Source of the DNA: a virus
DNA length: 43,071 bases
IMG/VR virus record: IMGVR_UViG_3300014489_000001
Coordinates: 64,001 to 107,071 of that record
Strand: one strand, 5' to 3'
Shown here in pieces: positions 1-43,071 of the stretch (positions are counted from its first letter, which is position 1; every line of letters begins with the position of its first letter). The position numbers were made by a program, and so were the translations under genes. The notes beneath the pieces were generated by a model. It did no database searches, was not told the origin of the DNA, and was given only the letters and a program-made list of their open reading frames with translations.

Positions 1-5
1 TCTAT

Positions 6-94
6 GCTCCTGCCTAGTAAGATCCTAGGGAAATGCAGAGATTTAATCTCGGTAGGACTTCGGTCCGAAGTGGGTTCAAGTCCCACCAGGAGTT
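6..94 (+). tRNA. Aberrant class II tRNA (Leu-like body; anticodon UUA or UAA)
   Basis: The 7-bp acceptor stem (gctcctg with caggagt), the T arm (gtggg / ttcaagt / cccac) and a long variable arm (ggac-ttcg-gtcc) are clear, which makes this a class II (Leu or Ser type) tRNA. The anticodon arm is ambiguous. A normal 7-base loop gives 33-U, anticodon UUA and 37-A, with one A-G mismatch in the stem; UUA would read the ochre stop. Aligned by eye to a Leu(UAA) tRNA, the loop appears about two bases short. The D arm is also non-canonical, with a cctag/ctagg stem. It may be a Leu tRNA in decay, an ochre suppressor, or a non-functional remnant. No CCA is encoded. Confidence 0.6.
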
Positions 95-102
95 CCCTTT
101 AC

Positions 103-175
103 GCCTCGTTCGACTTCTGGTTGAGGTCATCAGGTTTTCACCCTGAGTAGGTGGGATCGAAACCCACACGAGGTA
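103..175 (+). tRNA. tRNA-Glu (UUC)
   Basis: A full cloverleaf can be drawn. The acceptor gcctcgt pairs with acgaggt, the anticodon stem tcagg/cctga encloses loop ttttcac (anticodon TTC), and the T stem gtggg/cccac encloses loop atcgaaa. It starts 8 bases after the preceding class II tRNA ends. The discriminator is A and CCA is not encoded. It would read GAA and GAG codons. Confidence 0.88.
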
Positions 176-179
176 ATCA

Positions 180-250
180 CGGGATATAGCTTGAAGGCCA
201 AGCACGCGGTTTGGGACCGCGAGTCGACAGTTCGATTCTGTCTATCCCGA
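180..250 (+). tRNA. tRNA-Pro (UGG)
   Basis: The acceptor cgggata pairs fully with tatcccg. The D stem gctt/aagc, the anticodon stem cgcgg/ccgcg with loop tttggga (anticodon TGG), and the T stem gacag/ctgtc with loop ttcgatt are all intact. The discriminator is A. It lies four bases after tRNA-Glu, so the cluster is probably co-transcribed and processed. Confidence 0.93.
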
Positions 251-261
251 ATGTAGATTAT

Positions 262-333
262 GGGCTTGTAGTTCTAACGGGAAAACATCGGATTTGCACT
301 CCGAAATTGAGGGTTCGATTCCCTCCAGGTCCA
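262..333 (+). tRNA. tRNA-Ala (UGC)
   Basis: The acceptor gggcttg pairs with caggtcc, including a G-U wobble at the third pair; G3:U70 is the main identity element for alanyl-tRNA synthetase. The anticodon stem tcgga/tccga holds loop tttgcac, the same loop as in E. coli tRNA-Ala(UGC). The T arm is gaggg / ttcgatt / ccctc and the discriminator is A. A Cys (GCA) reading would require an irregular loop and is less likely. Confidence 0.92.
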
Positions 334-339
334 CTGTAT

Positions 340-411
340 TGCTCGGTAGTACAATCGGTAGTATGCCTGGCTGTTAACCAGGAGACCTAGGTTCGATTCC
401 TAGCTGAGCAG
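340..411 (+). tRNA. tRNA-Asn (GUU)
   Basis: The acceptor tgctcgg pairs with ctgagca (one wobble). The anticodon stem cctgg/ccagg holds loop ctgttaa (anticodon GTT), and the T arm is ctagg / ttcgatt / cctag. First base U and discriminator G match bacterial tRNA-Asn. It is the last clearly normal tRNA of the cluster. The following 41 bases (412-452) contain tRNA-like fragments (aGCGGTAG, TTCGA) but no complete cloverleaf, possibly a decayed tRNA. Confidence 0.93.
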
Positions 412-452
412 TTAGCGGTAGTTTCCACTTCATGGAGATGACGCCGCTTCGA

Positions 453-532
453 GACCCACGGTAGCCCAAAAGCAGAGGCACCCTGATACAAAAGGGTTTA
501 AGTTGGAGGTATCGAATCCTTCACGTGGGTCC
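453..532 (+). tRNA. tRNA-like element with enlarged loops, anticodon unresolved
   Basis: The ends pair as gacccac with gtgggtc (8 bp if the next G-C is counted). A D arm of normal type (gcc...ggc with agaggc) is present. Both remaining arms look one base too long: the anticodon stem accct/agggt encloses eight bases (gatacaaa), and the T stem ggagg/ccttc encloses eight (tatcgaat). Because of this the anticodon cannot be assigned with confidence; UAC (Val) or ACA are possible. It lies between tRNA-Asn and the terminator, so it is probably transcribed with the cluster. It could be an unusual functional tRNA or a decaying one. Confidence 0.5.
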
Positions 533-540
533 TATAAAAT

Positions 541-570
541 AAGCCCGCATAGAATTCTATGCGGGCTTTT
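541..570 (+). terminator. Terminator after the tRNA cluster
   Basis: A perfect 28-base inverted repeat (aagcccgcatagaa and its complement, positions 541-568) is followed by a T run. It ends the tRNA transcript and isolates it from the promoter module beginning at 577. On the minus strand the upstream A-rich arm could also act as a weaker terminator. Confidence 0.88.
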
Positions 571-576
571 CGTTTT

Positions 577-675
577 GAATCGAATCATTCTAACATTTAT
601 TTTAACATTGCTATTGACAAGCCGTTAAAAATATGTTATAATAGAGTAACAGCGGACACGCTCAGGAATCGAATC
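577..675 (+). promoter_or_regulatory. Promoter module A: consensus sigma70 promoter flanked by GAATCGAATC boxes
   Basis: TTGACA at 614-619 and TATAAT at 637-642 are both perfect consensus hexamers with a 17-base spacer, so this should be a strong housekeeping-sigma promoter active without phage factors. The 10-base box GAATCGAATC occurs at 577-586, upstream of the -35, and again at 666-675, downstream of the start site. The same box-promoter-box arrangement recurs at 1052-1150 with identical spacing. The boxes could be operator sites. It drives the gene at 713. Confidence 0.85.
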
Positions 676-712
676 GGAAATGATTACATGGCAAGAAAGG
701 TAGAAGTCTAAC

Positions 713-1051
713 ATGGACAACAACAAGAAAATACATATCGCTGAGTGTAAAAAGCGATTCGAGCAATGGCGTCAGAATCACCGATTCATCATTCGGTACG
801 TTCGTCACGCTGCAAACAAACACCCATTCGCCGTTGTGCTGGCTTACGCTGATAATGGCCAGATTCGAGTAGGGTTCAGTAAGTGCAACAAGACTGATGT
901 TTGGAATCGCTACATCGGTCTGCTGAAAGCCATCGACGATGGCAGGTCTGATAATGCCCGCGTAATCCCGATGCGAATCATGAAGGAAGTCCACGAGATG
1001 ATCGATTTCGCGCACAGCGACAAGGGCCGTGAGTGTTTAGAAGTGGCATAA
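713..1051 (+). CDS. Hypothetical protein (112 aa) under promoter module A
   Basis: I do not recognise the family. The protein is basic at its N-terminus (MDNNKKIHIAECKKRFEQW) with a predicted helical start, then a mixed region with a VVLAYADNGQIRVGFSKCNKTD segment, and a helical C-terminus. There is no signal peptide or membrane segment, so it is presumably cytoplasmic. The start follows an A/G-rich stretch (gaaagg, 15-20 bases upstream) that makes only a modest ribosome site. Expression from a perfect consensus promoter right after the tRNA cluster suggests an early, host-directed role, but this is inference. An antisense frame over the same bases has no matching promoter and was not chosen. 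Confidence 0.7.
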   Translation: MDNNKKIHIAECKKRFEQWRQNHRFIIRYVRHAANKHPFAVVLAYADNGQIRVGFSKCNKTDVWNRYIGLLKAIDDGRSDNARVIPMRIMKEVHEMIDFAHSDKGRECLEVA

Positions 1052-1150
1052 GAATCGAATCAAAATCCGAACTATTTTGGAATAGGTCTTGACAAGCGCG
1101 GAATTTTATGTTATAATAGAGTATGAGCCGAAGGGCTAAAGAATCGAATC
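1052..1150 (+). promoter_or_regulatory. Promoter module B: second copy of the box-promoter-box module
   Basis: TTGACA at 1089-1094 and TATAAT at 1112-1117 are again perfect with a 17-base spacer. GAATCGAATC boxes lie at 1052-1061 and 1141-1150. All four elements sit exactly 475 bases from their counterparts in module A, while the sequence between them has diverged apart from the core and the shared 'atgttataatagagta'-type -10 context. The module starts immediately after the upstream gene's stop codon and drives the genes at 1226 and 1653. Confidence 0.85.
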
Positions 1151-1225
1151 CCACGCAACTGGAATCTAGACGCGAGAATTTAGATTCCTGAGATACTGCT
1201 TAGTTTCTCGCAGGAGAGTACCGTT

Positions 1226-1639
1226 ATGAAATGGTTTCTTGCGCTCGTTGTTTTGGGAATCACCTGCATCGACGTGGAAGCAGGTCCGATTCTCAACTGG
1301 CTACGCTCCCAGCGTGCAGGCTATGAATCTCCGGTAACGTATTACCAAGAGGTCGCGACGCAGCAATCGTGTTGCTGCAACGATGGCGTCACTACGACAC
1401 CGCTTCAAGCCGCACCAACGCCTGAGCCGATTCAGGTCGCTCCAATGAACCAGCTCAACACCGACCGCCAGCGCCAATCGCAGTTCGACAATGAAGTTCA
1501 ACGGCAGTTACAACTGCAACATGGGTCGCAGCAACAGATTCCGCCGGTCGAACGTCGAACTCTGCCCGAACGGCCGCTATCGAATCGTCCGCTTTCCGAA
1601 CAGCCATTCCCGAATGAGGCGCCAGCGCTTCCCAAGTAA
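1226..1639 (+). CDS. Secreted Gln/Pro-rich protein (137 aa)
   Basis: The first 19-20 residues (MKWFLALVVLGITCIDVEA) form a signal peptide with cleavage likely after VEA. The mature part begins GPILNWLRSQRAGYES, contains a CCC triplet at about residues 49-51, and then becomes a low-complexity Gln, Pro and Arg-rich tail. The ribosome site (aggag, about 9 bases upstream) supports this start. It is expected to be exported; an extended, disordered surface protein is likely. The GPILNWLR-type mature start resembles small secreted planctomycete proteins from memory. Its function is unknown. Confidence 0.75.
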   Translation: MKWFLALVVLGITCIDVEAGPILNWLRSQRAGYESPVTYYQEVATQQSCCCNDGVTTTPLQAAPTPEPIQVAPMNQLNTDRQRQSQFDNEVQRQLQLQHGSQQQIPPVERRTLPERPLSNRPLSEQPFPNEAPALPK

Positions 1640-1652
1640 AGGGAGGTTCGCA

Positions 1653-1748
1653 ATGAGATGGATACTCGTAATCATTATGCTCGGAATGATTGTGTATGAG
1701 GAAATACCAGTCATAACTCCGAAACCGATACCGATTATAAAACGGTAG
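1653..1748 (+). CDS. Small membrane peptide (31 aa)
   Basis: A GGGAGG ribosome site six bases upstream of the ATG at 1653 makes this short gene convincing. The peptide (MRWILVIIMLGMIVYEE then IPVITPKPIPIIKR) has one hydrophobic segment of about 14 residues and a Pro-rich basic tail. It starts 13 bases after the secreted Gln/Pro-rich gene and is probably co-translated with it. It is a single-pass membrane or membrane-associated micropeptide of unknown role. The gene ends just before the terminator at 1751. Confidence 0.7.
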   Translation: MRWILVIIMLGMIVYEEIPVITPKPIPIIKR

Positions 1749-1750
1749 CG

Positions 1751-1787
1751 AAAAAGGCCATGTAGCATCTTGCTACATGGCCTTTTT
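1751..1787. terminator. Bidirectional terminator between converging operons
   Basis: The hairpin has 17-base arms (1751-1767 and 1771-1787) and a 3-base loop, with an A run on the left and a T run on the right. It can therefore terminate the plus-strand genes from 1226 and the minus-strand late operon whose last gene stops at 1808. Confidence 0.9.
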
Positions 1788-1807
1788 CGTTTTCACTCGT
1801 CAGTGAT

Positions 1808-2800
1808 TTACAGCTTTTTGAATTGTGCCCAGAATGCAGCGTTTGGCGCGCCGAGACCGGTGCAATAATCATAACCAGGGCCAGCCTTATAAGCACCGTT
1901 AGAACCCTTGGTAATGTCGGTCATCAATTTAGACGCATAGGCCGTCTCGATGAAATTCTTGATACGTTGTGTCGTGTTGCTTGCAACACACGCAACGCCA
2001 CCAGCTAACATTGGACCAACAGCCGACGTGCCACCAAAGGTGTTCCAAACACCCTTGATCACGATTGGATATCCGCTGTTCGGATCAGCATCCAGAGCCA
2101 TGTCTGGAACACCACGCATTGTGCCCAAAGACTGATAGGCTGGTTTTGTGTAGAGTTTGGAAATCCCTCCACCACCATCTGCCCAAGCCTCTTCGTCGGT
2201 AGTGATGGATGTACCACCAGCAGCTACCGAGTGTGGCGAACTTGCCGGGAAATCCACGTTCGAACCTGGATCACCATCGGTACTGCCGTTGTCACCGGAT
2301 GCAACGAAAACAGGAATGTTAAGATTCTTGCACGCAAGAATCGCGAGATTCATTGCCGTGTTGTCGCCGTTGGCTTCATCGGAACCCCAACTGATTGTGC
2401 AAGCAACACAGGTGTCCATCGCTGCAACCGCTGCGACTGCGTTGGCAAAAGAGTCGTCCGTGTTTTGTGCGAAAAAGATTCGAATGCCGACTTTGCCGCG
2501 AGTAGCGCCGATGATATTCTGGATGTCGAGAGCATTCTCTCCATCGGCAGAATTGGGATCACCTGTATAATCATTCTTGGCGCCATCGACGGAATAATCA
2601 CGAACATCAGGACGCGGCAAACCGTACTGTGTACAGTATGCGACGATATCAGCCCAAGCGTAACCACCACCAAGGCTGATGATTGCCACATTGACAGGAT
2701 GAGAACCTGGCACAGGGAATCCATACCGTTCAGCCAGAGACACACCCGAAAAGCTTACATGTGGCTTTTCAGCCTTCGGGCGTTTGATGTAAGATTTCAT
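1808..2800 (-). CDS. Sedolisin-family (S53) serine-carboxyl peptidase, without prosegment
   Basis: The protein is 330 aa. S53 hallmarks are all present: E88 and D92 (GENALDI), D170 (SGDNGS, oxyanion aspartate), the catalytic Ser259 in GGTSAVGP, and the C-terminal calcium site (DITKGSNGAY, then GPGYDYCTGLGAP with D295 and D311). Known sedolisins are subtilisin-fold proteases, usually made with a prosegment of about 150-200 residues and often active at low pH. Here the gene encodes only the mature-length catalytic domain and no signal peptide. AGGAGG six bases upstream of the ATG at 2800 fixes the start, which excludes a 14-residue extension reading through a hairpin. It is the last gene of the late operon, behind the tail genes. 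A virion-borne penetration protease or a lysis enzyme are both plausible. Confidence 0.93.
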   Translation of the reverse strand: MKSYIKRPKAEKPHVSFSGVSLAERYGFPVPGSHPVNVAIISLGGGYAWADIVAYCTQYGLPRPDVRDYSVDGAKNDYTGDPNSADGENALDIQNIIGATRGKVGIRIFFAQNTDDSFANAVAAVAAMDTCVACTISWGSDEANGDNTAMNLAILACKNLNIPVFVASGDNGSTDGDPGSNVDFPASSPHSVAAGGTSITTDEEAWADGGGGISKLYTKPAYQSLGTMRGVPDMALDADPNSGYPIVIKGVWNTFGGTSAVGPMLAGGVACVASNTTQRIKNFIETAYASKLMTDITKGSNGAYKAGPGYDYCTGLGAPNAAFWAQFKKL

Positions 2801-2814
2801 CTCTACCTCCTGGG

Positions 2815-2846
2815 AAAAGAAAAGGCCGTGGAACGATTCCACGGCC
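2815..2846 (-). terminator. Hairpin with T-rich tail upstream of the S53 protease gene
   Basis: Ten-bp arms (2824-2833 and 2837-2846, ggccgtggaa/ttccacggcc) are followed on the minus strand by ttttctttt. It lies after the stop of the 190-aa gene and directly before the AGGAGG of the protease gene, so it would end or reduce transcription into that gene. Confidence 0.82.
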
Positions 2847-2854
2847 CTTATTGA

Positions 2855-3427
2855 TTACAGCGTTGGTGGTGTCTCGTACACCAAGATGCAGCGAACGATG
2901 CCGACTGTGGCAGTTTCGAGTGTGCCCGTCAAGAGGCAACACAGACTGTAAGTCACTTGACTTGCATTCAAACTTGCAGCGTCACCTGGGACGTTGCCAA
3001 TCTGATATGCTGCTGCCAAGTTAGCAGCACCAGCCAACAGAGAGTGTGGCGCCGAGCCTTCGAGACCGATGCCGAGGGAGGTACCAGTGACACTGGTGAC
3101 TGCCGTCAGAATCTTGAAAGCCGCCAACTTGACCTTGCTGCCGGCCGGAACAACTGCGATTGGCAAATTCGAATTGCCGCCGCTGACAGAGAGGTCAAGA
3201 GTCACGTCGACGCGAACTTCTTGCAGACCAGCCGGATCAGTCATGACGCGAGTACGCAGACCATCGAAATTGAGTTCGACTTCCTGCCTGGTGCTGATGG
3301 TGGTACCACGATTCGGATCGGTGTAGGTACCGTAATTCACCATCTTGATCACGTCGGCGTAGAAATCATATGGAGGCAACGCAGCTGCCAAGCAAGCAGC
3401 GACTGGTTGACCGTTCAAAAACTTCAT
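2855..3427 (-). CDS. Putative virion protein with the shared MKFLNG N-terminal peptide (190 aa)
   Basis: The protein starts MKFLNGQPVAAC, matching the N-terminal peptide shared with the capsid protein, scaffold, tail tube protein and a 74-aa protein of this genome. The rest looks beta-rich with small residues (DVTLDLSVSGGN, GSKVKLAAFK, TGTSLGIGLEG) and has Cys residues near the C-terminus (SLCCLLTG, GIVRC). I do not recognise a family. GGGAG five to nine bases upstream supports the start. Its position at the distal end of the tail module and its sequence character suggest a structural protein, perhaps a decoration or tail-tip component. A terminator-like hairpin follows the stop. Confidence 0.75.
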   Translation of the reverse strand: MKFLNGQPVAACLAAALPPYDFYADVIKMVNYGTYTDPNRGTTISTRQEVELNFDGLRTRVMTDPAGLQEVRVDVTLDLSVSGGNSNLPIAVVPAGSKVKLAAFKILTAVTSVTGTSLGIGLEGSAPHSLLAGAANLAAAYQIGNVPGDAASLNASQVTYSLCCLLTGTLETATVGIVRCILVYETPPTL

Positions 3428-3428
3428 G

Positions 3429-3695
3429 TTAAATCTCCCGTTTTGTACAAGTCTGACAGTAACTCGGATTCACATAGAGTCCGATCAATGAACAACTATC
3501 AACGATTTTGCTTCCCAAAGGACATTTGACACGGATGCCAATTTGACGAAACTTGCAGGGTTTATATTCCAAGACAAACCGATAAGGATCGGATGGGTCC
3601 CGAACATAACCCGGCTCACTGAATCTCGGTGGCATACCTCGACATGGAAACACAATGTCGAAGCCAACCATTCTTGCACCAGGTGGAAGATTCAT
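3429..3695 (-). CDS. Small Cys-containing protein (88 aa)
   Basis: The family is not recognised. It contains six cysteines, including FPCRG, KPCKF, VKCPLG, DSCSL and a C-terminal YCQTC, which could bind a metal or form disulfides. The start overlaps the stop of the 297-aa upstream gene (ATGA arrangement), implying translational coupling, and its stop lies just before the start of the 190-aa gene. This places it firmly in the tail operon. It may be a small virion or assembly protein. Confidence 0.65.
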   Translation of the reverse strand: MNLPPGARMVGFDIVFPCRGMPPRFSEPGYVRDPSDPYRFVLEYKPCKFRQIGIRVKCPLGSKIVDSCSLIGLYVNPSYCQTCTKREI

Positions 3696-4585
3696 GGTGA
3701 TATCCCGGTATCGTAAGGACTTGGAGGCGGACTTGGATACTCGAAGCTATTAGGTATCTCAGGTGTACCATTAACATCGACATACGGATCAGCATCAGTC
3801 CCAGCGTGCCAAGATGCATCATCATCGTAACCAGAATCCCAGCCGACTGCTTCAACTTCATAACCTACAGAATACACTACACCTATTGCACCAACAAAGT
3901 TACCAGCAGTTTCATAAAATCCAGAAGCATCTCCTGGAAAATTAATTTGATGTGCACTCCATTGCGGACATGGTAACATATGGTGTCTAGTGTGTGGTGT
4001 ATACCAATAAGTTCCTTCAAGACCAGTTGTTGTATCTAATGTTACAAATGACTGAGTATAAGGATTTATATCAGTGATTACTGATGGTTGTCCAGGGCCA
4101 ACACCGAATGCTTGGATGGTAAAATTAACAGGACCACAACCGAAACTATATACGGTGTTCCTATTCCAGTAGAAAATAGTGGGGCCAAATTGCTCTGATG
4201 TTGGTAGGATACCATCTGGTCCAAAGCTAGATGCATACAACACTGTAACACGAAGTCGAATATCCGTTTGACCATCCGGCCAAGGACATTTGTCGATTCT
4301 AACACGCCTTCTAAGCATTGTACCTTTTTTGCCAAAGTATGACTCAGCATTGGCAGTATTCATTCCAAATCCACCTTCAATAGCTAGTGCATTGCTAGCA
4401 TTTTGAGTGGTAAACAGATGACCAGTCAGTGGTGAGGAACTAAAGGGAGACAAAATAAAAGGTTCTGATTCTGGTGCATGTAGGGGGTCTACATAACCAT
4501 GTTGAGACAATGCTTTAAACATGCGTGCAAGTATACCAGCAGAAACTGTCTGTGAATCGGGACTAATTGGATCGCCGAGATTCAT
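3692..4585 (-). CDS. Putative distal tail or adhesin-type protein (297 aa)
   Basis: The family is not recognised. The N-terminal third is mixed; the middle is beta-rich with aromatic and Gly residues (IFYWNRNTVYSFGCGPVNFT, YWYTPHTRHHMLP); the C-terminus is acidic and Pro-rich (YPSPPPSPYDTG). GGGAGG about five bases upstream of the ATG supports the start. A large hairpin (4601-4637) precedes it and it follows the tail hub gene. A tail-tip or receptor-contact role is inferred only from position and composition. Confidence 0.65.
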   Translation of the reverse strand: MNLGDPISPDSQTVSAGILARMFKALSQHGYVDPLHAPESEPFILSPFSSSPLTGHLFTTQNASNALAIEGGFGMNTANAESYFGKKGTMLRRRVRIDKCPWPDGQTDIRLRVTVLYASSFGPDGILPTSEQFGPTIFYWNRNTVYSFGCGPVNFTIQAFGVGPGQPSVITDINPYTQSFVTLDTTTGLEGTYWYTPHTRHHMLPCPQWSAHQINFPGDASGFYETAGNFVGAIGVVYSVGYEVEAVGWDSGYDDDASWHAGTDADPYVDVNGTPEIPNSFEYPSPPPSPYDTGISP

Positions 4586-4600
4586 TTATACCTCCCAGAC

Positions 4601-4637
4601 CAAGCAGTACACCAGATTAATTCTGGTGTACTGCTTG
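4601..4637 (-). other. Long intergenic hairpin upstream of the 297-aa gene
   Basis: Sixteen-bp perfect arms (4601-4616 and 4622-4637) enclose a 5-base loop. On the minus strand the hairpin is followed not by a T run but by gtctGGGAGG, i.e. directly by the ribosome site. It is unlikely to be a normal intrinsic terminator; an mRNA-stabilising or processing structure is more likely. Confidence 0.75.
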
Positions 4638-4640
4638 AAA

Positions 4641-7600
4641 TTAGCCGACCCACACGGGCACCTGCATCGTGTACTCTACTGCACTGTTAGGACCACCATC
4701 TGATGGATTACCGTTTGAACCTTTTCCAGTACCAGAATCCTTTTTAGTACCTTTAGCAATCAATGCCCAGGTACCGGCAGGTACATTGTCACCTGTGATC
4801 TGCAATTGCTTAACGAAATTAACGACTTGTGGTGTCCCATTGAGACCTTCCATATAGACGTTTACAACGTAAGGTCCAGAGCCAGAACCACTCTGAACAA
4901 CACCAGGGAATGTACTTGCACCAGGTGTTCCGGGTACAAATAAGTACGAAGAATTAGTCTGAACTCTTGCAGATGTAAAAGCCTGAGCAGCAGCAGTCAA
5001 AACATCAGAAGCAGACTGTACTGCGGCTAATGCATCCGTTGCTGCTTGTTGTGCTGCTTGTACTCCAGTCTGGGCACCACTGTTACCAGGATTAGCATTA
5101 GCAAAAGCAGTAGCAGTAGCCGATGCGGCACTAGCTTGTTGTGCTTTCTTCAAAGCTTGTTGTGATGCGACCATAGCAGCAGCGTAAGCTGCCGCTGCTG
5201 CCGCTGCTGCACCTGCGTCACCAGTTGTCCAAACTAATTGACATACCATGACCCATGTATCTGGTTCCACTGGTGTAGAATTATTTTCTGCATCATAGGA
5301 AGCATCAACTGCGGTCCATGTAATCGGTGGCTGCGTAAGTCCTTGTGTATAAGCCTGAGTTACATAAGACCCTGGTTGCGGTGGAGTACCAGCAGTTGTA
5401 GGTCCAGACACGATCTGTGCTGGAAATGTAACTGTTGGCGTTTTCGTCGTCGTACCTGCTGTCGATGTGGAATCAGCAGGTGCTGTTGCATCCGCAGGTG
5501 GAACTAATCCTGTTACAGGATCAGTCGGTGTTGGCTGAAATGGCAAGAATCCTGGATCAGTACGACCATCAAGATTACCCATTGGTGTAATTGGTGCCGG
5601 TGGTGAATTCTCAGGTGGTTCTGTCTGACCAGGAGTAGGGCTACCGGAATCAATAGCCTGCCTAATTCCTTTATTCATAGGGAATGTGGTTCCACCAGAT
5701 GGTCTGGCAGATGAAATATCACCACTCGCTGTGATACCTGGCCCGCTGCTTCCTGGTTGATCAAGGATAGTAGGATAGAATAAGAACGTACTATCCACTG
5801 GCCATGCAAAATCATACTGAGTCATTTCACCAAGCCGCACAGGCATCCATACTTCAAACTCAATTTCCATAGTATCAGAATTAAGATGCGTACTGTTTAT
5901 CAAACCAGTAATCATCCCTGTGCAAACCCAATTACTTGCAAAGTTAATTGCAACAGGATCAAACGATTCCAATTGAAGTTTGTGCAATGGTGTCTTGAAC
6001 TTTACCAACTTCCATGTATTGGATTTTCGAATCAACCAGAAGGTTGCAGCCAAATCAACCATACTAGGATTATTGTACGAATACCAATCATAATCCTGAA
6101 TATGTAGACCATACTTTCCTTGGTTATTACGGAGAATGACCTTATCTGTACCGCTTCCTTTCTCGCTATCACGAAGTGGACCGTAATCCATTTTGTAACT
6201 GGCCATCAATTTCGTGACCAAATTCTCCGTAGGCGTGCAATCCAATTCAAGAGAACCAAAGATGATATCATCCAAAGTAATCGTGTCAACAGCATCCGGC
6301 TCAGGCACCAAGTATCGCATGTAGAATATACGATTCTTGAGCCAAATTGCGCATCGTGCTTGATATGCAATCTCACCTAAAACTTGAATGATATTTTTTC
6401 TGTCAAACAAGCAAAAGTGGCTAGCAAAATTATTTACTTGAGCACGTACTGTTGCAAAACTTGCTGAATCAATACCAAACTTGGTATATGTTTGAATCAA
6501 CCAAGTAATGATATCAACAGTATTTGGACCAACTGGTGAAATCAGGTCGGCATAGATTGTATCTTCCCAACCCTCGTCCCAATACGTCATTGGTCGAACC
6601 AATGTTATGACTGTTGCTAAGAACGGTGCGACATCATAATCGCCGAACTGTTGAATAGATACGTCATAATAATGATTGTTGGGTAACCCTGTACCAGGTG
6701 TCAAAATATTGTCACCTGCTGCAAATCCTGCTAATGCAGTATTCACACCAACGAACGGATTACTACCGTCAAGAATTTCACCAAATGGTGTTGCAGCAGT
6801 AATATTACCTAATGTGTCACCAGTGCCACCACTAGGGATGCTCGTCAACAATTTCGTTTGATTGAAATCTCGCGTCGCATACAAACCTACAACAGTGCAA
6901 GGCAGCATCGCTGCAATGTATCGTGTAGGGAGCGGACTTAACCATTTGATTGCAGTGCCAGCCTTGATAAAAGCAAAACCACCACCATGCACAGTTATAC
7001 TGACAGGAGTTGCAGGTTGATCAATTTCTAAGTTTCCATAGAAATTGTAGATACCAATCTGACCACCTGAATATGAATAAGTGACAGGAACCTTTCTGGC
7101 AACTGATATGATAGTCATAGTGGAATCACCACGACCATCACTATTATTACGAGGCGTAATTGTAACTGTTAAAATCAATGGTCCAACTTCAATCAATGCT
7201 GTTTGATTTTGTGGGAATGTACTTCCATTAAATAACGTCACTGACGTTATTTCAAAACTCTGTTCTTGTCCAAGTTGACGTTCAAGCCTCCCAAGGTCGT
7301 TATTTATTGTATTACCTTGATCAGCATCTGCTTTCAATAATGCATTGTTGGTAGCAAGATTAACATCATCAGCTTTTTGAATAGCATCTGTTAATGCCTT
7401 GCTATTAGCGGCATCTGCGGCATCGGCAGCAGCAGAATCGGCAGTAATTTTGTCTTCTGCGTCTTTTTTTGCCTGGGTCAACTCATCACTAGGCGACCCA
7501 CCAGCTTGTGTGATTAAATCGATTTCCTCTTGAATCACTGCCAAAGCAATCGTATCAGCGGTCGCTGTATTAAGACGATTTAAATCTAATGCAACTTGTG

Positions 7601-8330
7601 CTAATGTAAAAGCATTTTCTGCATCAGTGCCAGCCTTTGCTTGAACATCAGCAGCTTGTAATGATTTCGTTGTCTGATTAGCTGAGAAAGCACTTTCCTG
7701 TTGAAACAGATTGAATAGTTGTGCATTAAGTGCTGGATCATGAACACCAAAACTATCCATAATAATCGCACTGGACACAATATCAAATCGAAGAGACGGA
7801 ACTTTCAACGGTGAACCAAAAGGCAATGGCCAAGCTTTGCCGATTAAATCATCAGGTAGTGTGGGGAAATCACCTTCTTCGGCCGAGAATCCAATTTCTT
7901 GATCCTCGACTTTAGAGATTACCTCAAAACTCAGTGTACGATCTTTCTCGCTCCACGCAATTGGAGTATTGACGTAACCTTCAAAAATGATGAATTTGTC
8001 ATCGAATGAAAGTTCGGTGAACCATTGATAGACATTAACCAACTTAAAATGAAAATCTATAACATTATAGAGATTCTTAATCGTCTGGTCGATATCATCA
8101 AGTTTGATAGTAATCGATTGTGAAGAAGAAGAGCCGCTTATAGACACTACATCTTCAAGGTGACCAAGCTCAAGAATCTTGCCTTCTAATTGCGGCAAAT
8201 CAAAAAATGCACCACGGTCGCAATAGAACCAACTGTGGGCGCCATCCCAGATGCATTCCACAACGATCAACGGTTCGCCACCGCGTGCCGTAGTAATCTG
8301 GGCCATTGCATTCGCACTGATGTTTCTCAT
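4641..8330 (-). CDS. Tail hub / central tail-tip protein (1229 aa)
   Basis: This is the largest gene after the tape measure and lies two genes downstream of it, the usual site of the tail hub (lambda J or Dit/Tal position). The N-terminal 200 residues (ARGGEPLIVVECIWDG, FEGYVNTPIAWSEKDRTLSFEV) resemble phage tail-hub N-domains. Residues about 210-357 are a coiled coil rich in Ala, Asp and Lys. A beta-rich middle section follows, then a Pro/Thr-rich linker (about 860-960), a second Ala-rich coiled coil (about 1040-1115, including an (A)8 run), and a C-terminal beta domain with short-range repeats. It overlaps the stop of the 293-aa gene (ATGA). The product should sit at the tail tip, contacting cell receptors. 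No enzymatic motif was seen. Confidence 0.8.
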   Translation of the reverse strand: MRNISANAMAQITTARGGEPLIVVECIWDGAHSWFYCDRGAFFDLPQLEGKILELGHLEDVVSISGSSSSQSITIKLDDIDQTIKNLYNVIDFHFKLVNVYQWFTELSFDDKFIIFEGYVNTPIAWSEKDRTLSFEVISKVEDQEIGFSAEEGDFPTLPDDLIGKAWPLPFGSPLKVPSLRFDIVSSAIIMDSFGVHDPALNAQLFNLFQQESAFSANQTTKSLQAADVQAKAGTDAENAFTLAQVALDLNRLNTATADTIALAVIQEEIDLITQAGGSPSDELTQAKKDAEDKITADSAAADAADAANSKALTDAIQKADDVNLATNNALLKADADQGNTINNDLGRLERQLGQEQSFEITSVTLFNGSTFPQNQTALIEVGPLILTVTITPRNNSDGRGDSTMTIISVARKVPVTYSYSGGQIGIYNFYGNLEIDQPATPVSITVHGGGFAFIKAGTAIKWLSPLPTRYIAAMLPCTVVGLYATRDFNQTKLLTSIPSGGTGDTLGNITAATPFGEILDGSNPFVGVNTALAGFAAGDNILTPGTGLPNNHYYDVSIQQFGDYDVAPFLATVITLVRPMTYWDEGWEDTIYADLISPVGPNTVDIITWLIQTYTKFGIDSASFATVRAQVNNFASHFCLFDRKNIIQVLGEIAYQARCAIWLKNRIFYMRYLVPEPDAVDTITLDDIIFGSLELDCTPTENLVTKLMASYKMDYGPLRDSEKGSGTDKVILRNNQGKYGLHIQDYDWYSYNNPSMVDLAATFWLIRKSNTWKLVKFKTPLHKLQLESFDPVAINFASNWVCTGMITGLINSTHLNSDTMEIEFEVWMPVRLGEMTQYDFAWPVDSTFLFYPTILDQPGSSGPGITASGDISSARPSGGTTFPMNKGIRQAIDSGSPTPGQTEPPENSPPAPITPMGNLDGRTDPGFLPFQPTPTDPVTGLVPPADATAPADSTSTAGTTTKTPTVTFPAQIVSGPTTAGTPPQPGSYVTQAYTQGLTQPPITWTAVDASYDAENNSTPVEPDTWVMVCQLVWTTGDAGAAAAAAAAYAAAMVASQQALKKAQQASAASATATAFANANPGNSGAQTGVQAAQQAATDALAAVQSASDVLTAAAQAFTSARVQTNSSYLFVPGTPGASTFPGVVQSGSGSGPYVVNVYMEGLNGTPQVVNFVKQLQITGDNVPAGTWALIAKGTKKDSGTGKGSNGNPSDGGPNSAVEYTMQVPVWVG

Positions 8331-9208
8331 TCTAACACACCTTGATACTCAATGGTTACGTCGTAAGACCCGCAATTCATGTCGCTAGTGCATTTCACAT
8401 CTGGAGCCGGAGTTGAAATGATTCCAGTCCAAACATTGCCTTCGTAATCGATCAATTCAATAGTTTGACCGACAGTCTGTTCAAGGAAATTCAATGTGTT
8501 GGCTGCATCAATACGGCTAATGTTCTTGAACGTCCAGACCAATGTTTCAATGATCGGCCAAACTGGATCAGAATAGATTTCTAAATCGCCGCCGCGAGTT
8601 TCGCGTTGGATTCTTAAGAATTCTATCCTGTCAATATTACCAAGTTCAGGTGCCTTGAGACGCAGATTCAAAGCACCACAACTATACGTTATTCCTACTG
8701 GAAGAGTAGTATCAGGTACAGCTATATTGTAACTGTTGACAGCATCCGTAATAAAATATACGGCTACTGATACTAACGTAAGTGCTTGCGAATCCGACCG
8801 ATTAACAATCAAAGTCGGATGGGCAATTTGTGCTAATGCAAATGCATTTGCTACGGCTCGACTAGGCTTAGCATTTTGACTGATTACTAATATGTTCCGA
8901 CCGTACTGTGGATTGACGCTTGCGCCAATCTGAGTCAAGAACAGAGCGTTACTGAGATCAAAATATTGCGTGTGTCGTGGTGCAAATTGAGAAATACCTA
9001 ATGCTGAACTTACAGATAAATGTAAGTTCAACGCTGGCTGCACATTTTGTTGAAGCACTAAAGCTTCAACAAAATCAAATACACCTTTACTAATCCTGGC
9101 AACCTGAGTGATTACTAAAAATGTAAAAACTCGTTGAGGCGGTCGTGGTGGTATCTCAATTTGAGTCAAGTTGAGCGACGTTGATACCGAAATATTCAGA
9201 GTCGCCAT
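8327..9208 (-). CDS. Distal tail protein with degenerate 20-residue repeats (293 aa)
   Basis: Residues 1-155 consist of degenerate units of the SxALxLxQxA type (SVSTSLNLTQIEI, SSALGISQFA, ANAFALAQIAH, SQALTLVSVAV). They are related to the repeats of the proteins at 18765-20858 and 27456-28793. Residues 165-293 form a beta domain (FLEQTVGQTIELIDYEGNVW and a C-terminal YDVTIEYQG) that has a counterpart at the C-terminus of the 18765-20858 protein (LLQNLTQRVNMTNWKGEMW, YSVELDFEGV). Placement between the 187-aa protein and the tail hub suggests a distal tail (Dit-like) or baseplate component. The start is supported by AAGGTG six bases upstream. Confidence 0.72.
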   Translation of the reverse strand: MATLNISVSTSLNLTQIEIPPRPPQRVFTFLVITQVARISKGVFDFVEALVLQQNVQPALNLHLSVSSALGISQFAPRHTQYFDLSNALFLTQIGASVNPQYGRNILVISQNAKPSRAVANAFALAQIAHPTLIVNRSDSQALTLVSVAVYFITDAVNSYNIAVPDTTLPVGITYSCGALNLRLKAPELGNIDRIEFLRIQRETRGGDLEIYSDPVWPIIETLVWTFKNISRIDAANTLNFLEQTVGQTIELIDYEGNVWTGIISTPAPDVKCTSDMNCGSYDVTIEYQGVLE

Positions 9209-9220
9209 ATTAGCACCTTA

Positions 9221-9253
9221 GAAAAATACCGGGTGGCCTTACGACCACCCGGT
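9221..9253 (-). terminator. Hairpin with T run upstream of the 293-aa tail gene
   Basis: Nine-bp arms (9228-9236 and 9245-9253, accgggtgg/ccacccggt) and an 8-base loop are followed on the minus strand by tatttttc. The ribosome site of the 293-aa gene follows within a few bases. It may partially terminate and so set the ratio of upstream to downstream tail proteins. Confidence 0.8.
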
Positions 9254-9266
9254 GGTTACAAACCGA

Positions 9267-9830
9267 TTACGCAGACGTTGTGTAGGTGATGTTCAACTGA
9301 TCACCAGAACTTGTAGGAACAGGCGAACCGAAAGGTGCCGTCGCCCACAATTTACCTGTCGTACCGGAGATGGTACTGTTACTGCACACGAAGATTCCAT
9401 AAATCGTGCCACCAGAACCATTGATGTTGAACACGGCTGCACTGGCATTGGTCACTGTTCGCACACCGTCGGAAGCAGTACCAGAACCCCAAGCAACGCG
9501 AGTAGATTGCGAGTACGCTGTGAATTCTGTCCAACCAGCGTGACTGCCCATCACGTCACCAGCGGCCAAAGCCGAGAAGCCGGAGTTAGCGATAAATCCG
9601 ATGTACCACGACGTATTGGCAATTTGCGTCGCAGTGTTGAACATGACATTGAACAGCGTATTCACGCCTTCGTTCGTAATGTCATTCTTGGTGAAGTGCC
9701 TTCCCAAGAGCTTGCCACCACGCAAATGTTCCATGCAGATGGGGTTATTGAAACGCAGACGACTGCCAAGGTCACGATCCTTTTTGGCCGTGAACTCGAC
9801 CTGTTGCTGCATCGTAAACGATTGAATCAT
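9267..9830 (-). CDS. Tail-associated protein (187 aa), fibre-type beta domain
   Basis: After a short N-terminal part with FNNPICMEHLRGGKLLGRH there is a segment typical of small phage tail proteins: DITNEGVNTLFNVMF, then SWYIGFIANSGF, alternating hydrophobic strands, and a terminal LNITYTTSA. A similar plan (LTNIGRDWQADALA ... FTLQKAFSVTSSF ... TLTVTDTVTLSG) is seen in the 283-aa protein at 30876-31727. GGAG eight bases upstream supports the start. Located directly after the tape measure gene, it is likely part of the distal tail. The exact role is unknown. Confidence 0.68.
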   Translation of the reverse strand: MIQSFTMQQQVEFTAKKDRDLGSRLRFNNPICMEHLRGGKLLGRHFTKNDITNEGVNTLFNVMFNTATQIANTSWYIGFIANSGFSALAAGDVMGSHAGWTEFTAYSQSTRVAWGSGTASDGVRTVTNASAAVFNINGSGGTIYGIFVCSNSTISGTTGKLWATAPFGSPVPTSSGDQLNITYTTSA

Positions 9831-9844
9831 TTTGATTCTCCGAG

Positions 9845-12800
9845 TTAGATGTTACCACGCCGCTGTTCACGACGTATTCTGCTGTAAACTGCACGCGCAG
9901 TTTTGTCTGGACTATCTGCACCGTTCACATTGATGTTCATGTGACCGATGCTGTTGTTGACTGTACCACCCGTGGCGTATCCACCGCCTCTTGGCGAATC
10001 TCCACGATTCATTGAAACCAATTGGGAATAAAACTGACGACTCGAATCTGGATTCATAACGAACTCACCAACGCGAGCGTTGATTCGTACATTATCTGGA
10101 CCCATAGCCGAGAAGGCATTTCCAATCAAACCACCGCTTGCGAATCCTTCCTCATCTTCATTAGGTACTGAACCGTTGAAGATATTCGATCTGTCACCTA
10201 CTCCTGGAGAATTTACTGTTAGAACACCACCACCAACAGTTGTTGACCCACCGCCAGGACTTGGCAACGTATACGTGCCATCTGCATTTGGTTTCAATAT
10301 ATTTGGTGCCTTTGGAATATACAAATCCTCAGGTTTGACACCAAACATACGAGCAACTGCTGTAATCGCATCTTGCGAATTCTCAGTATCACGACCTGGT
10401 GAATATTGAAGCATTCGTTGCGCTGTTGCCAAGTTTGATTGATAAAGATTACTCGAATTCACAGCAGGTCCAAATTCCGATCCATTACCTGCTATTGAAT
10501 TTTGAGGACCGCCAGCACCAAATGGTCCACTACCAGTACCAAGTGAACCAGAACCACGTGAACCAGAACCACCGCTAGCACTGACACCAACAGCAGGTCC
10601 TGGGGCAAATGCCGGTGCCGTAGGATGATGCGATGCAGTTGCATGACCAACTGCACCTGTTGCTAGACCATCCATAGCAGTAGCTATCATACCAGCTATG
10701 CCACCACCATGACCTGGAGAAGCAGAAGCAGTATCACTACTACCACCTGCACTTGCTTGTGGTCCAATATTACCGTCCGCATCCATACGTGACGGGCTTG
10801 GTGCTGTTGCACCACGCGGTGTAGTCGCACCACCATTCAAAGAATCCCATAAAGCTTCCGCACTACCAGGTGCTGGTGCAGAGGTTGGCGTTGCTCCTGG
10901 CGACCCAGGTGCCCTCAACGAATCAAACATCGAAGATGCTGCATTCATACTCTGAATTCGCATCTCTCTAACTACTGCCTGCTCTGCCTGCAATCGCACT
11001 ACATTTGCTTCTCTCAGATTGCTGACCGTTGTTCTTCCTTCTTTGATGATACTTCGATCAGCCATCGAGTCACTACGATCTGGATTCCTTGCATCCTTCT
11101 GATCGAAAATCTTCTGAGCAATGTTAAGCAAACGTTCCAACGCCGCCGCAGCAAGCTGCATGTTTTCTGGCGTCTTATCTCTCTGTGCTGCCAAAGCAGC
11201 AGCATTATTTGCAGTTTTAGCATTACGCAACTCAGCTTGGTCTTGTAGACTGATATTGTCCCACGCCGTCAAGTGAGTATGTCCAGCAATCTCATTGCCA
11301 ATCGTTTGAGAATCAGTTAGACCCTTATTCTCCATTCGATTAGCTTCTGATGCATTCAATCGGCTTTGTGCAATCAATTGAGCACTGCTCTTGATTTCAG
11401 CAATAGCAGCATCAAATTTCTGCTTAATCTCGACATGCGCTTGCATAGCATTTCGTAATGCTAATTGTGCGTCTACGTGAGCATTCAATGCGTCACGTGT
11501 ACGACTCAAATCTGCATCGGATGGCGCATCACGATGAATCTGATCGCGTTGCTCGCGACTAATCTGCCCGGCCCTGAGCATCCTATCGGCATTATCCGGA
11601 CCAATCCTCGCAGCCCTAGTAAGCTCGGCCATCACCCTTTCTACACCGCGCGTTAGACTTTCATTTAACGCGGCACCACCACCAGGCCCTGCAAACTGAG
11701 GATTAAGTTCCCCACCATGCTCAACATTGTTTTGACGGAAAAATCTACTTGTAGTAAGTGATGCTTCTTTATTAGCATCACGTTGAGACTTAGAGGCATC
11801 CTCTGCTGATTGTTGACGTTGCCTTAGCATTGCCTGATAAGCAGCTTCTCGTTGTGCCGAAGCAGCATTTAAAGCATTTGCACCTGCTTCACGTTCATCG
11901 TTGAATGGATTATATTGCTGTGCACGTCCAGTCAATCGTCCTTGCAAATCAGCATTACGTCTCGACCGCGCAGCTTCGGTATTAGCAATCTCGTCGTTAA
12001 TGCGTAGAAGTTCTTCTTCTTTACGGCGAGCAGAAGCGATACTAGCATCATCGCCCTTTCTATACAATTCAGCTACTTCTGCTGTCACCCTTGCAGTACG
12101 ATCACGAAGTAAGGTAAGTTGATTTGCAGAATCATTATTTTGCAGCTTATTTAAAGCAACAGCATCTCTTGCCTCTGTACCAGCATGTTTTCCCTTGAAA
12201 GGGGAAACCATGTGCGAACTTCCTGCCGTAGCCAAACGATGCTTGAAAGCATCCTGATCAGCCTTATCGGCAGCCTCACCAACCCGCTTCAAAGAGTTAA
12301 TGATTTCTGCTTCGGCCTTCTTGGCTATGCTTTCAAAATCACTAAGCACTTTACTTAAAGAATGCATAATGCCTTGAGCCGCAGCCTCAGCCTGCTCTTT
12401 CATCTGACTTGCAGCTTCCCTCGCCGACTCAACGGCTTTCTGGGATTCCATTACTTGCGGTTTGAATGATTGAGTAACAACCTGTTCTTGCATCCTTGCA
12501 GTGCCTTCTGTTTCCTCCCGCTGACGACTCAGACCAGCATTATAAGCTGTTTCATTTGCTGCCCTAGCCTCATTTAACTTCCTTGTTGCCTCCGTCATTC
12601 CAGCAAGTTGGCGATTTATTAGGCCCAAACCTTCGCCAACCTTACCCAACCAGCCAGCCCAAATAATAAAGCCATTAACAGTATTAACAATCACTGGTGC
12701 CCATTTAGCAATCTCAGTACCGATTGCAATAATCGGTCCAGAAAATTCACCAAATGCTTTGAAAGCATCAAGAATCTTAGGACCAATTTCGGTTGCGAAT

Positions 12801-14026
12801 GCTGTCGCAATCTTATTGAACTCAGCCTGGAACGTAGTATTCTCACGAATGACTTGTCCAGCCCGCGCAGCTTCTGCTGCAAGCTCTTCACGATTATTAA
12901 GAGGATTTTCTCCCCTACTTAATTCTTCGCCTAATGTCAGAGTACCAAGGGCGCGACGCGATGAAAGTAATTTTCTAGCTGACTCGCCAGTTTCATCCAT
13001 TCGTTCGGCTAGGAGTCTTAAAACATTACCCAATCCGCCATCAGCCGCAGCCGCTTGAACACTGACATATCCGTGATTCAGAAGAATCTTATCAAATTCT
13101 GCTGTTCTTCGTTCAAGCCCCGTCAATGTGCCTTGCAACTGAGACATTGCATCGGCGCCGGTTGAACCGCGTGCTTTGAGTAGCTCGAAAGCATGAAGCA
13201 TGTCCGGCAAGGTGATATTCAGACGAGCAGCACTTGCACCTGTATTGCGAAGTGTATCACCAATTGACTCAAGATCACCACCGTGTTGTGCCACATGGAA
13301 CAACTGATTCATCGTGTTGGCAGCTTCACTTGTAGGAAGCCTGAAAGCCTGCATTATGCCACCTAAGGTGGACATAGCTGAGCCAGTCGATATACCAGCC
13401 ACCTGGGCTAATCGCATAGCCTCAGTCAACGTGTTCATGTCTCCGGCCGATTGAATGGCTCCAGACTGAACACCTTGTCTTGCTGCTGATGCTACCTCAC
13501 CAATTGGCTGATTGAACTGATTAGCTCTCTGGGCCATTTGCTGGCCTAATTGCTGCGTATTACCAACATTTTTATTGAGGGCCTGAATTTGGCCCATTTT
13601 TGCTTGGAATTCAGCAGCAGCCTTGACAGCTTCTCGCATACCGGAAGCGATGTCAAGAAAGACGTGACGAATCGTTGTAACTGCAAGCAAACGAGCAATG
13701 CTGGTCGCAGTAAGTCCAAAAATGCCGGCAGTTTTCTTGGCAGCATTTCCAGCATTATCAAGTTCTTTAGTAGCTTCTTTTAACTTGATGCTGACGGCTT
13801 CCCAACCCTGTGCCGTATTCTTCAAAGTACCTTGTATCTGCTGACCAGCGCTATTGATTCCTTGAAAACCAATCTTTAATTTTTCACCAATGTCATTGAC
13901 TTGCGTCCAAGTTTTAGAAAGCTCGAATGATGCAGTATTGATTCCAGAAAGCGCACCACTAGCTTGTGCTGCACCGCTGACGACACCACTGGCATCAAGC
14001 AGGATTCTTTCAACTGTATCAGCCAT
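9845..14026 (-). CDS. Tail tape measure protein (1393 aa), TP901 type
   Basis: Residues about 130-440 form the TP901-type tape measure core: FQAKMGQIQALNKN, a SAGDMNTLTEAMRLAQVAGIS stretch, LPDMLHAFELLKARGSTGADAM, GLERRTAEFDKIL and RRALGTLTLGEEL. A hydrophobic segment near residues 440-490 could be membrane-active. Residues about 500-1080 are mostly helical and coiled-coil, then a Gly/Ser/Pro-rich stretch (1080-1270) leads to a C-terminal FASGGLIGNAF...VGEFVMNPDSSRQFYSQ motif typical of tape measure C-termini. By family it spans the tail lumen, sets tail length and enters the host envelope on infection. GGAG precedes the ATG. It slightly overlaps the 193-aa gene. Confidence 0.95.
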   Translation of the reverse strand: MADTVERILLDASGVVSGAAQASGALSGINTASFELSKTWTQVNDIGEKLKIGFQGINSAGQQIQGTLKNTAQGWEAVSIKLKEATKELDNAGNAAKKTAGIFGLTATSIARLLAVTTIRHVFLDIASGMREAVKAAAEFQAKMGQIQALNKNVGNTQQLGQQMAQRANQFNQPIGEVASAARQGVQSGAIQSAGDMNTLTEAMRLAQVAGISTGSAMSTLGGIMQAFRLPTSEAANTMNQLFHVAQHGGDLESIGDTLRNTGASAARLNITLPDMLHAFELLKARGSTGADAMSQLQGTLTGLERRTAEFDKILLNHGYVSVQAAAADGGLGNVLRLLAERMDETGESARKLLSSRRALGTLTLGEELSRGENPLNNREELAAEAARAGQVIRENTTFQAEFNKIATAFATEIGPKILDAFKAFGEFSGPIIAIGTEIAKWAPVIVNTVNGFIIWAGWLGKVGEGLGLINRQLAGMTEATRKLNEARAANETAYNAGLSRQREETEGTARMQEQVVTQSFKPQVMESQKAVESAREAASQMKEQAEAAAQGIMHSLSKVLSDFESIAKKAEAEIINSLKRVGEAADKADQDAFKHRLATAGSSHMVSPFKGKHAGTEARDAVALNKLQNNDSANQLTLLRDRTARVTAEVAELYRKGDDASIASARRKEEELLRINDEIANTEAARSRRNADLQGRLTGRAQQYNPFNDEREAGANALNAASAQREAAYQAMLRQRQQSAEDASKSQRDANKEASLTTSRFFRQNNVEHGGELNPQFAGPGGGAALNESLTRGVERVMAELTRAARIGPDNADRMLRAGQISREQRDQIHRDAPSDADLSRTRDALNAHVDAQLALRNAMQAHVEIKQKFDAAIAEIKSSAQLIAQSRLNASEANRMENKGLTDSQTIGNEIAGHTHLTAWDNISLQDQAELRNAKTANNAAALAAQRDKTPENMQLAAAALERLLNIAQKIFDQKDARNPDRSDSMADRSIIKEGRTTVSNLREANVVRLQAEQAVVREMRIQSMNAASSMFDSLRAPGSPGATPTSAPAPGSAEALWDSLNGGATTPRGATAPSPSRMDADGNIGPQASAGGSSDTASASPGHGGGIAGMIATAMDGLATGAVGHATASHHPTAPAFAPGPAVGVSASGGSGSRGSGSLGTGSGPFGAGGPQNSIAGNGSEFGPAVNSSNLYQSNLATAQRMLQYSPGRDTENSQDAITAVARMFGVKPEDLYIPKAPNILKPNADGTYTLPSPGGGSTTVGGGVLTVNSPGVGDRSNIFNGSVPNEDEEGFASGGLIGNAFSAMGPDNVRINARVGEFVMNPDSSRQFYSQLVSMNRGDSPRGGGYATGGTVNNSIGHMNINVNGADSPDKTARAVYSRIRREQRRGNI

Positions 14027-14600
14027 TTCTTATCTCCGTCTTTTCGATGTAATCCGAAATCGCTGGCACATCGTCCAGTAAATTTTCATGCAGATAATTA
14101 ATAAATGCCATGTGACCAGCGGCGAAACTCAACCAAGGTGAACTTGGCGTATAAGGATTCGCACTTGCATCATTGATGACATAATACAAGATTGAGGCGG
14201 CGTAATTAAATATAAATACGCCATCTTCTTGCGTGAATACCTTATCTGGAGCGGTTGAAAACTGTCTAGCATTTTCAGGTGTTTTGGGTACTTTGCCACC
14301 GGAATCGGTATAGTAAGAAACCTTACCGTTCAACGGGACGTTGTACACTTTCATTCGTCTCTTGTCCAATTTCCTTCTGAAAGATTCTGGACTAGAGGAA
14401 GCACTCAAACCAATAGCGTCTGCAAGATTAAGAAGGCTTCCGCGTGCAAATCCAGTTTGGACTGGCACGCGGATTAGTACAGCCTTCGCAAATTCTCTCG
14501 CGGCATTCCTCATTACAAGTTGAATAGCTTTAAAGAATGCGGCCGTGTAAGGCTCTCTCTTAAATCCAAACTGAAACAGTGTTGATTTAATGAAAGGCAT
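14019..14600 (-). CDS. Head-tail / neck component, HK97 gp10-like (193 aa)
   Basis: The stretch RNAAREFAKAVLIRVPVQTG followed by FARGSLLN is the signature of the HK97-gp10-like family (helix, then hydrophobic-P-V-x-T-G-x-x-R-x-S), whose members act at the head-tail joint or in tail completion. The C-terminal PSSPWLSFAAGHMAFINYL also matches this group. It is unusual that the gene lies between the tail chaperones and the tape measure rather than before the tail tube gene. Its ATG overlaps the stop codon of the -1 frame chaperone extension (TAATG), strongly implying coupled translation. Confidence 0.72.
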   Translation of the reverse strand: MPFIKSTLFQFGFKREPYTAAFFKAIQLVMRNAAREFAKAVLIRVPVQTGFARGSLLNLADAIGLSASSSPESFRRKLDKRRMKVYNVPLNGKVSYYTDSGGKVPKTPENARQFSTAPDKVFTQEDGVFIFNYAASILYYVINDASANPYTPSSPWLSFAAGHMAFINYLHENLLDDVPAISDYIEKTEIRNG

Positions 14601-14851
14601 TATATCCTCATTCCAATCTTTGCAAATTGTAACTTCTCTTCGGCTTCTTCATAATCGCGTACTTGACTATACGCAATCATTCGAGCTTTCGAATCGGCGC
14701 CGCAACCATCCCAAGTATCCTTAACATCAGGGGGTAGGATTCCTATACGTTCGCAAGCCCGCCAGATGGCGTAGTCACCTGTCCGTCCGCTGGGGACGAG
14801 GCGTCGGAGACTCGTACCGCTTGCGATTGTATAAAACGGTTCCGTGCTTCC
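14600..14851 (-). CDS. -1 frame extension of the tail assembly chaperone (gpGT-like product)
   Basis: This frame has no good start codon but is open from 14851 to a TAA at 14600-14602. In its middle and end it encodes a charged helical sequence (AIWRACERIGILPPDVKDTW ... EEAEEKLQFAKIGMRI). It overlaps the end of the 177-aa gene in the -1 frame, and its stop overlaps the next gene's start as TAATG. By analogy with lambda G and GT and similar pairs, a fraction of ribosomes should slip -1 to make a fusion of about 225 aa that recruits the tape measure protein. No perfect X-XXY-YYZ heptamer is visible. A T run (minus-strand cgTTTTata, forward 14833-14836), where Phe-tRNA could re-pair on TTT, is my best candidate. 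Confidence 0.75.
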   Translation of the reverse strand, partial: GSTEPFYTIASGTSLRRLVPSGRTGDYAIWRACERIGILPPDVKDTWDGCGADSKARMIAYSQVRDYEEAEEKLQFAKIGMRI

Positions 14852-15276
14852 TCAATCTTCCGCTCATTCAAACAGTTTGCAATCATGCAACCCTGTGTGA
14901 TGAGGTTCCGTTCGATAAGACTGAAACCGGCATCCTGCAATTCCTTCTCGAAGTTCAACCACGTATCAGGGCGATTTATGTCAATCGTATCCCAGGTAAG
15001 CCCTTCCGTAGCTTCCAGGGACTTGATAAACATGTAGTAGGTTTGAAGCCTCGTTTTGTTGTTCAGCGCAGTGACGAAACTCTGATCGCGGTAATTCTTT
15101 TCACGACCAGTACCGGGCTTGATAATCCATGGAGCTTCCGGTTCTGGACACAGCTTGTTGAAAGTCTCATAATCAGCCACAGCCTGTGCCTTGAAGATGA
15201 TGTCCTCACCGTTACCCCGAGGGATAACGATGAGTTCAACATTGAGACTTTTGATTTCCTTGCCCTGGATACGCAT
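14743..15276 (-). CDS. Tail assembly chaperone (gpG-like, 177 aa)
   Basis: The gene lies between the tail tube gene and the tape measure gene, the standard chaperone slot. The protein starts MRIQGKEIKSLNVELIVIPR and has an N-terminal beta part and a helical C-terminal half (NFEKELQDAGFSLIERNLIT, LNERKIEEARNRFIQ), then a disordered tail. GGAG five bases upstream of the ATG at 15276 fixes the start and leaves a 10-base gap to the tail tube stop. Its last ~35 codons overlap the -1 frame extension. It should coat the tape measure before tube polymerisation. Confidence 0.78.
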   Translation of the reverse strand: MRIQGKEIKSLNVELIVIPRGNGEDIIFKAQAVADYETFNKLCPEPEAPWIIKPGTGREKNYRDQSFVTALNNKTRLQTYYMFIKSLEATEGLTWDTIDINRPDTWLNFEKELQDAGFSLIERNLITQGCMIANCLNERKIEEARNRFIQSQAVRVSDASSPADGQVTTPSGGLANV

Positions 15277-15286
15277 GACTTCTCCG

Positions 15287-16441
15287 TTAGTGAGTGATAA
15301 CTTGGTTGAACGCGTCCTTGGCCACACGAGTGACCGTCGGTTGAGTGAGGTTGCACTTCGCCGTGCACGCGATCATACCGGTCTTTGCATCGTGCTGGAG
15401 TTCTTCGTACCGGAACTCCGCGAGGTCGATGATTTCATTGTCCACGCCGGGGCACGGTGGGACATAGTAGATTTGCAATCGGACGCAATACGGTTCGCAA
15501 GGATCGACACCGGCCGTCACCCAACCAGCAGCCTGGCCGGTTTGCTTGAGGGCGTCTTCCACCATGATGGCTTCACCGCTGGACGACTTGATGAAGACCC
15601 AAGCGAACTCAAGTTTGATTTCGAGTGGGTCTTCGTCACCGTTTCGCACTGCATCCAAGAAGCCACGATTCTTCTTGTATTCGCGTGGCTTCTTCTCGGT
15701 CCACGTGCAGTTACCGTCGCCCAGCTTCACGTTCAGGCTGTGCGGCTGGATGGTCAATGACTGATCATCCTGAACACCCACGGACAAACCAGGAGTGAAT
15801 GTAATCGAAGTCGTGTTGCCATCCGTCTCGGTATGCGCCGTGACGGTGTAAACATTGTCGTCAGGCAGACGATTCGTATCCGTTGGTACGATCTTGAACG
15901 TGTCACCAACGCTCCAGATGCCAGTGCCGGTGTCGATCAACATGGTCGTCGCAGCAACCGCGTATGCGTACACACCAGTAATCACTGCGGCCGATACGAA
16001 AGTGATTGGCGCCGAGCCGCTTGTTTCCATACTGTTATCGGAGTCGACCGTAATCAGATTGGTTTGTGGCTCACTTGCCAAGACGCCAGCAAATGTCACA
16101 GTGAATGGACCAGCGCCCGTTGTACCAGTCACAGTAACGCCACCAGCACCGATTGTTGGAATACTTACCAACGATGCCTGGAGTCCAGCAGCAGTGTAAG
16201 TGCTAGCCCACGCAACTGTGGACTTTGCGCCGAGGAAATCAAAATCAGTTGATCCGGAACCACCAACAGCCGTTGCGCTGAGTGTCAAGGTTTGGGTGGC
16301 AACAGTGCCAGCGTTGTTCACGAGGAACGAGCCAGCTGCAAGGCCGGGGCCGATGTAGCCGTCGTAGATAAAGACGTTCGCGTTCTTGAGGTCGAAATAC
16401 GCGCAAAACGTCTGAACCGGAATACCGGAAAGAAACTTCAT
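15287..16441 (-). CDS. Major tail tube protein (384 aa) with inserted domain
   Basis: The C-terminal half carries tail-tube features (LNVKLGDGNCTWTEKKPREY, RGFLDAVRNGDEDPLEIKLEF) and the gene directly precedes the chaperone pair. The N-terminus is MKFLSGIPVQTFC, one of five copies of the shared N-terminal peptide. Residues about 60-240 form an extended beta-rich section whose second part (AATTMLIDTGT ... ITFTPGLSVGVQDDQ) matches a segment of the capsid protein, suggesting a shared inserted domain that would decorate the tube surface. AGGAG seven bases upstream supports the ATG at 16441, two codons inside a possible TTG start. Confidence 0.82.
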   Translation of the reverse strand: MKFLSGIPVQTFCAYFDLKNANVFIYDGYIGPGLAAGSFLVNNAGTVATQTLTLSATAVGGSGSTDFDFLGAKSTVAWASTYTAAGLQASLVSIPTIGAGGVTVTGTTGAGPFTVTFAGVLASEPQTNLITVDSDNSMETSGSAPITFVSAAVITGVYAYAVAATTMLIDTGTGIWSVGDTFKIVPTDTNRLPDDNVYTVTAHTETDGNTTSITFTPGLSVGVQDDQSLTIQPHSLNVKLGDGNCTWTEKKPREYKKNRGFLDAVRNGDEDPLEIKLEFAWVFIKSSSGEAIMVEDALKQTGQAAGWVTAGVDPCEPYCVRLQIYYVPPCPGVDNEIIDLAEFRYEELQHDAKTGMIACTAKCNLTQPTVTRVAKDAFNQVITH

Positions 16442-16454
16442 GTTCAAACTCCTG

Positions 16455-16943
16455 TTAAAGATCGAGCCACATGTTGTAGTGGGCTTCGATGATTGATTGT
16501 GTAATCTTCACATCAACATCCAGTTGACCGAAGTGGGCTACTTGAATAGCGTTCTTATCGTCCGCTTCAAGTTGAAAACAGCCAAGAAGACTCTTGTCGT
16601 CACACTTACCCGTGCCATACTTAAACACAGGAATTGAATTGGCGTAAGCAGAATAAACAATCCCAACTGTTGCATCATGCGCGTAGGCGTTTACCTGATC
16701 CAATTTTGTCGATACTAAGAAGTTAACAATCACCTGATGGTGAGATGTACTCAAAGTAATCGGCGTAGAGATAGGCCCATTAAAACGAGCTTCGGCCCAT
16801 CTGTCCTGCTTGGTGATGTAATTGCCATCCTTGTCAACATGCTCGTTAGTCTCGATATAACACGTGACACCTTTCCCTTTGATGATGTCCGTGAACCATT
16901 TAATCATCGAGGCTCGCATCCACCGTGGCCAGTTTTCATTCAT
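16455..16943 (-). CDS. Putative tail terminator / neck protein (162 aa)
   Basis: I do not recognise the family from sequence. It lies between a likely head-closure gene and the tail tube gene, where tail terminator proteins are normally encoded, and its length fits. It has a helical start (WPRWMRASMIKWFTDIIKGKG), then alternating strands (VTCYIETNEHV, ITLSTSHHQVIVNFLV, DVDVKITQSIIEAHY), compatible with the alpha/beta tail-terminator fold. The start overlaps the previous stop by eight bases. The role is inferred from position. Confidence 0.62.
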   Translation of the reverse strand: MNENWPRWMRASMIKWFTDIIKGKGVTCYIETNEHVDKDGNYITKQDRWAEARFNGPISTPITLSTSHHQVIVNFLVSTKLDQVNAYAHDATVGIVYSAYANSIPVFKYGTGKCDDKSLLGCFQLEADDKNAIQVAHFGQLDVDVKITQSIIEAHYNMWLDL

Positions 16944-17430
16944 TGTTAGTGCCCTGCCTTAAACACACCTTGGAACAAACAGGGATATTAAGAACTTGAA
17001 AGGGTTCCAAACCTTTTGTCTCTTTCAGGGCCATTAAGAATCCATAATCGCCCATGAGGTTAGTAACATGACTAACTTGGTATCTGATATCCTCAGCAAC
17101 CATGTAGTCATCAACCAGCGGTGTAAACGCAACTGGTAGATCCATCGCATCCAAGATACACATACGAATGCCAACATCAAAGTAGCCACCGTATGTGAAC
17201 GCACGATTTTCCGCAATGAAGGCTCTTGAATAAGCGAACTTTCTGGAATCTTGTTCAGACATGATAACAGCTAAGGGAATTTCAATTTTCGTTCTGGTGC
17301 GACAAATCACACCTGTAGCTGTATCAATATCTTCACTGGTGAACCGATAGAGGTCTACCGGAAACCCATAATCCAGTTTCAGCTTATACATCACGTTCTG
17401 GATGTAGCTCAACGAATTCATTGGATTCAT
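16936..17430 (-). CDS. Putative head-closure / neck protein (164 aa)
   Basis: No family is recognised with certainty. The order adaptor, two small genes, this gene, tail terminator candidate, tail tube matches the usual neck cluster. The sequence is beta-rich with a long insert (TKIEIPLAVIMSEQDSRKF, FTYGGYFDVGIRMCI, LVDDYMVAEDIRYQVSHV); 'EDIRYQVSHV' resembles the strand near the end of many head-closure proteins. An AGGTGACGC stretch before the ATG gives a plausible ribosome site. Neck function is by position. Confidence 0.6.
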   Translation of the reverse strand: MNPMNSLSYIQNVMYKLKLDYGFPVDLYRFTSEDIDTATGVICRTRTKIEIPLAVIMSEQDSRKFAYSRAFIAENRAFTYGGYFDVGIRMCILDAMDLPVAFTPLVDDYMVAEDIRYQVSHVTNLMGDYGFLMALKETKGLEPFQVLNIPVCSKVCLRQGTNNE

Positions 17431-17437
17431 GCGTCAC

Positions 17438-17704
17438 CTATTTAGTCCTAATGATCTCCAGCGTCTTGTTCACCAATTCTCGTAACGGAGTATACAGCTT
17501 CGTTACAGATGCCTTAATGATTTCAGCACCAAGGTTTTGTTGATTGCTGTAAACAACAACAGGTTTGTTTAGATTCATAGGCTGATCAGCTACAACCACA
17601 TCACATGGACTATGCTCATCACCTATGAATGCATCGAACCCTGATGCATTTAATGCCGACACCAACATTGTTCCTGCTTGTGCTATAATACAAACACGAA
17701 TCAT
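17438..17704 (-). CDS. Small alpha/beta protein, receiver-like pattern (88 aa)
   Basis: The order of strands and helices (MIRVCIIAQAG, SALNASGFDAFI, CDVVVADQP, KPVVVYSNQQN, IIKASVTKLY, helical C-terminus) resembles a minimal response-regulator receiver or other Rossmann-like fold, but a clear phosphorylation triad is not evident. It overlaps the upstream membrane coiled-coil gene by four bases (ATGA), so the two are probably translated together. Both interrupt an otherwise standard neck gene order. Its role is unknown; it may modulate its membrane partner. Confidence 0.6.
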   Translation of the reverse strand: MIRVCIIAQAGTMLVSALNASGFDAFIGDEHSPCDVVVADQPMNLNKPVVVYSNQQNLGAEIIKASVTKLYTPLRELVNKTLEIIRTK

Positions 17705-18108
17705 TTTGGTACTCTCCGTTCGAGGTCTTCGACTTGCGAACGGAGAATTGTGTTAGCTGCTTTCAATTTTTCAATTTCGGCAGAATTTTCATTCTTCTCT
17801 GTTTGCAATGCAACAATCTGCTGTTTCATGTTCACGTTCTCCATCAACGTTGCGATATGTGCAGTCTGCATATCAAGAATGCGTTGCTGGACTTCCAGCA
17901 ACTTAGATTCAAGTTTGTTCGATTTGTCAATTTGATCTTGACTAAGTTGACGATAGTTTTTGACAATGAAATCGATGTCAGATTGGGATTGAACCGTTTT
18001 ATCCTTCTTACGGTTTGTGACCCACTCAGAAATCTTAGGCAGGAGAGCCCCTAAGCCAGTCATAACAGTCATCAACACGCCAACCCAAACTGGATGAATT
18101 GGTTCCAT
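17701..18108 (-). CDS. Membrane-anchored coiled-coil protein (135 aa)
   Basis: An N-terminal membrane segment (VWVGVLMTVMTGLGALL, residues about 7-23) is followed by a basic stretch (NRKKDK) and a coiled coil from about residue 45 to the end (LESKLLEVQQRILDMQ, IEKLKAANTILRSQVEDLE). The topology is like a spanin or a membrane anchor. The start at 18108 follows the stop of the adaptor gene by two bases and has a GAGAG ribosome site; a longer upstream start would overlap that gene. It may be a lysis or membrane-interaction protein embedded in the neck cluster. Confidence 0.68.
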   Translation of the reverse strand: MEPIHPVWVGVLMTVMTGLGALLPKISEWVTNRKKDKTVQSQSDIDFIVKNYRQLSQDQIDKSNKLESKLLEVQQRILDMQTAHIATLMENVNMKQQIVALQTEKNENSAEIEKLKAANTILRSQVEDLERRVPK

Positions 18109-18110
18109 TT

Positions 18111-18764
18111 TTATACTCTCGTAAGGAAACACTCAGCTGGATCGCGGAGAAACGGTTTCAAATATGACCAAGCCCGAAAACTAGGGATACCAGCACGCAT
18201 GTAATCAGGAATGAAGTCACGATTGAAAGCAGTGCGAACACCGCTAAAAGAGTGACTCTCCGTGGCCAGCAAGTCTGCCTCGCGGTCAGGATCGTATCCT
18301 TGAATTAGCTTCATAGCTATTTCATAGCAAGCATATTGAATGTCAGTTGGGACCACTGTGTCAGCAGCATCGTCCAGAGAAGCCAACGTTACAGGGATAC
18401 CAGATTCATTCACAACGATCTGGGTTGGTGATGCAATCGGCCCACGTGGAAACTGATGTACTTGAGACGGATCGGTTTTATTTCCAGCAAAATTCAACCG
18501 ATCAATCATCTGCGTAGCTTCATGCAATGCGGATCGTTTGTCGTTACTATTCGCACGTTTCCAAGGTGTACTTCGAAGACGATTATCGAAGTAATTATTC
18601 GCATCTGACAATGTCCCATAAGCATCCAGAAATTGACTATTGTCAATTGTCGGAAAATGGACCGGGAATAAATTATGCAGCAACGACCGAACAAGATTGT
18701 TGGCCGTTGCTGGGCCATGCGTCAACGTCAAAGTATTCGTCAGTGATTCATTGAAAGTTGACAT
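18111..18764 (-). CDS. Head-tail adaptor, DnaT-like fold (217 aa)
   Basis: The central part (YGTLSDANNYFDNRLRSTPW, DKRSALHEATQMIDRLNFAG, DPSQVHQFPRG, VPTDIQYACYEIAMKLI) matches the common phage adaptor pattern annotated as DnaT-like: an F/Y-x-x-R-L stretch, a helix with ALxxAT, a xFP(R) motif and a final helix beginning P-x-x-(I/V)-x-x-A. Such proteins sit under the portal. The N-terminus (ESLTNTLTLTHG) looks like one unit of the 20-residue repeat found in the preceding fibre gene, as if borrowed from it. GAGG upstream; the ATG touches the preceding TAA. Confidence 0.75.
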   Translation of the reverse strand: MSTFNESLTNTLTLTHGPATANNLVRSLLHNLFPVHFPTIDNSQFLDAYGTLSDANNYFDNRLRSTPWKRANSNDKRSALHEATQMIDRLNFAGNKTDPSQVHQFPRGPIASPTQIVVNESGIPVTLASLDDAADTVVPTDIQYACYEIAMKLIQGYDPDREADLLATESHSFSGVRTAFNRDFIPDYMRAGIPSFRAWSYLKPFLRDPAECFLTRV

Positions 18765-20858
18765 TTAGTTAATCCTCACACCTTCAAAATCAAGTTCGAC
18801 CGAATACCACTCACCACATGGAGGCGTTCCATGTTTTTCAGCAACCAAATCAACAGGGTCAGTGAGGAAATTTACATTCCACATTTCACCCTTCCAATTG
18901 GTCATGTTGACTCGTTGAGTAAGATTCTGCAACAAAAATACTCTAAGTTCATAAGCTTTCTTGCGAGTGATTATGAACTTGTATTTCAATTTTCTTGAAG
19001 CATTCTTTCGAACATAGGTGTATATGTCGCCAGTAATGGTTCTAAGAATCTTGATAGCACTTACAGGTGCTTCTGCATCACCTAACTCTGGGTTAGGTAA
19101 TACGATTGTTGAAAACCTACCAACGATTGTTGTCGACCTACCAGGCACTGGACAACATATGCCACCACCCTGGCCACCCATCGTATAGATGAGGTTTGAT
19201 ATGACAAGAAAGCCACCTGTACCATCAGGTATATGATGTTCAGGGAAGAACATCAAAGTGCTTGTCACACTTCGCACAAGATTCAAAGCAACACTAACGC
19301 TATGAGTTAGCGTCAAACTCTGACTTATATGTCTGCTCTTGAAAGCGGCATGAACTACAGCTTGAGCTACCGTCAAACTTTGATTTATGCCAGTCCTTGC
19401 AAGTGCAGTTGTAGTCTGAATTACGACAAGTGGTTGCGTTATCGTCCTATGCAAAAGCTTCTGACTATGCACAGTCTGTGCAATTGTCAAAGACTCACTT
19501 GGGCTTCGCGGCCTAATCAGTGGTGCAGATACCGTCTGAGTAAGTGTCAAACTTTCAGACGAACCATCACTATGCGGGTCATAAGCTGTAACCAAAGTTT
19601 GAGTAATCGTCAAACTTTGAAAGAAGCCAGACGACTGAGTCTCAGTTGCAGATTGCGTAATCGTCAACGACTGATTGATACTTCTCGGCTTGAACTGGAA
19701 GTAATCAGCAACACTTATGAGACTGAGACTATTCGAAGCACTGTGACCGAATGTACTCCCAGATCGACTGAGAGTTTCTGTAATCGACAGACTTTGACTG
19801 GCCTTTTGATTCGGAGTTTTATAGATAGCACTTTGAGTAATGGTCAAAGTGTTACTAGCTAATTCGTCTCCTACCTCAATGGCATTCTGAGTAATCGTTA
19901 ATGTCTGAGTGACACTACGATTAAACACACCCGCTCTGACGACAGATTCTGAAATTGCTAATGCGTCAGTGTCAGTGCGATGGAATGCACCTATTCTGAC
20001 AACAGATTCTGCAACCGTTAATGCGTCAGTTGTTGTTCTTGGTTCAGTTATCAGTCGTACAGCAGATTCTGCAACTGCTAATGCGTCAGTTGCAGTAAGA
20101 CTGAAAAGACTGCTAACGCTAAAGAAGTCGTACTTCTTTGGCTTCTGCCGTAGATTCCAGCGAGTTGCTGGATTCCACATGTTCGTTACAACATTTTGTG
20201 GCAATGCGTAATTGTAGATTCTTGGGTCATCCATGTGCCCAATGAACCAATCACCTGTGTTAGATCCATCCGACAATGCACCGAAATATACCTGGCTTGC
20301 ATTCGTTCCAATGTTGCCAGTTACGCCAAGTGTGGCATCAAGCTGACCATCAACATAAATCTTAGTGTTTACACCATCGTAGGTGCAAATAACAAGATGC
20401 CATTTTCCGTCAATAACATTGATGCTGCCTACGAGTTCATTACCAGCCTGGTAGGCATTGTTTGTAGAGATCAACCAGTGCAGATGGCCTGTGGTTGCCT
20501 CGGCGTATATTGACCAAGAATCATTTACAACACCCCACATTGCTGCAAGGTATTGAATTCTTGATGTGGCGGTTGAATTAACCCAAAAAGTTACAGATAT
20601 TGCATCAGTTCCTTGCAGCAATCCTGACGAGCTAACTAAGTGTGTATAGCTCGTTGCACCGTCATATGTAAGTGCAGTTTGCCCACCATCTACACCAAAG
20701 ACCCAAGAAGGTGTATCTAAAGGAAATATCTGTCCAACATCGCCACTGCCGGAGAAATCATACAAGTTACCGGAACCGAAACCACCAGGCCCCCAGAAAA
20801 CTAATCCTGGTGCCTGGACACTATTTCGATTCAACCTAAATGGAAATAGTGGTTTCAT
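18765..20858 (-). CDS. Fibre-like protein: LamG domain plus 20-residue repeats (697 aa)
   Basis: Residues about 55-235 are a LamG/concanavalin-like jellyroll (DAISVTFWVNS, KWHLVICTYDGVNTKIYVDG, DWFIGHMDDPRIYNYAL), a fold that usually binds carbohydrate. Residues about 250-540 hold some 14 repeats of about 20 residues: first TTDALTVAESVVR types, then SQSLTITQSA types. The final 150 residues form a beta domain (WKGEMWNVNFLTDP, GEWYSVELDFEGV) related to the end of the 293-aa tail protein. This is most likely an adsorption fibre or tail-side appendage. Its location among head and neck genes is unusual. Confidence 0.82.
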   Translation of the reverse strand: MKPLFPFRLNRNSVQAPGLVFWGPGGFGSGNLYDFSGSGDVGQIFPLDTPSWVFGVDGGQTALTYDGATSYTHLVSSSGLLQGTDAISVTFWVNSTATSRIQYLAAMWGVVNDSWSIYAEATTGHLHWLISTNNAYQAGNELVGSINVIDGKWHLVICTYDGVNTKIYVDGQLDATLGVTGNIGTNASQVYFGALSDGSNTGDWFIGHMDDPRIYNYALPQNVVTNMWNPATRWNLRQKPKKYDFFSVSSLFSLTATDALAVAESAVRLITEPRTTTDALTVAESVVRIGAFHRTDTDALAISESVVRAGVFNRSVTQTLTITQNAIEVGDELASNTLTITQSAIYKTPNQKASQSLSITETLSRSGSTFGHSASNSLSLISVADYFQFKPRSINQSLTITQSATETQSSGFFQSLTITQTLVTAYDPHSDGSSESLTLTQTVSAPLIRPRSPSESLTIAQTVHSQKLLHRTITQPLVVIQTTTALARTGINQSLTVAQAVVHAAFKSRHISQSLTLTHSVSVALNLVRSVTSTLMFFPEHHIPDGTGGFLVISNLIYTMGGQGGGICCPVPGRSTTIVGRFSTIVLPNPELGDAEAPVSAIKILRTITGDIYTYVRKNASRKLKYKFIITRKKAYELRVFLLQNLTQRVNMTNWKGEMWNVNFLTDPVDLVAEKHGTPPCGEWYSVELDFEGVRIN

Positions 20859-20861
20859 TGG

Positions 20862-21557
20862 TTACCCTTGTACGTAAACGCCTTTATAGGTGACTTGATG
20901 GCCGCTACTGGCAAGAGCAATACCAGAATTCTGCGCAATAAAAATAGTCCAGTATCTAGGCATAAAGCCAAATACACCAGTCAATCCTATTGGTGCGAAT
21001 GGATTCACCTGATTAGCAGTAATCGCTACAGCCAGTGAAGTTATCAAATACATACAACCACCTTCAATCTGTGAAGAGGTTATTGTTTTGAGATTATCAG
21101 CACCGGTTAAAGTATCTGGCCAAGTTGGTGTATCATCAATAGCTGCTACTGCATTGATTTGAATTGATCGACCATATGAAGGCGATCCTGAACCATTCTT
21201 TATAAATCCTGAAACTCCGATTTCAAGTGGCGCACCTGTTGCACCATTATCGACAGCCAAAGCCTCTGCACCAGACAAAATAAGCGTGTCACTTGCCAAT
21301 GAAACCAAACTCGTATACGTCATGTTTACAGAAGCTTGGAATGCGAATTGAAAGTTGACGTTCTCTTTGAAATCCAACCATCTAGATGATTCTTTAACTC
21401 CACGAAGATTGCGATTCCGTGAGCTAAATTCAATTCGATGGCCACGATGTTTATACTCCCAGGATGTCATTTCCCTAATAAGTGGTGTACCTGGGGTTGT
21501 ACGAATATCGTGGAATCTTTTGCAATCAAGGCAATATGCTCGAAAGGCCATATCCAT
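20862..21557 (-). CDS. Paralogous protein 2 of a tandem pair (231 aa)
   Basis: It is clearly homologous over its whole length to the upstream neighbour at 21562-22311: both have AFRA(Y/F)CLDC near the start, SWEYKHRGHRIEFSSR, LALS-type repeats of small residues, A(I/A)DDTPT(W/Y)PDTL, and end QVTYKGVYVQG. The CxxC plus HRGH near the N-terminus could bind zinc; the rest is beta-rich. The start at 21557 lies just after the upstream stop; upstream in-frame codons belong to the neighbour's coding region. The family is unknown; a minor virion protein is likely. Confidence 0.75.
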   Translation of the reverse strand: MDMAFRAYCLDCKRFHDIRTTPGTPLIREMTSWEYKHRGHRIEFSSRNRNLRGVKESSRWLDFKENVNFQFAFQASVNMTYTSLVSLASDTLILSGAEALAVDNGATGAPLEIGVSGFIKNGSGSPSYGRSIQINAVAAIDDTPTWPDTLTGADNLKTITSSQIEGGCMYLITSLAVAITANQVNPFAPIGLTGVFGFMPRYWTIFIAQNSGIALASSGHQVTYKGVYVQG

Positions 21558-21561
21558 TTCA

Positions 21562-22311
21562 TTACCCTTGAACGTAAACGCCTTTATAGGTGACCTGGTT
21601 TCCGCTGGCATTAATCGACTGTCCAGAATTATGAACCACAAATATAGACCAATATCGTGGCATAACTCCAAACAATGCAGATAACGCAGTTGAAGCCACT
21701 GGATTTACTTGACTTGCAGTGGCAGCTATAACCAGAGATGTTATTTGTCTCAACCCAGACGATAACATATTTGCATTACTAATCGTCTTGGTTGCATCTG
21801 TACCGGCTAATGTATCTGGATAGGTTGGCGTATCATCAATGGCTGCATAGCCAAACATATTGATTACTTTGCCAGCAGTTGGCGTGGTGCCGCTGTTCTT
21901 GATTAACGCTGAAACTCCGATTTCAAGCGGACATCCTGTTGCACCATTATCGACAGCCAAAGCCGACGCACCAGCCAAAAGACTCGTATCACTGGCTAAC
22001 GAATTTAACGTTGTGTACGTTAAAGCTGCCGAAGAAACGAATGCAAATTGGAAATTGTTGTTCTCTTTGAACTTCAACCACCAAGGTTCCTTTCCAATTT
22101 TCTCATATTGGGAATCATCAAGATCGCGAGGAATATCACGATCTCGTGAACTGAATTCGATTCGATGCCCGCGATGTTTGTATTCCCAAGATTCCATTTC
22201 CTTAATTAACGGTGTACCCGGGAAAGTACGAATGTTGTGGAACGTTTCGCAATCGAGGCAAAACGCCCGAAAGGCCATCGTTGGCCCATTACCCGACTTG
22301 AGTGTGGACAT
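21562..22311 (-). CDS. Paralogous protein 1 of a tandem pair (249 aa)
   Basis: It starts MSTLKSGNGPTMAFRAFCLDC and shares the domain plan of the next gene: a CLDC motif, an EFSSRDRD region, and a beta-rich C-terminal part ending GNQVTYKGVYVQG. It has an extra segment (DLDDSQYEKIGKEPWW) absent from its paralogue. GAGG eight bases upstream supports the start. The pair arose by tandem duplication; sequence is diverged (I estimate more than half of positions identical by eye). Probable virion protein, function unknown. Confidence 0.75.
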   Translation of the reverse strand: MSTLKSGNGPTMAFRAFCLDCETFHNIRTFPGTPLIKEMESWEYKHRGHRIEFSSRDRDIPRDLDDSQYEKIGKEPWWLKFKENNNFQFAFVSSAALTYTTLNSLASDTSLLAGASALAVDNGATGCPLEIGVSALIKNSGTTPTAGKVINMFGYAAIDDTPTYPDTLAGTDATKTISNANMLSSGLRQITSLVIAATASQVNPVASTALSALFGVMPRYWSIFVVHNSGQSINASGNQVTYKGVYVQG

Positions 22312-22319
22312 TTTTTACC

Positions 22320-22841
22320 TCAATACGTTTGTGTGAGACTCAGATCATTACCAGGATCATCTACTGCGATTGCGTTACGTGCAAAACGCACCCAATCAAA
22401 GAAACGATTCATTGGTGGATTACCGTTTTGCAAAACCAAAGTTAAGTCAGAAAACAACAATAACATAGTTAAAGCGTTTTGGACATAACCCAACTTACCA
22501 ACCATTGTCAAGGTTGGTGTTCGTTCAGTAGCGAATGTTTGTGCAATATACAACCACGCAGGATCAGGAATCGGTGCCGGATACACAGTGTTGCTAACAT
22601 CAGCAAATGTGTTAATTGCAGATGGAGAAACCACATTGGTTTGAAGATTAATCCAAGTGAAGAAAGAATCATTCAAACTATTGGGTATGTTGAATGATAC
22701 CTCTTTACCCAATTCAGACATATCTCCTGGCAAATTAACAACACCTGTCGATGCAACTGAAAGCATAATCGGTGTATTTGCATTTGCAAATACTTGACAC
22801 AAATACACCCAATAAGGGTTAGGAATCGTTATTGGGTACAT
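22320..22841 (-). CDS. Protein with two internal repeats (173 aa)
   Basis: Two copies of an ~80-residue unit are visible: IPNPYWVYLCQVFANANTP near the start and IPDPAWLYIAQTFATERTP in the middle, each followed by a hydrophobic stretch and an F-x-W (FFTWINLQ, FFDWVRFAR). The C-terminus NDLSLTQTY resembles one unit of the 20-residue repeat. GAGG six bases upstream of the ATG at 22841 supports that start. No family is recognised; it is likely a virion-associated protein. Confidence 0.68.
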   Translation of the reverse strand: MYPITIPNPYWVYLCQVFANANTPIMLSVASTGVVNLPGDMSELGKEVSFNIPNSLNDSFFTWINLQTNVVSPSAINTFADVSNTVYPAPIPDPAWLYIAQTFATERTPTLTMVGKLGYVQNALTMLLLFSDLTLVLQNGNPPMNRFFDWVRFARNAIAVDDPGNDLSLTQTY

Positions 22842-22870
22842 AGCGGACCTCAGTGTAAAAATGACGTTTC

Positions 22871-22939
22871 GGTCTCGCTCCACAAAGTGGAATCCCCGAT
22901 CACGGCGTCAATCCGGCCTTCACAACGTCAAGGCGAGAC
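22871..22939 (-). ncRNA. Structured RNA candidate, tRNA-sized
   Basis: A 69-base element closed by a 7-bp stem (gtctcgc/gcgagac) contains a tccac-ttt-gtgga hairpin and a cgg/ccg hairpin. It lies in the untranslated gap between tRNA-Met and the 173-aa gene. It lacks a T loop and a normal anticodon loop, so it is not a recognisable tRNA; it may be a degenerate tRNA or a small structured RNA. Confidence 0.25.
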
Positions 22940-22946
22940 ATCTGAG

Positions 22947-23020
22947 TCGCGGGAGCAGGATTCGAACCTGCGTCGGACGGCTTATGAGACCGTGCTGGGA
23001 CCTCTCCAGTCGATCCCGCG
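22947..23020 (-). tRNA. tRNA with CAU anticodon (Met or Ile2), inside the structural operon
   Basis: A complete cloverleaf is present on the minus strand: acceptor cgcggga/tcccgcg, D stem ctgg/ccag, anticodon stem acggt/gccgt with loop ctcataa (CAU), and T arm gcagg / ttcgaat / cctgc. The discriminator is A and no CCA is encoded. The first pair C1-G72 is formed, so it is not a bacterial initiator type. Elongator Met or lysidine-modified Ile2 cannot be told apart. It is transcribed in the same direction as, and just after, the capsid gene. Confidence 0.9.
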
Positions 23021-23025
23021 AACAT

Positions 23026-23054
23026 AAAGCCTGGTGGCTCATAGAGCCACCAGG
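23026..23054 (-). terminator. Hairpin between the capsid gene and tRNA
   Basis: Eleven-bp perfect arms (23030-23040 and 23044-23054, cctggtggctc/gagccaccagg) enclose a 3-base loop. The minus-strand tail is cttta, a weak T tract, so termination may be partial. It could also define the 3' end of the abundant capsid mRNA. Confidence 0.72.
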
Positions 23055-23106
23055 TAATCTAAGCCACAAGGACTTAGTAATCCCATTGCTGGGAGTGGTT
23101 AACGAG

Positions 23107-24513
23107 TTACGCCAACATGACAGCGCCGAGGTTCGTGTCGAGGGTCTTGATACCGGCGAGGATATCGAGAGTCACACGCGTGCCCTGGGCCTTGCCGTCG
23201 TAAGTCAACACAACACGAACGGACAGGCCGTTGTAGTTGACGTTGGCTGCGGCAGCGCCGATTCCCTGGCGAGGCAGTTCCATCGGACGAGTCACCAACG
23301 CGATGGCGTTCCGGTGGAAGGCGAAGTTGTATTCGCCGGCCGGGGACAGATTCACATTGTCGCCGTCATTGATGGCGACTTCCAGCGAACGATCCAGAGT
23401 AACACCAACCAGCGCGTCGACCGCGATAATCGTGTACACGGCGTTCGTGCCGACAACACCGAAGGAAACCAACTGGCCAACCACAGGAGCCACGGTGAAC
23501 ACGTCGACCGTGATTTCCTTGTTGTAACCAGCCGGATAACCAGCCGGGCTGACAGCCTGATTCACCGCACCCACGACGTAGTTCGTGATGATTGCATCGT
23601 CAGCCACAGCCGCCTGGAGAGGAGGCGTGAAGACGAGTGTCGTCACCGAAGAAGTACCACCCGTGATGACACGGTGAGGAATCGTGTCGCCAGCCACCGT
23701 GAACCACATGTTCGCAGTGAAGTTGGTTGTGCCGGTGTCGATGACCATCGTGGTCGCACCAGCGGCGTAGCCACCGGAGTAATTCACGAGGTAGGTGATG
23801 TCAATCGAGTTGCCAACGGCAACGGACGACTGGTGCTGGCACATGTACGTGTTGAAACCGTACTTGCGGCCGATGAAGGCTTCCTGCAACGCCTGGCCCT
23901 GGTCACCGACCTGTTGAGCCTGCGTGAAGATCGCCAGGTTCAAGAGTGTGGTTTCCGTGGTCGGAGTGAGGATCAAGTTTCGGCCATCGACGTAGGCCAG
24001 ATTCTTGTTCATCTTCTCGCGCGTGCCGAGGATGGCATCCACGCCGTTGGAAGTCGTCATCGCATTCAAGTAGCCGTAGCTGTTCGGCATGAAGTTCGCG
24101 ACCTGGCCGAGAACGACTTTGTCGAGGAACTGCGCATGTGCCAACATGGCTGGCCGCATGTATTCGGTCACCAGGTCCTTGAAAGACTTGCTGGATTCCG
24201 AATCGTAGATCACGAAGGACACGTGGATCAGCTGATCCAGCACGACCGGGACGTTGGTCGCCGTCGCATCTTGATCGGTCACGTCTTCCGTGCCGGTCTT
24301 ACGCAAAGCGGTGAACTTGGATGGCCGACGCGTATTGACCGTATCGCCGTAAGAGGCGATCAACGGGCTGAAATCGCGGTGGACCAGGTTCGCTGCGACC
24401 ATGTTTTCCTCAAGGATGGCCAGGGATTCCTGTGCCCACATCTGAGGAACGTACGCGCTGTTGTCGTTCACGCAAAAGGTTTGAACCGCAACAGCATTCA
24501 AGAATTGCAACAT
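23107..24513 (-). CDS. Major capsid protein, P22-coat-like (468 aa)
   Basis: The gene follows portal and scaffold. N-terminal features (MWAQESLAILEENMVAANLV, IYDSESSKSFKDLVTEYMRP, AHAQFLDKVVLGQVANFMPN) and the C-terminal NFAFHRNAIALVTRPMELP plus SVRVVLTYDGKAQGTRVTLD are typical of P22-type coat proteins of the HK97 fold. It begins MLQFLNAVAVQTFC, the shared N-terminal peptide. Two beta inserts lie around residues 250-400; the first (AGATTMVIDTGT ... LVFTPPLQAAVADDA) matches part of the tail tube protein. GGAG nine bases before the ATG at 24513 supports this start. A long open frame on the opposite strand is a codon-bias shadow. Confidence 0.93.
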   Translation of the reverse strand: MLQFLNAVAVQTFCVNDNSAYVPQMWAQESLAILEENMVAANLVHRDFSPLIASYGDTVNTRRPSKFTALRKTGTEDVTDQDATATNVPVVLDQLIHVSFVIYDSESSKSFKDLVTEYMRPAMLAHAQFLDKVVLGQVANFMPNSYGYLNAMTTSNGVDAILGTREKMNKNLAYVDGRNLILTPTTETTLLNLAIFTQAQQVGDQGQALQEAFIGRKYGFNTYMCQHQSSVAVGNSIDITYLVNYSGGYAAGATTMVIDTGTTNFTANMWFTVAGDTIPHRVITGGTSSVTTLVFTPPLQAAVADDAIITNYVVGAVNQAVSPAGYPAGYNKEITVDVFTVAPVVGQLVSFGVVGTNAVYTIIAVDALVGVTLDRSLEVAINDGDNVNLSPAGEYNFAFHRNAIALVTRPMELPRQGIGAAAANVNYNGLSVRVVLTYDGKAQGTRVTLDILAGIKTLDTNLGAVMLA

Positions 24514-24531
24514 TTTCAAATTCTCCGAGTA

Positions 24532-25353
24532 TTAGACCTTGTTAAGGCCCGTTTTGATACGATAAGCCCGATACTGTTCTGTAGTCATCGTAGATGGATC
24601 AACTTCGCCGCCCCTGCCGCCGCCACTACGATTACCGGCACCAACGCCGGCAGTTGCAGTAGATTCGAACAGGTAACCGAACCGAGGATTCTCTTTCATC
24701 TTCGCGACAACCTCGGGGACAGTCAGATCGAGATTGACAACCTTGCCATCTTTGTCCTTATCGACATACTTCGTCTTCGGGACAAATTGACCGGTCGCTT
24801 TGCCTTCGTCATCAATCACTTCGACCAAACGTGTCTTGGGTTCCAACATGGCGATCAATGCGTCAGAGTCGAACGCCTTGTGGGTAACCGCCTCACTTGT
24901 GATAGCTTGCTGGATTTGAGTCGTATGGAAACGATTCTTCCAGGAGTCACGATCCTCGGTGAGTTCTTTGGTCGTGGTCTCAAGCGTCTTCTTGAGTTTT
25001 TCCTCAGTCTTGGCAGCCAATTGTTCTTTCGTCAGAACGCTGTTTTGCAAATCTTCGATCTTTTGCGCCAGGTTATGACGCTCTTGATCGTTCAGGCTTT
25101 TCGATTTCTTGAGTTGTTCAAGTTCAGCAACGTGTTTGTTAATCTGAGTCACGTGCTTACGGCGATCTTCCGCCACGATCTTGTTCACTTCATCCTGAGT
25201 GAACGACTTCTTCGCAGCAGCCGCAGCGTCAGCCTTAGCCTTCGCCTCTGCCTCTGCCGCCTGTGCTGCCGCAGCCGCTTCTGCTTCCGCAGCCGCAGTA
25301 CCGTCGTCTTCGCCTTCGCAGTAAGTGTAGACCAGTTGCCCATTAAGATACAT
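24532..25353 (-). CDS. Scaffolding protein (273 aa) with shared N-terminal peptide
   Basis: It starts MYLNGQLVYTYC, a variant of the shared N-terminal peptide. Then come an Ala/Glu/Lys-rich stretch (residues about 20-50), FTQDEVNKIVAEDRRKH and a long coiled coil (about 65-140), all typical of phage scaffolds, and a C-terminal TTEQYRAYRIKTGL. The gene sits between portal and capsid genes. Start choice: the ATG at 25353 has GGAG nine bases upstream; a longer frame would overlap the portal gene. It should be lost or degraded during maturation, yet no dedicated prohead protease gene is present beside it. Confidence 0.87.
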   Translation of the reverse strand: MYLNGQLVYTYCEGEDDGTAAAEAEAAAAAQAAEAEAKAKADAAAAAKKSFTQDEVNKIVAEDRRKHVTQINKHVAELEQLKKSKSLNDQERHNLAQKIEDLQNSVLTKEQLAAKTEEKLKKTLETTTKELTEDRDSWKNRFHTTQIQQAITSEAVTHKAFDSDALIAMLEPKTRLVEVIDDEGKATGQFVPKTKYVDKDKDGKVVNLDLTVPEVVAKMKENPRFGYLFESTATAGVGAGNRSGGGRGGEVDPSTMTTEQYRAYRIKTGLNKV

Positions 25354-25411
25354 TGTTGAGAACTCCGAAAACCCTACATAAGTAAAACTCGATGAGACGT
25401 AGGTAATCTTA

Positions 25412-27184
25412 TCAAGCTTTGACATTGGCACCGGCAGCATTGCCTCTTACCGGTTTGCCTTGTTTCTCTTTCTTACTTGCTTGAGGATCAGTACCACTGT
25501 CACTGATTCCACGAGCTTGAGGATCACTACCGGGCGGGTCACCAGCTGGCGCCACCTGTGGTGCCGGTGTCTGAGCCGCTTGAACTCTAGCCAAACGATC
25601 AGCATGGTCCTTCTCAGCCTTCTTCGATTCCCCGTCAGCATAACCGCGAAGTTTCGAAGCTGTTTCTGTACAAACCAAACCATTCTGTACGTCGACGGTA
25701 ATCACATCCGGGTCGCTACTCAACCCAGGTGCATTATCGATTTCCTTGTAAATCTTAGTCATGACTTCCTTGGAGCTTGTAGCACCAAGTAAGGCATTTG
25801 CCAGTTTCTTACCAACATTCCGTTGATAAGTTTGACTTGGCACTAAGGTCAACATACCACCCAATTGAGTAGCTTCATTGCGACGATCAGTTTCCGTCCG
25901 AAGAGTATAGTTGTCTGGATAATTAACCGTCGCAACCGGCAGATTCTTCTTTTCATACATAGACCATATGTTGGCGATCTTTCGTTCGCCGTTTTCCAAG
26001 GTCAACCCGATGTAACTCAAACCGGATTCCAAAGTAGCTTCATCCTTGGTCTTGGATTCAGCCGAAGCCATCCTTGGGCCTTTGAGATTCGCAATCGTCA
26101 AATTAAGCAGTAGTCGAATCTCAGCCATCAACTGAGCCTGTTTCTCCATAGATGCCCTCATAGGCTCCGGAGAAGGATTGATAAATGCAGGTGGATTCAA
26201 CCCTCGTGGATATTTTCTACCCTTACTGACACCAACCCTGACTTCTTCATTGCCGGCTACACCAGAGCCAGCGACCTGTCCTTGCGTACCATCATTTCCA
26301 GGACCGCGTAAATGAACACTATCAGCACGCGGCTCGTATTGCTCAACGTAGAACGGAAAGTTCGCTTTCAGAGCATACGACATATCTGCCGAAGCCAAAT
26401 TCAGTAAAGCAATTTGGTAATCGGCGATATTTTTCATCAACGAGTCTGAAATCTCGAAGAGGACAAAGGGGACGATTGGTAGCTCAAGGACAATTGGCTT
26501 ATCAATTTTGTTTCCGAGTTTGTCAACTGGCTGCGATTTTTCATCGTAGAACGAGACGAGGATTGCGCCGTCTTCCCGCCATATACGCCGGAAACGCTCG
26601 GTGTAGCTAGTCGGGAAGCCGAAGTCCGGGTCGTACTCATAAATGTAATCCCTCAATAGGACCGCTTTAAATTGACTCGGGTCTTCCGCGTCATCAAGTG
26701 CCCAAGCCCGAATGTCTTCTGTGAAGTAAGTGTACAAGTATGGATGCTTGCCACTTACATCGGCTAAAGATGAACCAGGCTTGAGCGGTGGCATATCTAC
26801 ATAGACACCCACCTTTTTCATCTTTAACATTTCTTCGAGGACGTGGCAACCAATGTAATAGTTCATTGAACTACCACAAAGGTCAACACCATTTTGACGA
26901 CCTTCACAAGCTTCTTGATAACTCTTGCTACCACCCACTCGCGTCACATCAGACATGCGTTGGTAGATGGAGTTCTTCACTTCATCTAATCCGGCTTTAG
27001 CGAAAGCAGGACAGTATGACATATCTCGACGTGTCAAGAAGTCGCTATCGTCTTCACGATTGCTGAACTGCTTGAGGTATTTCAAGATAAAAATGTGGCC
27101 TGATTCGTAAGTATATCGCCATTTTATCCATTGCTGCAACATCAACTCATAATCTGGGTGAGTAATGTCTGTTATCATGCTCAT
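25412..27184 (-). CDS. Portal protein (590 aa)
   Basis: Length and position (terminase, fibre genes, portal, scaffold, capsid) fit a portal. The sequence shows typical portal features: an N-terminal helical region with DVTRVGGSKSYQEA, a central beta region with FRRIWREDGAILVSFYDEKS, a crown/stem transition (LNLASADMSYALKANFPFYV) and the long helix near FINPSPEPMRASMEKQAQ. The C-terminal 60 residues are Pro/Gly/Lys-rich and disordered. It forms the DNA entry ring at one capsid vertex. An AGGGTG stretch precedes the start. Confidence 0.9.
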   Translation of the reverse strand: MSMITDITHPDYELMLQQWIKWRYTYESGHIFILKYLKQFSNREDDSDFLTRRDMSYCPAFAKAGLDEVKNSIYQRMSDVTRVGGSKSYQEACEGRQNGVDLCGSSMNYYIGCHVLEEMLKMKKVGVYVDMPPLKPGSSLADVSGKHPYLYTYFTEDIRAWALDDAEDPSQFKAVLLRDYIYEYDPDFGFPTSYTERFRRIWREDGAILVSFYDEKSQPVDKLGNKIDKPIVLELPIVPFVLFEISDSLMKNIADYQIALLNLASADMSYALKANFPFYVEQYEPRADSVHLRGPGNDGTQGQVAGSGVAGNEEVRVGVSKGRKYPRGLNPPAFINPSPEPMRASMEKQAQLMAEIRLLLNLTIANLKGPRMASAESKTKDEATLESGLSYIGLTLENGERKIANIWSMYEKKNLPVATVNYPDNYTLRTETDRRNEATQLGGMLTLVPSQTYQRNVGKKLANALLGATSSKEVMTKIYKEIDNAPGLSSDPDVITVDVQNGLVCTETASKLRGYADGESKKAEKDHADRLARVQAAQTPAPQVAPAGDPPGSDPQARGISDSGTDPQASKKEKQGKPVRGNAAGANVKA

Positions 27185-27201
27185 GTTGAATCACCCTTTA
27201 A

Positions 27202-27474
27202 TCAGACAGAAAAGTAACTAACACTGTCACCATTGTTCAATGCGATAAAGAACAAGTCCATAGTTACAGTTTTGTCGGCTGGAACGAAGGTTGTTTCACT
27301 TGGATACAATATGTATCCATTACTACTACTTACATCCGAACCGCCCATGTAAATAGGGCCTGTATTGTTCTTATCGGCTTTAACTTGGATGCCGATTAAA
27401 AACATGTCAACAACGAGTTGTGTCTTTGAAACATTGCTTAAAGCAACATTTCTACCTAAAAATCTAAACCCCAT
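27202..27474 (-). CDS. Small phage virion-type protein (90 aa)
   Basis: The pattern NNTGPIYMGGSDVSSSNGYIL, then a short loop, then TMDLFFIALNNGDSVSYFSV is a small beta-sandwich plan common among phage proteins encoded near tail-fibre or capsid genes. It overlaps the end of the repeat protein by 19 bases in another frame and precedes the portal gene by 17 bases. It probably forms a virion accessory; the exact role is unknown. Confidence 0.7.
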   Translation of the reverse strand: MGFRFLGRNVALSNVSKTQLVVDMFLIGIQVKADKNNTGPIYMGGSDVSSSNGYILYPSETTFVPADKTVTMDLFFIALNNGDSVSYFSV

Positions 27475-28793
27475 GGGTATATTCCAAGTATGTAAAGAGT
27501 CATAAAACTGTTGCTGACAAGAGCAGCATTTGGACCATTACCAATTGCAATGTCTGATTGAGACAAACTGTCTGTTGTAATTCTATTACCAACAAACAAT
27601 CTTATGACAGATTCAGACATTCCCAATGATTCTGTTGCAAAAACAGTATAGTGCCCTGAGACAATGCTTGTGTCAATAACTTCTGATTCAGTCAACGAAT
27701 CAGAACTAACACGTTGGCCGTCGAAGATTCTTACAACTGATTCACTAATGCCTGGAGTGTTGTGAGTTGTTCTAAAACCAACAAACAATCGAGCTACAAC
27801 CTCAATAACAAGCAAAGAATCAGTAGCACCACGGTAAGCACCAAAACCCTCAGACATTGATTCGGAATCAGATAAAGAATCCGTAGTAACCCTCAATAGG
27901 TGACTACTTTTAGTTGCCGATTCTGATAACGACAATGAATCATCTGGCGTTCTCAGACCAACAAAGACTCTTGAAACTGATTCAGACAATCCTAGATGTT
28001 CAGTTGTTGAGCGAATACCAACCAACATCCTATGAACACTTTCCGAATCAGTTAGTGAATCAGTTGCAGTTCGATATAAACCAACGATTCCGATTACTGA
28101 TTCTGAAAGTGTTAAAGCATCGGTAGCTGCACAAATTAGACTTTGTCCAGAAGATGCAGATTGAGTGTTACTAAGGGCATCAGTAGTTGTACGGTGACAA
28201 ACCAGTATCCTACTGGCAATTTCAGAATCATGCAGATTATCTGTCGATGTTCTATGACCAACAAATAATCTTGTCACTACTTGTGAAACTGTCAAGGAAT
28301 CAGTTGGACTTCTGATTGCAATCAAAGTCTTTCTTAAAGACTCAGCAATCGTTAACGAGTCTGTTGTCGTTCTCAATGCAGCTAAGATTCTCTTCAAAGA
28401 TTCAGCTAAAGCCAATGCATCAGTTGCCGTTCTATGGGCAACCAATGATCTCGATACAACTTGTGCTGATGTTGGTGCATCAGTTGTTGTTCTATGTGCG
28501 ACCAATAATCGTTTTACTGATTGAGCGATTGCAGTTGCATCTGTAGCAGTTCTCAATGCGAGTAGAATTCTACTCACTGATTGAGAATCCGAAAGAGCAT
28601 CAGTTGTTGTTCGATGACCAACAAATACCCTATGTACTACTTGAGAATTTGAAAGAGCATCTGTTGTTGTTCTGTGTGAAACTATTGTTCTTGTTACTGA
28701 TTCAGAAATAGTTGGTGCATCTGTTGCCGTTAATCCTATTGGCAGTAAAGATGTATCTGAAAACGGCAGATCAGAAAATGCACCATCCGTCAT
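27456..28793 (-). CDS. Protein made almost wholly of 20-residue repeats (445 aa)
   Basis: About 20 tandem units of 20 residues run from residue ~10 to ~425, with consensus about R-T-T-T-D-A-L-(S/T)-x-S-E-S-V-x-R-(I/L)-(L/F)-V-(G/A)-H (examples: RTTTDALSDSQSVSRILLAL and RTATDALALAESLKRILAAL). The DNA repeats every 60 bases. The regular T-D-(A/S)-L and S-V-x-R-hydrophobic spacing suggests a solenoid or fibrous beta structure, such as a fibre shaft. The last 20 residues (SFMTLYILGIYPWGLDF) are hydrophobic. AGAGG before the ATG supports the start. There is no signal peptide. Related repeats occur in two other proteins here. Confidence 0.75.
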   Translation of the reverse strand: MTDGAFSDLPFSDTSLLPIGLTATDAPTISESVTRTIVSHRTTTDALSNSQVVHRVFVGHRTTTDALSDSQSVSRILLALRTATDATAIAQSVKRLLVAHRTTTDAPTSAQVVSRSLVAHRTATDALALAESLKRILAALRTTTDSLTIAESLRKTLIAIRSPTDSLTVSQVVTRLFVGHRTSTDNLHDSEIASRILVCHRTTTDALSNTQSASSGQSLICAATDALTLSESVIGIVGLYRTATDSLTDSESVHRMLVGIRSTTEHLGLSESVSRVFVGLRTPDDSLSLSESATKSSHLLRVTTDSLSDSESMSEGFGAYRGATDSLLVIEVVARLFVGFRTTHNTPGISESVVRIFDGQRVSSDSLTESEVIDTSIVSGHYTVFATESLGMSESVIRLFVGNRITTDSLSQSDIAIGNGPNAALVSNSFMTLYILGIYPWGLDF

Positions 28794-28794
28794 G

Positions 28795-29097
28795 TTAACC
28801 TCTTAAAGCTGCTAATGCTTTTATTGCATCCGCTTTAATAATGCCTTGAACTTTCATTTTCTCGTCCGTCGTCAAAGAAGCCCAAGTTGCCGGCGATGCT
28901 TGAATTGCCAATGCTGCTTGCAGAGTCAATTCTTTAACTTGTACGGCTAAACGATTAACTGAATCATGAATATATGGTCCTTGTTTTCCTGGCATAGCAA
29001 CGAGTTCGACATCTATCGAACCGTCAGTCCATAGTCGTGGTTCTGCGACATGTTGAATGTCTGTTAATCGTCCATTCAGAAGTTTGCCGTAAATCAT
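28795..29097 (-). CDS. Small protein downstream of a fibre gene (100 aa)
   Basis: The family is not recognised. It starts MIYGKLLNGRLTDIQHV, has a short beta part, and ends with helices (VKELTLQAALAIQASPATW, MKVQGIIKADAIKALAAL). It overlaps the stop of the 488-aa fibre-like gene by four bases and has GGAG five bases upstream of its ATG. Position directly after a fibre-type gene is where tail-fibre assembly or attachment proteins are often found; that is inference. Confidence 0.62.
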   Translation of the reverse strand: MIYGKLLNGRLTDIQHVAEPRLWTDGSIDVELVAMPGKQGPYIHDSVNRLAVQVKELTLQAALAIQASPATWASLTTDEKMKVQGIIKADAIKALAALRG

Positions 29098-30560
29098 AAC
29101 GACTCCACATAGCCACCTATGTAAACATCTCCACTACCGCCACTTACAAGGTAATCCAAATACTGAGCACCATCGCAACTAACAAAACTCTGTGTGCCTG
29201 TTGAAGCACCAAAAGTAGGACGAGTAGTTGCTGTATTTCCAGCTGCACGTTTACGTAAATATGTAAAATCGGTAGTAGAAGCTGATGAAATTTCAGCAAT
29301 AACTTCTGTAGCTGTCGGTGGTACCCATGCATGACATCCTAAATTAGTCCACCCTGTTTGAGTTCCTCCATTTAATGCCACTGTATTGGTTGTTGAATCT
29401 TCAAACGCATAAGTCCGATCAATGCTTAATCCAGCTTGATCGAACCAAACAACCTGAGCAGAAGTATTAAGACGAACAGAACCGATTCGACGTATACTTA
29501 TTGCATAGCCAGTTAATCCGTATGGAGTTGTGCGTTGTGTTGACCAATAAGCAGTGGTACCAGAAGTTCCTGACGCAATGAAAACATAAAGATAAATCGG
29601 TGAGTTGAGGCCGCTAACCGAACACAACTGACCAATCGTATATGTTTTGCCACTGAGTGTTCCGAATGTAGCTACTGCACTTAGAGACGTATCAGTGATA
29701 ATCTTCAATACGGGAAGAGGACCGCCACCTGTAGCAACACTTATTGAAGGTTGCTCAATACAGTTGGGTGTCTGTCCTGTGAAAGCCGTTCCAGGTGTAG
29801 CACCTATGGTCAAAGCCGTATCAGATGCAATTGCAGTGATAGCATAATAACCTAAAGATGCTGTACCGATTAAATCGTTGACAGCAAATTCACTCATGAA
29901 TTTGGTGCCAGTACCAGTTACAGCAGTAGAACTGCTAGTAATCGTTCCAGTACAAGTACGCACACCAAATGATGTGGTGAATGTAGTGCTTGATCCTGTA
30001 GCGACTGCACCAGATGTGCTTACTGTTCCAGGACCAGTAAAAGAATCATCACCAAGAGCAGCACCAACATTAGCACTGCTAATCGTATAAGTGGTACCAC
30101 CAACTACTGAGATAGCGGCTGCACCATTTGAATCCACGCACATTGAAGTTGGAGAATTCTTATTAGGAAATCCAACCATAACAGTGGTTGTACTAATCCA
30201 ACTTAACGGTAACCCATAAATAAATCCACGTTCAGTCATTGCAAGTTGAGCAGGAAGTGAAAGAAATACATTGGTATGGCTACCAAGTGTAATCGCAGTA
30301 CCCGCTCCACTGCTTCCTGCTACGACTGTATTTCGTGTAAGTGTAGTTCCAGATAAGGTGTATGTCCCAATACCGACTTCCCAATTGCCAGTCGGATTAC
30401 CGTTGGAATCTACAGAAACAAGAGTATAATAGCAAGTGTTACCATTACCAACCACACCGAAGGATTGGTAACCTAACACTGCTCCAGCTAGTGTAATCGT
30501 GCCCGTACCAGTAGTAATGGTAGTTTCACGAACACGATCATACCAAACTGGAGTAGTCAT
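29094..30560 (-). CDS. Tail-fibre-type protein (488 aa)
   Basis: The first ~110 residues (YDRVRETTITTGTGTITLAG, GYQSFGVVGNGNTCYYTLVS, WEVGIGTYTLSGTTLTRNTV) form a module very common at the start of phage tail-fibre or appendage proteins. The remainder is beta-rich and Gly/Thr/Ser-rich, with a C-terminal segment (LNGGTQTGWTNLGCHAWVPP, DGAQYLDYLVSGGSGDVYIGGYVESL) that could be a tip domain. It overlaps both neighbours by four bases. It is likely a receptor-interaction protein encoded between terminase and portal. Confidence 0.78.
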   Translation of the reverse strand: MTTPVWYDRVRETTITTGTGTITLAGAVLGYQSFGVVGNGNTCYYTLVSVDSNGNPTGNWEVGIGTYTLSGTTLTRNTVVAGSSGAGTAITLGSHTNVFLSLPAQLAMTERGFIYGLPLSWISTTTVMVGFPNKNSPTSMCVDSNGAAAISVVGGTTYTISSANVGAALGDDSFTGPGTVSTSGAVATGSSTTFTTSFGVRTCTGTITSSSTAVTGTGTKFMSEFAVNDLIGTASLGYYAITAIASDTALTIGATPGTAFTGQTPNCIEQPSISVATGGGPLPVLKIITDTSLSAVATFGTLSGKTYTIGQLCSVSGLNSPIYLYVFIASGTSGTTAYWSTQRTTPYGLTGYAISIRRIGSVRLNTSAQVVWFDQAGLSIDRTYAFEDSTTNTVALNGGTQTGWTNLGCHAWVPPTATEVIAEISSASTTDFTYLRKRAAGNTATTRPTFGASTGTQSFVSCDGAQYLDYLVSGGSGDVYIGGYVESL

Positions 30561-30868
30561 TGGCTATAACTCTTAACACCAAGCGTTTCATCCGCTGTCA
30601 CATGCACGATCTTCGTCTCTCGTATGGTTGATGGCCACGGAACATGCACAACAACATCAGCTTTGGTTAATCCAAATTTGCCAAGTTCAGCTGGTCGCAA
30701 CTCGGCCAAAATATCCCAATTGTCACGGTTAATCGTTCTTATGCCAGTTATCGGGTGGAATGAAACACCATGCCCGCAGACTGCACAAGAATGTGGATGT
30801 TGAGCTTCGGCAGCCTGCCCGGAAGTCTCAAAGTGACCACAAAATCTGCAACGAAAAGCATACTTCAT
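30557..30868 (-). CDS. Zinc-ribbon protein (103 aa)
   Basis: Two CxxC knuckles (C7-x2-C10 and C28-x2-C31, in FRCRFCGHF and SCAVCGHG) define an N-terminal zinc ribbon. The rest (residues 40-103) is mixed, with VVVHVPWPSTIRE and a C-terminal VTADETLGVKSY. GAGG precedes the ATG. Similar small zinc-ribbon proteins occur in many phages near structural genes; the role here is unknown. Confidence 0.68.
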   Translation of the reverse strand: MKYAFRCRFCGHFETSGQAAEAQHPHSCAVCGHGVSFHPITGIRTINRDNWDILAELRPAELGKFGLTKADVVVHVPWPSTIRETKIVHVTADETLGVKSYSQ

Positions 30869-30875
30869 GTTTACC

Positions 30876-31727
30876 TCAACCAGAAAGAGTCACGGTGTCA
30901 GTCACAGTAAGTGTATCGCCGTTGCCGACAGTTGCAGCTTGATTCAGGACCGTTTCAAGGATTACAGGATCAGCACCAGCAGCAGTCAAGCAGAGAAACA
31001 GACCCATCTTCACGATGCTTGTAAAGCTGCTCGTAACACTGAATGCCTTCTGCAACGTAAACGTCGCCGCACCATAAGTGTGAGCATACGTTGCCAAAGC
31101 ACGAGTACAACCACCGCTTGTGATTTCACTCGCTAGTGCAGTATCGGCAGCAGATGCCGCACCGGAATCTGTTGTCAGACCCATAAAGCGGATCGAAGCT
31201 GGACCACCAGCACCGATTATGAATCCATTCGTATTGGCAGGTGTCGTACCGAGACCATCAACAGCTGTCCACCATTGGTCCAATGTGAGGATGGAAGTTG
31301 TATTGGACACGATATTTGCATAAACAGGCGGTGTACCAACATTGGTCACCGACGCATATACTCGCTTACCTGCAAGACCAAGTTGTGGCGTTGCAAGATT
31401 GCTTGCAGTCCAAGGTGTGCCTGTGCAAGTAAGAGTCGATGTCGTAACATTGGTTGCTGGTGTACCTGCACCGCCGGCAGGAATTGCACCAGCCAATGCA
31501 TCAGCTTGCCAATCTCGACCAATGTTGGTCAGAAGATTGAAACTCGATCCGAGATTGGTTATCGACCCATCTCGATGAGTAATAAACGCATGAACTTCAT
31601 TGGGTCCCATGCGCAAGCTATTAACTACAACACGACCACGACGAATCTCAAGAACGCCACCATCATTACAATGGTTGATTCTTGTGAAAGGCCAAAGTCT
31701 TTTTGTCAATGATTCGAAAAGTTTCAT
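30876..31727 (-). CDS. Tail-fibre-type protein (283 aa)
   Basis: A short N-terminal part leads to LRMGPNEVHAFITHRDGSI and LTNIGRDWQADALAG, then a long beta-rich stretch, and a C-terminal section (TLQKAFSVTSSFTSIVKMGLFLCL, TVGNGDTLTVTDTVTLSG) of a type often seen in phage fibre or virion-surface proteins. The plan parallels the 187-aa tail protein at 9267-9830. GGGG before the ATG supports the start. It is the first gene after the large terminase, likely an adsorption or surface protein. Confidence 0.68.
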   Translation of the reverse strand: MKLFESLTKRLWPFTRINHCNDGGVLEIRRGRVVVNSLRMGPNEVHAFITHRDGSITNLGSSFNLLTNIGRDWQADALAGAIPAGGAGTPATNVTTSTLTCTGTPWTASNLATPQLGLAGKRVYASVTNVGTPPVYANIVSNTTSILTLDQWWTAVDGLGTTPANTNGFIIGAGGPASIRFMGLTTDSGAASAADTALASEITSGGCTRALATYAHTYGAATFTLQKAFSVTSSFTSIVKMGLFLCLTAAGADPVILETVLNQAATVGNGDTLTVTDTVTLSG

Positions 31728-31735
31728 TGTATCCC

Positions 31736-33421
31736 CTAAACAGGTACGCTGGACATGTTCTGTGACTGCCCCACATTGAACGCAAATGGCAGAGCAATCT
31801 CTGCATAGTTACGTGCATGTGCCAAGTGGTCTTCGTCTCGTTCCTTCTTGACATACTTGCCAACAGGATTACCGTCCTGATCTTTTTCATACACACGCAC
31901 CAAAGCTTTTAGGTGCATGATATATTCAAGATCAGTATCAATAGGAAGATCAATGCGTTGAGCCTTGATACGACCTAATGACATATCCAGCCAAGATGTA
32001 CGGTCCACCGTAATCGTCGGCTCGGATGTATTCATTGTACCATCATCGTTTTTACCGACGTGGATTTGCTTACCTTGAACACCACGACCATAGAAGCACA
32101 TCTTGACGTAACCCCAGAATCTCGATGCGAACTCAAAAGCCTTTCGGCGTTCAGGATTAGCGTCGATAACACAGAAGTTAACGCGCCATTGTCGCATCAA
32201 TACATCAAGTTCTTCAAATGTAAACACTTTGCCCATCGTAATGACGCGGCAATATGATTCCATGTTGAGGTCGTTCTTGACATAGGGCGGTGGTTGCCAC
32301 ATGTCAATTTCGTAGTGAATCCATTTACCAACGTCAACACCCATCGTGACAACATTGGTAACTTTTGTTTCACACTTTTTGTAGTTCTTGAAACAAGCTT
32401 TAATCATTTCATCAGAAAGCTTGGCTCCAGCTACAGTGTGGGCTAATCCGCCCTTAGAGTTCCAGTATTCTTGCTCATCAGCAGGGTTGAATTCTGCCTT
32501 AATCGCCGCTTGTGCCAACTGATATGGCGTTACTGTCGGCGAGTATTGCTGATGGATGTAGAATCCACGCTCTTCTCGGTCGGTGTAGCTCTTGACCCAC
32601 ATGCCACTTGCAAGCCACTCGAACTTAGTCTTATGTTCAAGCTTAGCTTTGCATTGCAAGCAAATCAAGTGTGAGTTTTTCAAGTCAGGATCAAACAGGT
32701 CTTTACCTGTGATCACCAATGACTTAGGAAACTCAAGTTCAACCATCCGGCTACAACTAGGACACTTGAAAAAGAAGTGTTCCTGTGTCGTCAAGCCGTA
32801 CAAATCGTCGATACCAAATGTCGGTATCGTTGGTGTACTAATCGCCCAAGCTGACTTAGTCAACTGGCCAGACTGTCGTTCCATAGCCAACGGGATGTTC
32901 TTTTCCACCATCTCGTCGACTTCGTCCATCACTAAGAATCCGACTGGAATGGACTTGAGTTGAGATCGACTTTTACTTCCTCGGATGTATAAGTTAGTTG
33001 GCCCAGCTCGCTTATGCCCAATGTTCTTGACATCGGAGAACATATTGGAAAGGTGCGGCGATAATTCGAGGGCAGGGTCAAATCGTCCGGTACTAAAATC
33101 GGAGGCATCGGGAGTCTTCGAGGGAAGTACATAAAGACAATCCACCCTTTCAATGTCGATTTTAAAGAATGTGAGGTTCAATACACATTCAGTATAACCC
33201 ATCTGAGCCGACTTCTTACCCACATTGAAGTCCGCCGTGGAATCATGCATCTCCCTAAGCCAAGGATGATGCTTGAATCGCCACGGTCCTGGGAAGTCCT
33301 TGCCTCCCAGGATTCGGTACTTCTCAGCCCATTGAGATGGAGTAGTGATTGCTTTCCTACCCAAACCGGCAGCTATCCGTTCCGCCATCTCACGGACAAG
33401 ATTGTGAGTAAATTTAGACAT
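31736..33421 (-). CDS. Terminase large subunit, GpA type (561 aa)
   Basis: This is the DNA-packaging motor. An atypical Walker A of GpA-type terminases is seen at residues 68-78 (GKKSAQMGYTE) and Walker B at 163-170 (LVMDEVDE). A CxxC...CxxC zinc knuckle lies at residues 220-257. The nuclease domain starts near GVDVGKWIHYEID (D363) and includes VIDANPERR and a C-terminal DEDHLAHARNY. Length fits the family. The start overlaps the preceding gene by eight bases. GpA-type motors are found with several packaging modes, so the mode cannot be inferred. Confidence 0.95.
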   Translation of the reverse strand: MSKFTHNLVREMAERIAAGLGRKAITTPSQWAEKYRILGGKDFPGPWRFKHHPWLREMHDSTADFNVGKKSAQMGYTECVLNLTFFKIDIERVDCLYVLPSKTPDASDFSTGRFDPALELSPHLSNMFSDVKNIGHKRAGPTNLYIRGSKSRSQLKSIPVGFLVMDEVDEMVEKNIPLAMERQSGQLTKSAWAISTPTIPTFGIDDLYGLTTQEHFFFKCPSCSRMVELEFPKSLVITGKDLFDPDLKNSHLICLQCKAKLEHKTKFEWLASGMWVKSYTDREERGFYIHQQYSPTVTPYQLAQAAIKAEFNPADEQEYWNSKGGLAHTVAGAKLSDEMIKACFKNYKKCETKVTNVVTMGVDVGKWIHYEIDMWQPPPYVKNDLNMESYCRVITMGKVFTFEELDVLMRQWRVNFCVIDANPERRKAFEFASRFWGYVKMCFYGRGVQGKQIHVGKNDDGTMNTSEPTITVDRTSWLDMSLGRIKAQRIDLPIDTDLEYIMHLKALVRVYEKDQDGNPVGKYVKKERDEDHLAHARNYAEIALPFAFNVGQSQNMSSVPV

Positions 33422-33968
33422 TTATAGGCTCAGCTAAGGTGTTCACTTCCGTGATGCTCTTCAAGATGCGTTCCGATACTCCCTGTATCTTATCAGGAGG
33501 ACAAACCTCACCAATAATTTGAATAATCACATCACCGAGCATCATCACAGTAGATTTGTCAAGCAAGGAACCGGTTGACAATTCAAGTTTGTGGCAACTC
33601 GCAACAACTTTCTCAATCTTCATTGCCAGGTCGGCAATCTTGTTTGAGTAAAGAAGTAGCTCATTATCACTTTTACAGAGATTAACTGTCTTCTCCAGTA
33701 GCATACGGAGAATGCCAATCTCTTCTCGGAGCGATTTTACTGAATCATTATCAGCCAGTTGGTTAACACGATGCTGATAAACATTGAGTTGGTAATTGCG
33801 TAAGGCTGTTTTCTCAGCCACCTTGTTGCCGATGCCAAAATGTATCCTGCAAAACTTCTGGCCTTCAACGGCTTTAAGATTGCAAGCTCCATTTTTATTG
33901 ACACCTTGACAACATTTAGGGTCGTCAGGCTCACAACGCTCATACACAGATGCTTCTTCTACTGACAT
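33414..33968 (-). CDS. Putative terminase small subunit (184 aa)
   Basis: The gene directly precedes and overlaps the large terminase gene. The N-terminus has a Cys-His motif (CCQGVNKNGACNLKAVEG, then FCRIHFG) that resembles the C-x-G-x-x-C...C-x-x-H zinc motif seen in some small terminase subunits and other phage DNA-binding proteins. The rest is helical (residues about 60-130 coiled coil), consistent with oligomerisation. It overlaps the end of the glycosyltransferase gene by ten bases. The assignment rests on position and the motif. Confidence 0.6.
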   Translation of the reverse strand: MSVEEASVYERCEPDDPKCCQGVNKNGACNLKAVEGQKFCRIHFGIGNKVAEKTALRNYQLNVYQHRVNQLADNDSVKSLREEIGILRMLLEKTVNLCKSDNELLLYSNKIADLAMKIEKVVASCHKLELSTGSLLDKSTVMMLGDVIIQIIGEVCPPDKIQGVSERILKSITEVNTLAEPINV

Positions 33969-34543
33969 TTTTTCTCACTTTGAATGGAAGCCACTGTGAT
34001 TACACGGTGCTCAATATGACCAATGTGTACTGATAGATATTGGTCACACCAAACGTCGTAGCCAAGCTTGATGACATCTTCACAGAAATTGATATCCTCA
34101 CCCCACTCACGACCATCCTTGTATCGCATTTGAAAATATGGCTTTTCCATTTTCTCAAAAACTTGCATGTTAATCAGCAAACAGCCAGTTGGCATCTTTT
34201 TCATCGCAAGAAGATGCTCACCATTCTGCACTAGGGGTTCACCTAGTACATCGTAAGGTGGCTGTCGTTTGCAATAGGTGGCGCCAACAATGTCTTTGTT
34301 ATGGCTTAAAAGAACGTCTATGACGTTGCATGGGAATGTCATATCAGAATCGAGGAAAAGCAAATGCGTAGCTCTTTCTTTTTGTGCAACATCAACAATT
34401 GCATTTCTTGATTCTGTTATGTATGGAGAACGCCAATTAGTACACAACTTATTGTGTTTGTCGTAATTCCATATAGCCAATGTAGACATCCAGAAATCAG
34501 CATCAACTTGCTGACGTGACGGAACGCCAACCAAGATTAACAT
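33959..34543 (-). CDS. Glycosyltransferase, family 2-like GT-A fold (194 aa)
   Basis: The GT-A signature is clear: SRNAIVDVAQ, then HLLFLDSDMTFP with the DxD motif at residues 65-67, DIVGATYCKR, and a late GEDINFCEDVIKLGYDVWCD followed by VHIGH. Such enzymes transfer a sugar from a nucleotide-sugar. In phages they modify DNA bases, virion proteins or host surface glycans; which applies here cannot be told. GGAG six bases upstream of the ATG at 34543 supports this start over a longer frame that would overlap the membrane protein gene. Confidence 0.85.
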   Translation of the reverse strand: MLILVGVPSRQQVDADFWMSTLAIWNYDKHNKLCTNWRSPYITESRNAIVDVAQKERATHLLFLDSDMTFPCNVIDVLLSHNKDIVGATYCKRQPPYDVLGEPLVQNGEHLLAMKKMPTGCLLINMQVFEKMEKPYFQMRYKDGREWGEDINFCEDVIKLGYDVWCDQYLSVHIGHIEHRVITVASIQSEKKCQ

Positions 34544-34758
34544 AAATCTCTCCAAAGCATGATGAGCCAACAACCCAAAGCTGTACCAATTGCGCCAGCC
34601 AAAGTAATCAAAAATCGCTTGTACCATTCCTTGTAATCAACAAACCATGCCGAATAGAAGAAATTCATTAGATGGAGAGTAAATGCTGTAGAACATGCGA
34701 TTGCTATCCGACCTTCAAAGGAACACCAGCAAGTGCCATGCCCACAAAATATCGGCAA
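34537..34758 (-). CDS. Small membrane protein (up to 73 aa)
   Basis: Two hydrophobic segments are visible: about residues 17-40 (IAIACSTAFTLHLMNFFYSAWF) and 48-68 (FLITLAGAIGTALGCWLIML), separated by a KEWYKR loop. The stop overlaps the start region of the glycosyltransferase gene, suggesting coupling. The start is uncertain: the first ATG overlaps the 29-aa peptide gene, and a shorter form from the internal Met (MNFFYS) would keep just the second full segment. It could be a holin-like or glycosyltransferase-partner membrane protein. Confidence 0.5.
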   Translation of the reverse strand: MPIFCGHGTCWCSFEGRIAIACSTAFTLHLMNFFYSAWFVDYKEWYKRFLITLAGAIGTALGCWLIMLWRDLC

Positions 34759-34804
34759 TACATGCCAAAAGAACTATAATAAGACACTGTATTGCCAGTT
34801 TCAT
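34715..34804 (-). CDS. Candidate membrane micropeptide (29 aa)
   Basis: An ATG four bases after the stop of the trypsin-like protease gene opens a 29-codon frame, MKLAIQCLIIVLLACIADIL then WAWHLLVFL, which is hydrophobic throughout like a single membrane helix or a lipoprotein-type signal. The placement right at a stop codon suggests translational coupling; the GAG in the upstream stop region is the only ribosome-site-like base run. It is a tentative gene. Confidence 0.4.
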   Translation of the reverse strand: MKLAIQCLIIVLLACIADILWAWHLLVFL

Positions 34805-34808
34805 GGAA

Positions 34809-35417
34809 TTACTCAGCTTCTAAAGCCTTCTTTATGTTCTTAGCATGTACGCTAAATCCTAATCCATTCTGTTGAGTGGCCACATTGATGCCAAGTAACT
34901 CACCGTTGATATTGAACAACGGGCCACCGGAGTTACCAGGATTGATGCAAGCACTGGTTTGAATCAAACCGTGAAGCGTTATGGCTGTCAGTTCCATATC
35001 ACGGTCAAGGCCACTGACGATACCGGTCGTTACCGAATTTTTCTGACTATAAGGATGACCAATAGCGATTGCGACCTCGCCAATGAGCGGGTCGAGGCAC
35101 AATTTTACTGGTTTTAGCTCGATTTTGACCCTCACAAGAGCCAAATCGTAGTTAGGATCGTCGAAAATCACTTGGCCATCGACGATTTTGCCGTCATTTG
35201 TGTATATTTGTACGGTTGAGTATGCCATTACAACGTGACTTGCAGTTGCAATCACGTCTTTACTGACAGCGATTCCTGTTCCTCGTGCTCGTTTTCCGAT
35301 TTTCACTGCAACAACGCTATCGTAAGTGTCTTTATACACTTTCGATACATCTGTGCTGCGTTCAGCGGCACAAACTGGAAAAACAAGCACGAAGAACAGG
35401 AATAATCGCTTCATCAT
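34809..35417 (-). CDS. Secreted trypsin-like serine protease, HtrA/DegP type without PDZ (202 aa)
   Basis: A signal peptide (MMKRLFLFFVLVFPVCAA) is followed by a complete chymotrypsin-fold catalytic domain with the triad at H61 (ATASHVV), D91 (NYDLALVR) and S163 (NPGNSGGPLF). The GTGIAVSKDVIATASHV region and the N-P-G-N-S-G-G-P motif are those of the HtrA/DegP group, but there is no PDZ domain. It should act in the periplasm or outside the cell, in lysis, envelope damage or processing. The ATG overlaps the previous stop (TGATG); a GTG one codon upstream or an ATG one codon downstream are alternatives. Confidence 0.9.
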   Translation of the reverse strand: MMKRLFLFFVLVFPVCAAERSTDVSKVYKDTYDSVVAVKIGKRARGTGIAVSKDVIATASHVVMAYSTVQIYTNDGKIVDGQVIFDDPNYDLALVRVKIELKPVKLCLDPLIGEVAIAIGHPYSQKNSVTTGIVSGLDRDMELTAITLHGLIQTSACINPGNSGGPLFNINGELLGINVATQQNGLGFSVHAKNIKKALEAE

Positions 35418-36709
35418 CACACCTTTGCATTAGCATTGATGTGGCCAGCGTAGCCATTCTTGTGGCTATAGAGGAATGCTTGTGCAGCCCTCATGCCGCC
35501 CACATAGCCCTTTTTGAAATGCCACGAATCAGTTCCACACAAACTCGGTAGAACACGCACCAAGACGCCATCAATAGTCTCGGCAGAAGAATAATGAGTC
35601 TCTTTCACTTTGTGATAGTGACCAATCTTCCACTCTCGGTGTTTAGTTCGTGCCCAAGCTTGCGGCCAAGCACCAGCCATAATCGCTGGTAAGGAAGCAT
35701 GTTTTTCTTCATTGCCGTGAGTGTATGCAAGTAGGTTCACACCATACTCAACATGTTTTCTCGGCATTTCGGTCGCATCAATCGTGACATGAGGCGTCTG
35801 CCGATAATGCGCTTCAAGAACTTTGATTAGATACCAAGAGGTATTCCAATCGTGATTACCTGGAACCCACAAAACATCTACAGGTGCGATACCCATCAAC
35901 AGGTCGATAAGATTAATAAGAGCTTTCTGGCCTGTTGAAAAGATCTTGGCTAGACGACCATCAACATCTTGTGGCGTCCCGGCTGTTGTCATGTTTGCAG
36001 GGCCATCAATATGGAAGAAATCCTGCCCAATCGGGAGAACAATCTTCTCAATATTGAAGTTTCGTGATTTTTCAATCAACTCGTGGGCCGCGTCACTAAA
36101 GATTCGCTCAGCGATCTTCAAATCGTAATTCTCGCCTGTTTCGCGGCCCCAAGCGAGTTTACCAAAATGATGATCCCAGATGCTTACTTCAAGCATATAA
36201 GGATCAACGTGATGCTCAAATTTATGCGGCTCATATTTGTGAGCAGGAATCTGAGCAAGGAAGAGCTTGACGCCCTCCTCAATCATCTTCGGTACTTTGC
36301 GGCGAAGCCAAATCTTGACTTGCCATAATTCCACGGCAGCCAATTGGCGTTTCCAATGGTTGTGGTGTACTTTTTGTGACTCGACACGGCCAACGCAATC
36401 CCACTTGTTGATCATGTGTTCCTTAACTTCCCAGATTGATAAATCGACCTGAGCAGTTTTGAGAGCATCAGCAATAGTCCGAATAGTCGAACTCTTGCTG
36501 GTGATTACGACAGCATCTTCGGTTTCCGTTTGTTCAAAACCCTCTTCGGTCGGTTCATTGTCAGTTTGATTACCAAGTGTTCGCCACTTGCAATCAATCT
36601 GAACTTTGGTTCGGCCCATACGTTCGGCGATGTCTTTTGATGTCAAGTCTTGCTGTTTGAGCAGTTTCAGTGTATCTTCTTCGGACGCAGACCAAGCCTT
36701 ACCGGCCAT
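35417..36709 (-). CDS. Metallophosphoesterase with N-terminal helix-turn-helix (430 aa)
   Basis: Residues 1-45 (MAGKAWSASEEDTLKLLKQQ, SKDIAERMGRTKVQIDCKW) look like a Myb/SANT- or HTH-type DNA-binding module, followed by a linker. The C-terminal part has the calcineurin-type metal motifs: DHHFGK (179-184), GQDFFH (228-233), GNHDW (284-288), HGN (331) and GHYH (363-366). It is a two-metal phosphodiesterase or phosphatase, possibly acting on nucleic acid because of the N-terminal domain. GGAGG precedes the ATG. It is unrelated in sequence detail to the second metallophosphoesterase at 38236-39174. Confidence 0.87.
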   Translation of the reverse strand: MAGKAWSASEEDTLKLLKQQDLTSKDIAERMGRTKVQIDCKWRTLGNQTDNEPTEEGFEQTETEDAVVITSKSSTIRTIADALKTAQVDLSIWEVKEHMINKWDCVGRVESQKVHHNHWKRQLAAVELWQVKIWLRRKVPKMIEEGVKLFLAQIPAHKYEPHKFEHHVDPYMLEVSIWDHHFGKLAWGRETGENYDLKIAERIFSDAAHELIEKSRNFNIEKIVLPIGQDFFHIDGPANMTTAGTPQDVDGRLAKIFSTGQKALINLIDLLMGIAPVDVLWVPGNHDWNTSWYLIKVLEAHYRQTPHVTIDATEMPRKHVEYGVNLLAYTHGNEEKHASLPAIMAGAWPQAWARTKHREWKIGHYHKVKETHYSSAETIDGVLVRVLPSLCGTDSWHFKKGYVGGMRAAQAFLYSHKNGYAGHINANAKV

Positions 36710-36744
36710 ACGAAATCCTCCAACTGAGGAAAGAGTTAATTACA

Positions 36745-37308
36745 TCACTCTGAGCCGCCCCAAATTCTACCTGTTGGGCATTTTGGGCACTCAAACCACC
36801 CAGGCGTCAAAGGATAGAGAGTATGAAGGATACCCATACGAATCCTTTCTTGGCTCGTATAGACATTAAAATCAACACGAACCAACTTGCCATTCTTTGG
36901 AACACCGACGATGTATCCAGGTTTTTCACCTTGGATAGCTTTTACTTGGACAACTCGCCAAGGTGTGTTGACCAAGTGAGTGACACCAGCAACCTCAATG
37001 ATTACTGGTTGTCCATCCTCGATAGCCTTGGCATAGATTGCTTCCAAATCCATTGGATGGTTACAATCTTTGCATACACAAGTTCCAGTTGTAACGCAAC
37101 CACAAACACATTTAGCGTTTGGATTACCTTCATTGCAGTTCTTACAGGTACATTTCCCTGTAGCAGTGCAACTGCATTTACAACCAGAATCGAGAGAAAC
37201 TTCCGCAAAGGCGAAAGCAGCTTTCGCCTTTGCGGACATTGAACTCTCACCGTGTACGACGATTACTGCACTAAGCAGTATGATCAATACTCCGATGAAA
37301 CGAGTCAT
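36745..37308 (-). CDS. Secreted Cys-rich protein with two CxCxC modules (187 aa)
   Basis: A signal peptide (MTRFIGVLIILLSAVIVVHG) precedes SAKAKAAFAFAEVSL and two homologous Cys-rich modules: CKCSCTATGKCTCKNCN and CVCGCVTTGTCVCKDCN. The spacing of the six cysteines per module suggests metal binding of metallothionein type or dense disulfides. The C-terminal half is a different, beta-rich domain ending in FECPKCPTGR. AAGGAG upstream supports the start. The AKAKAAFAFA stretch next to Cys-rich sequence resembles, from memory, secreted planctomycete proteins. It could coat, bind metal, or interact with a Cys-rich host wall. Confidence 0.75.
   Translation of the reverse strand: MTRFIGVLIILLSAVIVVHGESSMSAKAKAAFAFAEVSLDSGCKCSCTATGKCTCKNCNEGNPNAKCVCGCVTTGTCVCKDCNHPMDLEAIYAKAIEDGQPVIIEVAGVTHLVNTPWRVVQVKAIQGEKPGYIVGVPKNGKLVRVDFNVYTSQERIRMGILHTLYPLTPGWFECPKCPTGRIWGGSE
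37203..37235. repeat. 33-base near-perfect palindrome inside the Cys-rich gene
   Basis: Two 16-base arms (ccgcaaaggcgaaagc and its exact complement) flank a single base. It lies in the coding sequence just after the signal peptide (AKAKAAFAFAE). It would form a strong mRNA hairpin and explains why the opposite strand shows a similar-looking peptide. Confidence 0.85.
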
Positions 37309-37317
37309 TGGCGCTCC

Positions 37318-37623
37318 TTACGCAGCCGGCGCAGGAACCGGCGTTGGGAAGAACAGGGCGAGCAACGCGGCGATAACGCCAGGCCACAAAGCCGTGTTAC
37401 TGAAAGCCGCGAAGATTTGAGGAATCATCGCGAACAGAGCAGCCCACGGAATCGTAGGCAGCGTAATGGCCTTTGGCGACATCTTCTTGGCCAAAGCGAT
37501 CACATCATTGATAACTTCGAGGACCGTGGCCTGGGCGCCAGGATCATAGCCGACCATCGCACCGGCGAGGGCTTCGTGGTGTTCAACGGGAACATTGTTT
37601 TGAGCAATGAACTTGGAAATCAT
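37318..37623 (-). CDS. Holin candidate (101 aa)
   Basis: The C-terminal half has two hydrophobic segments, about residues 58-76 (LPTIPWAALFAMIPQIFAAF) and 80-95 (WPGVIAALLALFF), with a Pro-rich tail (PTPVPAPAA). The N-terminal half (HEALAGAMVGYDPGAQATVL) is soluble. AAGGTG upstream of the ATG at 37623 fixes the start. Size, two membrane segments and neighbourhood (secreted proteins, proteases) suit a class II-type holin, but no sequence hallmark proves it. Confidence 0.58.
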   Translation of the reverse strand: MISKFIAQNNVPVEHHEALAGAMVGYDPGAQATVLEVINDVIALAKKMSPKAITLPTIPWAALFAMIPQIFAAFSNTALWPGVIAALLALFFPTPVPAPAA

Positions 37624-37635
37624 GGTAGTCACCTT

Positions 37636-37812
37636 TCACTTTTTGTGGAAACCCATAAGGGTTTTCCTGAGGTTGCATCGTTTCTGAGTCAATGGACTCA
37701 GTTTGCCAGAAGAACACAATTCTCCTGGCGTTTTACCTTGAGCCTTGGCGGTAGCTGTTAGAGAACCAGGATTCTCAATCGCTTTGCCAATGAACTTTTT
37801 CTTTGGTTTCAT
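37636..37812 (-). CDS. Small basic protein (58 aa)
   Basis: The sequence KKKFIGKAIENPGSLTATAK followed by GELCSSGKLSPLTQKRCNLRKTL is a recurrent phage small-protein type (KxFIxKAI-x-PGxLTxTAK...RCNLAKTL), found in virion or DNA-associated contexts. It is strongly basic and so may bind DNA. GGAG nine bases upstream supports the ATG at 37812, which overlaps the previous stop (ATGA). Confidence 0.68.
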   Translation of the reverse strand: MKPKKKFIGKAIENPGSLTATAKAQGKTPGELCSSGKLSPLTQKRCNLRKTLMGFHKK

Positions 37813-37964
37813 TCCGGTTTCTCCGGAAACATTGCGTGATGATCCGTTGTGGTCAAGTCCATGCAACCACATTCGGGGCATACATCAATGTCAGCGGTAG
37901 TGATTGGATCGGCCGTTACTTGCGGCACACCCTCTGAATTAATTGAGAGGAATGATTCATTCAT
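37809..37964 (-). CDS. Small Cys-containing protein (51 aa)
   Basis: The gene is tightly framed: its ATG overlaps the upstream gene's TAA (TAATG at 37964) and its TGA overlaps the downstream start (ATGA). This double overlap strongly supports translation. The product (MNESFLSINSEGVPQVTADP ... VCPECGCMDLTTTDHH ... FPEKPE) has a CPxCxC motif and a HH that may bind a metal. The family is unknown. Confidence 0.68.
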   Translation of the reverse strand: MNESFLSINSEGVPQVTADPITTADIDVCPECGCMDLTTTDHHAMFPEKPE

Positions 37965-38236
37965 TAGTTGTGCGCCGTTGCGTTAGGGTCGTCATATGGT
38001 TCGGCCGGGTCAGGCAGATCATCGAAGAAGAAACTCCGATGAACGTTCTTGTTTGCCGTCTTCTCCGTCTCGAAGATATTGGCTTGATTCGGCGTATGGA
38101 TAACCATTTGGCCGTTGCGATTGAAATTCGCATCAGGCTCAACTTCTTTCCGTACTGCCGGCAAGTCATTGAACTTGACGTTGTACTGATTCATCGGATG
38201 CTCAGCACCCGGCGAATATGCTTGGTCTTCATTCAT
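37964..38236 (-). CDS. Small acidic hydrophilic protein (90 aa)
   Basis: The sequence is polar and probably flexible (EDQAYSPGAEHPMNQYNVKF, KTANKNVHRSFFFDDLPDP), with no signal peptide, membrane segment or recognised domain. It overlaps neighbours on both sides by one base (TGATG at its start, TAATG at its end), so it belongs to a translationally coupled chain from the metallophosphoesterase to the 58-aa gene. Function unknown. Confidence 0.65.
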   Translation of the reverse strand: MNEDQAYSPGAEHPMNQYNVKFNDLPAVRKEVEPDANFNRNGQMVIHTPNQANIFETEKTANKNVHRSFFFDDLPDPAEPYDDPNATAHN

Positions 38237-39174
38237 CAGAATGTCTCCGCAAAGAGAATGTGATTATTCTCGTCAAAGTAACGCACAGTTACGTTAGCTT
38301 TGTTGATATCCATAATGGCGAATGAATGGTAATAGCGAATGCCATCATTACCATAAGTAATCGGTTCACAAGGAATCTTACTAACAAAGTAATTCTCCCT
38401 GAGCAATTCTGGTACACCACCAGCACCAACTGTACGCATCCGTTTGATGCCCATATAATCATGGTAGACAGCTAGTCGATGTTCATGACCCGTGAACCAA
38501 GCCGCCACACAATCAAGATTACCAAGCTGATTTGCAACAATGTTGTTAACATCTTGGAATCCTGAAAACGGTTGATGATGGCTCAATAGAATCGTTTTAC
38601 GATTCAAAAGATTCTTAACCCAGAGAGCTTCTTCTGGATGAAGATGAACTGGTCCTTTATTGAATCTGTCACTCCAACCAGTATTCATGCCAATAAGTTG
38701 GATGAATTTATTGCCGAGCGTAAAGTGGCAACTGTGTTGGCCAATCATGTCTGTAGCGTAGTAATAACCAGTACCGCCAGAGTAGGCGTCATGATTACCC
38801 ATCAATGTGAACCACTTCGTTTCTGGTATTTCCATCAAGAGCGGCTGCAAGAATCGTCGATCAACTTCATTCTTCGTTCCTGAGTAATAGATGTCACCCA
38901 AGTGCATGAAGTAATCGGGTTTGTATGTTCTAATCTGGCTGAGAACATTTTCTGCACTCTCAGTCCCGGTGCCCCAATCGCCAACAATTGCAAGAGAACA
39001 TGACTCCGGGAGTGTGAACACTCCCGGAGCTAGACGGTAAAGTGCCTCAACGTTGAACAGATACGCAAATAGAGTTTTAGCCCACCCCAAATCGAGTTTG
39101 GAGAATTTGAAGTCATCTTGGATTGACATCAAAATGGACTTAAAACGACTACGTATCGGAGTGAAGAGACCCAT
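38236..39174 (-). CDS. Metallophosphoesterase, purple-acid-phosphatase-like (312 aa)
   Basis: All calcineurin-type metal motifs are present: GDWGTG (D66), HLGDIYYSG (GD at 93-94), GNHDAYSGG (126-129), LSHHQPFSG (198-200) and TGHEHRL (229-232). The GDWG start and spacing resemble purple acid phosphatase / metallophosphatase branches rather than the SbcD type. The first 50 residues are hydrophobic in part but not a clear signal. The substrate is unknown: phosphate scavenging, nucleotide or DNA-end hydrolysis are all possible. The gene overlaps the next gene by one base. Confidence 0.88.
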   Translation of the reverse strand: MGLFTPIRSRFKSILMSIQDDFKFSKLDLGWAKTLFAYLFNVEALYRLAPGVFTLPESCSLAIVGDWGTGTESAENVLSQIRTYKPDYFMHLGDIYYSGTKNEVDRRFLQPLLMEIPETKWFTLMGNHDAYSGGTGYYYATDMIGQHSCHFTLGNKFIQLIGMNTGWSDRFNKGPVHLHPEEALWVKNLLNRKTILLSHHQPFSGFQDVNNIVANQLGNLDCVAAWFTGHEHRLAVYHDYMGIKRMRTVGAGGVPELLRENYFVSKIPCEPITYGNDGIRYYHSFAIMDINKANVTVRYFDENNHILFAETF

Positions 39175-39176
39175 GA

Positions 39177-39401
39177 TTACGCCATCTTGTTAGGTTCTTT
39201 GGCTTGATCCCAAGTGTTACCCTGGGCCGTAGTGACAATCTTCACACCATTGTGCACAATGGTGCCTTGCATACCAGCGATGGCTGCATCGTAATCCATT
39301 TGTGGACCACCGCTACAGGCTTCCGGCAAAGGGCCAGAGCGGTTCTTCGACATGTCTTGGTTGCACCAAGTCTTGTCGGCGTAGCCGTTCATGAACTTCA
39401 T
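39177..39401 (-). CDS. Small protein with the shared N-terminal peptide (74 aa)
   Basis: It begins MKFMNGYADKTWC, one of the five copies of the shared N-terminal peptide, followed by NQDMSKNRSGPLPEACSG and a short beta-type C-terminus (QGTIVHNGVKIVTTAQ). GGAG about seven bases upstream and the ATGA overlap with the preceding gene support the ATG at 39401. It is small, probably soluble, and may be a virion or assembly accessory. Function unknown. Confidence 0.7.
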   Translation of the reverse strand: MKFMNGYADKTWCNQDMSKNRSGPLPEACSGGPQMDYDAAIAGMQGTIVHNGVKIVTTAQGNTWDQAKEPNKMA

Positions 39402-39697
39402 TTGATTTCTCCAGTAGCGGTACAAGAATCAACCATCATCCGGCCAACACCTGTCCGCCGCACTTTGGTGTCGGGGAATGTCAGTGTACCTGTAAACGTC
39501 CTGCCATCAATGATAATCGTAACGGCTCCGGTTACTTCCTTAGCAACCATGAACTGTCCTTCACGATGCACAGGTTCAGGTGGAATGATTACAGTAATCG
39601 TTCCACCTGTCCGGGCGGGCTGACCGTGAACTGGCATAATCGACAATCCGATTGTCAACACAACAATGCCAGCTAGATAGATCACCAGTCCTTTCAT
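39398..39697 (-). CDS. Small secreted protein (99 aa)
   Basis: The N-terminus (MKGLVIYLAGIVVLTIGLSI, ending near VHG) is a signal peptide or anchor. The mature part is beta-rich (GGTITVIIPPEPV, GAVTIIIDGRTFTGTLTF). GGAG upstream, directly after a hairpin with TTTT tail, supports the start. It overlaps the following 74-aa gene by four bases. Likely exported; function unknown. Confidence 0.68.
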   Translation of the reverse strand: MKGLVIYLAGIVVLTIGLSIMPVHGQPARTGGTITVIIPPEPVHREGQFMVAKEVTGAVTIIIDGRTFTGTLTFPDTKVRRTGVGRMMVDSCTATGEIK

Positions 39698-39712
39698 ACG
39701 TCATTACCCTCC

Positions 39713-39744
39713 AAAAGCCAGCGTGCCACAAAGGACACGCTGGC
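39713..39744 (-). terminator. Hairpin-TTTT element upstream of the 99-aa gene (hairpin A)
   Basis: Nine-bp arms (GCCAGCGTG at 39717-39725 and CACGCTGGC at 39736-39744) with a 10-base loop are followed on the minus strand by TTTT and then GGAGGGTAA, the ribosome site of the next gene. It closely matches the element at 40969-40999. Confidence 0.78.
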
Positions 39745-39752
39745 ATGAGTTG

Positions 39753-40697
39753 TTAAAACACCCAAGGAATCATGTCCGCAAGGAATCCGTCGAATGCGGA
39801 ATACGCGAACACTTCTTGCTGGTCGCAAATATACTGCATATCAGCTTTGCGAACCCAGAATCCACCGCCTGGAGCGCCGGAGGGGCAAATACCATGGCAT
39901 AACCAACCCCAGGAATTTTGAATCCAGAAGATTTCGCCAAGGTTTGGATGGTCCCAATATGCCGACACCGACATCTGGTGGTTCCATGTGGTTACTCTTC
40001 GATTGAGCAACACACCACTGGTAACACCTGGCGACATCTGTCCGCCCCAATTGGACGCACAGGTAACGCCATACTTGTTGACGAGAGCATCACGAACATC
40101 ATCCGTTGTACGCATCAAAGCAGTCGTCTTGACAGGGTGAAGCTTACCCTGAGTGACATACTGAGCGGGTGCACCATGGTCACCCCATGCACGATCGATT
40201 GCACCTGGCCAATTCAGTGTCTTGCCATCGTCATCATACGTGTACTTCTCAGCATTGACATCGAAGTCAATAGGAAGAACACCGTACTTGACTGCGGCTT
40301 CGGCACAACCAGAACCGGTGCCACCGTCGTCATTGTCACCATTGCTTCCAGTGATTCCTGCACACACGCGACCCATGGCATAGCCATAAGGTTCGTAAGG
40401 CATGACGAACTTCTGCGACGGATCGAGCAGAATCTGATTCAGCATCGTGTAGGCTTCGGTCTTGGCTTTGCCTTGACCAGTACACGAACCAACGTTTTGA
40501 TAGAAACAAGGCAGGTCTTTACCGAGGACGGAGCGAGCAGCGTCCCATAGACAAACCTTCTCAACCGCCTTGAAATTGCCCTTCATTCGGAAAGCGGGCA
40601 TAGAACCCATAATCCGATTATGTTGGTCATTTTGATCGGTAGACCGCTTATCAGGATGCAGCCAACCTGCTTCCAGGTGCTGTCCATCTTTGTACAT
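39753..40697 (-). CDS. Papain-like cysteine protease, C1 family (314 aa)
   Basis: The C1 active-site pattern is clear: Q67-N-V-G-S-C72 (oxyanion Gln and catalytic Cys), H240 in TTWNHQMSV, and N261 in WIQNSWGWL. Additional C1-type features include GSGCAEAAVKYGVLPI and the closing FWVRKADMQYICD. Gln and Cys are five residues apart, one fewer than in papain. No signal peptide or long propeptide is seen, and the enzyme domain starts within the first ~60 residues. Its TAATG overlap with the preceding gene shows coupled translation. Possible roles are capsid or scaffold processing, host protein degradation, or wall degradation. Confidence 0.9.
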   Translation of the reverse strand: MYKDGQHLEAGWLHPDKRSTDQNDQHNRIMGSMPAFRMKGNFKAVEKVCLWDAARSVLGKDLPCFYQNVGSCTGQGKAKTEAYTMLNQILLDPSQKFVMPYEPYGYAMGRVCAGITGSNGDNDDGGTGSGCAEAAVKYGVLPIDFDVNAEKYTYDDDGKTLNWPGAIDRAWGDHGAPAQYVTQGKLHPVKTTALMRTTDDVRDALVNKYGVTCASNWGGQMSPGVTSGVLLNRRVTTWNHQMSVSAYWDHPNLGEIFWIQNSWGWLCHGICPSGAPGGGFWVRKADMQYICDQQEVFAYSAFDGFLADMIPWVF

Positions 40698-40957
40698 TAT
40701 TGCAACTCCGGAAGTTCGACTGTCTTGCCAACCAGGGCATGTGTACAGTCATTGTGGTAAGTAATCTGACCATTGGTCAGGGTGAAGTGGCAACAATAGA
40801 TTACGTTGCCTTCATCAATAGCACGAATGTTGACACTTTTGTTAAGTGTCGGTGATTCAAAATTACCATTGAATACCCAACGTGCATCAACATTGTGTCG
40901 TTGATGGCAAGCTGGACATTGAAGCGTGTAACCGTCTCCGGCACGTTTGAATCGCAT
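40697..40957 (-). CDS. DUF6527-like small zinc protein (86 aa)
   Basis: The order LQCPACHQRHNV, RWVFNGNFESPTLNKSV, CCHFTLTNGQITYHNDCTHA, then VGKTVELP matches the DUF6527 group as I remember it (Cys-His pairs, xFNGxxxxPTxxxS, G-x-I-x-x-x-x-D-C-x-H). The Cys and His residues probably bind zinc. Members are frequent in phages and of unknown function. The start has GAGGG upstream, right after a hairpin with TTTT tail. Confidence 0.78.
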   Translation of the reverse strand: MRFKRAGDGYTLQCPACHQRHNVDARWVFNGNFESPTLNKSVNIRAIDEGNVIYCCHFTLTNGQITYHNDCTHALVGKTVELPELQ

Positions 40958-40968
40958 ATTTACCCTCT

Positions 40969-40999
40969 AAAAGCCATTGTGCCACAAGGACACAATGGC
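40969..40999 (-). terminator. Hairpin-TTTT element upstream of the DUF6527-like gene (hairpin B)
   Basis: Arms GCCATTGTG (40973-40981) and CACAATGGC (40991-40999) enclose a 9-base loop; the minus strand continues TTTTAGAGGGTAA into the ribosome site. Compared with the element at 39713-39744, the two differing stem positions change together so that pairing is kept, while loop and flanks are nearly the same. Confidence 0.78.
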
Positions 41000-41007
41000 A
41001 AAAGGTC

Positions 41008-41616
41008 TTATTTGACTTGCCTTAGCAGGACAGAGATTCGCTGTAACTGAGCGACGAGCTTCTCCCTGTCGAATGTACCAGTCGTGAATCCGGTCATCTC
41101 CGCCGCAATCAACTTCTGCATCTCGACCAGTTTGCCGTTGCATCCAAGCTTCTTGGCAACCTGACTAAAGACGGTTCCGAGTTGAGTGTACGTCGTGATG
41201 TCGGTTCGACCCTTGGCAAACGCAGCACCTTGATCGTAGAGTTCAATTAACTCTTCAAGATGTGTACCTTTGTCCTTGTCTGCATCGTAGGCCGATTGCA
41301 AACTCTTCAACAGATCGGTGGGTTGCGGAGGCAAATCTCCGATTACCACGACCCACGTCTTCATCTTGTCTTTGGCGTAACTGGCCACAACGTAGTAGGT
41401 ACCGTTTGTGTAACCAAGCAATCGGAGCTTGATCACTTTCACATCGTCGTTGTGTTCACGAATCAACTCACCATTGACTGGAGGGACAACTACCCAACCG
41501 AGGGCGTCGCCGATGGTGATTGTTGCCAACTTGCCTGCTGGCATTGTCACTGATTCCTGTCCAAACCCGATTCCGCTGAGGACAAAAAGAAGCAATGTTG
41601 CGAAGACTTTTTGCAC
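41008..41616 (-). CDS. Secreted protein (202 aa), first gene of the late operon
   Basis: A signal peptide (VFATLLLFVLSGIGFGQ) precedes a beta-type domain (GKLATITIGDALGWVVVPPV, TWVVVIGDLPP) and a helical C-terminal half (DLLKSLQSAYDADKD, LEELIELYDQGAAFAKG, KLVAQLQRISVLL). The PPQPTDLLKSLQSAYDAD-type junction resembles, from memory, a group of planctomycete secreted proteins. The start codon is GTG with GGGAG six bases upstream. Being the first gene after the divergent control region, it should be strongly expressed. Its function is unknown. Confidence 0.72.
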   Translation of the reverse strand: MQKVFATLLLFVLSGIGFGQESVTMPAGKLATITIGDALGWVVVPPVNGELIREHNDDVKVIKLRLLGYTNGTYYVVASYAKDKMKTWVVVIGDLPPQPTDLLKSLQSAYDADKDKGTHLEELIELYDQGAAFAKGRTDITTYTQLGTVFSQVAKKLGCNGKLVEMQKLIAAEMTGFTTGTFDREKLVAQLQRISVLLRQVK

Positions 41617-41780
41617 GGATTTCTCCCAAAAAAATTAAGATGTCAAAAGCACTGTCTCTATAGTAATATACTCCACTTGGCGGGAATTTACCATACGAAT
41701 AAATTGGCCGAAACCCGTGCAAAATAATTATGACACACGACTCTTTTTCCAGTGCAGATTTAGACAAGGCCAATTTAGAA

Positions 41781-41862
41781 ATGAACCACGACTTTTTGAT
41801 TGAATAATTTTTCAGAATTTTTATAGTGAGGATTACGATTCATGAATCATGAACCACGACTT
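41781..41862 (+). repeat. Direct repeat ATGAACCACGACTT (two copies)
   Basis: The 14-base sequence occurs at 41781-41794 and 41849-41862, 68 bases apart. A related fragment (acacacgact) lies near 41733. It may be a protein-binding site in the late-operon control region. Confidence 0.7.
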
Positions 41863-41932
41863 ACGAATCTTAGTTTGACCCTCCCTCCCTCTGTGCACCT
41901 TAGAACCATAGAATCATAGAATCATTTGTCGT

Positions 41933-41953
41933 GCGTCATGCGTCATGCGTCAT
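41933..41953 (+). repeat. Three tandem GCGTCAT heptamers
   Basis: Three perfect 7-base copies occur end to end, preceded by a partial copy (gtcGT). Short tandem iterons of this kind are known at replication origins and operators; the function here is unproven. Confidence 0.85.
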
Positions 41954-42129
41954 GTCTCCGCGATCTGTGAGATTTGTAATCCCTTTCTGAAAATTTCTAG
42001 TAGCGATATAGTGTGGGGCGGGGGCGGTGTTGCAAAATCATACATCACTATGTTGATAAGATTAGACCCACCGGGGACGTGGGCGCCTGTCCACTATGGG
42101 AACTAAGGGTTTCCACGTATAGCTATTTC

Positions 42130-42163
42130 CGATAGACAAGCGCTTGCCTATCGGTTTAAACCG
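42130..42163. repeat. Two adjacent palindromes
   Basis: A 24-base palindrome with one mismatch (cgatagacaagc/gcttgcctatcg, 42130-42153) is directly followed by a perfect 12-base palindrome CGGTTTAAACCG (42152-42163). They are candidate operators or origin elements. Confidence 0.75.
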
Positions 42164-42260
42164 CATCGATCTAAATCCTTTCTAAGTAAGGTATTGTGTT
42201 CGTTTCTCTATTAATAATACCTTTTCAACCAAATAAATGTAAAGTATTCTGCAAAATAAC

Positions 42261-42289
42261 TTGCATTCCTGCCCTACGTGGGATACTAT
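42261..42289 (+). promoter_or_regulatory. Sigma70-like promoter for the rightward genes
   Basis: TTGCAT (42261-42266) and TACTAT (42284-42289) are separated by 17 bases. Each differs from consensus at two positions. It lies 40 bases upstream of the ATG at 42329, in the right place for the small-gene operon. Confidence 0.5.
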
Positions 42290-42328
42290 TTAATATCTGA
42301 GAAGTAACCCAAACAAAAGGAAGTAAAA

Positions 42329-42445
42329 ATGAAAAGTATCCTCTTCTCTTGTCTCGCGTCCGCTATCGTGTTCAATGTGCTTTTTCCTAATACACTTGCG
42401 ACGATCCGCGCGATTGTCAATGTGTTCGGCCCCTTGACCAAATGA
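42329..42445 (+). CDS. Small membrane/secreted peptide (38 aa)
   Basis: AAGGAAGTAAAA precedes the ATG. The peptide (MKSILFSCLASAIVFNVLFP then NTLATIRAIVNVFGPLTK) has one hydrophobic segment and an amphipathic C-terminus. It is the first of three short genes in a row, each with its own ribosome site. Function unknown. Confidence 0.62.
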   Translation: MKSILFSCLASAIVFNVLFPNTLATIRAIVNVFGPLTK

Positions 42446-42454
42446 GGTTTGAAT

Positions 42455-42553
42455 ATGTTGCTCACTTGTGTTATCTTTGTTTTCTGGTTTCTTGCCCTGC
42501 CCTATGTTTGCTTAGGTCTTCATTACCTTGCAAACGAATATTTTGGAGTTTAA
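42455..42553 (+). CDS. Membrane micropeptide (32 aa)
   Basis: GAGG lies about seven bases before the ATG. The product (MLLTCVIFVFWFLALPYVCL then GLHYLANEYFGV) is a single hydrophobic helix with a short polar tail, typical of phage membrane micropeptides. It lies nine bases after the 38-aa gene. Confidence 0.6.
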   Translation: MLLTCVIFVFWFLALPYVCLGLHYLANEYFGV

Positions 42554-42555
42554 CT

Positions 42556-42900
42556 ATGTTATACGGACTTCTCATTTTCGGCGTTTTTATTAACCTCATT
42601 TACAAGGGGTTAATGTCCTTGCAACGTAGGGGAATTATTGCCCTATTGCTAGTCCTGTCCGTTGCAACGTCAAGCTATGCTGCAAAGGGCGCTTCACGAA
42701 AAGTATCGTATACGGTGCCCGGAACGAATAGAACGTATACGTTGACATATAGCGCGCCGTCCGCGCATATCATCTCTCCCCTGCCACTACGAACTATCGG
42801 CGCGCAGCATATCCCTACGAATAGCAACGGTATTTTTCAGGGGAATAATTATCACAAGAATGATGGAAGCGCTATTTTCAACGCAGGCGCGCCAAAGTAA
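42556..42900 (+). CDS. Secreted/membrane small protein (114 aa)
   Basis: GGAG eight bases before the ATG at 42556 supports this start. The N-terminus has one hydrophobic helix (MLYGLLIFGVFINLIYKGL), then MSLQRRGIIALLLVLSVATS ending SYA, which itself looks like a signal peptide with cleavage after SYA; an internal start at that Met is possible, giving two products. The mature part (ASRKVSYTVPGTNRTYTLTY ... NNYHKNDGSAIFNAG) is short and probably beta-rich. Function unknown. Confidence 0.65.
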   Translation: MLYGLLIFGVFINLIYKGLMSLQRRGIIALLLVLSVATSSYAAKGASRKVSYTVPGTNRTYTLTYSAPSAHIISPLPLRTIGAQHIPTNSNGIFQGNNYHKNDGSAIFNAGAPK

Positions 42901-42921
42901 ACGGACAGGACAGAAACGAAT

Positions 42922-42951
42922 AAAACCGCCTGGACTATTCCAGGCGGTTTT
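42922..42951 (+). terminator. Terminator of the rightward small-gene operon
   Basis: Thirteen-base arms (aaaaccgcctgga at 42922-42934 and tccaggcggtttt at 42939-42951) enclose a 4-base loop, followed by more T residues. It ends the transcript starting near 42290. Confidence 0.9.
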
Positions 42952-42957
42952 TTATTG

Positions 42958-43071
42958 CGCCTGGCGTTCGGCCCCGCCTGCCAGGAGTCTACCGCCTGGC
43001 GTTCGGCCCCGCCTGCCAGGAGTCTACCGCCTGGCGTTCGGCCCCGCCTGCCAGGAGTCTACCGCCTGGCG
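42958..43071 (+). repeat. 35-bp tandem repeat array running off the window end
   Basis: Three complete copies of a 35-base unit (42958-42992, 42993-43027, 43028-43062) and nine bases of a fourth are identical. The unit starts cgcctggcgttcgg and contains a cctggc/gccagg inverted repeat. It shares CCGCCTGG with the terminator stem just before it. The window stops inside the array, so its true length is unknown. No spacers are present, so it is not a CRISPR array. Confidence 0.95.

Follow-up and report, generated by a model that had tools for sequence, protein, structure and literature searches.

A papain-like protease as the proposed lytic enzyme of planctomycete phages

The best reading of our data is that planctomycete phages carry a modular cassette in which a papain-like, peptidase C1-type protease occupies the endolysin position, and this narrows to one protease an earlier proposal that had drawn three of them into a lysis or penetration system. 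The lysis gene slot of phages usually holds an enzyme directed at cell-wall sugars. On balance, we favor the view that the papain-like protein is a lytic enzyme that, in phages infecting planctomycetes of the Planctomycetia type, replaces the classical endolysin and would cut either the wall of YTV proteins or the peptide part of peptidoglycan. We propose it as the lytic enzyme of the cassette because it recurs in related phages, because it stands in a lysis-type slot in prophages, and because its hosts encode YTV proteins. For forty years, it has been debated whether protein or peptidoglycan underlies planctomycete walls. The lytic enzymes of phages are matched to the part of the wall that bears the load, so that a protease conserved at the endolysin position is an independent witness in this dispute and, at the same time, a ready-made reagent for testing the basis of the wall. 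Our data suggest that phages of planctomycetes, whose walls are rich in protein, may burst their hosts by protein digestion; no report of a lysis enzyme of any planctomycete phage was found in the papers searched.

The papain-like protein

The analyzed window of 43,071 bases represents bases 64,001–107,071 of a 107,071-base IMG/VR virus record, which may be a fragment of a larger genome. The record derives from a tailed phage, and Pfam scans identified a tape measure protein, a gpA-type terminase, and a coat protein of the P22-like kind. Genes were called as open reading frames, and signal sequences were judged by hydropathy. The 314-residue product of 39753–40697 (minus strand) contains the complete catalytic set of a papain-like cysteine protease, namely Gln67, Cys72, His240, and Asn261, together with Trp263. 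The four residues Q67, C72, H240, and N261 are unchanged in seven phage sequences, and in a wider alignment, Q, C, and H are kept in 14 of 14 proteins, with Q in place of N in three of them. The best PDB matches of the AlphaFold model (pLDDT 79, pTM 0.85) are C1 enzymes with a probability of 1.00, topped by xylellain (E 5e-8), and the closest folds are those of C1 enzymes that cleave proteins, xylellain and cathepsins among them. By modeled fold and residues, the protein belongs to peptidase C1 (papain), and proteolytic activity is predicted. It has the Gln/Cys/His/Asn machinery and the fold in common with xylellain (PDB 3OIS), a bacterial member of the C1 papain family, whereas its Q-to-C spacing is one residue shorter than in papain, and it differs from the C1 papain family in falling below the curated cut-off of PF00112, with no Pfam match, and in sitting in a lysis-type cassette of a phage. 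With the papain-like proteins of the relatives, PF00112 gave a single sub-threshold match (G017, E 7e-4). Among 50,697 annotated phage records, none matched the family, which would thus be a first marker for planctomycete phages. A Tat-like signal (as in MLSRRDFLAAS) starts the protein in the relatives G010, G012, and G017, and no signal peptide is visible in the copies of the window phage or of G001–G003; for the window phage, export is therefore something that we infer.

Gene order in relatives and prophages

A search of IMG/VR with the large terminase subunit TerL of the window phage (31736–33421, minus strand; gpA type, PF05876/PF20454) gave 35 loci. Relatives, whose TerL proteins are 43–80% identical to that of the window phage, were surveyed in 20 cases, comprising eight large relatives that were read and parts of twelve more, and a candidate for the small terminase subunit TerS (33414–33968, minus strand), directly upstream of TerL, is kept in 14 of the 20. 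The papain-like gene is present in G001–G004, G010, G012, G013, and G017. G017 and G010 both encode, in this order, TerS, a holin-like protein, an exported protein, the papain-like protease, an exported CxxC thioredoxin-fold protein, a small tail-anchored protein, and TerL, and the holin-like protein belongs to a family with members in G017, G010, G004, and one planctomycete prophage, and with a further member in G013. An endolysin position, beside the holin and near the terminase, is thus occupied by the protease in G010, G017, and several prophages, the holin of the window phage being unproven.

In the window phage, the upstream partner of the papain-like gene encodes an exported protein of 202 aa with a hydrophobic N-terminus (41008–41616, minus strand). 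Homologues with 43% identity lie at the same place in G002 and G003; relative to the papain-like gene, the partner is found at position −2 in the window phage and at position −1 in G002, and position −1 in most other cassettes is held by exported proteins of unlike sequence. The open reading frame between this partner and the protease (40697–40957, minus strand), assigned by eye, encodes a small DUF6527-type protein (PF20137, E 6.8e-5) that is not conserved among the relatives, and a small protein of 99 aa (39398–39697, minus strand), predicted to be exported from its hydrophobic N-terminus, has no homologue among them. An exported Cys-rich protein of 187 aa (36745–37308, minus strand) with CxC/CxxC repeats and no Pfam match has homologues in G001–G003 (40–46% identical), and it takes the place that is the slot of the exported thioredoxin-fold protein in other cassettes. 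The window phage and G001–G003 have therefore kept the exported protein, the protease, and the exported Cys-rich protein, with no proven holin and no thioredoxin fold. The 104-residue product of 37318–37632 (minus strand), which the preliminary description had named as a holin candidate, is indeed hydrophobic in its C-terminal part, but it has no homologue and does not match the profile of the cassette holins, which found no match in the whole record either, and its assignment as a holin is a guess made from sequence only. A weak alternative candidate is a membrane-anchored coiled-coil protein of the head–tail region (17701–18132, minus strand) that has weak holin-like PHROG/Pfam matches and whose positional counterparts in G001, G009, and G005 are small membrane proteins.

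The same gene occurs in planctomycete genomes. A profile of the phage papain-like proteins matched in 4 of 294 Planctomycetota genomes and in none of 299 from Pseudomonadota. After the addition of four prophage members, which biases the profile to planctomycetes by construction, 14 loci were found in 13 of 392 Planctomycetota versus 0 of 398 Pseudomonadota (Fisher p 1e-4, host phylogeny being ignored). The planctomycete link, first suspected from the resemblance of some secreted proteins, has thereby gained a firmer basis. Phage head, terminase, or portal genes lie beside at least 9 of the 14 loci; no phage genes are visible at G681 and G693, and G178, G618, and G709 are uncertain. At least four unrelated terminase groups, besides the type of the window phage, are represented among the examined prophages, which indicates that the papain-like gene travels as a module. 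A scan of genomes for the terminase had been tried for host assignment and was uninformative, as it mostly returned unrelated gpA terminases. In the prophages, a holin-like or membrane protein, an exported lipoprotein, and the protease recur in this order near the terminase, and in 7 of the 13 genomes they are joined by an exported thioredoxin-like protein, often encoded after the protease. Among the Pfam matches listed for 123 proteins of the prophage stretches (10–40 kb scanned per prophage, with prophage ends not fixed), there were capsid, portal, terminase, Clp, thioredoxin, and nuclease families and no peptidoglycan hydrolase; one listing is complete at 1e-4, and another gives the best 25 of 30 families, to E 6e-7. 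Two further family listings of the study reach to E 5e-7 and 9e-6. The cassette thus resembles the holin–endolysin(–spanin) cassettes of tailed phages in its holin-like gene, the position of the lytic enzyme, the exported or lipoprotein partner, and the adjacency to the terminase in prophages, but its enzyme is a C1-type protease and no known peptidoglycan hydrolase, and an exported thioredoxin-fold protein is often added.

Host walls and the possible substrate

The YTV proteins of Planctomycetia are wall proteins rich in Cys (PMC8567305, PMC10632474). They scored highest in a wall preparation, and most Planctomycetales lack peptidoglycan genes (PMC8567305); Planctopirus limnophila requires a YTV gene and can dispense with most of its peptidoglycan genes (PMC10632474). 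All 13 genomes with the papain-like gene encode YTV proteins, as opposed to 2 of 47 controls (p 2e-11), and MurC is missing in 5 of the 13 and in 2 of the 47 (p 0.004), but host phylogeny confounds both comparisons: YTV is the mark of a single class, and phage distribution goes by class, so that the host genomes are not independent. The controls were genomes without the papain-like gene, many of them small or incomplete, and MurC was scored as missing when there was at most one weak Mur-ligase match. The presence of the papain-like gene follows YTV more closely than MurC. This shows that the cassette belongs to planctomycetes with YTV walls, some of which lack the peptidoglycan pathway, and it does not by itself prove the substrate.

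By way of a holin-like membrane protein, of export signals, or of both, the papain-like protease and its exported partners would arrive in the periplasm. There the protease would act on the wall, with the Cys-rich layer of YTV proteins as its most likely target, while the exported thioredoxin-fold protein that many of these phages encode could reduce wall disulfides. The peptide part of peptidoglycan would be the alternative target. We consider it possible, though only tentatively, that lysis of YTV-walled planctomycetes by their phages proceeds through proteolysis of a disulfide-linked protein wall, with the exported papain-like protease in place of an endolysin and the exported thioredoxin-fold protein opening the disulfides. 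If true, this would be a mode of bacterial lysis that is independent of peptidoglycan cutting. Several planctomycetes have lysozyme-sensitive peptidoglycan sacculi (PMC4432640), and as a papain fold is also possible in peptidoglycan endopeptidases, lysis through a protein wall is plausible only. The earlier idea of lysis by protein digestion thus retains the papain-like gene in a lysis-type slot and the YTV-coding hosts, but not the set of three proteases.

The papain-like protein could instead represent a new family of peptidoglycan endopeptidases, acting as an ordinary endolysin on peptide cross-links with no protein wall involved, which we regard as rather unlikely. NlpC/P60, CHAP, C39-like, and Pei enzymes have the papain fold in common. 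PeiW and PeiP (C71) of methanogen viruses are papain-fold pseudomurein endoisopeptidases that breach a non-murein wall (mentioned in PMC12596118); wall and host domain are different there, and the likeness lies in wall breaching by a papain fold, not in compared sequences. In the LysA endolysins of mycobacteriophages, papain/C39-type and NlpC-type peptidase domains are active in the lysis enzyme (PMC3314691), which is the role proposed for the window protein, but N4 and N5 of LysA belong to peptidoglycan endolysins that combine several domains, binding domains included, whereas the window protein has a single domain. An ordinary endolysin would also fit the retention of MurC in 8 of the 13 hosts, and relatives carry other wall enzymes instead: G007, which is without the papain-like gene, has a true N-acetylmuramidase (E 2e-52) between core genes, and C92/NlpC-like papain-fold enzymes were found in G001, G005, and G009 by profile, and in G011 and G016 by eye. 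Different wall enzymes thus fill the same functional slots across the clade, the slot may hold peptidoglycan peptidases, and not all of the clade is free of endolysins. What speaks against a peptidoglycan endopeptidase is that the nearest folds cleave proteins, that hosts without MurC carry the cassette as well, and that YTV is the closer correlate.

Peptidoglycan hydrolases and the other proteases

The preliminary description had recognized no peptidoglycan hydrolase, and by Pfam this was borne out for the window and for the whole 107 kb record: none of these families was found among the main window proteins or among the 93 predicted proteins of the left 64 kb, which the preliminary description had not covered, in scans that list families with E values up to about 0.01. 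Six-frame searches of the whole record with PF05708, PF11860, and PF00877 gave no match, and neither did a peptidase C92/NlpC-P60 profile. A hydrolase domain hidden in the tape measure or tail tip was sought and not found by Pfam at E ≤ 1, and the left 64 kb revealed no hidden endolysin. A hydrolase, which the preliminary description had named as the evidence that would count against its idea, was thus not recognized in the record of the window phage, but is present in a relative in the form of the muramidase of G007. The left part of the record holds two small papain-fold genes, either of whose products could be a lysin: one at 5647–6132 of the record (C39, E 0.0036, open reading frame assigned by eye), and one at 36592–37080 of the record, with Cys, His, and Asp invariant in eight aligned sequences and a model that weakly resembles C39, staphopain, and PeiR.

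The latter is a core gene kept in nearly all large relatives, and it lends some weight to a reading in which the exported proteases act on the envelope, in superinfection exclusion, receptor destruction, anti-defense, or biofilm release, and the true endolysin lies elsewhere, in or outside the record. Many genes of the record are without assignment, and the trypsin-like and S53 protease genes vary in place and presence, which also fits such a reading. We nevertheless judge it improbable, as the papain-like gene of the prophages comes directly after genes for holin-like and exported proteins close to the terminase, the classical lysis position.

Catalytic residues are complete in all three proteases of the window. 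The S53 (kumamolisin-like) serine-carboxyl protease (1808–2842, minus strand) matches kumamolisin over residues 31–334 (E 8e-48) and has the Glu-Asp-Ser triad, the oxyanion Asp, and the Ca site of peptidase S53, with E and D in DGEN...DIQ, D in SGDNGSTDGD, S in GGTSA, and the Ca-site motifs. Its catalytic domain starts at residue 31, with no N-terminal prodomain and no signal peptide. The exported trypsin-like (S1) serine protease (34809–35420, minus strand; 203 aa, Trypsin_2, E 1e-27) has a hydrophobic N-terminus and a complete His/Asp/Ser triad in TASHVV, YDLALV, and GNSGGP. The end of a late operon is a frequent site of virion or lysis genes, and the S53 gene is the last of its late operon; that the three proteases together form one system for lysis or penetration of a protein wall is nevertheless highly improbable, because their genes lie far apart, the conserved cassette needs the papain-like gene only, S53 homologues were found in none of the 20 relatives, nor by a pattern scan in other IMG/VR contigs, and most relatives have the trypsin-like gene at a different place. 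This also rules out S53 as a common lysis part, and on the sequences compared, this protease is specific to the window phage. G009, G010, G016, and G017 also encode exported trypsin-like proteases, as does G001 at another place, and their positions vary. In our reading, the S53 and trypsin-like proteases are accessory.

The exonuclease at 35417–36709 was set aside as a lysis gene, and the calcineurin-like metallophosphoesterase at 38236–39174 (minus strand; 312 aa, PF00149, E 9e-15) is probably not part of the lysis set either. The segment 34809–41616, on which the preliminary description had placed its proposal, takes in the trypsin-like and papain-like genes only, and the S53 gene lies outside it.

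Wall enzymes and proteases in the phage and its relatives

The papain-like gene, whose product is the C1-type cysteine protease proposed as the lytic enzyme, is adjoined in viruses and in planctomycete prophages by exported thioredoxin-fold proteins with a CxxC motif (sequence stretches L028, L022, L148, L169-L171, L175 and L176), and the variants found in these neighbours are WCPYCP, WCHYCP and YCGPC. Among the IMG/VR relatives found via TerL, G007 is from the same virus clade and does not carry the papain-like gene; it has an N-acetylmuramidase gene (G007:28996-29574; L072-L075), which is flanked by core genes. Another relative, G009, encodes upstream of TerS an exported protein with an HExxH-like stretch (LPHEVLHTVLASHF; L051:5719-7233, equal to G009:24719-26233), which resembles secreted metalloproteases of planctomycetes.

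We also found a small papain-fold protein outside the window, with invariant Cys, His and Asp, whose gene (record 36592-37080, equal to L003:17092-17580) lies in the early region and is conserved in all but one of the eight large relatives (seven).

RNA-repair-like genes and tRNAs

This one phage carries an RNA-repair-like set of RlaP, a TROVE/VWA (Ro60-like) protein and RNA ligase families, encoded left of the window (record 476-1228, 23368-24330 and 38013-39242); the families were taken from set scans, and the genes were assigned by eye. A tRNA cluster at window 103-412 has five genes, counting one that lies just left of the window, and a second cluster, at record about 28,960-29,700, has seven. 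A tRNA-Met gene on the opposite strand (window 22946-23020) adjoins the P22-like coat gene.

Repeats and the record end

Short repeats of the type 'LTITQSA/TDALSDSES' are common to the structural proteins encoded at window 8327-9208, 18765-20858 and 27456-28793, and their positions are unrelated and spread over several genes of the structural region (window 4641-30560). The record closes at window 42958-43071 with a terminator and, after it, a 35-base tandem repeat (CGCCTGGCGTTCGGCCCCGCCTGCCAGGAGTCTAC) that is present in 3.3 perfect copies; the true end may lie beyond the record.
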